Shown here piece by piece: positions 1-55,449 of a stretch of 55,449 nt of DNA; positions within the stretch are counted from its first letter, which is position 1; every line of letters begins with the position of its first letter. Origin of the DNA: a virus; the IMG/VR virus record IMGVR_UViG_3300042564_001643, positions 1 through 55,449 of that record; one strand, given 5' to 3'. Below the pieces are notes generated by a model that was given only the letters and a program-made list of their open reading frames with translations, searched no databases and was not told where the DNA came from. Position numbers and translations under genes: made by a program.

Positions 1-3000
1 ATTGATCAATGTCAACATATAAATGGTTGTCATCACCTTTTCCTCTACCTATTACAATTCCACCTTCAACATGTGCACCAAATGAAGCTGACTTAGATGC
101 ATGACGCATGAATTCTTGCAAACCACCCTTAAGCATCATGTGCATCTCTTGGATGAACTTACCATACTTATCAAGTGAAGTTGTATTAGCACCAGTTACA
201 TTATCATCTAACTGTGTACCAGATACTGCGTTCAATGCAAAGACACGGTCTCTTCTTCTATCAAACTTCTCATCCTGTGTATCCAAAATAAACAAACTGT
301 TTAATACTTTGGATCTCATTGTAAATGTATTGTTGTTAGGATTCAAGTAACTCATGTACTGATATTTATCAGTCTTCCATAAATCTTGAATGTTTTTTAC
401 ATCATTAATAGCATGCACTTGCATACTAGCTGAGAAATCTTCTGTATGTTCAAATACTAGTTTTCTTTCAGCATTTAATACACTGAAGTTTGAAGAGTCA
501 GCACCATATCTACCTTGTAGCTCAGCTAACTTTTCAATAAGGTTTTTCTCAAGTACTTCTTTTGGTCCTAGAATTCCTGCAGGAATTACTTTAGTCAAAG
601 TAGTAATTGGGTCTTCCTTAAACTTCTTAACATATTCTTTAGCTTCCTTAGATGCATTAACATCATTATCAAGCTCATTGAATTTTTTAACTACTTTGAA
701 TAGATATTCTAATCCATATACATGTGGATTATTTTCTAATGCATCCTTGATGACTTTAAGGTCATCTAACTGAATACCAATAGCTCTTACAAACTCCCAA
801 GATTTTTTAGTATCAAATCTTCCATTGGGAGCAAATGTTTTTACAATGTTATCTAGCTTAAGTATAGAGTTGTTCTTATCTGTCTTACTAATAAAGTTAT
901 TAGCATCAGCTGCTTTAAACTTATTCTTAAACTTATAAATTACACTAGACACTTGATTAGAAGCTTCAGTTACTTCAGCTGCATAGGTACCATCACTTTG
1001 TTTAAACCATGTAACCTGGATATAAGATATTCTTGGTTTCTTAAATGACTGCCAGAAACCTGTAGTAATAGCCATCTCAGCAGCATTCTTAACCTTACTT
1101 GGATTAGGTAACTTATAGTCTACCAATTGTCTAAGTTCAGGAAATGTACGTGCTGTGTCACTTAGTTTTTGGAACATGATTTCAGGATCCTTAACTCCAC
1201 CAATAGCGCGTACTACATTATTCCATACAGTAGGAAAATCTGCTAACTCATCAAATCCTAAACGGTTCTTTTGTCTTCTGTTTGTAGAGTCTACTTTGAA
1301 TAAACTCTTAAGAATGTACAAAGTATCTTGATCAGCTAACTGATCTAGTGACTTATCATTTATATTTGATTCTTTAAATAGTGCTGTGTTCTCAACATCT
1401 TCGGGAGCTGCAGACTCATTTTCCTCAGATTCAATCTCAACAACTGTAGCTTTTTGTCTTAAAGTCTCAAATGTACTTTTTTCCATATGGTATTTTACAA
1501 TACCTGATTTAGCATCACCCCAGTTATTAATTGTTGCAGTAAAGATACGAATGTTGTCTTTTAACAACTCTTGTCTAGCATCTTGCTCAGCATTCTGTGG
1601 TGTACCAATAGCTTTAATCTCATCAAGTGCAGCATTTAACTTAGTAATGAATGTTCTCTTAGCCATTGTATAAGCTGCCTCACGGTTACTGATACCATCT
1701 TTAGTAAAGTATTTATCACTTAAGATTGCTACAGTACCAGCTTTGTTACCTGTGTTCTTAGCATTAACATCAATAATATTTGAGAATACAGAGTCAATTG
1801 ACTGTGCTACAAGTTTACCATCTTGTGAATTAAAAACTTCTTGATCTTTGTTAGCAATAGATTCAGGCCCTCTGTTGAGCATGTCCCACATTACATTATC
1901 CACAAGTGGTGTATAATTCTTAAGTAAGTTTGGATTCTTGTCAGCAAAGTATAACTTCTCATACAATTCTTTAACAGACCTAACCTCTGAAACATTATTA
2001 ATATTTTTCTTGTTACCAAAAAGCTTCTTTAAGAAGTTAAGTATTCTTCTAAAGATTGTATTGCGTTTAGGCATACTCTTATTTGCCTTTGGATCAAGGG
2101 CATAAGTTCTAAAATCTTCAGCAATTAATTCTTCAAGCTGTAAGAAACTTAAGTTCTTCCATTTAGGATTACTGTTTCTTACTTCATTATATAAAGCTAC
2201 TTTCTCTTTCTTAGTCAAGAATAACTGAGAGAATGCATGCCATGCTTCATGGTATACATCTACATAGTTACCATTAGCAGCTTTATTTATTTCAATCTTA
2301 GCAAGCGTCCCTGGAGTTGCCAACTTTTTACCGGACGCTACAAATCTTGCAAATGCATTTGAATTTACAATGTTTGCCATATGCTCAATACTCACAAACT
2401 TAGATAATGGTGAACTATTCCACCAATCCTTAGCTGCATCAACTTGTTCTTGAGTTACATTGTTTGGTAACTTAGCATCTCTTTCAAGTCCAAATACAGG
2501 AAACTCATCATCATCTGGAGTATTCATGTCATCTGGAGCCAAGATTGCTTTGTCTTGTTCTTCAATAGATGTTTCTACTGGGATCTCATATTCAGGTGTA
2601 GCTACTACTTCTTCTGTAGCATCAATAACTTCATCACCTTTGCTGTAACCTTTCTCTTGTACATATCCAATAAACTTATTGCCCACATATACACTTACAG
2701 GATCAGCATAAAACACACCATTACTTCCAGTCATAGGGCCAGCTAATACTAATGTAGCTACTTTACCCTCATACATTTCAGGTGTCTCATTAGTATTATG
2801 GTTATAGAAGTTTACTACAGATCCTTTTGAGTCTGTAAACTGCCACTGTGTTTGAGTAGTGTTACCTGCAGCATTCTCCGGTTTAGAGATTGTACCTGTT
2901 ACTTCTTTACCTTGTCCTAATGCTTCAACAATTGCAGCTTTCTTTTCTGCAATAGTTAAGTTCTTTTGAACTTCAGCTATGGCTTCATCTACTCTTTTAG

Positions 3001-4867
3001 TATATACTTGATCAAGACCAAAGTGCATATAACTATTAAAGAATCCAGGATCTTTATTTTCAACAAGATATACTTCTGTATCTGTATATGACATAATAAG
3101 ATCAACATAGTTTGATGGTCTTCTATTCAAAGTCCCAGTCTCCATATTATAATCATAGTAAGCATTATCAATTAATGCTTTCTGATTGTATGTCATCTTA
3201 CTTGGTAATTTCTTTTTGTAGTAGTTACCCTCCATTAAACCATTAAAAATAGTATCAAAGTTTTCTGGTACAAGGGGAACTTTTACAAAGTCATTTTTCT
3301 TTATACCTTTTAATTGTGCTTCTGATACTGGCAACGGTCTAAAACTAATTTCTAATTCTTTTGTTTCTTTATTGTAATAGATATTGTACTTCTTAACTTT
3401 TTCTGAAATATTATTATTCATGAAATAAGATATGAAAGTATACTTATCTTTATTGGAAAGCTTAGACATAGTTAGAGCATGAGCAATTTTATTTGCTATC
3501 TCTTTAGTCATATCAGCTCTATCTATCTGAAACTCAGATCCGTTAAGCTTTATAGTATAATTACCTTTTTCAAAACCATCTCTAGGTTCTTTCACAGGAC
3601 GGATACCTTGGAAGTTTTCCTTAGTAACAAATGGTAGATTTTGAATTTGTCCAAATGTTGGTCTATTTATAACTAGCTCAACTGGTACACCAAGACTAAC
3701 TCCTGTTAAAGCAATTGTTTTTGATTCACCTTCTTTAGTTATTTTATCTGTGAATTCTTTGATAGCTCTAAAGTCAGCTTGTTGTTCTCTGTCAATTTCT
3801 GCAATGACTTCTTCTTTAGACGTACCTATGTCAACTAAGTAATCAGCATACTCATCATCTGACATTTTCATGTTTCTTGCTTGACCATTGTAGATTTCTT
3901 CCGGAGTTTGGATCATATCTACTTGACCATAAATATCAGTAGCTCTGAGTCTTGATGAGTTCTTTGCATCAACTCTTATGTTTCTCATGAACTGATATAC
4001 AATCTGGCCACCTTCGGCTTCCGTAGTAATGTTACCGTCTTGATCAAAGTATAATAAGTATCCTTGATCATCTGAAAGAATAAGAGCTACTCTTTCATTT
4101 GCCTGTGCCACTTTTTCAGTACCTACTTTAGCAGAACCCTGATTGCGGACAACCATTTTACTTTTAACTACTTCAGCTCTAGTAGTTTCATCTAACATAG
4201 ATTCTTTTACATCAGATAGTCTAACAGCTTTTAGCTTTAGTACTTTACCTTGATATGTAATGTTACCATCAAAGTAACCTGATGTACCATCAAAGTTATC
4301 TCTAATTCTTGCTAGTGTATTATAAATACGCATTCTAGCAGGATCAACTACTTGTTTATCTACTACACCTTTTTGTCTTGGGTCAATCTTAACAAACTCA
4401 ACAAATGTAGATGACATTGCAGTAAACGGCTTTAATCTTTCTGTGTCAACTGCAGTAGACTCACCTTCAGATTCTTTTACTTCATTGTCTGAAATATTGA
4501 TACTAGCTACTTGATTCAAAATAGAGTTAGCATCAGGAGCTGGTGCATACTTATCCAATACAAAGTTTAGTCCTGTGTCAGGATTCTTAAACTTAGAAAT
4601 CATTTTTCTAACTGGATCAGTTGCCATATCAAGATCTACCAGTTGATTTGTACCGGCAGCAGCATAGATTAAAGTTGGTAACTGTTGTACAAACTTAGCA
4701 GCTGTTTCAGGATTAGTAGCTGAAGCAATTTCATCAAACATATTTTTCATAAATAGCTCAGCATCAAAAGCTTCTGCAGCTTCTAATGAGTCACTCATTA
4801 CTTTATATGTATATTGAAATAATTCTTTAAGTTGGGATGCAGTTAATGCACAAGTAATTTTTGCCAT
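1..4867 (-). CDS. Giant virion (cargo) protein with zinc-metalloprotease motif, 3' end beyond window
   Basis: Open frame of at least 1622 codons from the ATG at 4865-4867, running off the left edge. The N-terminus (MAKITCALTASQLKELFQYT) looks helical. The main recognisable site is HEAWH at residues 873-877, followed about 35-40 residues later by the Glu-rich stretch EELIAEDF (E913/E917 are candidate third ligands), the pattern of gluzincin-type zinc peptidases. I recall zincin-like domains being noted in giant crAss-like phage proteins, so a protease role acting on virion or host proteins is an inference. The gene starts 4 bases after the stop of the 2377-residue protein and is probably co-translated with it. 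No polymerase DFDxD-type motif was seen in the visible part; a virion RNA polymerase could lie further on in this chain or in the next gene. Confidence 0.8.
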   Translation of the reverse strand, partial: MAKITCALTASQLKELFQYTYKVMSDSLEAAEAFDAELFMKNMFDEIASATNPETAAKFVQQLPTLIYAAAGTNQLVDLDMATDPVRKMISKFKNPDTGLNFVLDKYAPAPDANSILNQVASINISDNEVKESEGESTAVDTERLKPFTAMSSTFVEFVKIDPRQKGVVDKQVVDPARMRIYNTLARIRDNFDGTSGYFDGNITYQGKVLKLKAVRLSDVKESMLDETTRAEVVKSKMVVRNQGSAKVGTEKVAQANERVALILSDDQGYLLYFDQDGNITTEAEGGQIVYQFMRNIRVDAKNSSRLRATDIYGQVDMIQTPEEIYNGQARNMKMSDDEYADYLVDIGTSKEEVIAEIDREQQADFRAIKEFTDKITKEGESKTIALTGVSLGVPVELVINRPTFGQIQNLPFVTKENFQGIRPVKEPRDGFEKGNYTIKLNGSEFQIDRADMTKEIANKIAHALTMSKLSNKDKYTFISYFMNNNISEKVKKYNIYYNKETKELEISFRPLPVSEAQLKGIKKNDFVKVPLVPENFDTIFNGLMEGNYYKKKLPSKMTYNQKALIDNAYYDYNMETGTLNRRPSNYVDLIMSYTDTEVYLVENKDPGFFNSYMHFGLDQVYTKRVDEAIAEVQKNLTIAEKKAAIVEALGQGKEVTGTISKPENAAGNTTQTQWQFTDSKGSVVNFYNHNTNETPEMYEGKVATLVLAGPMTGSNGVFYADPVSVYVGNKFIGYVQEKGYSKGDEVIDATEEVVATPEYEIPVETSIEEQDKAILAPDDMNTPDDDEFPVFGLERDAKLPNNVTQEQVDAAKDWWNSSPLSKFVSIEHMANIVNSNAFARFVASGKKLATPGTLAKIEINKAANGNYVDVYHEAWHAFSQLFLTKKEKVALYNEVRNSNPKWKNLSFLQLEELIAEDFRTYALDPKANKSMPKRNTIFRRILNFLKKLFGNKKNINNVSEVRSVKELYEKLYFADKNPNLLKNYTPLVDNVMWDMLNRGPESIANKDQEVFNSQDGKLVAQSIDSVFSNIIDVNAKNTGNKAGTVAILSDKYFTKDGISNREAAYTMAKRTFITKLNAALDEIKAIGTPQNAEQDARQELLKDNIRIFTATINNWGDAKSGIVKYHMEKSTFETLRQKATVVEIESEENESAAPEDVENTALFKESNINDKSLDQLADQDTLYILKSLFKVDSTNRRQKNRLGFDELADFPTVWNNVVRAIGGVKDPEIMFQKLSDTARTFPELRQLVDYKLPNPSKVKNAAEMAITTGFWQSFKKPRISYIQVTWFKQSDGTYAAEVTEASNQVSSVIYKFKNKFKAADANNFISKTDKNNSILKLDNIVKTFAPNGRFDTKKSWEFVRAIGIQLDDLKVIKDALENNPHVYGLEYLFKVVKKFNELDNDVNASKEAKEYVKKFKEDPITTLTKVIPAGILGPKEVLEKNLIEKLAELQGRYGADSSNFSVLNAERKLVFEHTEDFSASMQVHAINDVKNIQDLWKTDKYQYMSYLNPNNNTFTMRSKVLNSLFILDTQDEKFDRRRDRVFALNAVSGTQLDDNVTGANTTSLDKYGKFIQEMHMMLKGGLQEFMRHASKSASFGAHVEGGIVIGRGKGDDNHLYVDIDQ

Positions 4868-4871
4868 GATG

Positions 4872-7800
4872 TTAGCACTCTAAGTTTTTGAATAATTTAT
4901 CTTTTAAGTTGGAAGCTTCAGTATCACCAATTTCTTCAATTGCTTTATTAACTGCAGCAGGATCTTGAATAAAGGCATCAGCTATATCATTTGACTCAAT
5001 AACTTTTTCTTTATCAGCCTGATCAAGTATTGGTGTTGCTTCCACCGGAACTATATTTGTTAGTGCTTCCATATTAGTTAAAAATTCTTCAGCCTCATCA
5101 AAACTAACTTGATGTGGCTTATTACCATACTTTAATGTAATCATTTTTTTGCTACCATCAACCCTTGTAACAGTTAATTCTGTACCCTTTCCAGCAAATA
5201 AAAGATTCTTGTTAAAGATATCAATTTTTGCAATAACAGTTGCACCTACAGCAAAACTTGTTGCAGGCATATCTATAGATTCAGGAGTTTCAAGCTGTTT
5301 AATTTTTTCTTCAAACTTAGCTTTTAGTATAGCTCCATCAGCAGCACTGATTCTACCAACTGTTTGGAATCCTCTTAGTATAGCTCTGTAAGATCTTAAC
5401 TCATCCATATTAGGAAGTGCTTCAATAGCAGCAAGTGCCTCCTCTAATGAATATGTTTTACCTTCTAGTTCATTCTCAATATCAGCCATTACATCAGGAG
5501 TAAATGTTAACTTAGATACAGTGACTGCATCTTTAGCTAAGTCTTCTTCTGCTTCTTGAGTTTTCTGTGCTGTAGTAGCAGTAGTATTCATTGTGCTACC
5601 TGGCATAGGTCCACCAGAAGCTGGGTCAGACATTTTAGCTTCAGGATCAAATACTTCACCATCTGCAGTTGTACTAATCAACTCATTCAAATAACGGATT
5701 TGTCTAGTATACTTATCTAATGCACGGTTAAGTTCAGCAAGTCTTTTATTTTCTTGTTCTTTAACTTCTTCTGCAAACTCTACATTATCCATAGTCTTAA
5801 GTAGCTCATTTTGAACTCCTTGGAACTGTCTAGATAATTCAGGATACTCTGCAAGTCTTTCCATATCTTCCGGATTAGTAGAGTTAATTAACTCACCTAA
5901 CTTCTCTTGTGATAATGGTTCATACCCTGTTGTATCCATGAACTTGTTATACTTAGCATCAGCCTTTTTCCAAATCTTAAGATACTCATTCAAGTACTGT
6001 AATGACTTACCAATTGCATTTTTAATTGCTGCAATAAGCTTCTCAATAGTACCCATCTTTTTCTGGATCTTTTTAATCTTAGCTTCAATCTCGTATTTAG
6101 ATAGTGTCTCCATATTAGGATCAGCTATCAAACTGTTATAGTAATCAATCTGATTACCTAAATCATCTTTAAGTGACTCAAGTAATTCAATCTCATACTT
6201 AAGATTGCGTATTGTATTTAGAATAACATCAGCCTCACGGAACTCATTTCTAATTTGACTCTTAAGATTAGCAATCATTGCTGCAGTACTCTGACCTCTC
6301 TTAGTTTTCTTAGATGAAGATGACTTGATAACTTTCTCAAGTGTACTAATACTATCAAGTAATCTCTTAACTTCAGATTCAGATAAATCTACACTAGACT
6401 CTAAAAGATTATTAAGATAACCCAAAGTATCATTCATTGCAGAAAGCTCATTAGAAGCCATCTTTTCACGTGCCTTGAGCATATTGATTCTATTCTGAAT
6501 GCTCTTACCGTTTCTATCTCTTCTCATCTCATTAATGATCTGAGTTTCAATTTCTGCATCATCCATTAAGACTGGCTCCATAGCAAGTTTAGCATACTTA
6601 TTCAATAAAGGTTTTGCTTGATCTCTATCATTGAAAGTCTTTGCCTCTTCAATTTCTGCTTGAGTCATTAACTCTAACATAGCATCACTGAAACCAAGAG
6701 CTCTCAGTTTCTTAAGAGCTTCAGGAGAAAGTGCAGTAGCTATTTTAATACCCGGAACTTCTTCATCACCTGTAACAGGATCAATGTATACTTTAGGAAT
6801 TAAGTTATCAATTCTGTCTTGTACTTTAGAAGTATCAAGCATAATACTAAATGTACCAGGTTTTAGGGCAGAAGATGTTGGTTTTGATGCAGTATTAACT
6901 TTACCAGTTTCAGTATTTAATGTAAGCTGTACTGGTAAGATACCTACCTTAGATACTTCAAGACCTATCATTCTATATAATAGGTTAGCATATGCTGCTT
7001 GCTGAAGCTCATAGTCTTCAGATTTATTCTCTGCATATTCAGCTTTAGCTCTTACAGCTTCATCCTTAGATGCTTTTCTATCCTTATATAAATCTGTACC
7101 AACCCAGCCGTCCCATTTATCTTTGCTACCTGTCTTAAGGTCAATGATGTACACATTACCGTTTTGATCAGCAACAATTAAATCTATCTCACCTGCAATA
7201 CCTAATTCTTCATCATATACTCTAAGTCCTCTAGATAGTATAATCAACTCATTAGAGTCAACTCTAGCTTTGATTTGAGCTAAAGAACCTTTAGGAAGAT
7301 TAGTCTTTGGATCTACTTCAGTGCTGAATAAATTATCAAAAGCTTCTCTTGTAATGTTTTCTTCATTGAACTCCAATGGTAAATCCTCAAACAAGTTTTT
7401 AACTTGAGCATCAATATAATTTCCTGCTGTTCTATTTGCTTCAAATGTATTCTCTAATGAATATGCAAGAAGTCTATTGTATAACTCTTCAGGTGTATCA
7501 CTTTGATTTGCTATTAAAAGATCAGCAACCTCAAGATAATTTTTAGAATTAAATCCTGGAGGGTTATTTGTTTTTAGAGCAGCAATAAATAGATTTACTT
7601 TAGCATCAAAAGACAATGGTCTACCTTCTCCATCTTTTAGATTAGCATTACCAAAAATCTTGTACACTTCTTTTTCAAGTGTTCCTTTACCAATGTAATC
7701 ATACTGTTTGCTTTTAAGAGGAGCAATTTTTCTTGTTACACTATCATATTCTTTACCGTCAATAATGTAAACATGTCTGTCATCATCTCTTGTAATCTTG

Positions 7801-10800
7801 TCTTGTGTTTCTAGTAATGCATCTAGTTTAGACTTAGCTTCTTTTAATTTAGGACTTAGTCCAGCTAAACCACGTGTTCTGATTAAAGCTTCAAACTTAT
7901 TAATCAATGCAGTATGACTGTTTAAAAGATTTTTCTCATCAGTTGTCAAGTTACCTTTCTTCTGAAGATCAGCTTTTAATCCTTCAAATGTTTTGATGTA
8001 TGTTCTTACTTGCTTAGTAGTAAGGTTTCCAGTGTCTATAGTACTACCGTTGAATAGGAACTCAAAGTCTTCTTGTTCTCCGGATAACTTAGTAGCATAT
8101 TTTAAACGTGCTTGTTTGTTATACTGATCAATCAATTGTGCTGCAGCATCTTCTGTTGCAACAAAATCAGTAAACAAGTTCATTACTTGATCATCAGTCA
8201 TTAACTCAACTTGCTCTGGATCCATTTGATCTAAGACTGTTGTTTGAAATAACTGTTGAAGTTGACTGTATAGCTCTGGCTCTCTACTTTGTATATCTTC
8301 AATAGGAGTACTAGGTAGAATAGCATTATAGCTTTGAGCATTCATTGCTTGTTTTTTAGCAGCATATCTTTCATATACTTCTTCAATCAATGCATCATAC
8401 TTTTCTTTAATAGTTTGTACTTCATCCGGATTAGGAATCATGTCATACTTAAAGCGTACAGCAGCTGTGTAAGGTGTTGTATCTCTTTTGATATTAACTT
8501 CTTCACCTTCAGCATTATCAAACTTTAATGTACCACCATCATTGTAGTATGTAATAGTTTGTCCATCAGCAAAACTTAACTCAATATACTCACCCGGTTG
8601 AACTTCTTTAGCTGCCTCTTTTAATGAAATAGTTTTACCTTTAGCAATCTCAACAGGTGCAATATTTACTCTACCCTCTTCTTTTTCTAATGCATCAATC
8701 TCAGCTTTCATCTTCTTCTGAAGATCATCAATTTCTTTTTGCATTTCAGGATCAAGCTTGTTAGCATTGATACTTTCTTGAATCTGAGATAGTAAAACAA
8801 ATTTCTCTATAATAGAGTAGTACTTATCATTATCAGCAGTGATTACTTTTCCTTTACCATCATAAAATTCTGTAGGTAGTACACCCTCATTAATGTATGC
8901 ATCTAACTGGTCAAGGTCTACATAGATATCCTGGTTAGCTAATGCATTGAGTAAATCATTATGCTCCTTTGCTTTCAACTGAGCCTCAACCATTTGGTCA
9001 AAATACTCTTTTCTATTCTTGTAAACGCGCTCCATCCACTCATTGTTTCTGTTAACAGCGTCTAAGAATCCTTGTGGATTAGATAATACATCTACATGTC
9101 TAGCAAGTAAACGTCCTTGCTCACCAAGTGCATAGTAGTCTTTGAGTTTAGAAAAAGCATTATCCATATCTCTATCAAAGATATGTGAGTCATTATAGTC
9201 TCCTAATAGTTTAAGATATTCTTTATAAGCACTCTCAAGTCCTGAGTTTACTTTGATATCATTCTCTTCTGTTCTCTTACCAATTTTCTTATCTAGTAAT
9301 GCATCAATCTCCTCTTGAGTAACATCTTCAGGATTTTTACCTGTAGCTTCAGCAATATCTTCTCTTGCTGCATCAGCAAATTTATGTCTTTGAGTGTAGC
9401 TATTATATGAACTAAACTTATCAAGATAGTTTTCTAAAGCTTTGATCTTTTTCTTCTTATGCTCATAGTCTTTTTTAGACTGAGGATCCGTCATAGTTTT
9501 TAAACCTTCTACTTCAGATTTAAGAATACCAATCTCAGATCCAATCTTATCTACACTAAATAACATTTGAATGTCATTAGCAGCTACTTTAGCTAGTGCA
9601 GGATCAGCAGTAATAGTATCATAAATACTTGCCATTCTTTGATTTACATCATCAAATGATTGATGTGAAAAAATAGCTTCGCGTTTAGCATATTCCCATG
9701 CACTATTTAAAAGTGCAGCTTTTTCATAGTTAGGGTCTTCTTTATCTATTTTACTAAGGTCAACTGGATTTGGAAACTGTTCATTAACTCTTTTGTATTT
9801 AGCTTCAATGCTTTTAGTTTTTTTAATAATACTGTCAAGCTTAGCTTGATACTTAGCACCTTCACCTTTTTCATATCCAAAAGCTTCTTCAAACTCTTCA
9901 GGTGAATATTGTTTGAATGATTCAAGTTGATCAGTAAATAAATTAAGAGTATTAGTATCTAGTGCTGCGTATACTGCAGAGATAAGTGCTTCATCTTTTT
10001 GATCTTTTCTTTGCATTTCATCTAGGTCTCTTTCAGCATTATCTGCAATACTACCTTGTACACCATAGTTAAATATCTTAGAATCAAATAATGTTTCAGG
10101 ATCAGTTTCTGCTAATAGATTAAGTTTTGCAGCAATACCTTTACCATATGAATTTCTTAACTCAGCATATTTTGCAGATTCTTCTTTATTAAAGTAATGG
10201 TTATAACCATACTGCATAGCTTCAAAGGTCTTATTCATTCCTCCACCAAACATTCCCATAAAGAATCCGGAAGCAAATGTTTCAAAACCTTTACCACTAA
10301 ATTGCTCACCTATTCCATCAGTAAGATAAGCTGACAAACCTTTATTAAATTGATGTGATGCTGCACCTGTTTCTTTATAGTAGTTATGTGTGTAATAGTT
10401 CTCCATTGCCATAGAAATTGCTTCTTGAGCATTTTCCTGAAGTGCTTCAGTAATATTAGTTTTAAAATAACCACCAACACCTTTTAGTGTTTGACGTATA
10501 GGTTGACTTTTAAAGTTCTTAAGTGATGTCATAAGACCATCCTTAACATATTCAAAATTACCCTGAAGTAATCTTTTACTTTTTGCTTCAGCTGTTTCCT
10601 TTACTCCTTTTTCTGCTACTTCTTTATAGATAACTTTACCACCTTTCATTTGTAGTACATCATCTATTTTATTCTTAAAGTAACCACCACCCATAGACTT
10701 TCTACCTAAGATACTTGGGAAAGTAATTTTGTTTGATCCGTAGATTAATGCTGTATTCCACATTACTGTACTCATGCCAGCTTCTGTAGATTTATTTATC

Positions 10801-12005
10801 ATTAATTTTTGTTCCTCATCAGTTGGAGCTTTACCATTTTTATAGTAATAATCTTTATACAGTTTATCATATATAGTATTTTGTACAAAACCTCCCTCAA
10901 GTCTAGCTTCAGATAGTGCAGCATTTAATGCTCTAATATCTCTATGCATACCACCTACTGTTTTCTGAGTAGCTTGCCATGTTCTAGCTAATCCAGTTAG
11001 GTTGTCTTCATTTTTTATAATAGAACCAATAGCTCCAGTTGTTCCTTCAAGTGGATTAAGAAAACTTCCTACACTACTATTAGCAACTTTCTTAGTTGTA
11101 TCCCAAAAACGTCTAGCATTACTTATATTATCTAAACTACGTACAGTGCCATTAACTGCTCTTCCCATATCAACAGCACTATCTAAACCTTTTGCAGCAC
11201 GTAAAATATTTTTACCTGCATTAGCGGTAGTTGCAAATAATACCGGAGCGGCTCCACCTGCAGTTCCTGCTGTTAATAAGATTGCAGCTGCTTCTTCTAA
11301 AGCTACTTCTGTCATGATTCCTGCAGTGTATGCAAAACTCTGAGCAGTGTTTGTAAAGAATCCACTAACACCACCTTTAGTAGATGAGCCAATAGCTGCA
11401 GCTTCTTCATAGAATCTTGCATCATCAAGATCTGCACTAAAATCTCCTGATAACATTTTCACCAAACTCTTTGGTCCAGATACAAAACCTCTTGTAAATA
11501 ATGGAACAAATGAATTAGTTACCATTCTACTAAAGTCATCCCAACCACTAGTCTTAGAATTAAACAGGGCTTCATTATCTCTTAATGGAGAAAATCCAAT
11601 ACTATCAAATTTTTCTTGACCATAAGCAGCATATCTTTTGTAAAATGAATTACCAGATGGACCTGCATCATATGCATATACTCTACTATATTCATTCTTA
11701 TCCTGATTAGCATTTGCTACGGCTTTGAATAGTTTACCATAATCACCTGCAGTAACTGTAGGAGATTTACCTGGAGAATTTGGTGCTTTACCAACTGCAT
11801 TTCTGATCTGACCTGCAGGATGATTTAATGACTCTGCACCAATAGGATTAGGATATGCTTTTGGAGCCGGAAAATTAATCTCAGCATCTCTAAGTGAATC
11901 TCCTTCAAAAGGTTTAAAACTCTGAGTATCTAATGAAGGTCTATTGATACCACCATAATCAGGACCTAGTGAATCTAATCCACTAATTGGAGTCTCATCT
12001 GCCAT
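4872..12005 (-). CDS. Giant virion (cargo) protein with embedded PD-(D/E)XK nuclease motif
   Basis: 2377 residues, the largest complete gene here. N-terminus MADETPISGLDSLG. Residues about 213-265 form an Ala/Gly-rich hydrophobic stretch that could insert in a membrane. Much of the middle and the C-terminal third is charged and helical, probably coiled coil. Around residues 1600-1670 there is a RecB-like PD-(D/E)XK signature: GEID with D1608, then IIDLKTG with D1622 and K1624, then a downstream QQAAYANLL helix. Its start overlaps the end of the upstream 1014-residue gene by 11 bases (ATGGCAGATGA), which suggests translational coupling. Size and place match the cargo proteins found in crAss-like virions and ejected into the cell. 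The nuclease could act on host DNA or on phage DNA ends, or be a structural remnant; the motif is seen, the function is inferred. Confidence 0.85.
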   Translation of the reverse strand: MADETPISGLDSLGPDYGGINRPSLDTQSFKPFEGDSLRDAEINFPAPKAYPNPIGAESLNHPAGQIRNAVGKAPNSPGKSPTVTAGDYGKLFKAVANANQDKNEYSRVYAYDAGPSGNSFYKRYAAYGQEKFDSIGFSPLRDNEALFNSKTSGWDDFSRMVTNSFVPLFTRGFVSGPKSLVKMLSGDFSADLDDARFYEEAAAIGSSTKGGVSGFFTNTAQSFAYTAGIMTEVALEEAAAILLTAGTAGGAAPVLFATTANAGKNILRAAKGLDSAVDMGRAVNGTVRSLDNISNARRFWDTTKKVANSSVGSFLNPLEGTTGAIGSIIKNEDNLTGLARTWQATQKTVGGMHRDIRALNAALSEARLEGGFVQNTIYDKLYKDYYYKNGKAPTDEEQKLMINKSTEAGMSTVMWNTALIYGSNKITFPSILGRKSMGGGYFKNKIDDVLQMKGGKVIYKEVAEKGVKETAEAKSKRLLQGNFEYVKDGLMTSLKNFKSQPIRQTLKGVGGYFKTNITEALQENAQEAISMAMENYYTHNYYKETGAASHQFNKGLSAYLTDGIGEQFSGKGFETFASGFFMGMFGGGMNKTFEAMQYGYNHYFNKEESAKYAELRNSYGKGIAAKLNLLAETDPETLFDSKIFNYGVQGSIADNAERDLDEMQRKDQKDEALISAVYAALDTNTLNLFTDQLESFKQYSPEEFEEAFGYEKGEGAKYQAKLDSIIKKTKSIEAKYKRVNEQFPNPVDLSKIDKEDPNYEKAALLNSAWEYAKREAIFSHQSFDDVNQRMASIYDTITADPALAKVAANDIQMLFSVDKIGSEIGILKSEVEGLKTMTDPQSKKDYEHKKKKIKALENYLDKFSSYNSYTQRHKFADAAREDIAEATGKNPEDVTQEEIDALLDKKIGKRTEENDIKVNSGLESAYKEYLKLLGDYNDSHIFDRDMDNAFSKLKDYYALGEQGRLLARHVDVLSNPQGFLDAVNRNNEWMERVYKNRKEYFDQMVEAQLKAKEHNDLLNALANQDIYVDLDQLDAYINEGVLPTEFYDGKGKVITADNDKYYSIIEKFVLLSQIQESINANKLDPEMQKEIDDLQKKMKAEIDALEKEEGRVNIAPVEIAKGKTISLKEAAKEVQPGEYIELSFADGQTITYYNDGGTLKFDNAEGEEVNIKRDTTPYTAAVRFKYDMIPNPDEVQTIKEKYDALIEEVYERYAAKKQAMNAQSYNAILPSTPIEDIQSREPELYSQLQQLFQTTVLDQMDPEQVELMTDDQVMNLFTDFVATEDAAAQLIDQYNKQARLKYATKLSGEQEDFEFLFNGSTIDTGNLTTKQVRTYIKTFEGLKADLQKKGNLTTDEKNLLNSHTALINKFEALIRTRGLAGLSPKLKEAKSKLDALLETQDKITRDDDRHVYIIDGKEYDSVTRKIAPLKSKQYDYIGKGTLEKEVYKIFGNANLKDGEGRPLSFDAKVNLFIAALKTNNPPGFNSKNYLEVADLLIANQSDTPEELYNRLLAYSLENTFEANRTAGNYIDAQVKNLFEDLPLEFNEENITREAFDNLFSTEVDPKTNLPKGSLAQIKARVDSNELIILSRGLRVYDEELGIAGEIDLIVADQNGNVYIIDLKTGSKDKWDGWVGTDLYKDRKASKDEAVRAKAEYAENKSEDYELQQAAYANLLYRMIGLEVSKVGILPVQLTLNTETGKVNTASKPTSSALKPGTFSIMLDTSKVQDRIDNLIPKVYIDPVTGDEEVPGIKIATALSPEALKKLRALGFSDAMLELMTQAEIEEAKTFNDRDQAKPLLNKYAKLAMEPVLMDDAEIETQIINEMRRDRNGKSIQNRINMLKAREKMASNELSAMNDTLGYLNNLLESSVDLSESEVKRLLDSISTLEKVIKSSSSKKTKRGQSTAAMIANLKSQIRNEFREADVILNTIRNLKYEIELLESLKDDLGNQIDYYNSLIADPNMETLSKYEIEAKIKKIQKKMGTIEKLIAAIKNAIGKSLQYLNEYLKIWKKADAKYNKFMDTTGYEPLSQEKLGELINSTNPEDMERLAEYPELSRQFQGVQNELLKTMDNVEFAEEVKEQENKRLAELNRALDKYTRQIRYLNELISTTADGEVFDPEAKMSDPASGGPMPGSTMNTTATTAQKTQEAEEDLAKDAVTVSKLTFTPDVMADIENELEGKTYSLEEALAAIEALPNMDELRSYRAILRGFQTVGRISAADGAILKAKFEEKIKQLETPESIDMPATSFAVGATVIAKIDIFNKNLLFAGKGTELTVTRVDGSKKMITLKYGNKPHQVSFDEAEEFLTNMEALTNIVPVEATPILDQADKEKVIESNDIADAFIQDPAAVNKAIEEIGDTEASNLKDKLFKNLEC

Positions 12006-15000
12006 TTGATAATATTTTATTGTTTTGGTAAATGTTGTTGAATATCAATTGGTATTCATCTCTCAGGTTATCAATATTATTTCCAGGAGAAATTGGATCA
12101 GTATAAGATACAGTACTATATGACTTTGTATTAGGATCCCAAGCTCTATATTGTACAGTACTTACATACTCACCAGTACCATAATTATTTTTACTAATAG
12201 TCCATTTGTTATTTTCATCAAATGGAGAAGTAAATACATATGGCTGTCCGTTATTAACTGAATAGTCAATATTAGCTTTTAATGCAGATACTTGAGATGA
12301 TTTAAACAAACCATTTGTAAAGTTTTGATTATCAGTAATTACAGTAATACCATTAACTATAGCTTGATTGTATTCTGTTTGAGTAATGATACCAGTTGGA
12401 TTTTTATCAGTAATGATGTATTGTTTTAACCACTCAGCATCAGGACGGATTGTCATACCACCTTTACTAGCCATACCTGCTGCTATAGGAATTGAACTAA
12501 GCTCAAAGTTTTTAAATTTACTTTTAGTATTATTAATCTCAGTATCAATTAATCGCATTAAAGCTTTTCCTTTTTTAGTTTGAGTTAAACCAGTAACTTC
12601 ATCAGCCTCACTATCTTTTGATTTTAAGAAAGCACTTTTAGTTGCACCACCAAATGTGATTACACTATTAGACTCATCAAAATCAATATTATTAAAATCT
12701 CTATTGAACTCCATATAAAATCTTTTGCTCATAGAAGTCATAGGTGACTTAGGAGAGACCATTATGAAGTTTTCATTTTGAGTAAACTTACCAGCACCTG
12801 TTCCCGGTGTACCAGGGGCACCGTCTAATACTTTACCAGATGTATATATTTTTCCTGCTTCTTTTACAAGATCCTTATATACTCCACTATCACGTGTCTC
12901 TCTTATGCTTTTTAATCCTTGTTCAGCTTGATTCATCAAACCTTCTCTATAGTTACCTGTAGCATAATCAATAATAGTAGGTAAATCAGGAATCATTGCA
13001 TACATTTGTGCAGCTCTTAGATCTTCTTTTTTATTTTTCTGAGCTTGTGCATTACCTCCTTTACCATAAACTAAATCATTAAATTCAGCTTCTGATCTTA
13101 AATTGCCTTTTGCATCATATAAGTATTTAGCATATTGTCCTATTTCTCCACCTTTAGTTGCTAGTTCTTGCTCAACTATCTTAGAACTTTTCTTTTGCCA
13201 ATCTTCAACATTATCTACATAGTCAAGATAATCATTGAACTGGTTACTAGTGGCTCTATTATTTTCTAAAATAGGACTTACCCTACTATCTTTAGCATAT
13301 TTTTTAAGTGCCCATTCATATCTTCTTGCAATGTTCTTAGTTTTGTTTGTACCCATTCCATTTTTAATATACCAATAACCATTCTGGCTAACTAAGTTAT
13401 TAAACTTGTCAGCTGTCATTGTTGGGTCATTGAATATAAACTTAACATCCTCATCAGAAAATACCCCATCTTTGTTTAAAGACTTAATATTACCTGCCAT
13501 AGACATAAGGAATGGTTTAGCAACCTCTTCAGTTCTATTTTTTGCTTCACGGTTTACACCCATTTTAACATTATACTGATCTGTTGTTTGAGGATTTTCT
13601 CTTGTATGAATTTCATTATACTCAGGTTTTTCAACAGGTTGCATGTAGTTAGGATTTGCTACAGTATTTCCTTTTTCATCAACTACTGTCTTACGCAGAT
13701 CAGGTTCATGAGTACCAGCTTCATACAAATATTCAGCAGCTGCTGCATCTAATTTACTTTGTGCTGTAATACGCGCAGCATCTTTTAATCCTTGATTTCT
13801 AGCTGCAACTTCTTGCATAGAGAATGCATGCTTTTGCTCATTAACTGCATATATGTTAGCTTCAATATCTACTTTAGCATCTTTATACGCAAATATTTGT
13901 GCAGCCTCATTAAGATCTTTTTGCATAAGAGATGATGCCATAGCATTATCTACTTTCCATCTTAATGATTTTACATCTCCATAAGGATTAACAAATCCTG
14001 AAGTTGTAGATGGTGTTCCAGATTGCTCTTTTAAAGCTTCATTATCAGCATCTATTCTAGTAATGATCTTATCATTCATCTCCTTAGCTTCTTTAAGATT
14101 TTCTAAGTATGCTTCAGCATCAGGATCTGCAGTTTTATTTTTAATTTGTTGTTCAATATCTTTGATCTTAGTATCATAACTTGATGATGCATTCTTAAGA
14201 CCTTTGTATCTTCTTTCATTAGCAGCTTTAAGATTGTTATAGTTCTCTTCAAGATACTTCATCTCTGCTGCATTCTTATCTCCATTAAATTGTGCAGCAT
14301 TAGACTCAGCATAATCTTTTCTATCTAAGTAAGCTTGAGTTTTATAGACTGCTTGAATAGCTGGATCATTACCTAGTTCAGCTTCAAACAATTTACTTAA
14401 TGGTTCCATGAGTTGTTCTCCATTTTTCTTTTTGATAACCCATCTACCGTCTTTACTAAACTCTGGAGTTTCCATAGATAAGCCAGCTTCTTTTGCTACT
14501 TCTTGTGCCTTCTTAACTGCATTTATATATGGAGTATAACTAGTATTCTGAAATGATAAAGCCTCTGGATCTGCTGCATCTTTAAATTCTTGACGCATAT
14601 AATCCATTGCTCTTACACCACCATCCCAATATTGTTCTCTAGCTTTTTCATCTAAAGAATTTTTAAGACCTTCTGCTCTTGTTTTTTGATTATTATAGTT
14701 TTTAGTCCATGCCATATCTTTCATGATATGTTCATCTTCATAAAACGGTTTAAATACTTGAGCAGCCTTAGCAACATTCTGATCTAAAGACAAATCTAAG
14801 CCTGTAATCTTTTTAAGATTAAAATCAATGTTTTTAAGAACTTCTTCTTTTCTTGCAATATTACCATCTCTAGTAAGATCAGCATAAAAATACTGACCAT
14901 AAACATTGTTAAGTGATTTCCATGCAGAATCATATTCTGTTTGCTTAGTTTGCAGAACATTACTATACAAGTTCAGATCCGGTTGAAACGGTTGAAACTG

Positions 15001-15039
15001 TGGTATATAATCCTGAACCCCTTGTAAATACGTAGCCAT
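11995..15039 (-). CDS. Large conserved crAss-like virion (cargo) protein
   Basis: 1014 residues starting MATYLQGVQDYIPQFQPF, an N-terminus I associate with a conserved crAss-like phage virion protein. The chain is mostly charged and helical (many Lys, Glu, Asn and Ala), with no signal peptide or membrane span and no catalytic motif that I recognise. It is one of the run of large proteins that follow the muzzle-type protein, so it is probably carried in the virion and ejected. It is preceded by a 63-base AT-rich gap holding an inverted repeat and a leader element shared with other gene blocks, so it may have its own promoter. It ends in TGA inside the start of the 2377-residue gene. Confidence 0.8.
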   Translation of the reverse strand: MATYLQGVQDYIPQFQPFQPDLNLYSNVLQTKQTEYDSAWKSLNNVYGQYFYADLTRDGNIARKEEVLKNIDFNLKKITGLDLSLDQNVAKAAQVFKPFYEDEHIMKDMAWTKNYNNQKTRAEGLKNSLDEKAREQYWDGGVRAMDYMRQEFKDAADPEALSFQNTSYTPYINAVKKAQEVAKEAGLSMETPEFSKDGRWVIKKKNGEQLMEPLSKLFEAELGNDPAIQAVYKTQAYLDRKDYAESNAAQFNGDKNAAEMKYLEENYNNLKAANERRYKGLKNASSSYDTKIKDIEQQIKNKTADPDAEAYLENLKEAKEMNDKIITRIDADNEALKEQSGTPSTTSGFVNPYGDVKSLRWKVDNAMASSLMQKDLNEAAQIFAYKDAKVDIEANIYAVNEQKHAFSMQEVAARNQGLKDAARITAQSKLDAAAAEYLYEAGTHEPDLRKTVVDEKGNTVANPNYMQPVEKPEYNEIHTRENPQTTDQYNVKMGVNREAKNRTEEVAKPFLMSMAGNIKSLNKDGVFSDEDVKFIFNDPTMTADKFNNLVSQNGYWYIKNGMGTNKTKNIARRYEWALKKYAKDSRVSPILENNRATSNQFNDYLDYVDNVEDWQKKSSKIVEQELATKGGEIGQYAKYLYDAKGNLRSEAEFNDLVYGKGGNAQAQKNKKEDLRAAQMYAMIPDLPTIIDYATGNYREGLMNQAEQGLKSIRETRDSGVYKDLVKEAGKIYTSGKVLDGAPGTPGTGAGKFTQNENFIMVSPKSPMTSMSKRFYMEFNRDFNNIDFDESNSVITFGGATKSAFLKSKDSEADEVTGLTQTKKGKALMRLIDTEINNTKSKFKNFELSSIPIAAGMASKGGMTIRPDAEWLKQYIITDKNPTGIITQTEYNQAIVNGITVITDNQNFTNGLFKSSQVSALKANIDYSVNNGQPYVFTSPFDENNKWTISKNNYGTGEYVSTVQYRAWDPNTKSYSTVSYTDPISPGNNIDNLRDEYQLIFNNIYQNNKILSNGR

Positions 15040-15050
15040 ATTTTTAGTAA

Positions 15051-15087
15051 TCTATATATGTAAATATATCAAAATTTTATAAGTTTA
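15051..15087 (-). promoter_or_regulatory. AT-rich leader element before the 1014-residue cargo gene
   Basis: The minus strand has AAACTTATAAAATTTTG followed by the core TATATTTA and CATATATAG. It is a looser version of the elements at 21359-21393 and 34440-34472, lying about 12 bases before the ATG. Confidence 0.35.
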
Positions 15088-15105
15088 ATAAACCTATAAA
15101 GTTTA
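15088..15105 (-). repeat. 18-base inverted repeat overlapping the stop of the 901-residue gene
   Basis: The minus strand reads TAAACTTTATAGGTTTAT, beginning with the TAA stop codon. It is the second copy of the element at 21395-21412, with one base changed. No T run follows, so it is not a classic terminator. Confidence 0.6.
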
Positions 15106-17808
15106 GTAGAACATAAATGGGAAGATATTAGAACCCATTACATACATTCCACCATCTTTTGCATTAGCATTATCCATGATTGTTTCAACATCAGGTCCAG
15201 CATATCCAGATGATTGACCCATTGCTATCTTAGCTGCAGCAATTGCATCTTTAGGAGCAAATCCTTGTGTTATATAGCCTTTAAGTAAAGTATCAAAAGT
15301 TTTATTAATCTCTGGTTGTTGTTTTTTACCACCTGTAAACACAACTGTACCTGTTCTAGGATCGATATCATACTGTGGTGCAGTAGCATTAAGTAATGCT
15401 ATATCTCCTGCATTTTTCCATCCAGTTTGGAATGCTTGTCTTTTAATTGAATCAGCTAATCTTCTATCTCTGTCATACGTAGCATTTGTCAATGTTGTCC
15501 CATCTACTAATTGTTTAGTAATAGCTTGATTCATTGCTCTCTCTTGATTTCTAATACCAACATTATTTTGACCAACTTGATTAGCCAACTGTACATTAGC
15601 ATTGTTATATCTAGATAGAACATCTGCTGCTTGTTTAGCACCTTGACCTTGAACTTGTGATGATCTTGATGATAATGCTTGAGGTCCTACAAACTGTGCT
15701 AAACCTTGAGTAAGAATATTTGCTTGCTCAGAGTTTGCTGCTAGTTCTCTTGTAGGATCTAAGTATATTCCTACATTCTCTTCATTATCAACTGGAGCTG
15801 CCCATGGATAATACTTACGTAAAGAAGCTTTATCTTTAAGTGCTCCATAGTAATTATTTAAATCAGGAGTTGTCCACTCAGGTACTGTAACTACAGGAGC
15901 TGTTTCTTCTTCTTCTAGATCAACTAGATCTGGTCTATCAGTTCCTTCACATTCATTACACTCACCCTTTTCATTTTTACCTGGATCATATGTTTTACCA
16001 TTAGCATCTGTACACTGACAAGTTAAAACTTTCTTAATTGTTTTTTCTTGTTTTGCTGCAGGTGTATAATTTAAACGTTGACCCAATGTAGTATTAGTAC
16101 TAGCATTGTCAATCCCTGAAATAGATTCTCTACCTTTTAGTTCATCACTTTTACCAGTTTGTTTAACACCTCTTTGTTTTTCTTCACCACCTTTAATAAC
16201 ATCATCATATGCTAAGTAAGCTGCTTGAGACAAGTAACCTTTATCAAAAGATAAATCGGATAAACCTGGATTATTTGCAATTAAATCAGAAGCTTGTTTA
16301 TTGACTCTTTGACCTTTAGCAGTTGGTTGATCTGTTTCTAATGCATTAAGCCCAAAAGCTTCTAATCTTGCATTTCTTTCTTCTTGTTGTAGCAATGCAT
16401 CTATAACCTCATCTTCTTTACGGTCTTTTAATGCTTGATGCCAGTTACTTTTTTTACCACCAGTATAGTTAGCTTCTTGATCAATTACTTTCTTATATTG
16501 CTCATATACTTTTTTACGGAAATCAGGATCATTCTTAATTGCTTGTTCAGCAGATCTATAAGCTAAATAAGCATCAGTCTTTCCGTTCCATTTTGTATCA
16601 ACTATCTTTTGTTCTTCAGGTGTTAATGCTGCAGTACCTGTACCACCACCAACCTGGTATTTAACACCAGGTTGCTTAGTAGCCAATCCAGGATACCATG
16701 TATTCATTTTTTGAAACTTTCCATCTTTCAAGAATGCATCTTTAGACATACCAGTTGGTGCATTATACCAATCTGCATTTTGCATGGCTTCCATTGCATC
16801 TAACCTTATTCTCTGTTCATCAGTAAGGGCTGGCTTTTCTATTTCAGGTTTATTCATGTTATCTGCAATATATTTATTAAATGCATCAACATTTATACCT
16901 TCTTGAGCTTCAGGCATATAACCACCATAAGCCATATAAGAAGGCATTTCATAACCATACTGAGCCATAGGTTGTTGACCCATAGCTTGTTCCATCATCA
17001 TTGCATCTTCATCAGGCATTTGTTGCATACCAGAGTTATCATAGATGTTTTCTTCTTCAGTAGGATTCTCTGGTGCAGTGCCATTATCAGGAATTTCACC
17101 TGGACCGCCTGCAACACCTGGTGTAGGTTGTTGAGTTTTTGGTTGATACGTAGGCATAATGTCTTCTTCTGAAATTCCATTAGCTTCCATATATGGTTGT
17201 GCTACCATAGGTATACCTTGTGGGAAACCTTTCTTAGCTTCTTGTGCAAGAGCAAGAGCTCCTAACTTCATATTGTAGTTACGGATCATCAACTCTGCAG
17301 TCTTCTTAGCAATTACATCTGTATCAGGATCTTGAAGTATTTTTCTATACTTATTAATATCATACTGCTTAGCTAATTGAGCAGGAGTATAACCTTTAGA
17401 CTTTTTCCCGTCAGCAGAACCCTTACCAAATCTAGACAACATAGCAGGATCTTTAATCAACATAGATCTTGTATCACTGAATATAAATGTATCATCCGGC
17501 AAGTTCAATGGAACTCCACCAGATGAGTGTCTTGGACCTTCAATATTATAGTGTTCTGCAAAGCCATCACCATTGATGTCTCCGTATGCAGTTTCTCCAC
17601 CTTCAGCTTCTAAGTTAGCTTCTTCTCTTGGTACACGTTTAAGTGACTTTTGAAGTTCTATAGGTTTCTTACCCATGTACTGATCAATATCAGCACCACC
17701 CATTGCTGTTGGTTGGATAGCTAATGCACCATTTAATTGTTGACCAGTCTTAACTGTTCTACCTTGTTGAGCTTTAGGAAGCTTCTTTATCTTTACTTTG
17801 TAATACAT
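15103..17808 (-). CDS. Large virion (cargo) protein with AQxG motifs
   Basis: 901 residues. The basic N-terminus contains LPKAQQG (residues 10-16). Residues about 60-130 (including EAEGGETAYGDINGDG, HSSGGVPLNLPDDTFIFSDT) form a conserved-looking domain that I associate with internal virion proteins of Bacteroidetes phages. A Met/Gln-rich low-complexity part follows and leads into GGYMPEAQEG (295-304). A Cys cluster (CQCTDANGK ... CNECEG) lies in the second half, a possible small metal site. The C-terminus is Gln/Asn/Ala-rich and helical. The stop codon lies within an 18-base inverted repeat also found after the 853-residue gene. Probably a packaged or ejected protein; no enzyme motif was seen. 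Confidence 0.8.
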   Translation of the reverse strand: MYYKVKIKKLPKAQQGRTVKTGQQLNGALAIQPTAMGGADIDQYMGKKPIELQKSLKRVPREEANLEAEGGETAYGDINGDGFAEHYNIEGPRHSSGGVPLNLPDDTFIFSDTRSMLIKDPAMLSRFGKGSADGKKSKGYTPAQLAKQYDINKYRKILQDPDTDVIAKKTAELMIRNYNMKLGALALAQEAKKGFPQGIPMVAQPYMEANGISEEDIMPTYQPKTQQPTPGVAGGPGEIPDNGTAPENPTEEENIYDNSGMQQMPDEDAMMMEQAMGQQPMAQYGYEMPSYMAYGGYMPEAQEGINVDAFNKYIADNMNKPEIEKPALTDEQRIRLDAMEAMQNADWYNAPTGMSKDAFLKDGKFQKMNTWYPGLATKQPGVKYQVGGGTGTAALTPEEQKIVDTKWNGKTDAYLAYRSAEQAIKNDPDFRKKVYEQYKKVIDQEANYTGGKKSNWHQALKDRKEDEVIDALLQQEERNARLEAFGLNALETDQPTAKGQRVNKQASDLIANNPGLSDLSFDKGYLSQAAYLAYDDVIKGGEEKQRGVKQTGKSDELKGRESISGIDNASTNTTLGQRLNYTPAAKQEKTIKKVLTCQCTDANGKTYDPGKNEKGECNECEGTDRPDLVDLEEEETAPVVTVPEWTTPDLNNYYGALKDKASLRKYYPWAAPVDNEENVGIYLDPTRELAANSEQANILTQGLAQFVGPQALSSRSSQVQGQGAKQAADVLSRYNNANVQLANQVGQNNVGIRNQERAMNQAITKQLVDGTTLTNATYDRDRRLADSIKRQAFQTGWKNAGDIALLNATAPQYDIDPRTGTVVFTGGKKQQPEINKTFDTLLKGYITQGFAPKDAIAAAKIAMGQSSGYAGPDVETIMDNANAKDGGMYVMGSNIFPFMFY

Positions 17809-17817
17809 AGTTCAAAG

Positions 17818-20800
17818 TTATAAATATTCTAATTCACCACCATCTGCAAGGAATTGATCTATCTCATCCTGCGTCATGTAAGCTTCTTCATCTTGATCAT
17901 ATTCTGGCATAGTGTAACCACCTTCTTGAAGAAAACCACCATTTCTAATAATACCTTTGAATCCCATTTGATCAGGTCTAAATAAACCGGAATTGGTATC
18001 ATAGGTACCACGGTCTTGCAAGTTTGTTGATCCATATAAGTTATCTCCAGTAAGGTTATCATAGAAATTTTGCTGTATTCCTTTATCACCTCTTTCACCT
18101 AGTTTTTGAATACCAAAGTTAGCAAGTGTATTAAACTGATTTACACCTCTTTCAAAATCAACATTATACATGTTTTTGTTTTTGAACTTAGCTGCATAAC
18201 CTTGTCTTTCAATTTCAGGTTCTTTATCTTCTAATCCCCATGATTCTCTAATTTCCGGCTCAACTGATTCCCAAACATCTTTAGATGATTTTGGCTTAAG
18301 TTCTGCCATTGGTTCAATGTCACTTACACCAATCATTCCACTCTGAGCTTGTGGAAGATATCCGCCATATGCCATGGTAGTATTTGGTTTACCTTCACCA
18401 AATTCATAATAATCTGGAAATGAATTACGCTTCTGCATATCAATCATATCTGGATTATATGGAGCATACTCACCAAATTCTGATTTAGGAGCAACACGTG
18501 GTTCCCTATTTAGATTCAGATTCAGTTGATCATTAACAAATGCTCTGATACCTTTTGTTGGAACATCATTAGCTCTTTGATCTGCTGCAGTACTATTATT
18601 ATTAATAGTAGTTTTTTCAGTAGGAGCAAAATTACTAGAAGGATACATTCTTGCACCTACTTGTCTTAATCCAGGAGTTCTCAATAATAAGTCAGCAAGC
18701 TTTTGTCTTCTTGATCCTTGAGCCATTTGATCCTCATTGTCAACATTACTATCTGCTGCCTTACCATCCTTAGTGTCAAATTGACCATAGTTACCAAAAT
18801 ACATAGTATACTCTTTTGGTCTTTTACCAAATAAGCTAGTTTTAGTTACATCAATCTTACTCAATGGTTGGTTACCCATCATAGCAGCATTAACAGGTTT
18901 CCCTGTTCTTGGATCATAAGTCATTCCTTGTTGTTGTGCCCATGAACCAGCATACTCTATTGTTCTACCTGCAGGACCAAACTGTCTTCTTCCTCCAAAC
19001 ACTGGAGGATACATAGCACCCGTTTGTGGATTGTAAGTAGTATTAGACTTAGAACTAGGAATAACTTTAGAATAATCAATACCTTCTCTATACTCACCTA
19101 CATTAACACCAGCAGCTTTAGCTTTATCATAAACTTCTTTATTCTTATCTACTGTAGTTTCATCTACAGTAGTTTCATCAGGATAATAGTCAGCCATCCA
19201 CTGATCATAAGACACAGGGTTTTGTCTAGAGTATCCTTCTGTAACATCATCACCATACATTCTGTCAAGCCAATCTTTGTATTCAGCTTGTTTACTTCCT
19301 CCTGTTTGAAAATATGGATCAGCAGTATTTTCCTCAAATGGTGTAGGTACAGCATCATCTCCACCATATACAAATTTGTATAGACCGGAATCTTCCATAG
19401 TCATACCACCAAACTGTTTCATCTCACCTGTAACATAACGTCCTGATGATTGAAAATTATCATCAAGATATTTCCATTGAGCATTGCTTTTATCTTTTTT
19501 AATAAGAGCAACTGGCTCTTTATTTATATAATGTTGAGCGGTGTCACCTTTAAATTTAGCATATGAACCATCATTCAGTTGTCTATAATAATAACCTGGT
19601 TTCTTTTTAAGTGTTCCTAGTATTGCTCCCTTTGTTCCTTTACCACTTACAGCACTAGTATTTAACTTTGCTAATGTTTTTTTATCTTTTACAGGAAATG
19701 ATTTAGCACCTTCACGAAGTGTACCGTCATCATTGGGTACAGTATAGCTCCAACTTCCACGTTCATCTACACTATAGAGATATGGAGTATTATCTAAGTA
19801 CTGATATTGACCTGCTGTACTAAAAAATTGATTTGGTTTAAACTTCTCAATGTTTTTAATTCTAGTTGGGTCTGTAACTTCAGTCCAAGTTTCATCTTTA
19901 ATTGCTGTATCTGTTTCATAGTTTGAGTTTACATACCATTTATCATTTACTTTTACATAGCCAGCTTTAGGATTACCTGGATTAAATACTACATCCTTAG
20001 TAGTATAATTAATTGCATTATTACTAGATTCAGTTATAGGTTTAGCTTTAGGAGCTACCTCAACTTTAGGTTTTTCTTCAGCTTTAGTAATTTCAGTATT
20101 AGCTTCTGTAGCTCCATTATTAGTGGTACTACTTCCTTGATCCTGAATAGCTTTAGTATCTTCTGCTGTTGTTACTTTAGTTTTTTCAGCTTCAGTCTTT
20201 ACTTCTGCATTTTTTTCTGTTGCTGTATTCTTAGCATCTACCTCAACCTCAGTCCAAATTTCTTTAGCTTTTTCTTGTTGATTGTTTGCTTCTTGTTTAA
20301 CTACATCCTCACGTAACTTAGGATTGTTATAAGCTTCTTGTGCAAAAGTAATACTGTATTCTTTTGGTCTACCAAATAAACCAGTTCTTCTGACATCAAT
20401 ATTAGCAAGTTGTGGACCACCAGCATATGAACCTTGATCAGGCATAATAAATTGTTGAAGTCCCGTCATTGGCATACCCATTCCCATAATATTCATTTGT
20501 GTAGGGAACATTTGAGATCTGTTATTGAACATACCTGCAGGCATTTGACCCATCATGCGGTTTGCTCTTCTGTTCATTCTACGCATTTGTCCTGGACGCA
20601 TACCACCTAACTGCATATAATCTTGATCAGTATCATAACCATAATCAAGATTATTAGTCATATCTTGTGAATACATATCATACATAGCTTCAGCATCTTG
20701 CTTCATTAAAGCTTGATTTGCATGACCTTGTAAACCTGTGATAAAATCACTCAGTCCATTCTTTCTTACACCTGTATCTGTATCATCTGCTTTGTTTGAT

Positions 20801-21351
20801 GTACCGTCCCCACCCATCTGTTTCTTAGTAAGGTTCATTACATTTTTTACAAATGTTCTTTTGTTAGGTAAAGCTCCTCCAAACTTTGCAATAATATTTG
20901 AAGCTACATCTGTATCATCTCCATAGTCTGTAGTATCTTCATTGTCAGTCATCATCTGTTGATAACGTTGCTTTCTTGCTTCATACTCTTGATCAGCTTC
21001 TGCTTGAGCAGTTAGAGCTGCATCTTCCTCAGCAAGTTTATTAGCTTCATAATCTTGACCAGACATTTCTGCATTGCGTTCTTCAGCTTGACTATTAATA
21101 TAATTAACTGCTGACTCAACTAATTGACTTGCTTTTGCTTGATCTACTCCAGCTGAAACTAATTGATTTAATGCATCTTCAGGAGTACCACCTTGCTCAC
21201 CTATAATAGTCATGACAGAACTAATTAGTTGCTCATCACTATATTGAGGTTGCTGTTGTGTACCACCTTCTTGTGCTCTCCATGGAGCAGCAGTTTTCAT
21301 TGAGAATGGATTACTCCCACCTGCTCCATATATTCTTACACGTTTCTTCAT
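17818..21351 (-). CDS. Large virion (cargo) protein with internal duplication and AQxG motifs
   Basis: 1177 residues. PWRAQEGG lies at 23-30 and GGYLPQAQSG at 996-1005. A motif of the form IDVxxTxLFGxxPKEY occurs twice, near residues 318-333 and 833-849, pointing to an internal duplication of the surrounding segment. A Met/Arg/Gly-rich low-complexity region lies near 240-300 and a Lys/Glu/Thr-rich linker near 350-440. The last 21 residues end in MTQDEIDQFLADGGELEYL, like the two related motifs in the 853-residue neighbour. The gene begins after a 58-base AT-rich gap with a leader element resembling that before the 551-residue fibre gene. Placement in the cargo block suggests a virion protein; the biochemical role is unknown. 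Confidence 0.8.
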   Translation of the reverse strand: MKKRVRIYGAGGSNPFSMKTAAPWRAQEGGTQQQPQYSDEQLISSVMTIIGEQGGTPEDALNQLVSAGVDQAKASQLVESAVNYINSQAEERNAEMSGQDYEANKLAEEDAALTAQAEADQEYEARKQRYQQMMTDNEDTTDYGDDTDVASNIIAKFGGALPNKRTFVKNVMNLTKKQMGGDGTSNKADDTDTGVRKNGLSDFITGLQGHANQALMKQDAEAMYDMYSQDMTNNLDYGYDTDQDYMQLGGMRPGQMRRMNRRANRMMGQMPAGMFNNRSQMFPTQMNIMGMGMPMTGLQQFIMPDQGSYAGGPQLANIDVRRTGLFGRPKEYSITFAQEAYNNPKLREDVVKQEANNQQEKAKEIWTEVEVDAKNTATEKNAEVKTEAEKTKVTTAEDTKAIQDQGSSTTNNGATEANTEITKAEEKPKVEVAPKAKPITESSNNAINYTTKDVVFNPGNPKAGYVKVNDKWYVNSNYETDTAIKDETWTEVTDPTRIKNIEKFKPNQFFSTAGQYQYLDNTPYLYSVDERGSWSYTVPNDDGTLREGAKSFPVKDKKTLAKLNTSAVSGKGTKGAILGTLKKKPGYYYRQLNDGSYAKFKGDTAQHYINKEPVALIKKDKSNAQWKYLDDNFQSSGRYVTGEMKQFGGMTMEDSGLYKFVYGGDDAVPTPFEENTADPYFQTGGSKQAEYKDWLDRMYGDDVTEGYSRQNPVSYDQWMADYYPDETTVDETTVDKNKEVYDKAKAAGVNVGEYREGIDYSKVIPSSKSNTTYNPQTGAMYPPVFGGRRQFGPAGRTIEYAGSWAQQQGMTYDPRTGKPVNAAMMGNQPLSKIDVTKTSLFGKRPKEYTMYFGNYGQFDTKDGKAADSNVDNEDQMAQGSRRQKLADLLLRTPGLRQVGARMYPSSNFAPTEKTTINNNSTAADQRANDVPTKGIRAFVNDQLNLNLNREPRVAPKSEFGEYAPYNPDMIDMQKRNSFPDYYEFGEGKPNTTMAYGGYLPQAQSGMIGVSDIEPMAELKPKSSKDVWESVEPEIRESWGLEDKEPEIERQGYAAKFKNKNMYNVDFERGVNQFNTLANFGIQKLGERGDKGIQQNFYDNLTGDNLYGSTNLQDRGTYDTNSGLFRPDQMGFKGIIRNGGFLQEGGYTMPEYDQDEEAYMTQDEIDQFLADGGELEYL

Positions 21352-21358
21352 ACTGTAA

Positions 21359-21393
21359 CTTATATATTAAATATAATAAATTTTGTCTGACTT
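21359..21393 (-). promoter_or_regulatory. AT-rich leader element before the 1177-residue cargo gene
   Basis: The minus strand has AAGTCA, an A-rich stretch, TTATTATATT and AATATATAAG, ending about 8 bases before the ATG. The same order of blocks occurs at 34440-34472. Candidate promoter for a phage or host polymerase. Confidence 0.45.
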
Positions 21394-21394
21394 G

Positions 21395-21412
21395 ATAAAC
21401 TTATAAAGTTTA
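21395..21412 (-). repeat. 18-base inverted repeat overlapping the stop of the 853-residue gene
   Basis: The minus strand reads TAAACTTTATAAGTTTAT, beginning with the TAA stop codon. The arms TAAACTT and AAGTTTA pair around TAT. It is identical in 17 of 18 bases to the copy at 15088-15105. Confidence 0.6.
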
Positions 21413-23971
21413 ATCTAATTCTTCTATATAATAACCTGCATCTCTGTATGCTTGGATTTCTTCATCTGTTAATTCAGTATCTATAGATCCACCATCTTGT
21501 TCTTGCATCATTCCTATGTCAGCACCATATACATAATCACGTAAAGTTTTTCTTCCTTCATTAAGATGTATAGGTCCTAGCTTACCACCTTTAGCATACA
21601 TTGTAGGACCTTCATTAAATCCATAAGCTCTACGTGTATATTCTTCACCAACTTCTCTACCGCTATCTGGATCATAGCCTGGTAAGAAACCAATTGGTCT
21701 TACACCATCTAAGCTAACTGGCTCATATTCTCTTTTTTTTCTGTCTGGTCTAATACGTTTTCCACCGCCATTATCTGGTGGAGTAATTATTTCTATTTCT
21801 CTTTTTGGTCTATCATCATGTACTGGTTGAACATCAGTAGGATCTTCATCAAATGTTTCTTTATCTTTTTTTCTTTGTTCCTCTGCTTTCTCTTGTTTTT
21901 TTAATATGTTCGGAATAAAAGGATAAACTAAATTAGCTTTAACCATTGGAGTCCAACCAACAGGAGTATCACTATAAGGTGCTTCAGCTAATTTTTTTGC
22001 AGGATTCATTGCCAAACTTGCATCAAAACCCATTCTTACTGGTGAATGTCTAAAAGGTTTGATTTCAAATCCTGCATTACCGCCATAGAAACCTGTAGCA
22101 TGACTACCACTTTTATCTGTTCCTGCTGTTGAAACATCACCATATTGAATACTAGGATCAAAGCCTAAACTTCTCACACCTACACCTGCTGTAGGACCTA
22201 CATATCCTTTCCATGCACCGTGTGGCCAGTTTTGTTGATTATATTTCCAATCTTGGTTATTAGCAAACTCAGCTCTAGGGTTTGCCATGATTCCAAAATT
22301 AAGTCCTTGTTGTGGATCATAACCTGCATGAATATCACTATGAACCGTTGGTAAAAAACCAGATTCTACTGGTCTACCTCCGGTATATCTTCCATGATAA
22401 TTAGCTTTTACACTAGGAACAAATTTACCACTATAAGGTAATCCAACATCTAAAGATACATTATGATTATATTTACCTTGATCTTTACCAGGTAATCTTT
22501 TAGTTGCTCCTATTAATAATTCAGGATTATATTCACCAAATACTTTACTTGCTAATGGAGCAGCATTAGCATTAAGACTATAGGGTGACATCCTAAATGT
22601 AACGTTTTTTCCAAATTGTGCTTCTGGTAAATAACCACCTTGTTCAAAAGTATAACTATGTTCTTTATCCCATTCTTGAGCAGCGGCTTTTGCTTCTTGT
22701 TGATTATAGTATTTTTTGTTACCAACTTGCCAAACATGGTGTCCACTTTCTGGTAGCTCATTAGATTTATTATATTCCCATGTATGCTCATTTAACTTTT
22801 CACCATATGGTAATGTAGCTTGTTTACTACCCATATTTTTAAAACTTCCTGAACTAGGATCATAAGCATGTTGCCATTGATCTCTATATCTGAAAGCCAT
22901 GTTAGCTTGTTCTGGTCTAACTTGAGTCGGGAATGTTTGTGGAACTATTTCATTACTTGGTACATCAAATGTTTTTAGAGGTAACAATGGTAACTTTGTA
23001 ACTTCTTCAGATTGTGGTTCAACTTGTGTTTTATTTTTAGTAATTGTTTGACTTGGCTTTTTATTTGTAGAAGTTAATCCTTTAAGTTTTGATGCAGGTA
23101 TACCACTAGTACCATACTTTTTAACTCTTGCCTTTACTTCAGCAGGAGTTAACATATTACCGGGTTTTACAGCAAGAGGATCGTAATAAGGTAATGTTGT
23201 GACCCAACCAGGTAGTTTATCTTTTGCTACAGAAGTTCCTTTTGGTTTATAATTAATAACACCTTGCGGTTTTATGTTTTTGTTATATTCTAAAAGAGGT
23301 GCATACGGGTCTAGTAATTCAGGAACCATATCTAACAGATATAATTTATTTGGATCCTTGTTTGCTTTAATAGTCTTTTTTTTAACATCCATGTATCTAT
23401 TCAACTTATCATCTAAAGCATCATAGTTTAAATGTTGTCTTTGCATGTCTTTTAAAACATTAAAAGTGTTCATATTATCCCATGGACTAATATCTACACT
23501 TCTATAATAAGGTTTTAATTTATCATAATAAGCTTTTTGTCTTAGTGCATTATTATAAACAGATAAGCTATCTGCTTGTGTTGCTACACCTTTCTGAGCT
23601 TTAGTAAGTTCAGGTACTGAGATATCTTCTACAATGTATCCACCCTTTCTATACTCTTCAATCTCAGCATCTGTAAGATCTGCTTCAAAGTAATCTTCAT
23701 CTGTACCTTGAGGAAACTCATCTACATAGTCTGCACCGGGAAATGTATACTCCATACCCGGATACATCATCTGTTCTTGCCCGTTAGAGCCAACACCAAG
23801 TACAGGATAATTTACACCCTGCATTGTAATATTACTACTTGGTATTCTTGTATTCTCTCCAGGATGTTTCCACTGACCCATAGGATCTACAATAATATCT
23901 TTTTTCTTTGCGGGTGCTTTTGCTTTATCCAATCCAGCAGTAGCTCTATTTAATACTTTCTTATTATACAT
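21410..23971 (-). CDS. Large virion (cargo) protein, first gene after the muzzle-type protein
   Basis: 853 residues. Residues 99-117 (LTDAEIEEYRKGGYIVEDI) are echoed by the last 20 or so residues (LTDEEIQAYRDAGYYIEELD). AQxG motifs occur at 120-128 (PELTKAQKG) and 445-454 (GGYLPEAQFG). Residues about 455-690 have alternating Gly, aromatic and polar residues (for example VSLDVGLPYSGKFVPSVKAN, GFYGGNAGFEIKP), a pattern like outer-membrane beta-barrel strands; this is weak and could be any beta-rich fold. A basic, charged segment follows. The ATG overlaps the stop of the muzzle-type gene (TAATG), so the two are translationally coupled. Function unknown; probably virion cargo by context. Confidence 0.8.
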   Translation of the reverse strand: MYNKKVLNRATAGLDKAKAPAKKKDIIVDPMGQWKHPGENTRIPSSNITMQGVNYPVLGVGSNGQEQMMYPGMEYTFPGADYVDEFPQGTDEDYFEADLTDAEIEEYRKGGYIVEDISVPELTKAQKGVATQADSLSVYNNALRQKAYYDKLKPYYRSVDISPWDNMNTFNVLKDMQRQHLNYDALDDKLNRYMDVKKKTIKANKDPNKLYLLDMVPELLDPYAPLLEYNKNIKPQGVINYKPKGTSVAKDKLPGWVTTLPYYDPLAVKPGNMLTPAEVKARVKKYGTSGIPASKLKGLTSTNKKPSQTITKNKTQVEPQSEEVTKLPLLPLKTFDVPSNEIVPQTFPTQVRPEQANMAFRYRDQWQHAYDPSSGSFKNMGSKQATLPYGEKLNEHTWEYNKSNELPESGHHVWQVGNKKYYNQQEAKAAAQEWDKEHSYTFEQGGYLPEAQFGKNVTFRMSPYSLNANAAPLASKVFGEYNPELLIGATKRLPGKDQGKYNHNVSLDVGLPYSGKFVPSVKANYHGRYTGGRPVESGFLPTVHSDIHAGYDPQQGLNFGIMANPRAEFANNQDWKYNQQNWPHGAWKGYVGPTAGVGVRSLGFDPSIQYGDVSTAGTDKSGSHATGFYGGNAGFEIKPFRHSPVRMGFDASLAMNPAKKLAEAPYSDTPVGWTPMVKANLVYPFIPNILKKQEKAEEQRKKDKETFDEDPTDVQPVHDDRPKREIEIITPPDNGGGKRIRPDRKKREYEPVSLDGVRPIGFLPGYDPDSGREVGEEYTRRAYGFNEGPTMYAKGGKLGPIHLNEGRKTLRDYVYGADIGMMQEQDGGSIDTELTDEEIQAYRDAGYYIEELD

Positions 23972-26900
23972 TATCTTGGAGAATAAGTAGATTTGTTATT
24001 GTACATCTTAAGAATCATATTTACATTACCTGATACTTTTCTTGTTAAGTTAACAAAGTTAAGATAATGTCTGAATCTTTTTCTTTGTAGCTCATTCTTA
24101 GTATAATCTAAGTTAAGGCTGTTCAGTACTTTAATATATCCATTAGGTTCTGTATCCCAAATAAATCTTTCATTATATGGGCCAGGTAAAACTGTTGTAC
24201 CAGGAGTTACAGCACCAACTACCGGGTAAGTTGATCCTACAGGGAACTCACCTCTATCTGCAGTTATATCCCAGAACTGATTGAATCTATATTTATTCTC
24301 TTCTTTAGTGAATAAAACATCTATAGAGTTTAAATTAATTATTGGATACTGCTGACTAAGTGTTACATTATTCTTAGGGAATATGTTTAAGTTCAAATAC
24401 CCTGATACTTGTTCAGAATTAAATATGACAGCTTGATCAAAGTTAAAGTCTAATACTTGGAATTGATCAACACAGTTATTAGGTCCTCTTTTGTAACACT
24501 CTAGTATATATTCAGCACTACGCATTGTAGTTACTGTCTGACCTTGTGGCATTGGAAACTCAACTTCAAATGGGTAATCAATTCCATAGTAGTTACAGAA
24601 AGAATCACACACAGAATTATGTTTCCATATACCATTTCCTTTAGTAGTTAAGAATGCATTCTTAGTTGGCATTACCATATTTGGATGCCAGTCATGATGA
24701 GAAATCCAGAACTTACTTTTAGGGTCATAACTAATTGTCCAAGAAGCATCCATAAAGAATGTAGGATCACCTAGTCTAATGTCTGTAACATTATTATATA
24801 AGAACTCATTAGTAGACTCATTATAAGTAATCATGTCTTTAAACTCTGGACGTAGCTTGTAGTCTTTCTTAGTAAAATAAAGTATAGTACTTTGATTATC
24901 ATATATTGTTTGACATCCAATACCGGCTACTGCATTATCTGTATGAGGGTAATCAGGAAAATCAACAAGTAACTTGTATGGAAGGAATTCATTAAACCAC
25001 CATTTCATACCTTCTTGAGATATTTCTGATAAACCACTACCATAAGATATAATCTTACCTTGGTTCTGAGATACATAGAACATCCCTGCAGGAGTTGAAG
25101 CTACAGAACGTGAGTCTTGAGATGAACCATACTCATATGATTTATCTGCAATAACAATACTCTGTGGTGTTTGAGCAAACAAACCTCCATCACCAATAGT
25201 AATCTTAGTACCTGAATCAGTTTCTAATTGATCTACACCTTGGAATACTAAAGGACTAGTATTTTTAAACGTAATGAAGACACCTGTCTTAGCAAAGTTC
25301 TTAACTCCATTAACTTGGTCTTTGAACTCCTTATAGTTATTAGCAAGGAAGATAAACCATGAATCTTTTGCTGATTCAAATTGCTGTGGCAAAGAGTATA
25401 TAATTCTATCTGGGTTGTATGTGTAACACAACTTAGATACATTAGGATTATAATATCTTGACTGTAGATTTCCTTGAGAAAAATACTGAGTAAATAACTT
25501 AGATATACTTAATGAGTAATCATAAGAGTAGTAGTTACCTCTAGTAATATTATCAGGGTTGATATTAAATAAAGAGTTAAGATCAGTAAAGTAATATGGG
25601 CTATAGAATCTTTGATAAGGCTCTGTACCCGGTTCTCTAAAGTCAACAATAACATCACTTTCTACAAAGAAGTCTCTTACTGAAGATGTAGATAAATAAA
25701 AGTATGAGTCTTTAACACCAAATAAACCTGGATAACCATCTGCAATTGGATATGGAATAATATTTAATAATGGGTTTGTATTTGGTACTGCATCTGCATT
25801 CGGACCTGTATACTTATAGTTTACGTTATCTAACTTATAGTAAGCATTAGGTAAACTACCAACACCTGATAATACACTAGGGTTGATGTTTAATATGAAT
25901 TGTGGATTCCAAAGATTACTAGCCTCATATCTTTCAGAGTTCATTTTAAACCTAGGCTCAGGTATAAGTTGTCTAGTAAAGTAATTAAACTCAGTACCGT
26001 CTGGTTGACCATATTGCCAATCATAGAAGAAGAACATAGAATTCTTTTCTGTGTATCTATTCACATATGTATCACCGTTAAATAGTATCCCCGTAGAAGG
26101 AACTAATTTCTGTAGTACTCCAGGATTACCACAAACAGGACCGGCAGTTGGAATAGTATCAGGATCAAATTTAAACTCACATTCTCCAATAGGAATTTGT
26201 TTAATACCATCTAACTGACCATACTGATTTTCTATTCTTACTTTAATCCCTGCATAGTGACTTTCTATATTTCTATTAAACTGAACTGTTTTAGCTTCAC
26301 CACTCCAACCTAATGTTTGAGGTCTATTAGATTGTAACATCTCAGTTCCTAGAGTTACCAATGAATTATCTCCATTTAGTAATGCAGGACCTGTATGAGC
26401 TCCTTGACCATTTACAGTTCTAATGACAACTGTCTTTTGTCTCTTTAAGTTATTAATTCTAAACTGCTGAGTTGTCCCACCTTGAATATAAGGTTTAACA
26501 TTTTGTATATTGTCATTAAGATAGAATGAATCATCAATTCTAAATCTTCTAGTAGTATTACACTGACCCGGTCTAAATACATCATATAAACCATGACCAA
26601 CCATTTGCAGAGCATATTGCCTGTATGGTAATAATGCATAAATCAACTTAAGAGTTATCTCAGCACCTTCAGAAAAATAATGTGCTAACTTAACAACATT
26701 TAAAGGAATTCCTAATGCCGTAGCAAATGAACTACCTTCAATATATTGATATCCACTTAACTCAGTGTTATAGTAAGGAGCTGTATAAGAACCCCCTTTT
26801 CTTAAACCACCATCTTCATTAAATTGATCATAAATATCTGAAAGACTAGTACCACCCACACCTAATGCTTCTTGAAAAGCACCACCTGATAAGTAGTTAT

Positions 26901-29457
26901 TAAAGTCAGTATTATAATCTGACAAATCATTATTGAACTCATCAAGATCTGTTGTACCACCTTGATCTGTTATTTCATATTCATCAGTTGTACCACCATT
27001 ACCACTTAGGTCAGACCAGTTACCTGTAAGAGGTAATGTAACAGGAAAAGTACCACCGCCACCAGTTAATGTACCACTACCACCATCTATAGTTTCTTGC
27101 TCATAGTCAGCTAAGAACTTTCTAGTATATCCTGCACCTGGTTGATTAATAGTACGTTTACCTAATGAAGCAATGATAGCTTCAATAACTCCACCTACCA
27201 TCATCATCCAAATGGACAAGTTAGCAATCAACTTTTGTTGAGGCTGTTTATCCGGTTCAATAAAATACTGTGTACTAGTTCCTGCCAGACTTCCATATAA
27301 CTTCATCTCAACTGTAGATAAGAACGGAGTTCTAAAGTTAGTATCCGGTGAATGAAATGTAGTAATGTTTAATGGCATTTGTGATAAAGTAGGATTGATC
27401 ACAGGAATCGGATTAGGATTACCTCCTGCGGTATAATTTCTATCATATACAATATATGGATCAGCAATACCTGTTACTCCCGGAGGAACAATAGTATTAA
27501 ATGGATGATTAGGATATAATCCTTTTATTGCTGGTCCACCCGCATTACCTTTAATCTTATATGGTCTAAGGTTATTAATCATACCCTTAGCAATAATACT
27601 TTTGTTACCTTCTCTTGAACCTCTTAATATTTCATAACCTACTATACCAGGGATGTCATTACCATCTTGGTCTTTTGGATAAACAATATCTTTAAAATCA
27701 ACACCAAGTATTCTAATATACATTTGAGTAGTTGACGTATCTTTTCTGTAATGTTGTACAACATTAGTAAGGCCTGGATTATTTAATCCATGATCTGGAA
27801 ACTTATGATGTCTAATAGGTTTACCACATAGATTTCTAGGTGAGTTAGGATCTGTTACTCCTGTCCAACAATACTCACTAGGATTCCATATGTCTGGTCT
27901 ATTATCTGGATAAACTTCTGTTGACTCCCAATATCCCATCTGACCACGTCCTACCTCAATACCACCATCAGGTAATACTACTTGTGTAGAACTTGATAAT
28001 GTAGCTGTATTATAAACTTCAAACACTCTTTCATTTGGCCCAAATAAAGTATTGATATCATTAAGTGGGGCAGTCTCATTAACTAATGTTCCTGGATTAC
28101 ATGGAAGTGGGTAATTAGTTTTAGGTGGTCTACCTGGAATATGATATGATGATGACTTATCTCCTGTATCATATACCCAACGGATAAAGAATGAATATAC
28201 TTCATCACGTAAGTAACTTGGTTTGTAACCACCTTTTAAATAATACTCAGCAGGATATTCTACTGAAACCCACTCAACATTAATCAAGTTAGCCAAAGGC
28301 TGATAGTTAAAATCAAACTTAGATGTTGGTCCTACTCTCAATAGATAATTACTCACCTCTACCATCTGATCTGATTTCTCATATACAGGTGTTTGTATAG
28401 GTAATTGTTCTACAGGAATAGCAACTAAATCTTCTTTGATCTGATCAATGTAAACCTTTTGTGTTTTAGTAGAGTAAACACCTATCTGTTTTGCAACAGC
28501 ACCCTGATTAATATTAGCTACTACAACTAAAATAAACTCATCAAAGTTTACTGAGTCAGCAGTGATATCAATTTCAAGTGCACCTTGGGGATCTACATCA
28601 AACCATATAGGTTGAACATTACTAGGTGAGAACCAATCTGTAACCTTCTGACCTTTAATACTATAAGCAATGGTAGCAAAGTAAGAACCATTACGTAGTG
28701 TTCCTCCAGCTTTACCGGCAGATACTTTAAGACAGGGTGTCTCCATTAATCTTGCTAGTCTAATTTTATCACAGTCTAACTCTGTAGTATCTTCACATGT
28801 AATACAACCATCTACAGGATGTCCTGCTGGCCAAACTCCAGGTGAAGTTTCTGACACATTACTTGAGTCAGTACATATTTTTTTCCATCTAACTCCTGGC
28901 CATTGTAACGTATTACCTGCTGGATCCGCATATGTATTATCACCAATCCATTGATATGAGTTAGCAGGCCATGTTTGGGGATCTCCAATATTTAAAAATC
29001 TATCAGGACTATTACCATCAGCCCAATATACTTGCCATGAACAATCTTCTTTTTCCCTAGCCGCACCAGTAATCAAATGCCATTTACTTAAACCTAAACA
29101 TGCATCTTGTACAATAGGTCTGTATCTACATAAGCTTTCTTCAAACAATCCAATCTCTGAACCTGTACTTGGTCCAAAATCATTCTGTCCATGAGCTGCA
29201 GTAAATATTAACCACTTGTCACTATACAAATGTATAGTACCTACTATGTGTTTAGTATCAGGTAATGTTGCTCCGGCTGTTGCACATAAGTAATTTGAAT
29301 CTTCATTTGATAAAGTTCCTAAGTCCCCCTCAACTGTATTGTTCACAGCATTACGCGCATGCGTCCACATCCCATCTTGTACAAAGGATCCGTCAGCATC
29401 TGTATTTAATCCTTTAAGAAAAGAATTAGTTTTATTTTGACTTAAGTTTTGTGCCAT
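23971..29457 (-). CDS. Muzzle-type / tail stabilization protein of crAss-like phages
   Basis: 1828 residues starting MAQNLSQNKTNSFLKGLNTD, followed by a conserved-looking N-terminal region (DGMWTHARNAVNN, LSNEDSN). This start, the great length and the position between the ring-like proteins and the giant cargo genes match what I recall as the tail muzzle (often labelled stabilization) protein of crAss-like phages, which forms the distal end of the tail barrel. The protein is rich in beta-type sequence and aromatic residues. A Gly/Thr/Asp-rich flexible insertion lies near residues 785-850, and a short hydrophobic segment (IWMMMVGGVIEAIIASLG) near 748-765. The gene starts one base after the stop of the upstream ring-like gene and ends overlapping the next start. 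The family call is from memory and structure of the locus, not from a search. Confidence 0.8.
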   Translation of the reverse strand: MAQNLSQNKTNSFLKGLNTDADGSFVQDGMWTHARNAVNNTVEGDLGTLSNEDSNYLCATAGATLPDTKHIVGTIHLYSDKWLIFTAAHGQNDFGPSTGSEIGLFEESLCRYRPIVQDACLGLSKWHLITGAAREKEDCSWQVYWADGNSPDRFLNIGDPQTWPANSYQWIGDNTYADPAGNTLQWPGVRWKKICTDSSNVSETSPGVWPAGHPVDGCITCEDTTELDCDKIRLARLMETPCLKVSAGKAGGTLRNGSYFATIAYSIKGQKVTDWFSPSNVQPIWFDVDPQGALEIDITADSVNFDEFILVVVANINQGAVAKQIGVYSTKTQKVYIDQIKEDLVAIPVEQLPIQTPVYEKSDQMVEVSNYLLRVGPTSKFDFNYQPLANLINVEWVSVEYPAEYYLKGGYKPSYLRDEVYSFFIRWVYDTGDKSSSYHIPGRPPKTNYPLPCNPGTLVNETAPLNDINTLFGPNERVFEVYNTATLSSSTQVVLPDGGIEVGRGQMGYWESTEVYPDNRPDIWNPSEYCWTGVTDPNSPRNLCGKPIRHHKFPDHGLNNPGLTNVVQHYRKDTSTTQMYIRILGVDFKDIVYPKDQDGNDIPGIVGYEILRGSREGNKSIIAKGMINNLRPYKIKGNAGGPAIKGLYPNHPFNTIVPPGVTGIADPYIVYDRNYTAGGNPNPIPVINPTLSQMPLNITTFHSPDTNFRTPFLSTVEMKLYGSLAGTSTQYFIEPDKQPQQKLIANLSIWMMMVGGVIEAIIASLGKRTINQPGAGYTRKFLADYEQETIDGGSGTLTGGGGTFPVTLPLTGNWSDLSGNGGTTDEYEITDQGGTTDLDEFNNDLSDYNTDFNNYLSGGAFQEALGVGGTSLSDIYDQFNEDGGLRKGGSYTAPYYNTELSGYQYIEGSSFATALGIPLNVVKLAHYFSEGAEITLKLIYALLPYRQYALQMVGHGLYDVFRPGQCNTTRRFRIDDSFYLNDNIQNVKPYIQGGTTQQFRINNLKRQKTVVIRTVNGQGAHTGPALLNGDNSLVTLGTEMLQSNRPQTLGWSGEAKTVQFNRNIESHYAGIKVRIENQYGQLDGIKQIPIGECEFKFDPDTIPTAGPVCGNPGVLQKLVPSTGILFNGDTYVNRYTEKNSMFFFYDWQYGQPDGTEFNYFTRQLIPEPRFKMNSERYEASNLWNPQFILNINPSVLSGVGSLPNAYYKLDNVNYKYTGPNADAVPNTNPLLNIIPYPIADGYPGLFGVKDSYFYLSTSSVRDFFVESDVIVDFREPGTEPYQRFYSPYYFTDLNSLFNINPDNITRGNYYSYDYSLSISKLFTQYFSQGNLQSRYYNPNVSKLCYTYNPDRIIYSLPQQFESAKDSWFIFLANNYKEFKDQVNGVKNFAKTGVFITFKNTSPLVFQGVDQLETDSGTKITIGDGGLFAQTPQSIVIADKSYEYGSSQDSRSVASTPAGMFYVSQNQGKIISYGSGLSEISQEGMKWWFNEFLPYKLLVDFPDYPHTDNAVAGIGCQTIYDNQSTILYFTKKDYKLRPEFKDMITYNESTNEFLYNNVTDIRLGDPTFFMDASWTISYDPKSKFWISHHDWHPNMVMPTKNAFLTTKGNGIWKHNSVCDSFCNYYGIDYPFEVEFPMPQGQTVTTMRSAEYILECYKRGPNNCVDQFQVLDFNFDQAVIFNSEQVSGYLNLNIFPKNNVTLSQQYPIINLNSIDVLFTKEENKYRFNQFWDITADRGEFPVGSTYPVVGAVTPGTTVLPGPYNERFIWDTEPNGYIKVLNSLNLDYTKNELQRKRFRHYLNFVNLTRKVSGNVNMILKMYNNKSTYSPR

Positions 29458-29458
29458 A

Positions 29459-30496
29459 TTATATTACTCTGGATCCTGCATTATATTGATAATAGCGTGG
29501 ATCAATTGGATAACTCTTAAACATGTTGTAGTACTTACCATATTGTGCAACACGGTTAGCCCACCATAATTTTTTCATCTCTTCAAAGTTTGGAGTATTA
29601 ACCAAGCCTAATGCTTGATTTCTAGCTACTTTACTTCTCTGCATAATAAACTGCAATTTTTGAGATACGTCCTCACCATTCATAAGTAAGTTCTCAAGAA
29701 GTCTTTCTTTGATAGCATACTCATAGTAGTCATTAAGTAATGGATGATTTGGTACAAGTAATTCTCCGTCATCTCCTTCAAGCTGACCTTGATAGTTCAA
29801 GTATACTTTGCCTGTTTGGAAAGTAGTAAATAAGAATCCGTTCTTAAGCCAACCTTCATTAGGTGTATTCCAATACAAGTTAGGACACTCACAATCAATG
29901 TTCTGACTTGTCTTCATACGTAATGGAAGTAGTACTCTATATGATCTTGTTTGACCTGTAGGCATAATCTGAATCAACTCATACTTTTCACCTTTACAGT
30001 TCATGAATACACGCGGGCGTATACATGTATCACCATAAGGATTATTAGGATCATAAGCATCTGGAATATAGTTTCCAGGTAATGTATTAGTAGCACATGC
30101 TGCAGTATGATTACACGGATGTGAATTACATACAGAACAGTTAACAGTTGGTGCAGCACATTGGTCTACTGTAGATGGTACTTCTCTATAAGGTACCTCT
30201 TGGATATTTGTTCCACCCAAATTATAACCCGCTTGTAATTGGTATTCACCACATATCATTGCGTAGTTAAATGTATAGAAGTCATCAGGAAGTTTTACTC
30301 TCCCGTGTTCTACTTCTAGTATGACCTCTTTAGTCTGATTGATTCTTAAACCTAAATCATAGTTAAGCTTAGTAGCAATCTTAATTAAAGTTTGAGGCTC
30401 CAACATGTTTTCCAAAGCAAATGTTTGGAAGTCAACCATCACATCTTCTAAGAGTTCATCAAATGTGCGGTACTTGAGTGTATAATTAAAATCCAT
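29459..30496 (-). CDS. Tail ring / adaptor-like structural protein
   Basis: 345 residues. The N-terminal half is helical and is followed by VKLPDDFYTFNYAM, a pattern typical of phage head-tail adaptor and tail-ring proteins that sit below the portal. An inserted Cys-rich loop (CAAPTVNCSVCNSHPC) lies near residues 113-135 and may bind metal or form disulfides. The start overlaps the stop of the 223-residue gene (TAATG) and the stop is one base from the muzzle-type start, so the ring and muzzle genes form one translationally coupled unit. The exact ring position in the tail cannot be told from sequence alone. Confidence 0.65.
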   Translation of the reverse strand: MDFNYTLKYRTFDELLEDVMVDFQTFALENMLEPQTLIKIATKLNYDLGLRINQTKEVILEVEHGRVKLPDDFYTFNYAMICGEYQLQAGYNLGGTNIQEVPYREVPSTVDQCAAPTVNCSVCNSHPCNHTAACATNTLPGNYIPDAYDPNNPYGDTCIRPRVFMNCKGEKYELIQIMPTGQTRSYRVLLPLRMKTSQNIDCECPNLYWNTPNEGWLKNGFLFTTFQTGKVYLNYQGQLEGDDGELLVPNHPLLNDYYEYAIKERLLENLLMNGEDVSQKLQFIMQRSKVARNQALGLVNTPNFEEMKKLWWANRVAQYGKYYNMFKSYPIDPRYYQYNAGSRVI

Positions 30497-31167
30497 TATC
30501 TAAGTATGTTTTGGCTGTCATCAGCACCGTTAGTAGGAACTTGCATTGCAAGAGTTAACTCTTTTACTACAAACTGCTCAATTTCTGAATATAAATATTC
30601 TGGAAAAGGTAATCTTTGATCCTGTCTAATTCTACAATTATCATCTGTCTCACAGTGATAGGTAGATATATCAGCATCATACAATGCTTCCACTTTAATG
30701 GCATCCCATTGGTTATTAGGTAAATATAAATACCCGTCTAAATACCAAAAGTATTTTTGCTTGTTATATTTAAAGTTAACTGTTTTTGTAATAGATACAT
30801 AAGTACCTGGTTCAGTACGGTATAGTTCCATAGATCCATCTATAGAAGATACAGAACGGATAAGTGGTCCAAAGGAACCATCTAATATTTTAGGTAGTCT
30901 ATCTTTTGTTCTCTTAATAGTACATCCTGAATAGATACCTGCACAACCTGCTTGAACTTTATCTACATCTATTAATTCTACATATGGTAGATCAGTCCAG
31001 ATAGAACTCATCTTCATAAGCTTATACTGGTTATCTTCTCTTCTTAAAAGAGTCTCACCATACTTAATAATAGAATAGTAAATATTTCTATCAGTTAAGA
31101 AAGCATCTTCCTTAACAGCTTTAAGTACTGTTCTTACTCTAGTTATTGTTTCTCCAATTGTTGTCAT
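30496..31167 (-). CDS. Tail ring / connector-like structural protein
   Basis: 223 residues. A helical N-terminus (TRVRTVLKAVKEDAFLTDRN) is followed by a beta-rich core with LYLPNNQWDAIKVEALYDAD and a helical C-terminal part. This helix, beta sandwich, helix plan is common in phage connector and ring proteins. It is tightly coupled on both sides: its ATGA start overlaps the TGA of the upstream HU-like gene by 4 bases, and its stop overlaps the next start by one base. It is probably a component of the tail ring stack; this rests on context and general pattern rather than on a specific recognised motif. Confidence 0.6.
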   Translation of the reverse strand: MTTIGETITRVRTVLKAVKEDAFLTDRNIYYSIIKYGETLLRREDNQYKLMKMSSIWTDLPYVELIDVDKVQAGCAGIYSGCTIKRTKDRLPKILDGSFGPLIRSVSSIDGSMELYRTEPGTYVSITKTVNFKYNKQKYFWYLDGYLYLPNNQWDAIKVEALYDADISTYHCETDDNCRIRQDQRLPFPEYLYSEIEQFVVKELTLAMQVPTNGADDSQNILR

Positions 31168-31748
31168 AGATCAAACTCATTATAGTTTTCTAGCTTGGTA
31201 TCTAGCTTTTTCTTTTTCACATCTCTGATAGTAATTGCAGTGTATACCTTCCATAGTTTCCTATTTGAGTCTACTTGAATATACATATTCCAGTTTTCTG
31301 GATATGATTTTGCAACTGCTCTCTTAAAGTTTCTGCAGGCACTAAAGCTCCAACATTCTCTGAAGGCATACTTATACTTACTTGCAAAACTTGTATAAAA
31401 TATCTTAGCCAACTTACCATCAGTTTCCCAATTAGTATTGCTAACTGTAACTCCATACTTGTTAGACTTAGCATAATCAACATTAGCACTCTTTGCTCTT
31501 TGACATGTCCCAACAAATATAGCACCTAACCCTTCAGGGAACTGTACACCATCTCTGTTCTCTATGACAGTTTCCCAAAAAGCCTCATTAAAACTCTTAA
31601 TGATTGCACTAATTTGGACATTAGTTAGATCTTTATGCTTTGGAAATTTTCTTCTGAAACTGTTATAAAATTTCCTGCTTCCGATACTGTGTGCTTTCTG
31701 TCTGAATCTTGGTGCATTTAAGTCAGGCTTTCTAAACTCTTTACTCAT
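31164..31748 (-). CDS. HU/IHF-like protein, first gene of the tail-ring operon
   Basis: 194 residues, basic. Residues 41-82 (LTNVQISAIIKSFNEAFWET, then VQFPEGLGAIFVGTC) resemble the N-terminal half of HU/IHF proteins: two helices and then a beta strand with a Leu/Phe-Pro-Gly-Leu-Gly turn. crAss-like phages are known to carry IHF-like subunits near structural genes. The C-terminal part is longer than in HU and rich in Lys, Tyr and Trp. It may bind DNA or may have been recruited as a structural part. The gene follows a terminator and a promoter-like TATATTTG, so it probably opens a new transcription unit. Ends in TGA overlapping the next ATG. Confidence 0.6.
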   Translation of the reverse strand: MSKEFRKPDLNAPRFRQKAHSIGSRKFYNSFRRKFPKHKDLTNVQISAIIKSFNEAFWETVIENRDGVQFPEGLGAIFVGTCQRAKSANVDYAKSNKYGVTVSNTNWETDGKLAKIFYTSFASKYKYAFRECWSFSACRNFKRAVAKSYPENWNMYIQVDSNRKLWKVYTAITIRDVKKKKLDTKLENYNEFDL

Positions 31749-31786
31749 CTTATACTATTTAATATACAAAAAATTATCCACTCTAG

Positions 31787-31794
31787 CAAATATA
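31787..31794 (-). promoter_or_regulatory. Bacteroidetes-type promoter -7 motif before the tail-ring operon
   Basis: The minus strand reads TATATTTG, which fits the TAnnTTTG -7 consensus of Bacteroidetes promoters. It lies between the fibre-block terminator and the ATG at 31748, leaving a 5' leader of roughly 30 bases. No good -33 TTTG is seen at the expected distance, only a T-rich stretch, so the call is moderate. Confidence 0.4.
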
Positions 31795-31834
31795 CTAAAA
31801 ATAGAAAACCCCAGGTACTCTTACCCGGGGTCTT
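31793..31834 (-). terminator. Intrinsic terminator after the fibre cluster
   Basis: On the minus strand AAGACCCCGGGT pairs over a 6-base loop with ACCTGGGGTTTT (12 pairs, including G-U pairs), followed by a T-rich run. It is the most GC-rich stretch in the area. It ends the transcript of the fibre genes and is followed at once by a promoter-like motif for the tail-ring operon. Confidence 0.85.
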
Positions 31835-31874
31835 CCTGTTGTTAGCCACAGAAACCAACAAACTGCGACATGTC

Positions 31875-32765
31875 TTAAACCTCTTCTACCATAATTTGGG
31901 CTTTTAGTAATCTACCAACAGAACCTGCTTTACTTTTAAACTTAAGTGAAACAGTCTCATTTGGTGCCAATGTAACTACTTGGTAAAAAGAAACATTTGT
32001 AGGAATACGCGTATTATAAAATCTAAACTCAACTGGGTTCACACTTGGTGTAGTAACTACTGTTTCTGTTGTAAGAAAAGTAACTTGCTCTCCAGTAGTA
32101 GGTCCATCAAATAAAGAACCTGCTATATCCTGAGCACCTAAAGTTTCCCATAAAATTGTATCAATAGAACTTACTGTTTTAATAATAGCACCATCAACCC
32201 AATTTGAAAAATCAGCTGTATTAGTCAAAGCTACTGGCACATTTGTATTATACGATACAAATACTTTAAATGTCTTACTAGTTGATGCTGTGTTTGTATA
32301 AGTCAGTGTATTATATCCAGTTGGAAAAAAGTAATTATTAGGACCAGGACTTGGAGCTCCTACTACGATATCAATATCACTTTCAACTTGTTGATTAAAA
32401 AATACTTTAGCTGCTACAGGTGTCAAAGATATTGTGTATGTAGTAGTATCACCAACTGTTGTTGATGTTACATCAATACCTGTACCCTCATTTATTATAG
32501 TAGTAGATCCTGTATTTTCACAGAAGTAACCAATTATATCTTCTAAAGCAAGATTAAGTGGAGTGTTAGTTAATACAACATCATCTAATCCACACTGTAA
32601 ATTAGGTCCTGTATAAACCACACACGCTGCATCAAATACTTCAGAGCATGATTGTTTAGTGGGACAATCAACCGGTGTTGGACATGCAGGAGGAGTAGTT
32701 AGATAACTACCGTTACATCCACATGTTAATTTGTTGCATCCGCAACTTGTACAATTTGTTGCCAT
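31875..32765 (-). CDS. Short fibre-like paralog with Cys-rich N-terminus
   Basis: 296 residues. The N-terminus is Cys-rich (CTSCGCNKLTCGCNG) and is followed by CVVYTGPNLQC, which parallels CVIWAGPNIPC in the 551-residue neighbour. A single shaft-like beta repeat (GTGIDVTSTTVGDTTTYTIS) precedes a C-terminal domain of about 170 residues (from about residue 125) that is clearly related to that of the neighbour: TGYNTLTYTN, SLFDGPTTG and ETVSLKFKSKAG recur there with small changes. The protein looks like a shortened paralog that keeps the anchor and the tip but lost most of the shaft. Probably a head or tail fibre; the receptor or partner is unknown. A strong terminator follows the gene. Confidence 0.7.
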   Translation of the reverse strand: MATNCTSCGCNKLTCGCNGSYLTTPPACPTPVDCPTKQSCSEVFDAACVVYTGPNLQCGLDDVVLTNTPLNLALEDIIGYFCENTGSTTIINEGTGIDVTSTTVGDTTTYTISLTPVAAKVFFNQQVESDIDIVVGAPSPGPNNYFFPTGYNTLTYTNTASTSKTFKVFVSYNTNVPVALTNTADFSNWVDGAIIKTVSSIDTILWETLGAQDIAGSLFDGPTTGEQVTFLTTETVVTTPSVNPVEFRFYNTRIPTNVSFYQVVTLAPNETVSLKFKSKAGSVGRLLKAQIMVEEV

Positions 32766-32774
32766 AATCTTTTA

Positions 32775-34430
32775 TTAAATTTCTTGTACGTAAATCTGAG
32801 CTTGAACAACATAAGCTTCATAACCTGCTATTAAAGTTTTAAACTTTAGACTTACTGATTCATTGTTATTTAATGTCAAACGTTTGAAGCATGAGACATT
32901 TTTTGCTGCACTAAATATTTTAAATCTAGCCTCAACATCTAATACTCCAGGTACTGTTTGTACTTTTTCAGTTGTAGTAATATCAACTATATCAGTAATA
33001 GTAGGTCCGTCAAATAAAGATACACCATGTTGTGTGCTTGCTGCAGAACTTTCCCATTCTATTGTATCAATACCTAATGCAGTTGTTATAATTCCACCAG
33101 CAATCAAATTAGAAATACTTACTGGAGTTGCCATTATAGTTGGGATTTCAGTATCAAAACTCACATTAACAATATAGTCTTTAGTTACTCCTGTTGTATT
33201 TGTATAAGTTAAACTATTGTAACCTAAAGGAAAGTGGAAGACTGCTGTATTTGGAACAGGATCATCATCAACATTTATTGAACCAATAGCTTCATTATAT
33301 GATACTTCTTTTGGTCTTGAGACTGTATACGTTGTATCATTACCTACAGTTACTGGTGTAACTACTATATCATCTGCTCCTACTACAATTGCTTCTTTAC
33401 CTGCAATTGTATATGTAGTAACTCCGGCAACAGGTCCAGTCGGTGTTACAGTAATATTGTCTCCTGCAGTTACCACACTTGACAAAGCATCAATTGTGTA
33501 ATCTGTAACTTCATCACTACCTACTAAAGAAACTGCAGGTGTGACTGTTACATTGTTACCCGCTGTAACTGTTACTAAAGCTTTACCAGCATTTCTAAGG
33601 TCACATAAAGCAATCCATAAATTATTAACTGCATTAGCTAATGTTGTTGGACTTGCTACATAAGCAGGATATGCTACTTGCATTTGAGTTCCTGGAGATG
33701 TATACTGTACTGCTAATGCATCATCTGTTCCTAAAATACATTGTGCTAGTATAGAAGATGCAAGATCAGTAACAGACCCAAACGTTGCTTTGTATGGACA
33801 CCATTCTTCATTAATGAATCTACTAAGTACAACATCAATATCCTGTGTTGATCCTGCAGCTAATGTAGGAATGATAGTTCCAATCTCACACTGAAGAATA
33901 AATGAAGGAATAATAAATGAAGGTACTGGAGTTACTTCTAATGTAGCTACTCTTGTATTCAATGAAGATATACCAGAGTTAATAATATTTATTTCTACAA
34001 AGATGTTACAAATCTGTGTAGCTGCTTGTTGTACATAGTCTACTAATGTAACAGTGCCTCCACCAAAACATGGTGATGCTGTCATTAGATAACTTGATAC
34101 TTCTGGAGATCTTGTACTTACACTTGCAGAAGTTGTTGTAGCAACTGAAGCTGGTACATTTTCAACAGCACAAATTCTATCAATCAAGAATTGCAATAAC
34201 TCTTGATAGTTGTTTGGTCCACATGCTGCTAAATTAAAACATGTAAGGTCATAATTCTGTACATTCAGATAATCTAAAATTGTACAAAGTTCTGTTGCAA
34301 GCTTAAACGTAACATCAGAGATTGTATCACCTTTACAAAGATTAATACAAGGAATGTTAGGACCAGCCCATATCACACAGTTTGATGATACTGGACTACA
34401 TGGTGAGTTATCTAAATTTAAAGGCTTCAT
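32775..34430 (-). CDS. Fibre-like protein with repeat shaft
   Basis: 551 residues. The Cys-containing N-terminal region (CVIWAGPNIPC, INLCKGDTISDVTFKLATEL) is a pattern I associate with structural proteins of Bacteroidetes phages. After a helical and linker region come three shaft-type repeats near residues 285-375, each with a [G/A]xDxIxVTP-like strand and a TYT[IV] strand. The last 170 residues form a domain shared with the next gene. This anchor, shaft and tip plan fits a trimeric head or tail fibre. A 45-base AT-rich leader separates it from the upstream adhesin gene and resembles the leader before the 1177-residue gene. No enzymatic (depolymerase) motif was seen. Confidence 0.7.
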   Translation of the reverse strand: MKPLNLDNSPCSPVSSNCVIWAGPNIPCINLCKGDTISDVTFKLATELCTILDYLNVQNYDLTCFNLAACGPNNYQELLQFLIDRICAVENVPASVATTTSASVSTRSPEVSSYLMTASPCFGGGTVTLVDYVQQAATQICNIFVEINIINSGISSLNTRVATLEVTPVPSFIIPSFILQCEIGTIIPTLAAGSTQDIDVVLSRFINEEWCPYKATFGSVTDLASSILAQCILGTDDALAVQYTSPGTQMQVAYPAYVASPTTLANAVNNLWIALCDLRNAGKALVTVTAGNNVTVTPAVSLVGSDEVTDYTIDALSSVVTAGDNITVTPTGPVAGVTTYTIAGKEAIVVGADDIVVTPVTVGNDTTYTVSRPKEVSYNEAIGSINVDDDPVPNTAVFHFPLGYNSLTYTNTTGVTKDYIVNVSFDTEIPTIMATPVSISNLIAGGIITTALGIDTIEWESSAASTQHGVSLFDGPTITDIVDITTTEKVQTVPGVLDVEARFKIFSAAKNVSCFKRLTLNNNESVSLKFKTLIAGYEAYVVQAQIYVQEI

Positions 34431-34439
34431 ACTTTACTT

Positions 34440-34472
34440 CTATATTTATAATATAATAATTTTTATTGACTT
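34440..34472 (-). promoter_or_regulatory. AT-rich leader element before the 551-residue fibre gene
   Basis: On the minus strand the element starts AAGTCA, then an A-rich stretch, then TTATTATATT, then AATATAG, close to the ATG. It aligns over nearly its whole length with the element at 21359-21393. It may be a phage late promoter or a translation leader; which one is not decided by sequence. Confidence 0.45.
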
Positions 34473-34475
34473 ATC

Positions 34476-37400
34476 CTAACACAGGAAGTCTGTTTCAGTA
34501 AATGTAAAGTTTACAGGTCCATCACTTACTGCATAAAATGTACTTGAAGTTTGTCCAGCAATTCCACAAATAGGTGGTACTACAATAACTTTTGCACCAG
34601 GTACTACAAGTGATGCTTCAACACCGTCACAATCCAAATAAAATATAACAGTACTAAGTCGAGCAGACAGTTGACAATTATAACGCACACATGGAAGTGG
34701 AATTACACAACCAGCTTCTGAGCATGTTTCATAAATAGTGCCTGGTGTCCAATATACAGTTGTTATATCATTAGTGGCACTTACAACACTATAGCAAACA
34801 TTATTGATAACAATAACTTTTCCTAGTACATTGTATGTGTTAGGGATTGATACTACTTCAGTTATACTTGGATCATAACAACTTGCAAGTAAGTATCTTG
34901 TTGCACTAGGGCAAGTATTATAAACTACATTCAAACTAATAAACCCACAGTCACATCTAGTTGGACAACTGCAAGTACCAACTGAACATGTATAGTCAGG
35001 ATCTACAAGTATATCTAACATAAGCAATGCTTGTTTAACTTCCCATTTGACATCATCATCTGGACAACAGTTGGCAATACCATATCTTTGTGCTAATACA
35101 TTTTTGTATATAACATCAGAAAAAGCACACTGTACTGTTTCATAATACTCCGGATTACATGTACCTGTGTTGTAGCCTGGTCTTACACTTCTATAAACTA
35201 AAGGAGTTGATGGAGGACATACACCATCAACACATGTTCCGTATTCAGTTGCGGTAACACTATTTCCTAATTCCCAAAATAAGTAACAATCTTTTGTTGT
35301 TGTTTCACCACCAGAAAGAATAAGTCTATTACCTTCACCATAACTACCGTTAAGATCAACATAATCAACTATACTTATTGTGTTACCTGTATTTGTAAAT
35401 GTAACACATTTTGGTGTTAGGATACTTGTAAGACAATCAGAGCATCTGATACCAAAAGAATTTTCTACAATGACATCACCAAATACTTCTTGTGGTGTTG
35501 ATACATTTACTTGCCAACATGTATTAGGACAATACTTAAGTTCAACAATTTGATCTACATAGTCAGATAAATCTGTTGTAGTAAAAATAGGATCTGCTAC
35601 ACCAATACAATCTACTAATTCATAAAAAGTTGAATTACATATTTCACAATCAACAAATCCTGCAATTACACTGACTGGTTGTGATGTAGGTGGAATTATA
35701 TCTAATTCTGTTACTGTCCAACATCCACCACAATCTGTTTTAATAATTACTGTAGTGTAATCAGATAAATCAGTTGTAGTATATTGTGTAACTCCAGTAG
35801 TACATTCTGTAAGTAAATATCCTTTAGGATTTAAACAAGTCTCACATGTTGAAAATACAAATTGTACAGAAACTGTAATAGCACAAGAACAGTCATTTTC
35901 AGTCTCACGCACCGTCCAACATGTATCACTTCCTTGTATTTGTATTACTTGTTGAGTATCTACATACTGACCTACTTGTTGATTAAGTGTATAGATGTTA
36001 TCTTCAATACCTGCACAATCAATTAATTCATAACATAAATTACAATTATATGTATCTGTTACCGTGTCTAATGTACAATCACCAAATGTTTCTGAAGTCC
36101 AACACACACTTGGATTAGGACATGTATTAAGTACAGACTTCATACATACTTTATCAGTCCATGTAATACCATCAGTTGGAATATCTAATGTTTGAACTTG
36201 ATTATCACAGTCAATGTAAGTAATCTCATATGTACCTGGGGCAGGCGTACCTGTCCATAAAAATCTTCTACATACACAAGAAAGACATAAATAATCACAG
36301 ATACTTGTATATGGTTCAATACCGTTTCCACATCCTTGTTCTACTAAAGAAAAGTCACTAATCTGACCTTGTGGGAATGGTGGAACACCTACTCCTGTGT
36401 ATGAGTAACTAGTAGCTGTATAACATGATGGTGATACAAGATCTCCATATGGTAGAGAAGATGTATAAACATACACACCGTCTTCTTCTAAAGAGTCATC
36501 TACAAAATAAATGATTACAGGCTCTCCTCCACAACAAGGTTGTAAACTATAAACATTATAACAAGGTGTTGCTGGTATAGCTATAACTTTAGTACATTGC
36601 GGAATACCATTACATACATCTAATGTATACCCATCAGGACATGTCCAAACACCTGGATCAGTTGGATCTGGTATAGATTCTCCTATATAATCTTTTGTAG
36701 AAAAAATAACATAAGGATCAATATCAGCAGGAACATTACCACAATTAGGTGCTCCTGATGCCGGAGTTGTTAATGTAGATTGAAAAGTAGCTAAATCAAT
36801 GTCATAAATTTCTGCTCCAAAAGAAGCTTCACTTCCTAAGTTAAGACCTGAAAGTTTAATAATATGGTTACCTGCATTAAGTGTTATTGGAAAAACATGC
36901 CAAGAAGTAAATGGAGTTGTTACAGCTTGTGCACATATAGGGGTAACACCGTCAACATCTAAAAATACATGAAGCACACTGTCAACATATATTTTAACCT
37001 TATTGTCACCGGCAATACCAATTAAATACTGTTTAGTTGTGTCAATGTTGACACAAAACTCAAATGATAATTCAACATTGTCAGGATAGCCAGGACTCCA
37101 TATCCCAGTTGTCATTAATCTACCTCTATTTGAAATAGTAGTTCCCGTTTGACATGTTGGGATAGTATTATCGCAACCCCATAATTTACTTTTGACACTT
37201 GATAATAAAGGCGTAACCACAACTCCAGCACCGTTATCATCTGTTACAGAATAAGGTATTGTTATTACACATGCAGGGTTATCAGCATAACCATATCCAT
37301 AAAGAGGTAATGTTAAACCAGAAATATCAGGATAGAGTCTTAAACCAAACTTTGTATACGCAGTATTAGCATCCCCTTCAACTACTGGGACAAGTCCTCC

Positions 37401-37733
37401 TGTATAGTTAGCGGGAATTATTTCTGTTAAAATACATTCTCCATCAATAAGTATATATCCTGGAGGGCAATCACCACAAGGCAACTGTTCTACACAGCTA
37501 CTACACTTATCATTCCAAAAGCTATACACTATGGTTACCCAGTTAATGGATACCAAAGGTGTTGGAAGAACCTCTAATGTAACACGACTGACCTCAAAAC
37601 ATTTTCCATATTGAAGTATATCTGATCCTGAATCAAATCTTATATAAGGACCTGGATAAGAAGGTGCTTCATTAGAATAAAACAAACTTCCTGTAGAACC
37701 AGGACATGGAGTATATTTGTAGTAATATGCCAT
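34476..37733 (-). CDS. Large Cys-rich adhesin / fibre-like protein with PA14-like and CW repeats
   Basis: 1085 residues with 71 cysteines by my count. Residues about 208-306 (from GIWSPGYPDNVELSFEFCVN to GAEIYDI, with WHVFPITLNAGNHIIKLSGL) resemble a PA14-like carbohydrate-binding domain. From about residue 530 to 985 there is a repeated unit of roughly 75-90 residues: Y[EL]L[IVT][DE]C, then a TTTDLSDY-like segment, then C[WY]xV, then CxxC; at least four copies are visible. The cysteines are probably disulfides or structural metal sites in a protein exposed outside the cell. Host-surface binding is the likely role. The start overlaps the stop of the 72-residue gene (TAATG). The stop is TAG. 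Confidence 0.7.
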   Translation of the reverse strand: MAYYYKYTPCPGSTGSLFYSNEAPSYPGPYIRFDSGSDILQYGKCFEVSRVTLEVLPTPLVSINWVTIVYSFWNDKCSSCVEQLPCGDCPPGYILIDGECILTEIIPANYTGGLVPVVEGDANTAYTKFGLRLYPDISGLTLPLYGYGYADNPACVITIPYSVTDDNGAGVVVTPLLSSVKSKLWGCDNTIPTCQTGTTISNRGRLMTTGIWSPGYPDNVELSFEFCVNIDTTKQYLIGIAGDNKVKIYVDSVLHVFLDVDGVTPICAQAVTTPFTSWHVFPITLNAGNHIIKLSGLNLGSEASFGAEIYDIDLATFQSTLTTPASGAPNCGNVPADIDPYVIFSTKDYIGESIPDPTDPGVWTCPDGYTLDVCNGIPQCTKVIAIPATPCYNVYSLQPCCGGEPVIIYFVDDSLEEDGVYVYTSSLPYGDLVSPSCYTATSYSYTGVGVPPFPQGQISDFSLVEQGCGNGIEPYTSICDYLCLSCVCRRFLWTGTPAPGTYEITYIDCDNQVQTLDIPTDGITWTDKVCMKSVLNTCPNPSVCWTSETFGDCTLDTVTDTYNCNLCYELIDCAGIEDNIYTLNQQVGQYVDTQQVIQIQGSDTCWTVRETENDCSCAITVSVQFVFSTCETCLNPKGYLLTECTTGVTQYTTTDLSDYTTVIIKTDCGGCWTVTELDIIPPTSQPVSVIAGFVDCEICNSTFYELVDCIGVADPIFTTTDLSDYVDQIVELKYCPNTCWQVNVSTPQEVFGDVIVENSFGIRCSDCLTSILTPKCVTFTNTGNTISIVDYVDLNGSYGEGNRLILSGGETTTKDCYLFWELGNSVTATEYGTCVDGVCPPSTPLVYRSVRPGYNTGTCNPEYYETVQCAFSDVIYKNVLAQRYGIANCCPDDDVKWEVKQALLMLDILVDPDYTCSVGTCSCPTRCDCGFISLNVVYNTCPSATRYLLASCYDPSITEVVSIPNTYNVLGKVIVINNVCYSVVSATNDITTVYWTPGTIYETCSEAGCVIPLPCVRYNCQLSARLSTVIFYLDCDGVEASLVVPGAKVIVVPPICGIAGQTSSTFYAVSDGPVNFTFTETDFLC

Positions 37734-37951
37734 TATTTTTTAACGTATCTATCACGTCCCCATACTTTGTTCTGAGGAGCAATAACAGGTGAATTTAATT
37801 TTGTTGGTGCAATTTGTGATGGTCTTGGTGTTCCCTTTATTCTTGCCTCATAAGCATTCAAACAAGTTGAACAACATCCTTTACCATCTGAAGCAGTTCT
37901 TTTTTGACATCCGCAAGAAAGACGTGCATTACAATTTGAACAAGTTGCCAT
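37733..37951 (-). CDS. Small Cys-rich zinc-ribbon-like protein
   Basis: 72 residues. Seven Cys lie in the first 32 residues or so: MATCSNCNARLSCGCQ followed by GKGCCSTCLNAYE. The spacing of CxxC pairs suggests a zinc ribbon or zinc finger. The C-terminal half is basic and Pro-rich. It resembles the Cys-rich N-terminus of the 296-residue fibre protein, so it may be a small virion part or an assembly factor for the fibre set. AGGA lies a few bases before the ATG, one of the few Shine-Dalgarno-like sites in the window. The gene is translationally coupled to the large adhesin by a TAATG overlap. Confidence 0.65.
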   Translation of the reverse strand: MATCSNCNARLSCGCQKRTASDGKGCCSTCLNAYEARIKGTPRPSQIAPTKLNSPVIAPQNKVWGRDRYVKK

Positions 37952-37972
37952 AAGTCCTTGGTTTTTATATGG

Positions 37973-38515
37973 TTAACAATTTTTACAATCAAACTTATTT
38001 AAAAGCTTCATAGCATAGTTATAAATGGTCATTGCATTTTGTGCTTCTAGACAATCCTCTGCTTTTGCTTTTGCTGCTTCCAAATAAATTCTTATTAATC
38101 TAAGAGTTTCTAATTTCTCTTTTATTTTTTGTGGAGGCTCACATGATGGAAGATCCAAAGAACACATAGCTTTTCTCCACTTAGTTAATGCAGTAGTGAT
38201 TCTTAAATGATTGTACTCAACATATACAACATCATTTGGAGATACACTATATTTAATTACATACAAACCATCAGGTAGTGGGGCATACTGCTGACCACAT
38301 AATGCAGTTTGTATTTGTAAATCACATGCTGTAAATACATTTGAAAAAAGCTGTGATACATTAAACTGTGTTGAATATCCATAACCAGGAACTGTGATAT
38401 TTAAAGTTTCACAAGTAACTGGTACTGACGGATTGTAAACACTTGTATCCATAATTGAAAGGATACATGTATTCATTACTGTTGGTACCTCTAGACTTAA
38501 TACATGATTTGCCAT
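37973..38515 (-). CDS. Conserved-looking virion-associated protein, Cys-containing
   Basis: 180 residues. The beta-rich N-terminal part contains LPDGLYVIKYSVSPNDVVYV followed by EYNHLR, a strongly patterned core that I associate with small structural proteins of Bacteroidetes phages. The C-terminal 70 residues are helical with several Cys and end in NKFDCKNC. It is the first gene after the terminator of the 542-residue gene and lies at the head of the fibre cluster. A role in attaching or assembling fibres is plausible from position only; I do not recognise a specific function. Confidence 0.6.
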   Translation of the reverse strand: MANHVLSLEVPTVMNTCILSIMDTSVYNPSVPVTCETLNITVPGYGYSTQFNVSQLFSNVFTACDLQIQTALCGQQYAPLPDGLYVIKYSVSPNDVVYVEYNHLRITTALTKWRKAMCSLDLPSCEPPQKIKEKLETLRLIRIYLEAAKAKAEDCLEAQNAMTIYNYAMKLLNKFDCKNC

Positions 38516-38527
38516 AAGATATAATAT

Positions 38528-38575
38528 AAAAGAAAAGGAGAGGAGAGATAAACTCCCACTCTCCCTTTTCTAGTT
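38528..38575 (-). terminator. Intrinsic terminator after the 542-residue virion gene
   Basis: On the minus strand GAAAAGGGAGAG and CTCTCCTTTTC form a long stem with two single-base bulges around a TTTAT loop, followed by a T-rich stretch (TTTTCTTTTATATT). It closes the unit containing the 542-residue gene before the Cys-rich fibre block. Confidence 0.75.
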
Positions 38576-38592
38576 TAAAAAATTTGTATGAA

Positions 38593-40221
38593 TTAATCTG
38601 GATTGTACGGATTTGTAACTACAGGGAAACAATCTGTTTCACATCCATAAGTTTCAAATGTACACTCATTAGAACATCCTTCTAACCACTCATTAATTGT
38701 ATCTTCAAATGATATGTTATCACCATTTACAATGAACTCTAACATATATTGATCATTATCAAATGTAGATGATGGGTTGTTAAAGCGTGGTACATTGTGT
38801 AACAAATAGTATTTCGCATACAAAGCTGTACGGTCAATAACATTTACAATCTGATTTCCTTGAGTGATCTCACGGATACGGAAGTCACTAGAGAAGAAGT
38901 TTTGACGGTATTTCTCAGAAAGAATCAAATCACGTAAAACTGTTTCACCAAATCCATTTCCTTGTGTAGGCTCACATTCTGTAACTACACAGATTCCATC
39001 AAATGTACATGGATCTCCGTTTAAGTCAGTCTCAGATGCATATAAACGTACTGGCTCTTTTTCATAGAAGTCAGAAACTTGGAAAGTACAATCTCCAAAT
39101 CTAGTATCTACATAAGCACCATACAAAATCAATCCTGCACAAGCTCCATCAATATGTCCTGTTGATACATAACGATCCCAAGTATTTGTATTTGGTTGTC
39201 CAAATACATCTAAAGAGTTAGGAGCGTAGTAAACTGTTCCATCTTCAGCAATAACTACTGGAGAAATGAATGGAGAGATTAATGGAGAATCAATAATTTG
39301 TTGAGCCCATAGAATCATTACTTTAGTAGAATCAACCGGTAATGGTACAATTGCATTTGAAGGATTATTATCATTATCTGAACAACATCCTGTATAAGCA
39401 GAAACTGTTAAGTAAGCATTGTGATTTAAGAAACGTAATGCAGGAGAACCTTTAACATCTAAACGTAAGTTATAAGTTTCACCACATAAGAACTCTTTAC
39501 AACAATTTGCACCAATTCCTGCAGTAACAGTAAATGTAGGTTGAGCATTAGTGATTTCAGCAGGATCTACATAAGGAATTAACTCAGCTGAAGTAGTTAC
39601 AGTATCAGCTGTTACAAATCCAGTTCCACCGTTTGTAATTTGTACAAAAGTTACTTCATTATCAGTTACAGTAATTGTAGCAATTAATCCAGATCCTGTT
39701 GGAGCTGTAGTATCAACTAATGGAATGTCAGTATATACACCATCAACTAAACCAACTCCTGTAAGAGTAATTGCTAATTCAGTAACTTGATCTGTTGTGT
39801 ATGGAGTGTTACCAATGTGAATTACATTGTTAGACGGCTCACATGCAGCAACTCTATAGAATCTTGATACATAACGTGGGTTGATCATTTTAGACTTGTT
39901 AGTCTCTTGGTAACCACCATGAAAAGGTCCAATTTTGTCATTTGTATAAATTGATGAACCAGCAATGTATACATTACAGCAACTAGATGGTGTAATAGAC
40001 AAGTTTGTTTTTGGATCAAAGATTCCAAAATAACCATTTCTATAATCACCATACTGAGCTGTAGCGTACTCACGCATTTGATTCAAGATAAAAGAAGGCA
40101 ATCCTGTTGTTGTCAAGAATCCCTCATCTGTAGTAACTAGTCCGTTTTTCAACTGGACATCCTCTAAAGTTTGTCCTGTTCCCAAGAAAACTTTAGTAAA
40201 GGCATGATTAAAATAAGCCAT
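38593..40221 (-). CDS. Probable abundant virion protein (auxiliary capsid or tail-associated)
   Basis: 542 residues starting MAYFNHAFTKVFLGTGQTLE, an N-terminus I associate with a conserved crAss-like virion protein. It is beta-rich with Cys pairs (SSCCNVYIAG, ANCCKEF, TGCCSDN) and an inserted domain near residues 145-235 (TLTGVGLVDGVY ... FVTAD) that looks like a small Ig-like or beta-sandwich insertion. The gene has its own 60-base AT-rich leader and is followed directly by a strong hairpin terminator, which fits a highly expressed structural gene. I cannot tell an auxiliary capsid protein from a tail component by sequence alone. Confidence 0.65.
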   Translation of the reverse strand: MAYFNHAFTKVFLGTGQTLEDVQLKNGLVTTDEGFLTTTGLPSFILNQMREYATAQYGDYRNGYFGIFDPKTNLSITPSSCCNVYIAGSSIYTNDKIGPFHGGYQETNKSKMINPRYVSRFYRVAACEPSNNVIHIGNTPYTTDQVTELAITLTGVGLVDGVYTDIPLVDTTAPTGSGLIATITVTDNEVTFVQITNGGTGFVTADTVTTSAELIPYVDPAEITNAQPTFTVTAGIGANCCKEFLCGETYNLRLDVKGSPALRFLNHNAYLTVSAYTGCCSDNDNNPSNAIVPLPVDSTKVMILWAQQIIDSPLISPFISPVVIAEDGTVYYAPNSLDVFGQPNTNTWDRYVSTGHIDGACAGLILYGAYVDTRFGDCTFQVSDFYEKEPVRLYASETDLNGDPCTFDGICVVTECEPTQGNGFGETVLRDLILSEKYRQNFFSSDFRIREITQGNQIVNVIDRTALYAKYYLLHNVPRFNNPSSTFDNDQYMLEFIVNGDNISFEDTINEWLEGCSNECTFETYGCETDCFPVVTNPYNPD

Positions 40222-40284
40222 TGTGTTCTGTTTTAATTAATAAATATATACTTTAATATAGTAAAATAATTTAGTATTTCAAAA

Positions 40285-40800
40285 TTATTTCAAGAATAAT
40301 AACTTGTACTTAGTAGAATTAATTGAATCCTTAACTAAATCTAAATTGTTAACAATCTCAGAGTATGGCATCATACCCTGTAATTTGTTAACCATGTTAT
40401 ACATATCTCTAAGATATTGTACACCATCAGCTACAGTGTCTAATGTTCTAATAGGCATATCCGTATAGCTTAAAAGTTTTTCAGCCACACCTTGATAACC
40501 TTCAACCAATGTATCTGCACTATCATGAAGACCCTCATAAAAATTTCCTAGAGCTTTGTGTGCTGCATAAGAACCATCCCCTTTAACTTTTAAGTGAAGT
40601 CTATGAAAACTTGTAGCAGCATTCATCATTTCTGTTGCACATGCAGCAGTCATTGTATCTAATGAGCTACCACCAACTCCAGTATTTGGAGTAGGTTTTG
40701 GTTTAGCAGATTCTTCTTTTGGTTGTGTAACAACAAGTTCAGGTCTACTTACAGTTTGTGTAGATGATGGATCTCTTTTTAGTATTCTAGGTTTTTCCAT
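40285..40800 (-). CDS. Dps/ferritin-like protein in the head-gene cluster
   Basis: 171 residues. After a Pro/Ser/Lys-rich tail of about 48 residues comes a helical domain with AATSFHRLHLKVKG, AAHKALGNFYEGLHD and SADTLVEGYQG. The spacing of H66, H69, H81, E89, D93, D96 and E100 resembles the first helices of Dps/miniferritins, in which such residues build the metal site between subunits. I recall this family in phages as DUF5856, with a ferritin-like fold; that name is from memory. It may bind metal or DNA in the particle, or be a structural helical bundle. It lies between the connector-like gene and the 542-residue virion protein. Confidence 0.6.
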   Translation of the reverse strand: MEKPRILKRDPSSTQTVSRPELVVTQPKEESAKPKPTPNTGVGGSSLDTMTAACATEMMNAATSFHRLHLKVKGDGSYAAHKALGNFYEGLHDSADTLVEGYQGVAEKLLSYTDMPIRTLDTVADGVQYLRDMYNMVNKLQGMMPYSEIVNNLDLVKDSINSTKYKLLFLK

Positions 40801-40805
40801 TATTA

Positions 40806-41504
40806 TTAATTATTACGCTCTGAAGTTTGTGTACCTCTAGAGAATTGATTTACTGATTCAATATCACCTGCAATTATACTAGCAGCATCATCAAGAATTA
40901 CTTCAATGATATCATCTTTGAATTCACATAACACATTTGATGTAGACTCTTCTCCTGTGTATGGATCAATACATCCTTGTATTTGTATTCTTCTTGGTTG
41001 TCTGTAATATGTTATTGCTGTCTTGCTGATCTCAAAGTCATCATTAGTATAGATGTATACTTTGTTATTCTTAATAGTAGCAAATGTCTCTGCCCACGCA
41101 AAACTTGGTTTCTTACCATCATCTCTTAGTAATTGATTTATGTTAGCTTCTTCTGCTAAATAAATTGTCATACGTCTGTTATCACAGCATCCTTGTTTTG
41201 CATATGCATCAACTCTTTTCCACTGTAAGTAGTTTTCAGGAATAGCAATAGAATAAGCTATTTGCTCATTATTTGCAGGCAAATCAGTTGTAATAAGTAA
41301 AGCCTGAAGGTCATCAATTCTACGTGTAGATTGTTCATCACCTTCCTTAACTACATTAAGACCATGAAGTTGTCTTCTAGACCACTCAACTTGGGCTTTA
41401 TTAAATGCCTCAACTATTTGCCAACATTCAATGTTGTCATAGTCTTGGCTATCTAATTTATTAAGCCTTTGTTTAATCTTTATGGATATTACACTATTTT
41501 GCAT
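40806..41504 (-). CDS. Head-tail connector / adaptor-like structural protein
   Basis: 232 residues. LDSQDYDNIECWQIVEAFNK, followed by a WSRRQLHG segment and RRIDDLQALL, is a strongly patterned N-terminal helical region that I associate with a conserved structural protein of crAss-like and related Bacteroidetes phages. The centre has IAIPENYLQWKRVDAYA, the strand pattern of connector proteins. The C-terminus is helical. The gene sits among head genes, 3 bases after the upstream basic gene and 5 bases before the Dps-like gene. It is probably an adaptor under the portal; the exact ring cannot be assigned. Confidence 0.6.
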   Translation of the reverse strand: MQNSVISIKIKQRLNKLDSQDYDNIECWQIVEAFNKAQVEWSRRQLHGLNVVKEGDEQSTRRIDDLQALLITTDLPANNEQIAYSIAIPENYLQWKRVDAYAKQGCCDNRRMTIYLAEEANINQLLRDDGKKPSFAWAETFATIKNNKVYIYTNDDFEISKTAITYYRQPRRIQIQGCIDPYTGEESTSNVLCEFKDDIIEVILDDAASIIAGDIESVNQFSRGTQTSERNN

Positions 41505-41507
41505 TTC

Positions 41508-42047
41508 TTATCCTTTAACTCTTTTTAAACGTGGGTTAGCAGCTTTTGCTTTTGGACTAGCTTTACGTGTTGCTGAAGCTAAGATAGCTCCGGCAGCTTT
41601 TTTAGAAATTCCTTGCTTAGCTGCAATACCAGCTTGCACTGATTTGAAACCTGGATGAGCTGCTCCACCTTTTGCCATTTTAGTTTTAGTAGCTCCCCCT
41701 TTTTTCATTGGACCCATTCTTCTTTTGTATTGCTCAAAAGTTTCATCACTTGATGGTTGTCCTGATTCACTTCTCCAATTTTGTCCATATGTTTTTTCAT
41801 ATGCTTTTTCAAGTGTACCTTGATTTTTTGGATTCTTAGCAATAGGTTTCTTCGGAGCATCCCAAGTACTTTGAGGATACATTGTTTGCATTACCGTATC
41901 ACTAGCTACTGCTCCCGGTGTTTTCATATATTGTTGAAACGGTGTACCAGTAGAAGTTCCTGTCTGTGCTTTACGTAAAGGTTTTTTAACTCCACCTTTC
42001 TGCATCATAGGTTTTTTAGATGCAACTTTCTTTACAGTTTTTCTCAT
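41508..42047 (-). CDS. Small basic Lys/Gly-rich head-region protein with AQxG motif
   Basis: 179 residues, very basic. MMQKGGVKKPLRKAQTG at residues 14-30 joins the KGG motif of this gene cluster with the AQxG motif of the giant cargo proteins. MKKGGATKTKMAKGG follows near residues 112-130, and the last 50 residues (HPGFKSVQAGIAAKQGISKK, then AAGAILASATRKASPKA) form a basic helical pattern that I recall from other phage proteins. It may bind DNA or RNA or line the capsid, but no function is established here. The gene is 5 bases from the next basic gene, in a tight cluster of four. Confidence 0.6.
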   Translation of the reverse strand: MRKTVKKVASKKPMMQKGGVKKPLRKAQTGTSTGTPFQQYMKTPGAVASDTVMQTMYPQSTWDAPKKPIAKNPKNQGTLEKAYEKTYGQNWRSESGQPSSDETFEQYKRRMGPMKKGGATKTKMAKGGAAHPGFKSVQAGIAAKQGISKKAAGAILASATRKASPKAKAANPRLKRVKG

Positions 42048-42052
42048 GACAA

Positions 42053-42439
42053 TTATTTTCTTTTTCTAGCTCCTGCAATTCTATCAGCTGCAGTAGGTCT
42101 TGGGTTTTTATCAATTCCGGCTTTCACAGAAAGCATACCAAATGTAGATCCACCTTTCTTAAACTCAGATGGTCTTTGGTTAACACATCTACCTTCAGCA
42201 GATCTAACCATACCATTACGGCAAGAAGGTTGTACTGCACGGCTTGAACCACCTGTTTGCATTTTACCATATTGCCCTGATGTCCCCATGTTTTCTTGAG
42301 GCATACCAAACAAAGATACTTTAGCTTTACCTATTGCAGGTTTAGAAAGTATATTACCTCCTTTAGCCATTTTTTTAGGAGCGGTTCCTCCTTTAGAATA
42401 TTTAGTGCCTCCACATTTAGCACATCCCATTTTTGCCAT
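42053..42439 (-). CDS. Small basic Lys/Gly-rich protein with N-terminal Cys motif
   Basis: 128 residues. MAKMGCAKCGGTKYSKGG at the start has a CxxC pair and two GG motifs, followed by KKMAKGGN, MQTGGSS and FKKGGST. KAKVSLFGMPQE near residue 38 weakly resembles the LFGxxPKEY motif repeated in the 1177-residue cargo protein. Two further Cys lie in SCRNGMVRSAEGRC. The C-terminus is basic (RIAGARKRK). Function not recognised; a nucleic-acid-binding or capsid-lining role is a guess from charge and context. Confidence 0.55.
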   Translation of the reverse strand: MAKMGCAKCGGTKYSKGGTAPKKMAKGGNILSKPAIGKAKVSLFGMPQENMGTSGQYGKMQTGGSSRAVQPSCRNGMVRSAEGRCVNQRPSEFKKGGSTFGMLSVKAGIDKNPRPTAADRIAGARKRK

Positions 42440-42451
42440 GATATATAAATT

Positions 42452-42874
42452 TTAACAATTCCATTTTCTTAAAGAAAGAGCCTTTCTAGTAGGTCTTCCT
42501 TTTTCATCCTTCATAGGTCCAGGCATACCTGACATCCTAGCACAGAATGATTTTCTTCTTTTAGCATCTTTACTACCTGCCTTTAATTTTGAAGGTTTAG
42601 TAGTCACAGCTGTCTGAAGTTTACTACCAGGATTAGCAGCTCTATATGAAGCTACTCCTTTTGCATTTAAACCTCCAGAAGGATTCTTACCTTCTTTTCT
42701 TGTCCAAGCAGGGGTACTACCACCTTTTTTCATCTTAGCAGTTTTAGCTGATTCAATGAAAGCTTTAGCAGTAGGTGCACCTTTAGTTCCAGGTTGTCTC
42801 ATTGACTCCCCGGAACCTGATGCTATTCTTTTTCTTTTAGCGTGGATATTGCTATATAAGCCAGCTTTCGCCAT
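42452..42874 (-). CDS. Small basic phage protein, DUF6321-like
   Basis: 140 residues. The N-terminus GLYSNIHAKRKRIASGSGES and the C-terminal pattern NPSGGLNAKG, then RRKSFCARMSGMPGP, then ALSLRKWNC match a small basic protein family I recall from many phages (DUF6321-like). The biochemical role is unknown. The central KKGGST links it to the Lys/Gly motifs of its neighbours. The gene is separated from the next by 12 bases and from the 248-residue gene by 1 base, so the four basic genes are probably expressed together. Confidence 0.65.
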   Translation of the reverse strand: MAKAGLYSNIHAKRKRIASGSGESMRQPGTKGAPTAKAFIESAKTAKMKKGGSTPAWTRKEGKNPSGGLNAKGVASYRAANPGSKLQTAVTTKPSKLKAGSKDAKRRKSFCARMSGMPGPMKDEKGRPTRKALSLRKWNC

Positions 42875-42875
42875 C

Positions 42876-43622
42876 TTAACATTTTTTACCTTTCATCATT
42901 CCACCCATCTTAGCTTTTGGAGTTGCTCCTTTTGGTGCAGTAGATGTACCACCTACACGTCCTTTAGCTACTTTAGATGCAGTAACTTTAGTATTAACAC
43001 CTGATTTAACTCCTTTAGAGCCTGCAGTTTTAATAGCAGAAACCTTAGCATTTGAGTTAACCATACCACCTGTTTTATATGCTGATAGTGATTTACTTGT
43101 ACCACCGTATTTAGCCATAGCTGGTTTTGGTGTTGAAGCTTCAGGACCTTTAGTTTTTGGTATTTTACTATCTACGTATTTTTTACTCATCTTAGGTGCA
43201 TACTTTGATACACCACCTTTTTGCATTTTTTTAACAGCACCCCCTTTTTTATAAACGGAACCCTTATTAAAATCTTCTGAAGAACGTATACCCTTTTCAG
43301 AATACATTCTATTTTTCATTTCCATTTCTATTGGATCATTACTAAAACCATAACCTGGATTAAAATTATCTGAATCATAATCTTTTGGTGCAGCTGGAAT
43401 ACGTACACTACTTGTTGATGGATACCAAGAGTCTAACCTGTCTGAATCAGATTCAGTCATTGGACCTGCTTTTCCACCTGCTTGTTTTTTAGCTAATGAC
43501 TTTTTCATTGTAGCTCCACCCATTTTCATCTTAGGACTATTAGCCTTTGCTACAGTTTTTTTAGCTCCTCCACTTTTCATCATGGACTTACCATACATAG
43601 CTTTTGAAAGTTTACTTTTCAT
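42876..43622 (-). CDS. Basic Lys/Gly-rich protein with repeated GG motifs
   Basis: 248 residues, strongly basic at both ends, with a more neutral central part (residues about 55-115). The motif [KY]xGG[AMTV] recurs at least six times: KSGGAKK, KMGGATMKK, KKGGAVKKMQKGGVSKY, KYGGTSK, KTGGMV, KMGGMMKGKK. Low complexity makes homology calls unsafe. The position right after the MCP-downstream gene suggests a head component, perhaps a DNA-condensing or ejected basic protein. This is inference; no known family is recognised. Confidence 0.55.
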   Translation of the reverse strand: MKSKLSKAMYGKSMMKSGGAKKTVAKANSPKMKMGGATMKKSLAKKQAGGKAGPMTESDSDRLDSWYPSTSSVRIPAAPKDYDSDNFNPGYGFSNDPIEMEMKNRMYSEKGIRSSEDFNKGSVYKKGGAVKKMQKGGVSKYAPKMSKKYVDSKIPKTKGPEASTPKPAMAKYGGTSKSLSAYKTGGMVNSNAKVSAIKTAGSKGVKSGVNTKVTASKVAKGRVGGTSTAPKGATPKAKMGGMMKGKKC

Positions 43623-43641
43623 TTTTACTTATTTTAATTAA

Positions 43642-44658
43642 TTAAGAGTTCCAAAGTTTTTCAATCTTGTTATTCAAATCCTTTAGAATATCCTCATTAA
43701 GTGGATTCTTTAAGTACTCAATAACATCAGATGTATTTCTTCCCATCATAGTACTTGACTGGTGATGATAAATATGTCCATCTGCCTTATTAACAATATA
43801 CTTAAAAAATATGGAATCTTTAACAATTGCTTTGATTTTTAATGTTTCCATATCTAAATTAGCAGCATCTAAGAAGCTTTGAGCAGCTCTTTCTCTGTTA
43901 CCTTCAGTACCCTCACCGTTGATGTGTCTATCCATATTATCATAGATAACATCATTAGGTGTATATTTTTTATATTGTACACTAGCTGTATCTACTGCCT
44001 TAGCAATGTAGAATAACTTAGTGCTGTTTTTATCAAACAATTTTTGTAGCTCAGAAAGAGCTTTGTTTTTAAGTTTTTTGTATTCAGTCTTAGCACCTGC
44101 TGTTTCTTGTGCTTTATCTAAATAAAACTTAGGTGGAACTGCTTTTGATCTTGCTTCATCATAGCTACGTGCTACTAATGAAAAACCTCCAGCTTCAATT
44201 GCATATAACTTGATTCTATCAAACGGATCATTATGATCTAAGAATGTAGGCTCATTAGCACAAGCAATTGTAATCTTATTCCAGAAATCTGAGTTATCTG
44301 GTCTAAGTAATTTTACATCATTCCAGAATGTAGCACTATCAATGTCTAATACATTGGCAGCCAATTCTCTTTCTAATTCTGCAACTGCAACACGGATCTC
44401 TTTGATCTTAGCAGCTTTTTCTTCTGGATCTTTAATAAGTCTGATATCTGGTGCAAACTCATTTAATCCTGTGATGTATTGGATCACTCCATTTTTTTCT
44501 AAACAAGCTAATTGTTCAGAGTGAATTACTCCATCAAATAATGATAATCCATAATTCTCTAAGCCCATGTTAGATACTGAATTATCAAAGTAAGGTTTAA
44601 TAGAAACATTAGTCTTTTTTGTGTCTCTAGTTTCTACCATTGTGAATGTACTTTCCAT
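43642..44658 (-). CDS. Conserved-type protein directly downstream of the major capsid gene
   Basis: 338 residues, mainly helical and charged. It begins MESTFTMVETRDTKKTNVSI and contains a long helical stretch (ELERELAANVLDIDSATFWN). The C-terminal part has HHQSSTMMGRNTSDVIEYLK. No catalytic or metal-binding motif is obvious. Its leader holds a 15-base sequence also present before the scaffold-like gene, and it is separated from the capsid gene by a strong terminator, so it is probably expressed at a lower level. A head-assembly role is inferred from position. Confidence 0.6.
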   Translation of the reverse strand: MESTFTMVETRDTKKTNVSIKPYFDNSVSNMGLENYGLSLFDGVIHSEQLACLEKNGVIQYITGLNEFAPDIRLIKDPEEKAAKIKEIRVAVAELERELAANVLDIDSATFWNDVKLLRPDNSDFWNKITIACANEPTFLDHNDPFDRIKLYAIEAGGFSLVARSYDEARSKAVPPKFYLDKAQETAGAKTEYKKLKNKALSELQKLFDKNSTKLFYIAKAVDTASVQYKKYTPNDVIYDNMDRHINGEGTEGNRERAAQSFLDAANLDMETLKIKAIVKDSIFFKYIVNKADGHIYHHQSSTMMGRNTSDVIEYLKNPLNEDILKDLNNKIEKLWNS

Positions 44659-44660
44659 TT

Positions 44661-44675
44661 TGTTGTTGGTTTTTT
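44661..44675 (-). promoter_or_regulatory. A-rich translation leader before the 338-residue gene
   Basis: AAAAAACCAACAACA on the minus strand, 2 bases before the ATG, identical to the sequence before the scaffold-like gene. The spacing to the ATG differs by two bases between the copies. Confidence 0.5.
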
Positions 44676-44685
44676 ATTATTGGTT

Positions 44686-44726
44686 TTTAAATAAAAAGAG
44701 AGAGCATCATTGATGACACTCTCTCT
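44686..44726 (-). terminator. Strong intrinsic terminator after the major capsid gene
   Basis: On the minus strand an AGAGAGAG arm pairs with CTCTCTCT, with a further CATC/GATG pairing and a 3-base loop; one 3-base bulge interrupts the stem. It is followed by TTTTTATTT. It lies right after the capsid stop and would isolate the capsid transcript from the downstream genes. Confidence 0.85.
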
Positions 44727-44738
44727 AGTTTTGACATA

Positions 44739-46355
44739 TTAGAATGATCCACCAGTGATTGGATTTCTCATAACAATTTTCAAGACTTTAGTTGGATCTT
44801 TAACCCAAATAGCTGGCATTGTTTGAGACATCATTACACGGTAACCGTTGAATTGTCCTGAAGACTGGAACCCTTGAGTACGTCCCATATAATCCATTGT
44901 ACCATTTTGATACCACCATTTCAATTGATTATCCCAAGATAATTTCAACAAGTAAATGTTGTCATTAGTGTTATCTGTGATATCAAAGATAATGAATGAA
45001 TAAGAAGATAATGGGAAACCATCAATGATTGGGTTCTCAATATCATTTGTATGAACGTTGTCAAATGCTGGATTCAATACAAACTTAACGTTAGCCAAGA
45101 AAGGAATAACATAAGATGTATAAGCAAATCCAAAATTCAAGTCCATACCTTTACCAGTGATAGCACCGATATCAGCAGCCTGAATCAATAAACCTGAAGA
45201 GATAGCCTCACGTTTAATTGCCTCATTAACCATACGCATACCACCCATACCAGTTTGAACTACTAGAGAACGTTTTGGATCTGGACCTTGGAACTCAACT
45301 TTACCATTGAAGAAGTTGTAGATCTCTCCACGGAATAAATCCAATGTAAAGTTATTCTTGTTGTAGATACGTTTGAAAGAGTTATCCAACTGTTTCCAAA
45401 GACCCACTGACAATCTGATATCATCTGGACCATCTTGTTTAACACGTCCACCTTGTCCCCACATCAAGTAAGTCTCAATGTCAGATGCAATTTTGCTCAA
45501 GTGAGCAGCTTCCATGTTAGTTAAGAATGTACGTGACAAATCTCCGTTATCAAAAGCTTTCTTCACAGAATCTTTACCCATAACTTTTACCATGTCCTCT
45601 AAAGAGTTCACAGATGGATCAATGTTTTTATCGTATGTTCTCCAGATCTCAGTTACTGGAACTGTTCCGTCTGCATTCATTCCACCTTTAATCATCAAGT
45701 CAGCACGAGATGAGATAGAATAATGTACGTGAGCCTCAGCACCACCTACGTAGTTGTAGAACTCACGGAATCCTGCATTTGTAATGATGTCAGAGAAACG
45801 CTCTCCATACTCACCACGTGCAGAACCTTTACGGAAGATTTTTGTACCGTTAGCCAAGTACTTGTTATCCAAGTATTTGTAGTTGTCATTGTTTACCAAT
45901 TGAACAGTATAGATGAAACCATCACCAATAGGTAAGATATCATCTTGTGTAACGTACATCTCAACACCGTTGTACTTGTCATAAGTCAAGATATCACCGT
46001 GTCCAAACTCACGTTTGTTCAACTTGATTTTAAATGTTTGACCATCTACTCCTTTGAAGTCGTTAGCTGGTTCAATGTCTTCAACAATGTATGGAAGGTC
46101 AATAGAGACCGGAGTCTGCCATTTGTACTCTCCACGAGCATTGTCAACCATGATTACATTCTTTCCACCGAAAGATGACATCTGATAAAGAGGCATTTCT
46201 ACCTTTTGAGCCATAGCCCAAAGGTCCACCGGACCTAAGTCCATTGGTTCTGCATCCTTCAGCATGTTTTGTAAGTGATATGAATCCACGTGTGATGTTG
46301 CATTGTATGCAGTATCACGCAGGAATATACCATTGTTTAAAACTGGAGTTGCCAT
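44739..46355 (-). CDS. Major capsid protein, crAss-like (HK97-type fold expected)
   Basis: 538 residues starting MATPVLNNGIFLRDTAYNAT. The length, the order portal, scaffold, capsid, and sequence stretches such as ILPIGDGFIYTVQLVNNDNY and RKGSARGEYGERFSDI match what I recall of crAss-like major capsid proteins. The gene has an A-rich leader without a Shine-Dalgarno and is followed within 15 bases by the strongest terminator in the window, as expected for a very highly expressed gene. Its codons differ slightly from those of the neighbours (more C-ending codons such as TAC, AAC and ATC are visible), which also fits high expression. No separate maturation protease gene is evident nearby. Confidence 0.9.
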   Translation of the reverse strand: MATPVLNNGIFLRDTAYNATSHVDSYHLQNMLKDAEPMDLGPVDLWAMAQKVEMPLYQMSSFGGKNVIMVDNARGEYKWQTPVSIDLPYIVEDIEPANDFKGVDGQTFKIKLNKREFGHGDILTYDKYNGVEMYVTQDDILPIGDGFIYTVQLVNNDNYKYLDNKYLANGTKIFRKGSARGEYGERFSDIITNAGFREFYNYVGGAEAHVHYSISSRADLMIKGGMNADGTVPVTEIWRTYDKNIDPSVNSLEDMVKVMGKDSVKKAFDNGDLSRTFLTNMEAAHLSKIASDIETYLMWGQGGRVKQDGPDDIRLSVGLWKQLDNSFKRIYNKNNFTLDLFRGEIYNFFNGKVEFQGPDPKRSLVVQTGMGGMRMVNEAIKREAISSGLLIQAADIGAITGKGMDLNFGFAYTSYVIPFLANVKFVLNPAFDNVHTNDIENPIIDGFPLSSYSFIIFDITDNTNDNIYLLKLSWDNQLKWWYQNGTMDYMGRTQGFQSSGQFNGYRVMMSQTMPAIWVKDPTKVLKIVMRNPITGGSF

Positions 46356-46388
46356 TGTTTATTTGTTTGTTAATTGTTACTATGTATA

Positions 46389-47651
46389 TTAAAATCTTCT
46401 AAAAATATTTCCTTGATTTCTGGAAATAGTTTTTTGTTGTGTTTTCTTTTGTGTGTATTCTTCTTCTTGAGGAGTAGAAGATGTAATCTTTCTTTGTTCC
46501 TCAGTCTTAAGTTGTCTTACTGCTTTTTCAGTAGCTACTTTACCACCTTGCTCTTTGATCTTACCTTTGTATCCATCAGGATCTGCAAGTAACCAAAGTG
46601 CTTCAGCAATAAGATCATGTCTTGGTTCTACAAACTGATACTTTTCTAACAAGTGTCCAAGTAAGTTTGTAGGTTTACCAGAAATTGAAGGGTAGTTAGG
46701 TTGAACTAATCCTGAGTAAAGCATCCCTTGAACTTTCTTATCAAGTTTTACTCCTCCGATTTCTCCACCCACAAGTGTGTTATATACGTTATCCATATAT
46801 ACCTTAGCTTGTTTTTCTTGCTTTTCTTTTCTTGCTTCTTGCTCAGCTAGTTGTCTTGCAACAATTTCTTCTTGCATTCTATCTAACTTAGGTTTGAACT
46901 GATTTGCTTTAGCTTCTAACTTTCCTAGATCTTTCCAGTCAGTAATTTCATCTTCAATCTCTTCAGAATTACCATCTCCGAATCCTGTAGCATACAAGTA
47001 TTGTCTAACAATTTCTTCTTGGTCATACTCATTAGTAGGATCAAGTTGAATCATTTCTTCTACATGTGCTAGAGTTCTGAATAATCCTTTAAGATCTTGT
47101 CCTCCGTCAGCTACATATTTTGCAGCAATCTGAAGCTCTTCAGGTAAAGCATTAAAGAATTCTTTTGGAACTGAACTTCTTACTTTAGCTTCTCTTTCTT
47201 GGAAGTTAGCTTCAAACAATTCACGGAAGTCTTTTGCTGTATACTCTTCTAATGGTTTGTCATCATCAAAAGGCATAAGTGTTCCTTCCTCAATCATCTT
47301 AGCAGCTAAATCAGCTAAGCCAGATTTGTCAACTTTAGGTCTACCACCTTTAGTTCCCGCCTCTTCTTCTTGAGTAATCAGTTGATCAAGTTCTGCAATA
47401 GTCTCTTCAACTTCTAATTTTTGCTCCGGTGTGGTTGGTGTCTTACCATCCTCCGGTTTGTCAATGAACGATAAATCTACATTGCCAGTATTTGTAAATA
47501 CTGTCTTTGTCTTTTCTTCTTCTTTCTTTTCAGAATCTGGTAGCATAATGCTCTCAGCTCCTGGCATTCCAAAGATTTCATCCAAATTTACATCTACCTC
47601 AGATACAGTTGTTGCATTGAGGTTCTGCGCACTTTCATGAGTGTCTGCCAT
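46389..47651 (-). CDS. Probable scaffold-like head assembly protein
   Basis: 420 residues, acidic, with a disordered N-terminal 130 residues rich in Glu, Asp and Thr. A central helical part and a coiled-coil segment near residues 255-290 (EEIVARQLAEQEARKEKQEK) follow. The C-terminus is basic and Gln/Thr-rich (QKTISRNQGNIFRRF). Acidic, coiled-coil proteins encoded between portal and capsid are usually scaffolds, and a basic C-terminal tail often binds the capsid protein. The leader contains the 15-base sequence shared with the 338-residue gene. The call is by position and composition. Confidence 0.65.
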   Translation of the reverse strand: MADTHESAQNLNATTVSEVDVNLDEIFGMPGAESIMLPDSEKKEEEKTKTVFTNTGNVDLSFIDKPEDGKTPTTPEQKLEVEETIAELDQLITQEEEAGTKGGRPKVDKSGLADLAAKMIEEGTLMPFDDDKPLEEYTAKDFRELFEANFQEREAKVRSSVPKEFFNALPEELQIAAKYVADGGQDLKGLFRTLAHVEEMIQLDPTNEYDQEEIVRQYLYATGFGDGNSEEIEDEITDWKDLGKLEAKANQFKPKLDRMQEEIVARQLAEQEARKEKQEKQAKVYMDNVYNTLVGGEIGGVKLDKKVQGMLYSGLVQPNYPSISGKPTNLLGHLLEKYQFVEPRHDLIAEALWLLADPDGYKGKIKEQGGKVATEKAVRQLKTEEQRKITSSTPQEEEYTQKKTQQKTISRNQGNIFRRF

Positions 47652-47666
47652 TGTTGTTGGTTTTTT
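47652..47666 (-). promoter_or_regulatory. A-rich translation leader before the scaffold-like gene
   Basis: AAAAAACCAACAACA on the minus strand lies directly before the ATG, with no Shine-Dalgarno. The same 15 bases occur before the 338-residue gene. A-rich unstructured leaders of this kind are typical of Bacteroidetes genes. Confidence 0.5.
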
Positions 47667-47699
47667 GTTTGTTATTAATTCAATATAAGCATTTTTGAC

Positions 47700-47740
47700 A
47701 TAATAAACTTCTAAAATTTAAAATTCAGAAGTCTTTTTTT
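47700..47740 (-). terminator. Weak hairpin between portal and scaffold-like genes
   Basis: ACTTCTGAA and TTTTAGAAGT on the minus strand form a stem of about 9 pairs with one G-U. The T tract on the minus strand is poor (TTATTATG), while the plus strand has seven T after it. It may weakly end the portal transcript or be a processing site. The call is uncertain. Confidence 0.4.
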
Positions 47741-47756
47741 GCAGTATATAGCTAAA

Positions 47757-50507
47757 CTAGTTCTTCTTATTTTTGCTGTCTGGCTTGTCAAATCTATTTT
47801 TGTTCTCTCTAGCTACTTGTAACTGTTTATCAGCTATTTCTTTTTGAGCTTGAATCTTCTCTCTTTCAATCTGATTTTTGTTATTAGCTATTCTGTCACG
47901 GTTCCCTTCTTTCATTCTTTCAAGATTAGATTGATCTTGATACATCTCTGTCTCTCTTATCTCTTTCATAGAATCTAAGTAATCAGACTGCATATTTGCA
48001 TTAAGATCTGAACCTGCTCCATATCCAGCTGCACGAATCTCAGCAACAAGTAAATCACGTTGTCTGTTTTTCTCAGCTTCCATTGCATCATAGTCTCTTT
48101 TAAGTCTAGCTTCTTCTGCTTGAGCTTGTAATTGTTGCTCTTGCATTTGTTGCTGTTGTTGCATCTCTTGCTGTTTGATGTTATTGTTCTTCTCTTCAGA
48201 AGTTTTAAGCACCTGATTAAGTTCAGAGATTGAGTCTGATTGTACAACTTTACCTAAGTCATATATAGTAGCACCAGTAGTATTGTTTTGTAAAGCCATA
48301 GACTTTAACTGTTCAAGTATTGCTCTGTGATTAGCTGTTGTTGAAGCAAAGATATTTAAGTCTCTCATCATCAGATCAGTACCATTCATCTCAAAGTTAA
48401 CTTTCTCATCAGCCGTGGTCATGTACTGCAGTCTTAAAGAAGGTTTAGTAGAATGATAGTACTGTGCTAGATCTGTACGCATTTGATGAACACGTGGCAT
48501 CAAGTAATCACAGTGCTGAATAAAGAATACTTCTGTCTGTGCGTATGAAGCTGAGACAGCCTGCTCTACTCCTGTAGCAGTTTGCTGACTAATTTGTTGC
48601 CCCATACGCTGAGGATTCACACCAATAACTTCATATGCTTGCTGCTTGAAGTAATTAGCTAATTGAATCCTTGACATTAGTCTACTTGTTTGTTCAAGAT
48701 CTAACTTCTGGAAATGTTGAAAGTTTAATGCATTCTCTGTATTTGATATAGATGTATCAAGAGGTAACATCTGGAAGTTCTTCATAGCAACGTATGCTTT
48801 AGCCAGATTGTTCTTACCCCAGTCTTCTCCCATGGAGTGACGAGGTAAGGCATTCTGGTCTAGGAGTATAACTGTGCCGAGTTCATCCACTAAAATATCT
48901 GCAATTTGATTGTTTACAATATTGTATCCAATCTGATATGGCTTCATTAAATCAATTAATGCAGTTGACTTAGTATTTCTATCTGAGAATACAGCACCTT
49001 CTACAGGAAGTTTACATCCGTAGATACTGTTATCTCCTTTGAATTGAAATCTAAGTGGGCCTATTTTGTTCTTATCAATACCAATATAAATTGGAGTAAA
49101 TCCACCAGGGTTATTCATACCCCAGAATGAAGGTACGTTTGGTCCAATCTTTACACCACCCCATACTTCATTAATCCAAATCCAGTCAATGTGCTCACCA
49201 AAAACTAAGTTATCTTTTGTTCTGTTTTTGAATAAGCGTGTATCATATAATGGTTTATCAATAACTGCATAGTCTTCTGTTACAATCTCATTAAGTACTT
49301 CACCATTTTCAGCTACTTTTGTTAAGTGACCTACTTTACGTTGTGACTTCCAATATGATGTAGATACTCTTAATAGATATGCAGTACCTGCTACATTATA
49401 ATCTTCACCTTCAGCTAAGATCTGAGATATAACATCTCCTCCCTCAAGAACTGACCCTGATACCATAGAGGTATATTGGCGGTATGCTAATGAAGGTAAG
49501 TTAGTATTCCATTCATGAGTTTTGGTTGCATCATAATATGAACCATCATTTTGTTGTCCACCAATATTATAACCTGCAGATCTGATAGGATAGATTGCTT
49601 CTAATGCCTCCAATTGATCTTCAGTCATCAAGTATCCATACTTATCAATAACGTCTGCTACAGTGAACATATCTGTTTTACCAACCCAGTTAGCTTGTGA
49701 TATGTATCTTGCATCTGGAGATTTGTGATAGAATGTAAGTACAGGATTCCATAATTCAACATCATAGTCATCCTCCATCATACGCATGTGCCAGAACTCG
49801 CGGTCAGTAATAAGCATATCACGGAAACCTCTTTCTTCTAACTCATCCATCTTGAATCTCTCAACATCTACTTTATGTTGGTGAGTAGCCCATTGTTCAA
49901 TCATTGATCTGTAGTCTTTCTTAAAGAACATCTCAATCTCTGGTAATGTCTTAAGCTTTTCCGGATTTAATTCTTGTTGTGCTTCTTCTGATTCAGGATC
50001 TAATCCTTGTTGTAACATTGCTGCTACAATCTTCATCTTAGCTTCACCTAATAAAACCTCTTCAACTGCTACACGTTTTTGCTCTAACATCTCATTATAA
50101 GAGATCTCATCTACTCCAGTATATGTAAGCTTAGTTGATCTCTTAGCAAATTCAGCTACTAGAACATTAATAACATTAGGGATAATAGGGTAGAACTTAA
50201 GCTCAAGTGCAGAATAGTCTTCTTTAGTTAAGGTCTCAACAATATCTCTGTACTCATTGTCTTCTTCAACAATGTAATCAGATTTATCAATGATACCTTT
50301 TGCAAGCTTGTAGTTCTTCATGAATCTACGTGCATTTCTACGGATCTGTTTTAATCCATTCCATTCCAACCAGTCAAGATTCCAGGCAGCCCATTCTTGA
50401 TCTTTATCTTTTTTAGGGATAAACTGTAATGGTTGGGTAATACTACCCATTCTATTATGCTGAACTTTTGCTCCCTTCTTTAACTGTAGTGCGTTATATA
50501 CTTGCAT
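47757..50507 (-). CDS. Portal protein, crAss-like
   Basis: 916 residues. It forms the dodecameric ring at one capsid vertex through which DNA is packaged and released. The N-terminal part (EWAAWNLDWLEWNGLKQIRR, then a KLAKGIIDKSDYI segment), the position directly after the large terminase and the length fit crAss-like portals. A Gln-rich coiled coil (QEMQQQQQMQEQQLQAQAEE) lies near residues 760-800, and the last 100 residues are charged and helical, as expected for an extended portal barrel. The gene begins 5 bases after the terminase stop and ends in TAG. A hairpin follows it in the next gap. Confidence 0.85.
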   Translation of the reverse strand: MQVYNALQLKKGAKVQHNRMGSITQPLQFIPKKDKDQEWAAWNLDWLEWNGLKQIRRNARRFMKNYKLAKGIIDKSDYIVEEDNEYRDIVETLTKEDYSALELKFYPIIPNVINVLVAEFAKRSTKLTYTGVDEISYNEMLEQKRVAVEEVLLGEAKMKIVAAMLQQGLDPESEEAQQELNPEKLKTLPEIEMFFKKDYRSMIEQWATHQHKVDVERFKMDELEERGFRDMLITDREFWHMRMMEDDYDVELWNPVLTFYHKSPDARYISQANWVGKTDMFTVADVIDKYGYLMTEDQLEALEAIYPIRSAGYNIGGQQNDGSYYDATKTHEWNTNLPSLAYRQYTSMVSGSVLEGGDVISQILAEGEDYNVAGTAYLLRVSTSYWKSQRKVGHLTKVAENGEVLNEIVTEDYAVIDKPLYDTRLFKNRTKDNLVFGEHIDWIWINEVWGGVKIGPNVPSFWGMNNPGGFTPIYIGIDKNKIGPLRFQFKGDNSIYGCKLPVEGAVFSDRNTKSTALIDLMKPYQIGYNIVNNQIADILVDELGTVILLDQNALPRHSMGEDWGKNNLAKAYVAMKNFQMLPLDTSISNTENALNFQHFQKLDLEQTSRLMSRIQLANYFKQQAYEVIGVNPQRMGQQISQQTATGVEQAVSASYAQTEVFFIQHCDYLMPRVHQMRTDLAQYYHSTKPSLRLQYMTTADEKVNFEMNGTDLMMRDLNIFASTTANHRAILEQLKSMALQNNTTGATIYDLGKVVQSDSISELNQVLKTSEEKNNNIKQQEMQQQQQMQEQQLQAQAEEARLKRDYDAMEAEKNRQRDLLVAEIRAAGYGAGSDLNANMQSDYLDSMKEIRETEMYQDQSNLERMKEGNRDRIANNKNQIEREKIQAQKEIADKQLQVARENKNRFDKPDSKNKKN

Positions 50508-50512
50508 AGTTT

Positions 50513-52717
50513 CTATTTAAAATTTTTAAATGGTGATCTCTTAATTGTTTTACCCCCACTTCTTAAGCCATTACCCATGTGACGGAACGGACTATGAGAT
50601 AATTTAAACAAATTATCTGACTTTTGCAAGTTTTTAGCCGCATCATCCATGATTGTTCTTTTCATAAATCCTCTATTGGACATCTGAATTTTCATAAAAG
50701 CCACTAGTGCAGAGAACGCAACAAGTCTATCCACGTTGAGTCCTTCAGTGTAAGCCTTCATTTCTTTAAGAAGCATAGGGTCAGGTATACGTTCTATACC
50801 ATAGGTTGTTTTTACTATAGTTCCATCTTCCTTAGTTACAGTATCTAATTCTTCTCTAGTGTATTCAATAACATAACTTAGTAAGTGAGACTTAAATAGT
50901 ATACCGGTATTCTTCCATCCATATTCCTGGAATACATTAGCATTAGCACCCAGGTCTTTTAAGAACATAATCTGTGTTCTTGGTACCAGATACTTCTGTT
51001 TCTTTCTTGATATCATATACTGGATAAACAAGGAGATGTTATTCTCTATCACCGTCCATGCATTATACCATTCTATAATCATCTCAAGTCTTTCATGTGT
51101 TTTCTTAATATCATCAAAGCGGCCACACCAAGCTGCTACAATCTTATCCTGTTCAATAAAGTTCTCAGCTTCTACACCAGATAACTTAGTTACCTCTACT
51201 GGAGCTTTCATAACATATATAGAACACAATGATTCAGATGTAGTTGTTTTTCCCTCAGACACGGGGTCAATAGATGCATAATAGGTCCCAAAGCTAGGAT
51301 CCTTAACTGGTCTTTCCCATACTACAAGAGTACCTGTTTTATCTTCTGTCTTCTTTCCAATAGGAAATTCAGATATTGGTAACTTATTAGTTTCCCTTAC
51401 TTTAGGGTGACCTTGTTCATCTCTGTATATATCTAAGAACTCATATGAGTATTCTTTTTCTTCAATTCTTTTAAGCTGAGCATTGACTAAATGCTGTGGG
51501 AATATTGATACTTTTCTGTGAGCAAAAGCCTCTTCAATATTTCTTGGGTGCTGAGATACTTCTAATTGGTATTTCTCAGGAGTCATTTTCCTTTTACACT
51601 CTTCAAAGTATTGATCAAGTGCTTTTAATGATTCTTCTACAAGTGAATTACCATAGTCATCAATGTATGGTGGCATTGACCATTGTTCAGGTATAAATAA
51701 ACCTGACATACCTATAGTATTATCCTTATCTAGTAGATTAGTGTCTACTGCATAGATATCATTACCCTCTGGATCTAACATCATAGCTTTAAGTGGTTCA
51801 CATTGGTCCAAGTCCCCTACAGAACCTGCTGCAATAAACATCCCTGTTGTCATCATACCAGACTTTAATGCTGGTTTGATATATCCAAATGTGGTATCCA
51901 TCTTAGGAGCAATCCCTGCCTCTTCATGGAAGAAGTATTTAACTGGACCCCCTACACCATTTGTTGGATCTTTTTCAAAAGACATACCTTGTATAGTTCC
52001 TTTAAGACCCACTTCTGTTTTTCTGTCTCCTTTTCTAACCTCAATCTTTTGTTGCCACATCATTACCTTGTCTGGAGACATTGGACGGTACCATGCTGTG
52101 TGCTCATTCAAGAATGCTGCATATTCATTTAAGAATTTCCATGTACCTTTCTCATTGATGTAATCTTTAAGTGAGGCACCCATCTTAAGTGTAACACCGG
52201 TTTCAAACCATTGCTGATTAATTAGTTTACCTGCATGAAAATATGATGAAGCTATCTGACGTTTCTTAAGAATAGCTACATGTTTGTAGTGTAATTCTGC
52301 TAACCATTCATAAAGAGCCATATGATACTGAGCATCACGTATTTTAGCAAAGCCAAAGTTTTGTTCTTCTTTATCAAAGATTGGTAGAAAGTTTAACCAC
52401 ATGTAGTAATCACGTGTAAGGTACCAAGTCTCTTTACCTGATTTGACTATAATACCTTTTCTACATTTATTCTTTTGATCATCCCAATATGTTAGGAAGT
52501 CCTTAGATCTAAATGGAGCTGTACAGTATACCTTAGTTTTCTGAAAGATTTGTGCCTGTTCATTGAAGATCTTATTAGTATCATCATTAAAGTTATACTG
52601 ACCCGGTTCCTTAAATAAAGTAAGTAAGAATGTTTTAAACTCATCTCTTGAGTTAAAATCAGTAACAGTCCAGGTACCATTATCCCAGGTTGGTATGTCA
52701 TTCCAAATTTCTTCCAT
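50513..52717 (-). CDS. terL: Terminase large subunit (packaging ATPase and nuclease)
   Basis: 734 residues. It powers DNA entry through the portal and cuts the concatemer. The ATPase part has a deviant Walker A (KKRQIASS, residues 151-158), a Walker B with catalytic acid (KYFFHEEAG, 260-268) and a coupling motif (IAAGSVGD, 295-302). The nuclease domain has motif I YASIDPVSEGKT with D483 and a late NVDRLVAFSALVAF segment carrying the third acidic residue. The start overlaps the stop of the 172-residue gene (TAATG). The N-terminal 140 residues before the Walker A segment are longer than in many terminases but fit crAss-like ones. Confidence 0.92.
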   Translation of the reverse strand: MEEIWNDIPTWDNGTWTVTDFNSRDEFKTFLLTLFKEPGQYNFNDDTNKIFNEQAQIFQKTKVYCTAPFRSKDFLTYWDDQKNKCRKGIIVKSGKETWYLTRDYYMWLNFLPIFDKEEQNFGFAKIRDAQYHMALYEWLAELHYKHVAILKKRQIASSYFHAGKLINQQWFETGVTLKMGASLKDYINEKGTWKFLNEYAAFLNEHTAWYRPMSPDKVMMWQQKIEVRKGDRKTEVGLKGTIQGMSFEKDPTNGVGGPVKYFFHEEAGIAPKMDTTFGYIKPALKSGMMTTGMFIAAGSVGDLDQCEPLKAMMLDPEGNDIYAVDTNLLDKDNTIGMSGLFIPEQWSMPPYIDDYGNSLVEESLKALDQYFEECKRKMTPEKYQLEVSQHPRNIEEAFAHRKVSIFPQHLVNAQLKRIEEKEYSYEFLDIYRDEQGHPKVRETNKLPISEFPIGKKTEDKTGTLVVWERPVKDPSFGTYYASIDPVSEGKTTTSESLCSIYVMKAPVEVTKLSGVEAENFIEQDKIVAAWCGRFDDIKKTHERLEMIIEWYNAWTVIENNISLFIQYMISRKKQKYLVPRTQIMFLKDLGANANVFQEYGWKNTGILFKSHLLSYVIEYTREELDTVTKEDGTIVKTTYGIERIPDPMLLKEMKAYTEGLNVDRLVAFSALVAFMKIQMSNRGFMKRTIMDDAAKNLQKSDNLFKLSHSPFRHMGNGLRSGGKTIKRSPFKNFK

Positions 52718-53235
52718 TACATATCATATGCTAGTCCTTGGCCACCACGCACTTTGCTGGATTGCTCTTCTTGTAAATCTTTATATGCACCTTTGAATGA
52801 AGCTCTTACAGCATCATAGTTCTTAGCAGCATTGATCATAGCTGTTAAGTTACCATCTCTACCATCTGTAATTTGCCTTGTTTCCATATACCGTCCTAAT
52901 CTATCTAACATAGTTGCTATACCCTTGTACGCGCGGGAGGTTGGAGTCTCAAACATTCTTTCACAGAAAAGTAATCCTATTTGTATAGTATCATCTTCTG
53001 GAGAAAACTCAGCACCAATTTCTTTAAGAATGATATCCATCTTATCAAGCTCTGGTGTAAAGAAGAATGGATTCATATCAGGGTTAGGACATGTCATATA
53101 GAAGATATATAAGTATATCTTAAGATAGTCCTCCGGATATTCATCCATAATATCTTTGAGTGATTTCAGCGTATAGCAATGTTCAGTAGGAACTACTATA
53201 CCATTCTGTACATCAAATAATCTTGCAAAATTCAT
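52717..53235 (-). CDS. Hypothetical protein upstream of terL, possible small terminase
   Basis: 172 residues, largely helical and mildly acidic. It begins MNFARLFDVQNGIVVPTEHC and ends with a Gly/Arg-rich tail (KVRGGQGLAYDM). I see no clear helix-turn-helix motif, so the small-terminase suggestion rests on its place immediately before terL and on its size. It is coupled on both sides: ATGA overlap with the nuclease gene and TAATG overlap with terL. It could equally be another packaging or assembly factor. Confidence 0.5.
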   Translation of the reverse strand: MNFARLFDVQNGIVVPTEHCYTLKSLKDIMDEYPEDYLKIYLYIFYMTCPNPDMNPFFFTPELDKMDIILKEIGAEFSPEDDTIQIGLLFCERMFETPTSRAYKGIATMLDRLGRYMETRQITDGRDGNLTAMINAAKNYDAVRASFKGAYKDLQEEQSSKVRGGQGLAYDM

Positions 53236-54065
53236 TTCTTTTTAATTTTATCTCTGTTATCATGAAGCCAGTTAATTATATTAATAACTTCCTCCTTTAG
53301 ATAAGGCATCTTCATAGCTATGACTTCTTTTACAATTGGGTCTCCGTTACTTGAGTATTTAGTTATTGGGTACCCAAATTCATCTTTATCTTCTTCTTCA
53401 AAAGATACATGATGAATGTATATATCTCCAGCTGATAACTTAGGGTTATGCTTTAATATAATATACATATAAATACTAAGCTGCAAAGCATAGTGATTAT
53501 AGTTACAATCATCTAGATGATCAACAGGGAATAGTAGTTTACTAGAAACACCCTCCCAGTTTTTGAATGACTCAGTTTTGATTTCTTTGTTTGTCTTGTA
53601 ATCAATAATGTGAACTCTACCATTAACAACTTCTACTAAATCTGATTGACCACAGATACCAATTGATTTTAGATATACCATATGTTCAGGATATACACCG
53701 TCATCTAACCTTTGACTAGGTGCTATCTTTAAGCTGTTTTCTTCAATTGGAGTAAATATAGGAATATTAACACCTTCTCTATTAATAGAGGATAATGAAC
53801 ATAGATCTGCTTCTCTTTGATTATGATAGAATGTACCTAGTGTAGTAGCTCTGTCAGCTTCATTCTTCCACAGCTCTAATATCTTCTCAGGCGGTATACC
53901 ATACCACTTGGATTTTTGCTTCTTTGTAACACTTGCTGCTACTTTTTCAGCATCAAATGGAATCTTGAAATTAGATATAAGAGATGTAACACTTATCCAG
54001 TTAATCCCTTCTGTATTATCTAAACTCTTATAGCTGTGATCTGCAGCATTAAATACTATGCTCAT
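53232..54065 (-). CDS. PD-(D/E)XK nuclease (RecB/Cas4-like)
   Basis: 277 residues. The motifs of a RecB/Cas4-type nuclease are visible: GTFYHNQRE (G77, H81, E85), then GQSDLVEV with D142, then HIIDYKTNK with D155 and K157, then YALQLSIYMY, the Gln/Tyr helix that follows the active site. It probably cuts DNA during replication, recombination or packaging. It lies just upstream of the terminase genes, so a packaging-linked job such as resolving branched DNA is plausible. The start overlaps the 77-residue gene by 17 bases and the stop overlaps the next gene by 4 bases. Confidence 0.8.
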   Translation of the reverse strand: MSIVFNAADHSYKSLDNTEGINWISVTSLISNFKIPFDAEKVAASVTKKQKSKWYGIPPEKILELWKNEADRATTLGTFYHNQREADLCSLSSINREGVNIPIFTPIEENSLKIAPSQRLDDGVYPEHMVYLKSIGICGQSDLVEVVNGRVHIIDYKTNKEIKTESFKNWEGVSSKLLFPVDHLDDCNYNHYALQLSIYMYIILKHNPKLSAGDIYIHHVSFEEEDKDEFGYPITKYSSNGDPIVKEVIAMKMPYLKEEVINIINWLHDNRDKIKKK

Positions 54066-54282
54066 TACGTATCTGATTTATAGCCATTACAGCAATTTCA
54101 TAATTATCTCTATCTTCTGAATTCAGCATTAATTTCAAGTTAGCTCCTTCTTCTTTACTAACTTTTTTTTCATCTAATATATCATTTACAACATCAATAA
54201 AATAATGTACAGCTAAGAGATGACTTATCTTATCGGCTCCTGCAGCACCTGTATGTACTACTATATTTCTACTATCCTGCAT
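54049..54282 (-). CDS. Small hypothetical protein
   Basis: 77 residues, helical, starting MQDSRNIVVHTGAAGADKIS. I do not recognise a family. It overlaps the upstream gene by 11 bases and the downstream nuclease gene by 17 bases. This tight packing in the same direction supports it as a real gene of the packaging block. Confidence 0.5.
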   Translation of the reverse strand: MQDSRNIVVHTGAAGADKISHLLAVHYFIDVVNDILDEKKVSKEEGANLKLMLNSEDRDNYEIAVMAINQIRNEHSI

Positions 54283-54661
54283 TTTCTAAAATTGTATTAG
54301 CTAATATTCTTGATGCTTCATCTTCAGACATAAGCATATTGCGTATATTAGTTACTTCTTCTTGTGTAAATTTACCTTTTAGAGAGAGTATTTCTAATTG
54401 ATAGAGTTTAAGATCTAGTTGAACAAGTTGCATTTGATTCTCCATTTCTTTCAATCTTGTTTCAAAAGGATCCTCCATTATTGTATTAGTGTAAGGAGAA
54501 GATGTTGAGGTTATCTGACTCCATAATCCTTGACCATAACTTGCAGCATCATCAGTATGAAGCATAGTTTTAGTAGGATCACTAACATATATATTTTGTA
54601 CACCTTGTGCTTGTGCTTGTGCTTGTGCTTGTGCTTGCAATCTATCTGTAAACTTTGACAT
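54272..54661 (-). CDS. Small hypothetical protein with Gln-Ala tandem repeat
   Basis: 129 residues. The N-terminus carries a tandem QA repeat (LQAQAQAQAQAQG, residues 8-20), encoded by a six-base DNA repeat. The C-terminal half is a helical, coiled-coil-like region (ETRLKEMENQMQLVQLDLKL) followed by a short acidic helical region. Possibly an oligomeric structural or assembly protein. No known function. The stop is TAG and overlaps the next gene by 11 bases. Confidence 0.55.
   Translation of the reverse strand: MSKFTDRLQAQAQAQAQAQGVQNIYVSDPTKTMLHTDDAASYGQGLWSQITSTSSPYTNTIMEDPFETRLKEMENQMQLVQLDLKLYQLEILSLKGKFTQEEVTNIRNMLMSEDEASRILANTILENAG
54605..54638 (-). repeat. Six-base tandem repeat coding for Gln-Ala
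   Basis: The plus strand shows five copies of TTGTGC and a partial sixth, coding (minus strand) for alternating Gln and Ala in the 129-residue protein. The unit is a multiple of three, so copy-number change would alter protein length but not frame. Confidence 0.8.
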
Positions 54662-54665
54662 AGTA

Positions 54666-54974
54666 TTAATCTTTAAGGTTATCTAAATTATCTTCATCTT
54701 CTTCTGTGATCAATGCAAACCACCGTGCTCCATCAGGATGTGGACATGATGATGATAAGGATCTTGTCTTAAATGCAAGAGAACATCCACACTCATTACA
54801 ACAAGGAGCTGTTCCTGGAACTGCACAATCCGTTCCTTTTATATCACATGAATCACAGATATCCATTCTAAAAGAAGCTACTTCTTCTACAAACTCATTC
54901 TTAATTATGCTATTCTTTATACCCTCTAAAATTTGTTTTCTGTTAGTCCAGAAATCACTCAACTTTTTTGCCAT
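54666..54974 (-). CDS. Zinc-ribbon-like small protein
   Basis: 102 residues. Central Cys-rich region: CDSCDIKGTDC, then CCNECGCSL, then SSCPHPDGARW. The pattern CxxC ... CCxxCGC ... CP is like small phage zinc-binding proteins I recall, but the role is unknown. The C-terminus is acidic (TEEDEDNLDNLKD). The start overlaps the HU-like gene by 20 bases. Confidence 0.6.
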   Translation of the reverse strand: MAKKLSDFWTNRKQILEGIKNSIIKNEFVEEVASFRMDICDSCDIKGTDCAVPGTAPCCNECGCSLAFKTRSLSSSCPHPDGARWFALITEEDEDNLDNLKD

Positions 54975-55320
54975 CTCTAAAAGCTTTTTTTTCTTGAATA
55001 TATCCTTCTATTCTGGTTCTTGCCTTATGCAGTTTCTCTAATTTGTTTTCTGCATTCTTTATGTTATGATAGTTACTAAAGGTTTGAGTATCACAAGCAT
55101 TCATGATGTTCTCATATTTCCTTATAGACTTTTCAACTGAAGACTGTTTTATTATAAAGGAACCTAATCCTGGTAGATTGATTTTGAGGTGCTCTAAACT
55201 AGATAGTGCTTTTCTCACTTCTTTATAGTAAAAGCTTACAATATCATCTACTGTAGATACTGGGATGTCTTTCTCCTCAGCTACCTGCTTAATTATCACT
55301 TCCGCTTTCTTCGGTATCAT
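54955..55320 (-). CDS. HU/IHF-like DNA-binding protein
   Basis: 121 residues. Residues about 21-58 (VSTVDDIVSFYYKEVRKALS, then LKINLPGLGSFIIK) match the N-terminal half of HU/IHF proteins: two helices and a strand with the typical Leu-Pro-Gly-Leu-Gly-Ser-Phe turn. The rest is helical and basic rather than having the usual beta arm, so it may be a divergent member. Known crAss-like phages encode IHF-like subunits, which could bend DNA for packaging or regulation. The ATG lies 32 bases inside the end of the upstream gene; no later Met gives a full HU motif, so this start is preferred. Confidence 0.7.
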   Translation of the reverse strand: MIPKKAEVIIKQVAEEKDIPVSTVDDIVSFYYKEVRKALSSLEHLKINLPGLGSFIIKQSSVEKSIRKYENIMNACDTQTFSNYHNIKNAENKLEKLHKARTRIEGYIQEKKAFRDGKKVE

Positions 55321-55449
55321 GTCCTAAGAATTTATAGTCAAGTAATACTGTTCCTTTTGTTTGGACTTTAAGATCTGGGTTTAGCATAATAACCTTTTTA
55401 TTACTTTGGTCTTTAATTACTAATCCATTTTTCTCAGCTTTATTTATAC
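55289..55449 (-). CDS. 3' end of an upstream gene, cut by window edge
   Basis: Only the last 52 codons are visible, ending in TAA at 55289-55291. The readable end includes KNGLVIKDQSNKKVIMLNPD, then VQTKGTVLLDYKFLGHD and an acidic tail (TEESGSDN). The frame stays open to the window edge and overlaps the HU-like gene by 32 bases. The product cannot be identified from this fragment. Confidence 0.5.
   Translation of the reverse strand, partial: INKAEKNGLVIKDQSNKKVIMLNPDLKVQTKGTVLLDYKFLGHDTEESGSDN

Follow-up and report, generated by a model that had tools for sequence, protein, structure and literature searches.

A recurrent short peptide motif in cargo-position and small head-region proteins of a crAss-like phage

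Few phages known are as abundant as the crassviruses, which send megadaltons of protein cargo through a narrow tail. Why three adjacent giant proteins that otherwise look dissimilar should carry the same short peptide is the question raised by the window analysed here, a 55,449-nt stretch of viral DNA (IMG/VR record IMGVR_UViG_3300042564_001643) which, judging by its sequence, is a fragment of a crAss-like phage genome. Its minus-strand genes follow the crAss-like order of terminase, portal, scaffold-position protein, capsid, small genes, tail rings, muzzle, large cargo-position genes and giant proteins. The original prediction listed seven AQxG sites in the three giants and one small head-region protein, and read them as a common processing site, of the prohead-proteolysis type, or as a packaging/ejection tag.

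Motif sites and gene context in the window

The three giants are encoded between the gene of a muzzle-like tail protein (23971–29457, minus strand) and that of a homologue of crAss001 gp47, an RNA-polymerase-associated cargo protein (4872–12005, minus strand), which by gene position is the place of cargo proteins C1 and C2 in crAss001. The muzzle, at the upstream edge of this cargo slot, has a family profile matching gp042 of Cellulophaga phage phi4:1 (E = 1.7e-95) and a protein of Leptolyngbya phage Lbo-JY46 (E = 5.1e-118), while the family profile of the downstream homologue matched crAss001 gp47 with E = 1.8e-32. Both flanking proteins lack strong copies of the motif.

All seven predicted sites were recovered in the proteins named, together with an eighth, PMAQYG, that had been overlooked. 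The 901-aa protein (15103–17808, minus strand, as are all sites below) carries LPKAQQG in an N-terminal tail preceding a conserved domain (residues 10–16, 17761–17781), PMAQYG (residues 280–285, 16954–16971; PMA[QAM]YG in many orthologues) and, in the linker 222–392, MPEAQEG inside GGYMPEAQEG (residues 298–304, 16897–16917). The 1177-aa protein, assigned to the slot by gene position (17818–21351), contains APWRAQEG(G) at residues 22–29 (21265–21288), where several orthologues have KAQxG near residue 27, and LPQAQSG inside GGYLPQAQSG (residues 999–1005, 18337–18357). TKAQKG and LPEAQFG, the latter inside GGYLPEAQFG (residues 448–454, 22610–22630), belong to the 853-aa product of the first gene past the muzzle (21410–23971), and RKAQTG to a 179-aa lysine-rich head-region protein. 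The remaining AQxG matches, VAQYG in a 345-aa and TAQYG in a 542-aa protein, occur without the flanking signature, in keeping with chance.

Expected counts in the window were obtained from 300 composition-preserving shuffles. AQxG occurred seven times in the three giants against 1.29 expected, a number attained in none of the 300 shuffles, and P-x(1,2)-AQxG six times against 0.13. A broader form ([AMY][QAK]xGG, [KR][AMY]QxG or Px(x)AQxG) was counted 18 times in the giants (1.28 expected), 17 times in four small Lys/Gly-rich head-region proteins (0.80 expected; low complexity may lie behind part of this density) and not once in the other 26 late proteins of the window (2.11 expected). AQxG alone was not significant in the four small proteins (1 versus 0.29 expected), where the signal is carried by KxQxGG and KKGG-like variants. 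Since the four-residue core is not invariant among orthologues, which vary it as LPKARTG, LPQAKTG, YQxGG or MDKGG, AQxG is one frequent variant within a wider motif. The recurrence is real, and larger than first described.

The small proteins are encoded side by side on the minus strand. The 179-aa protein (41508–42047) adds MMQKGG, MKKGG and MAKGG copies to its PLRKAQTG (41958–41981); a 128-aa Lys/Gly-rich protein (42053–42439) has KMAKGG, KMQTGG, KYSKGG and FKKGG; a 140-aa protein (42452–42874) combines a DUF6321 domain with one KMKKGG; and a 248-aa Lys/Gly-rich protein (42876–43622) carries several copies (KAMYGK, KKMQKGG, KTGGMVNSN). The C-terminal domain of the 179-aa protein (residues 131–179, HPGF...NPRLKRVKG) also occurs in Agrobacterium jumbo phage Atu_ph07 and a Bradyrhizobium phage. 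A further small head-region family (F074) resembles a DUF5872 domain by eye.

Distribution in relatives and distant phages

A capsid search provided relatives (best 80 of at least 600 IMG/VR stretches, capsid protein 90–98% identical), and contigs of 16 relatives together with the window gave 17 genomes, in which ORFs were called mechanically. On the late strand of the 17 genomes [LMIV]PxAQxG was found 32 times against approximately one expected, four of the 32 coming from the window that supplied the pattern; such observed-to-expected ratios are not p values, because the shuffles preserve composition but not low complexity and the relatives are not independent. Cargo-slot genes, lying directly past the muzzle in the C1/C2 place of crAss001, accounted for 22 copies and small genes past the major capsid gene (the head slot) for nine (0.0 expected in each), leaving one elsewhere and none in the 755 early-strand ORFs.

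Iterating a position matrix from these sites widened the motif to approximately K-[KP]-K-[AMY]-[QAK]-x-G-G, with the conserved residues mainly upstream of GG. Across the 17 genomes the matrix matched 34 times in the cargo slot (0.2 expected) and 116 times in the head slot (9.5 expected), the fixed patterns being the cleaner test because the matrix was trained on the same data. Six matches elsewhere fell in small lysine-rich ORFs, and neither matrix nor strong copies were present in the terminase, portal, scaffold-position, capsid, tail, giant RNA-polymerase-region or early proteins of these genomes. The motif is thus restricted to certain protein classes and conserved in relatives, rather than equally common in non-virion proteins, and so does not show the two sequence patterns that the original prediction named as refuting it.

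The capsid protein of Lbo-JY46 is only 29% identical to that of the window. Its third cargo gene has LPKAQIG at residue 8 and begins with MKIRIIGLPKAQIG, in the equivalent place to MYYKVKIKKLPKAQQG of the window. This phage (PP438436; L229 and L235 in our set) is a crAss-like relative, though recorded from a cyanobacterium, and in reality may infect a bacterium associated with it. The whole genome of phi4:1 gave eight motif hits (2.4 expected), six of them in gp040 and gp041, cargo-slot proteins annotated from virion MS/MS; gp040, whose sites include YQNGG, FQIGG and FQSGG, had five hits against 0.19 expected, and gp041 carries YAQAGG between two HExxH sites. The strong site was absent from the 49 kb of crAss001 examined, whose gp45 and gp46 have been detected in virions in a structure paper that makes no mention of cleavage or proteolysis (PMC10172136).

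Linker position, boundary box and exchanged modules

The AlphaFold model of the 901-aa protein (mean pLDDT 59) alternates more confident regions (residues ~50–220, 393–542 and 643–865) with motif-bearing segments below 50. All six motif copies tested lay in such segments, low pLDDT being partly due to shallow alignments, and the model places these copies in predicted disordered linkers. Position, fold matches and pLDDT profile mark this protein as C1-like. A BFVD fold search returned six matches (E = 6.7e-7 to 8.6e-4), including a phi4:1 structural (virion) protein (E = 2.3e-5) and a crAss 'Cargo protein 1 compact domain' protein (E = 8.6e-4), with low TM-scores (0.10–0.17) that reflect a model made of flexible segments in a row; a PDB search gave no match below E = 5. 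The C1 fold comparison covers the 901-aa protein only, and no significant family was found for any of the window's own three giants.

In the 853-aa protein, the N-terminal part is common to many relatives and the rest is variable. Its model places the motif at residue 124, just past the single confident domain, and is uninformative elsewhere. Residues ~450–700 (21410–22654, minus strand) have the look of an outer-membrane beta-barrel by eye; this candidate was dropped, the model being too poor (mean pLDDT 44) and the region without detected relatives. Two other candidate functions were discarded, AT-hook-like DNA binding by inspection (the giant-protein copies sit in acidic or neutral contexts) and an LPxTG-like sortase signal by its different motif spacing.

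The first cargo gene of relatives contains a conserved box of ~30 residues, LTxEEIxEYxKGGYIVEDISxPxLxxAQxGG, which is often motif-terminated and, in the 17 genomes, confined to genes past the muzzle. Its core, LTxEEIxEYxKGGYIVEDISxPxL, either precedes the motif or ends the protein; both arrangements occur in the 853-aa protein, as LTDAEIEEYRKGGYIVEDISVPELTKAQKG with the motif at its end (residues 99–128, 23588–23677, minus strand) and as the C-terminal copy LTDEEIQAYRDAGYYIEELD (21413–21472, minus strand). An independent IMG/VR DNA search for the core found 35 places, with an [AMYF]xxG element immediately behind it in 27. For 35 of the homology ends between cargo proteins, a motif lay no more than 10 residues away (17.1 ± 3.9 expected); homology starts showed no enrichment at motifs.

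Past the conserved N-terminal part, the first cargo gene is mosaic across relatives. Modules flanking the box include peptidoglycan hydrolases, metallopeptidases and SET-like domains, and some cargo proteins of relatives have HExxH modules. Pfam identified SET and a DUF6782 metallopeptidase in one relative (L110) and DUF5872 in another (L122), and a lysozyme module fell below the Pfam cut-off in a third (L105). Two further observations concern individual relatives: a SET-domain-like N-terminal module (residues ~50–127) in the first cargo gene of L110, L113 and L125, and, in a relative of the 901-aa protein (L001), an insertion at the linker with the motif that resembles lysozyme by eye.

Such mosaicism, the linker position and the drifting core (AQxG, YQxGG, MDKGG) could all be accommodated if the motif were a neutral Gln/Gly-rich flexible spacer with no specific partner, spread by module shuffling and recombination of cargo genes. 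We consider this improbable, as LPKAQ and KKMQxGG turn up at corresponding positions, far above composition, both in families unrelated to one another and in distant phages, and early, tail and giant proteins lack the motif.

Cutting or tagging of packaged cargo

Both roles first proposed, processing at a shared site or tagging for packaging/ejection, fit a motif shared by dissimilar proteins because it is non-random, conserved and nearly confined to two groups of actual or probable virion-cargo genes; the specific suggestion of prohead-type proteolysis fared badly. Prohead proteases usually cut shell or scaffold proteins as well. Here the capsid, portal, scaffold-position and tail proteins have no strong copy, an S78 prohead protease was found in none of the 16 relatives while control genomes were positive, and no canonical prohead protease emerged when most of the proteins from one relative were scanned against Pfam. 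The internal head proteins of SPN3US are likewise marked by a short motif, AXE, at which they are cut (PMC10052503), but its sequence is different, and with shell proteins free of strong copies and no S78-type enzyme found in the 16 relatives, a classical prohead-protease site used throughout the head, as T4 and SPN3US have, is very improbable in this group.

Other proteases were sought. A search for C48 (SUMO-type, GG-cutting) enzymes gave no match in relatives or in control genomes and is uninformative. Proteins at 46389–47651, in the portal–capsid interval, and at 43642–44658, past the capsid, were rejected as candidates, neither having a useful Pfam, PHROG or PDB profile match; the Cys, His and Asn residues invariant in the latter among close relatives are lost in the distant Lbo-JY46 relative. 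A zincin-like HEAWH (~2237–2251) is encoded in a giant late protein of family F003, of which the window holds the N-terminal 1622 residues (2–4867, minus strand). This site, at present a candidate protease only, is kept in 16 of 16 members examined, and its region is related to residues 2150–2234 of crAss001 gp47 (E = 1.9e-12), a protein detected in virions (PMC10172136). The vRNAP of phage N4, also with a zincin-type domain, is packaged unprocessed.

The large modular motif proteins are probably packed inside the particle and ejected into the host, and the motif probably marks a place of cargo recognition or cutting, because cargo linkers and small lysine-rich proteins have it and shell, tail and early proteins do not. 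One far-reaching reading, rated just short of an even chance, is a dedicated crass-like cargo peptide code, in which one phage factor would read [LV]PKAQxG/KxQxGG both in the modular proteins that are ejected and in the small basic proteins of the head, and would process or load them without a classical prohead protease. Our best explanation, rated at rather under even, takes the peptide as a linker signature of packaged cargo in this phage group; the computation itself establishes the motif, its class restriction and conservation and, in one modelled protein, its linker position.

On this explanation, a single phage factor would recognise all motif proteins at the motif sequence, and cutting of the linkers at it might take place either while the head is assembled or once the cargo has been ejected; large cargo would then fit through the narrow tail and its modules come apart. 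The best candidate for the cutting enzyme would be the conserved zincin of the giant late protein, perhaps co-packaged. Cutting, a possibility we rate at rather under even, is favoured because linkers lie at module joints, copies are many, conserved residues are mainly upstream of GG and internal head proteins offer precedents (PMC10052503, PMC12810830, PMC5512222). Against it stand the lack of a strong site in crAss001 and the silence of its structure paper on cleavage, the unprocessed N4 vRNAP, C-terminal box copies that need no cut, and homology starts unenriched at motifs.

Alternatively, a head or portal component may bind the motif without cutting, so that cargo and the small basic proteins would collect near the portal vertex while the particle assembles, with multiple copies providing avidity. 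T4 capsid-targeting sequences are a general precedent for such a tag, which is equally consistent with restriction to the cargo and head slots and agrees with the high copy number in small basic proteins, the C-terminal box copies and the copies within the first 30 residues (15 of 59 cargo-slot and 13 of 107 head-slot ORFs). Most copies are internal, however, often deep within proteins at module joints instead of ends, and crAss001 packs cargo without the strong form; overall, we regard uncut tagging as rather unlikely.

Comparison with known systems places the proposed linker code in context. As with the Crassvirales C1/C2 proteins (crAss001 gp45 and gp46; PMC10172136), the genes lie directly past the muzzle and before the gp47 homologue, and the products are large and partly disordered, the 901-aa protein matching C1 folds; unlike crAss001, which has no strong copies, three adjacent proteins share a motif here, with module swapping in relatives. 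In polyvalent proteins of phages and conjugative elements, HExxH metallopeptidase domains are thought to release parts (Iyer 2017, PMC5512222). They are large mosaics encoded close to late virion genes, with exchangeable enzyme modules, a make-up seen here in some cargo proteins of relatives, HExxH modules included, whereas here a linker peptide and box extend across separate genes, the motif is also present in small basic head-region proteins and the conserved zincin sits in another protein. The Dar proteins of P1 are internal and co-ejected with DNA, DarA shedding an N-terminal piece during assembly (PMC12810830). Dar proteins differ in being cut by the P1 prohead protease Pro and are not known to share a linker motif. 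No description of the motif was found in the literature searched, cargo literature included, most subscription papers lying outside its scope. We file these proteins as probable crassvirus cargo proteins of a putative polyvalent type, with a proposed shared linker code.

A motif of the cargo class makes cargo predictable from sequence. It ties together two gene slots whose products probably cooperate, those of uncharacterised small basic head genes among them, and it gives exact residues for study in relatives available in culture, for example Cellulophaga phage phi4:1. If the peptide code is true, any module joined to the box would become deliverable.
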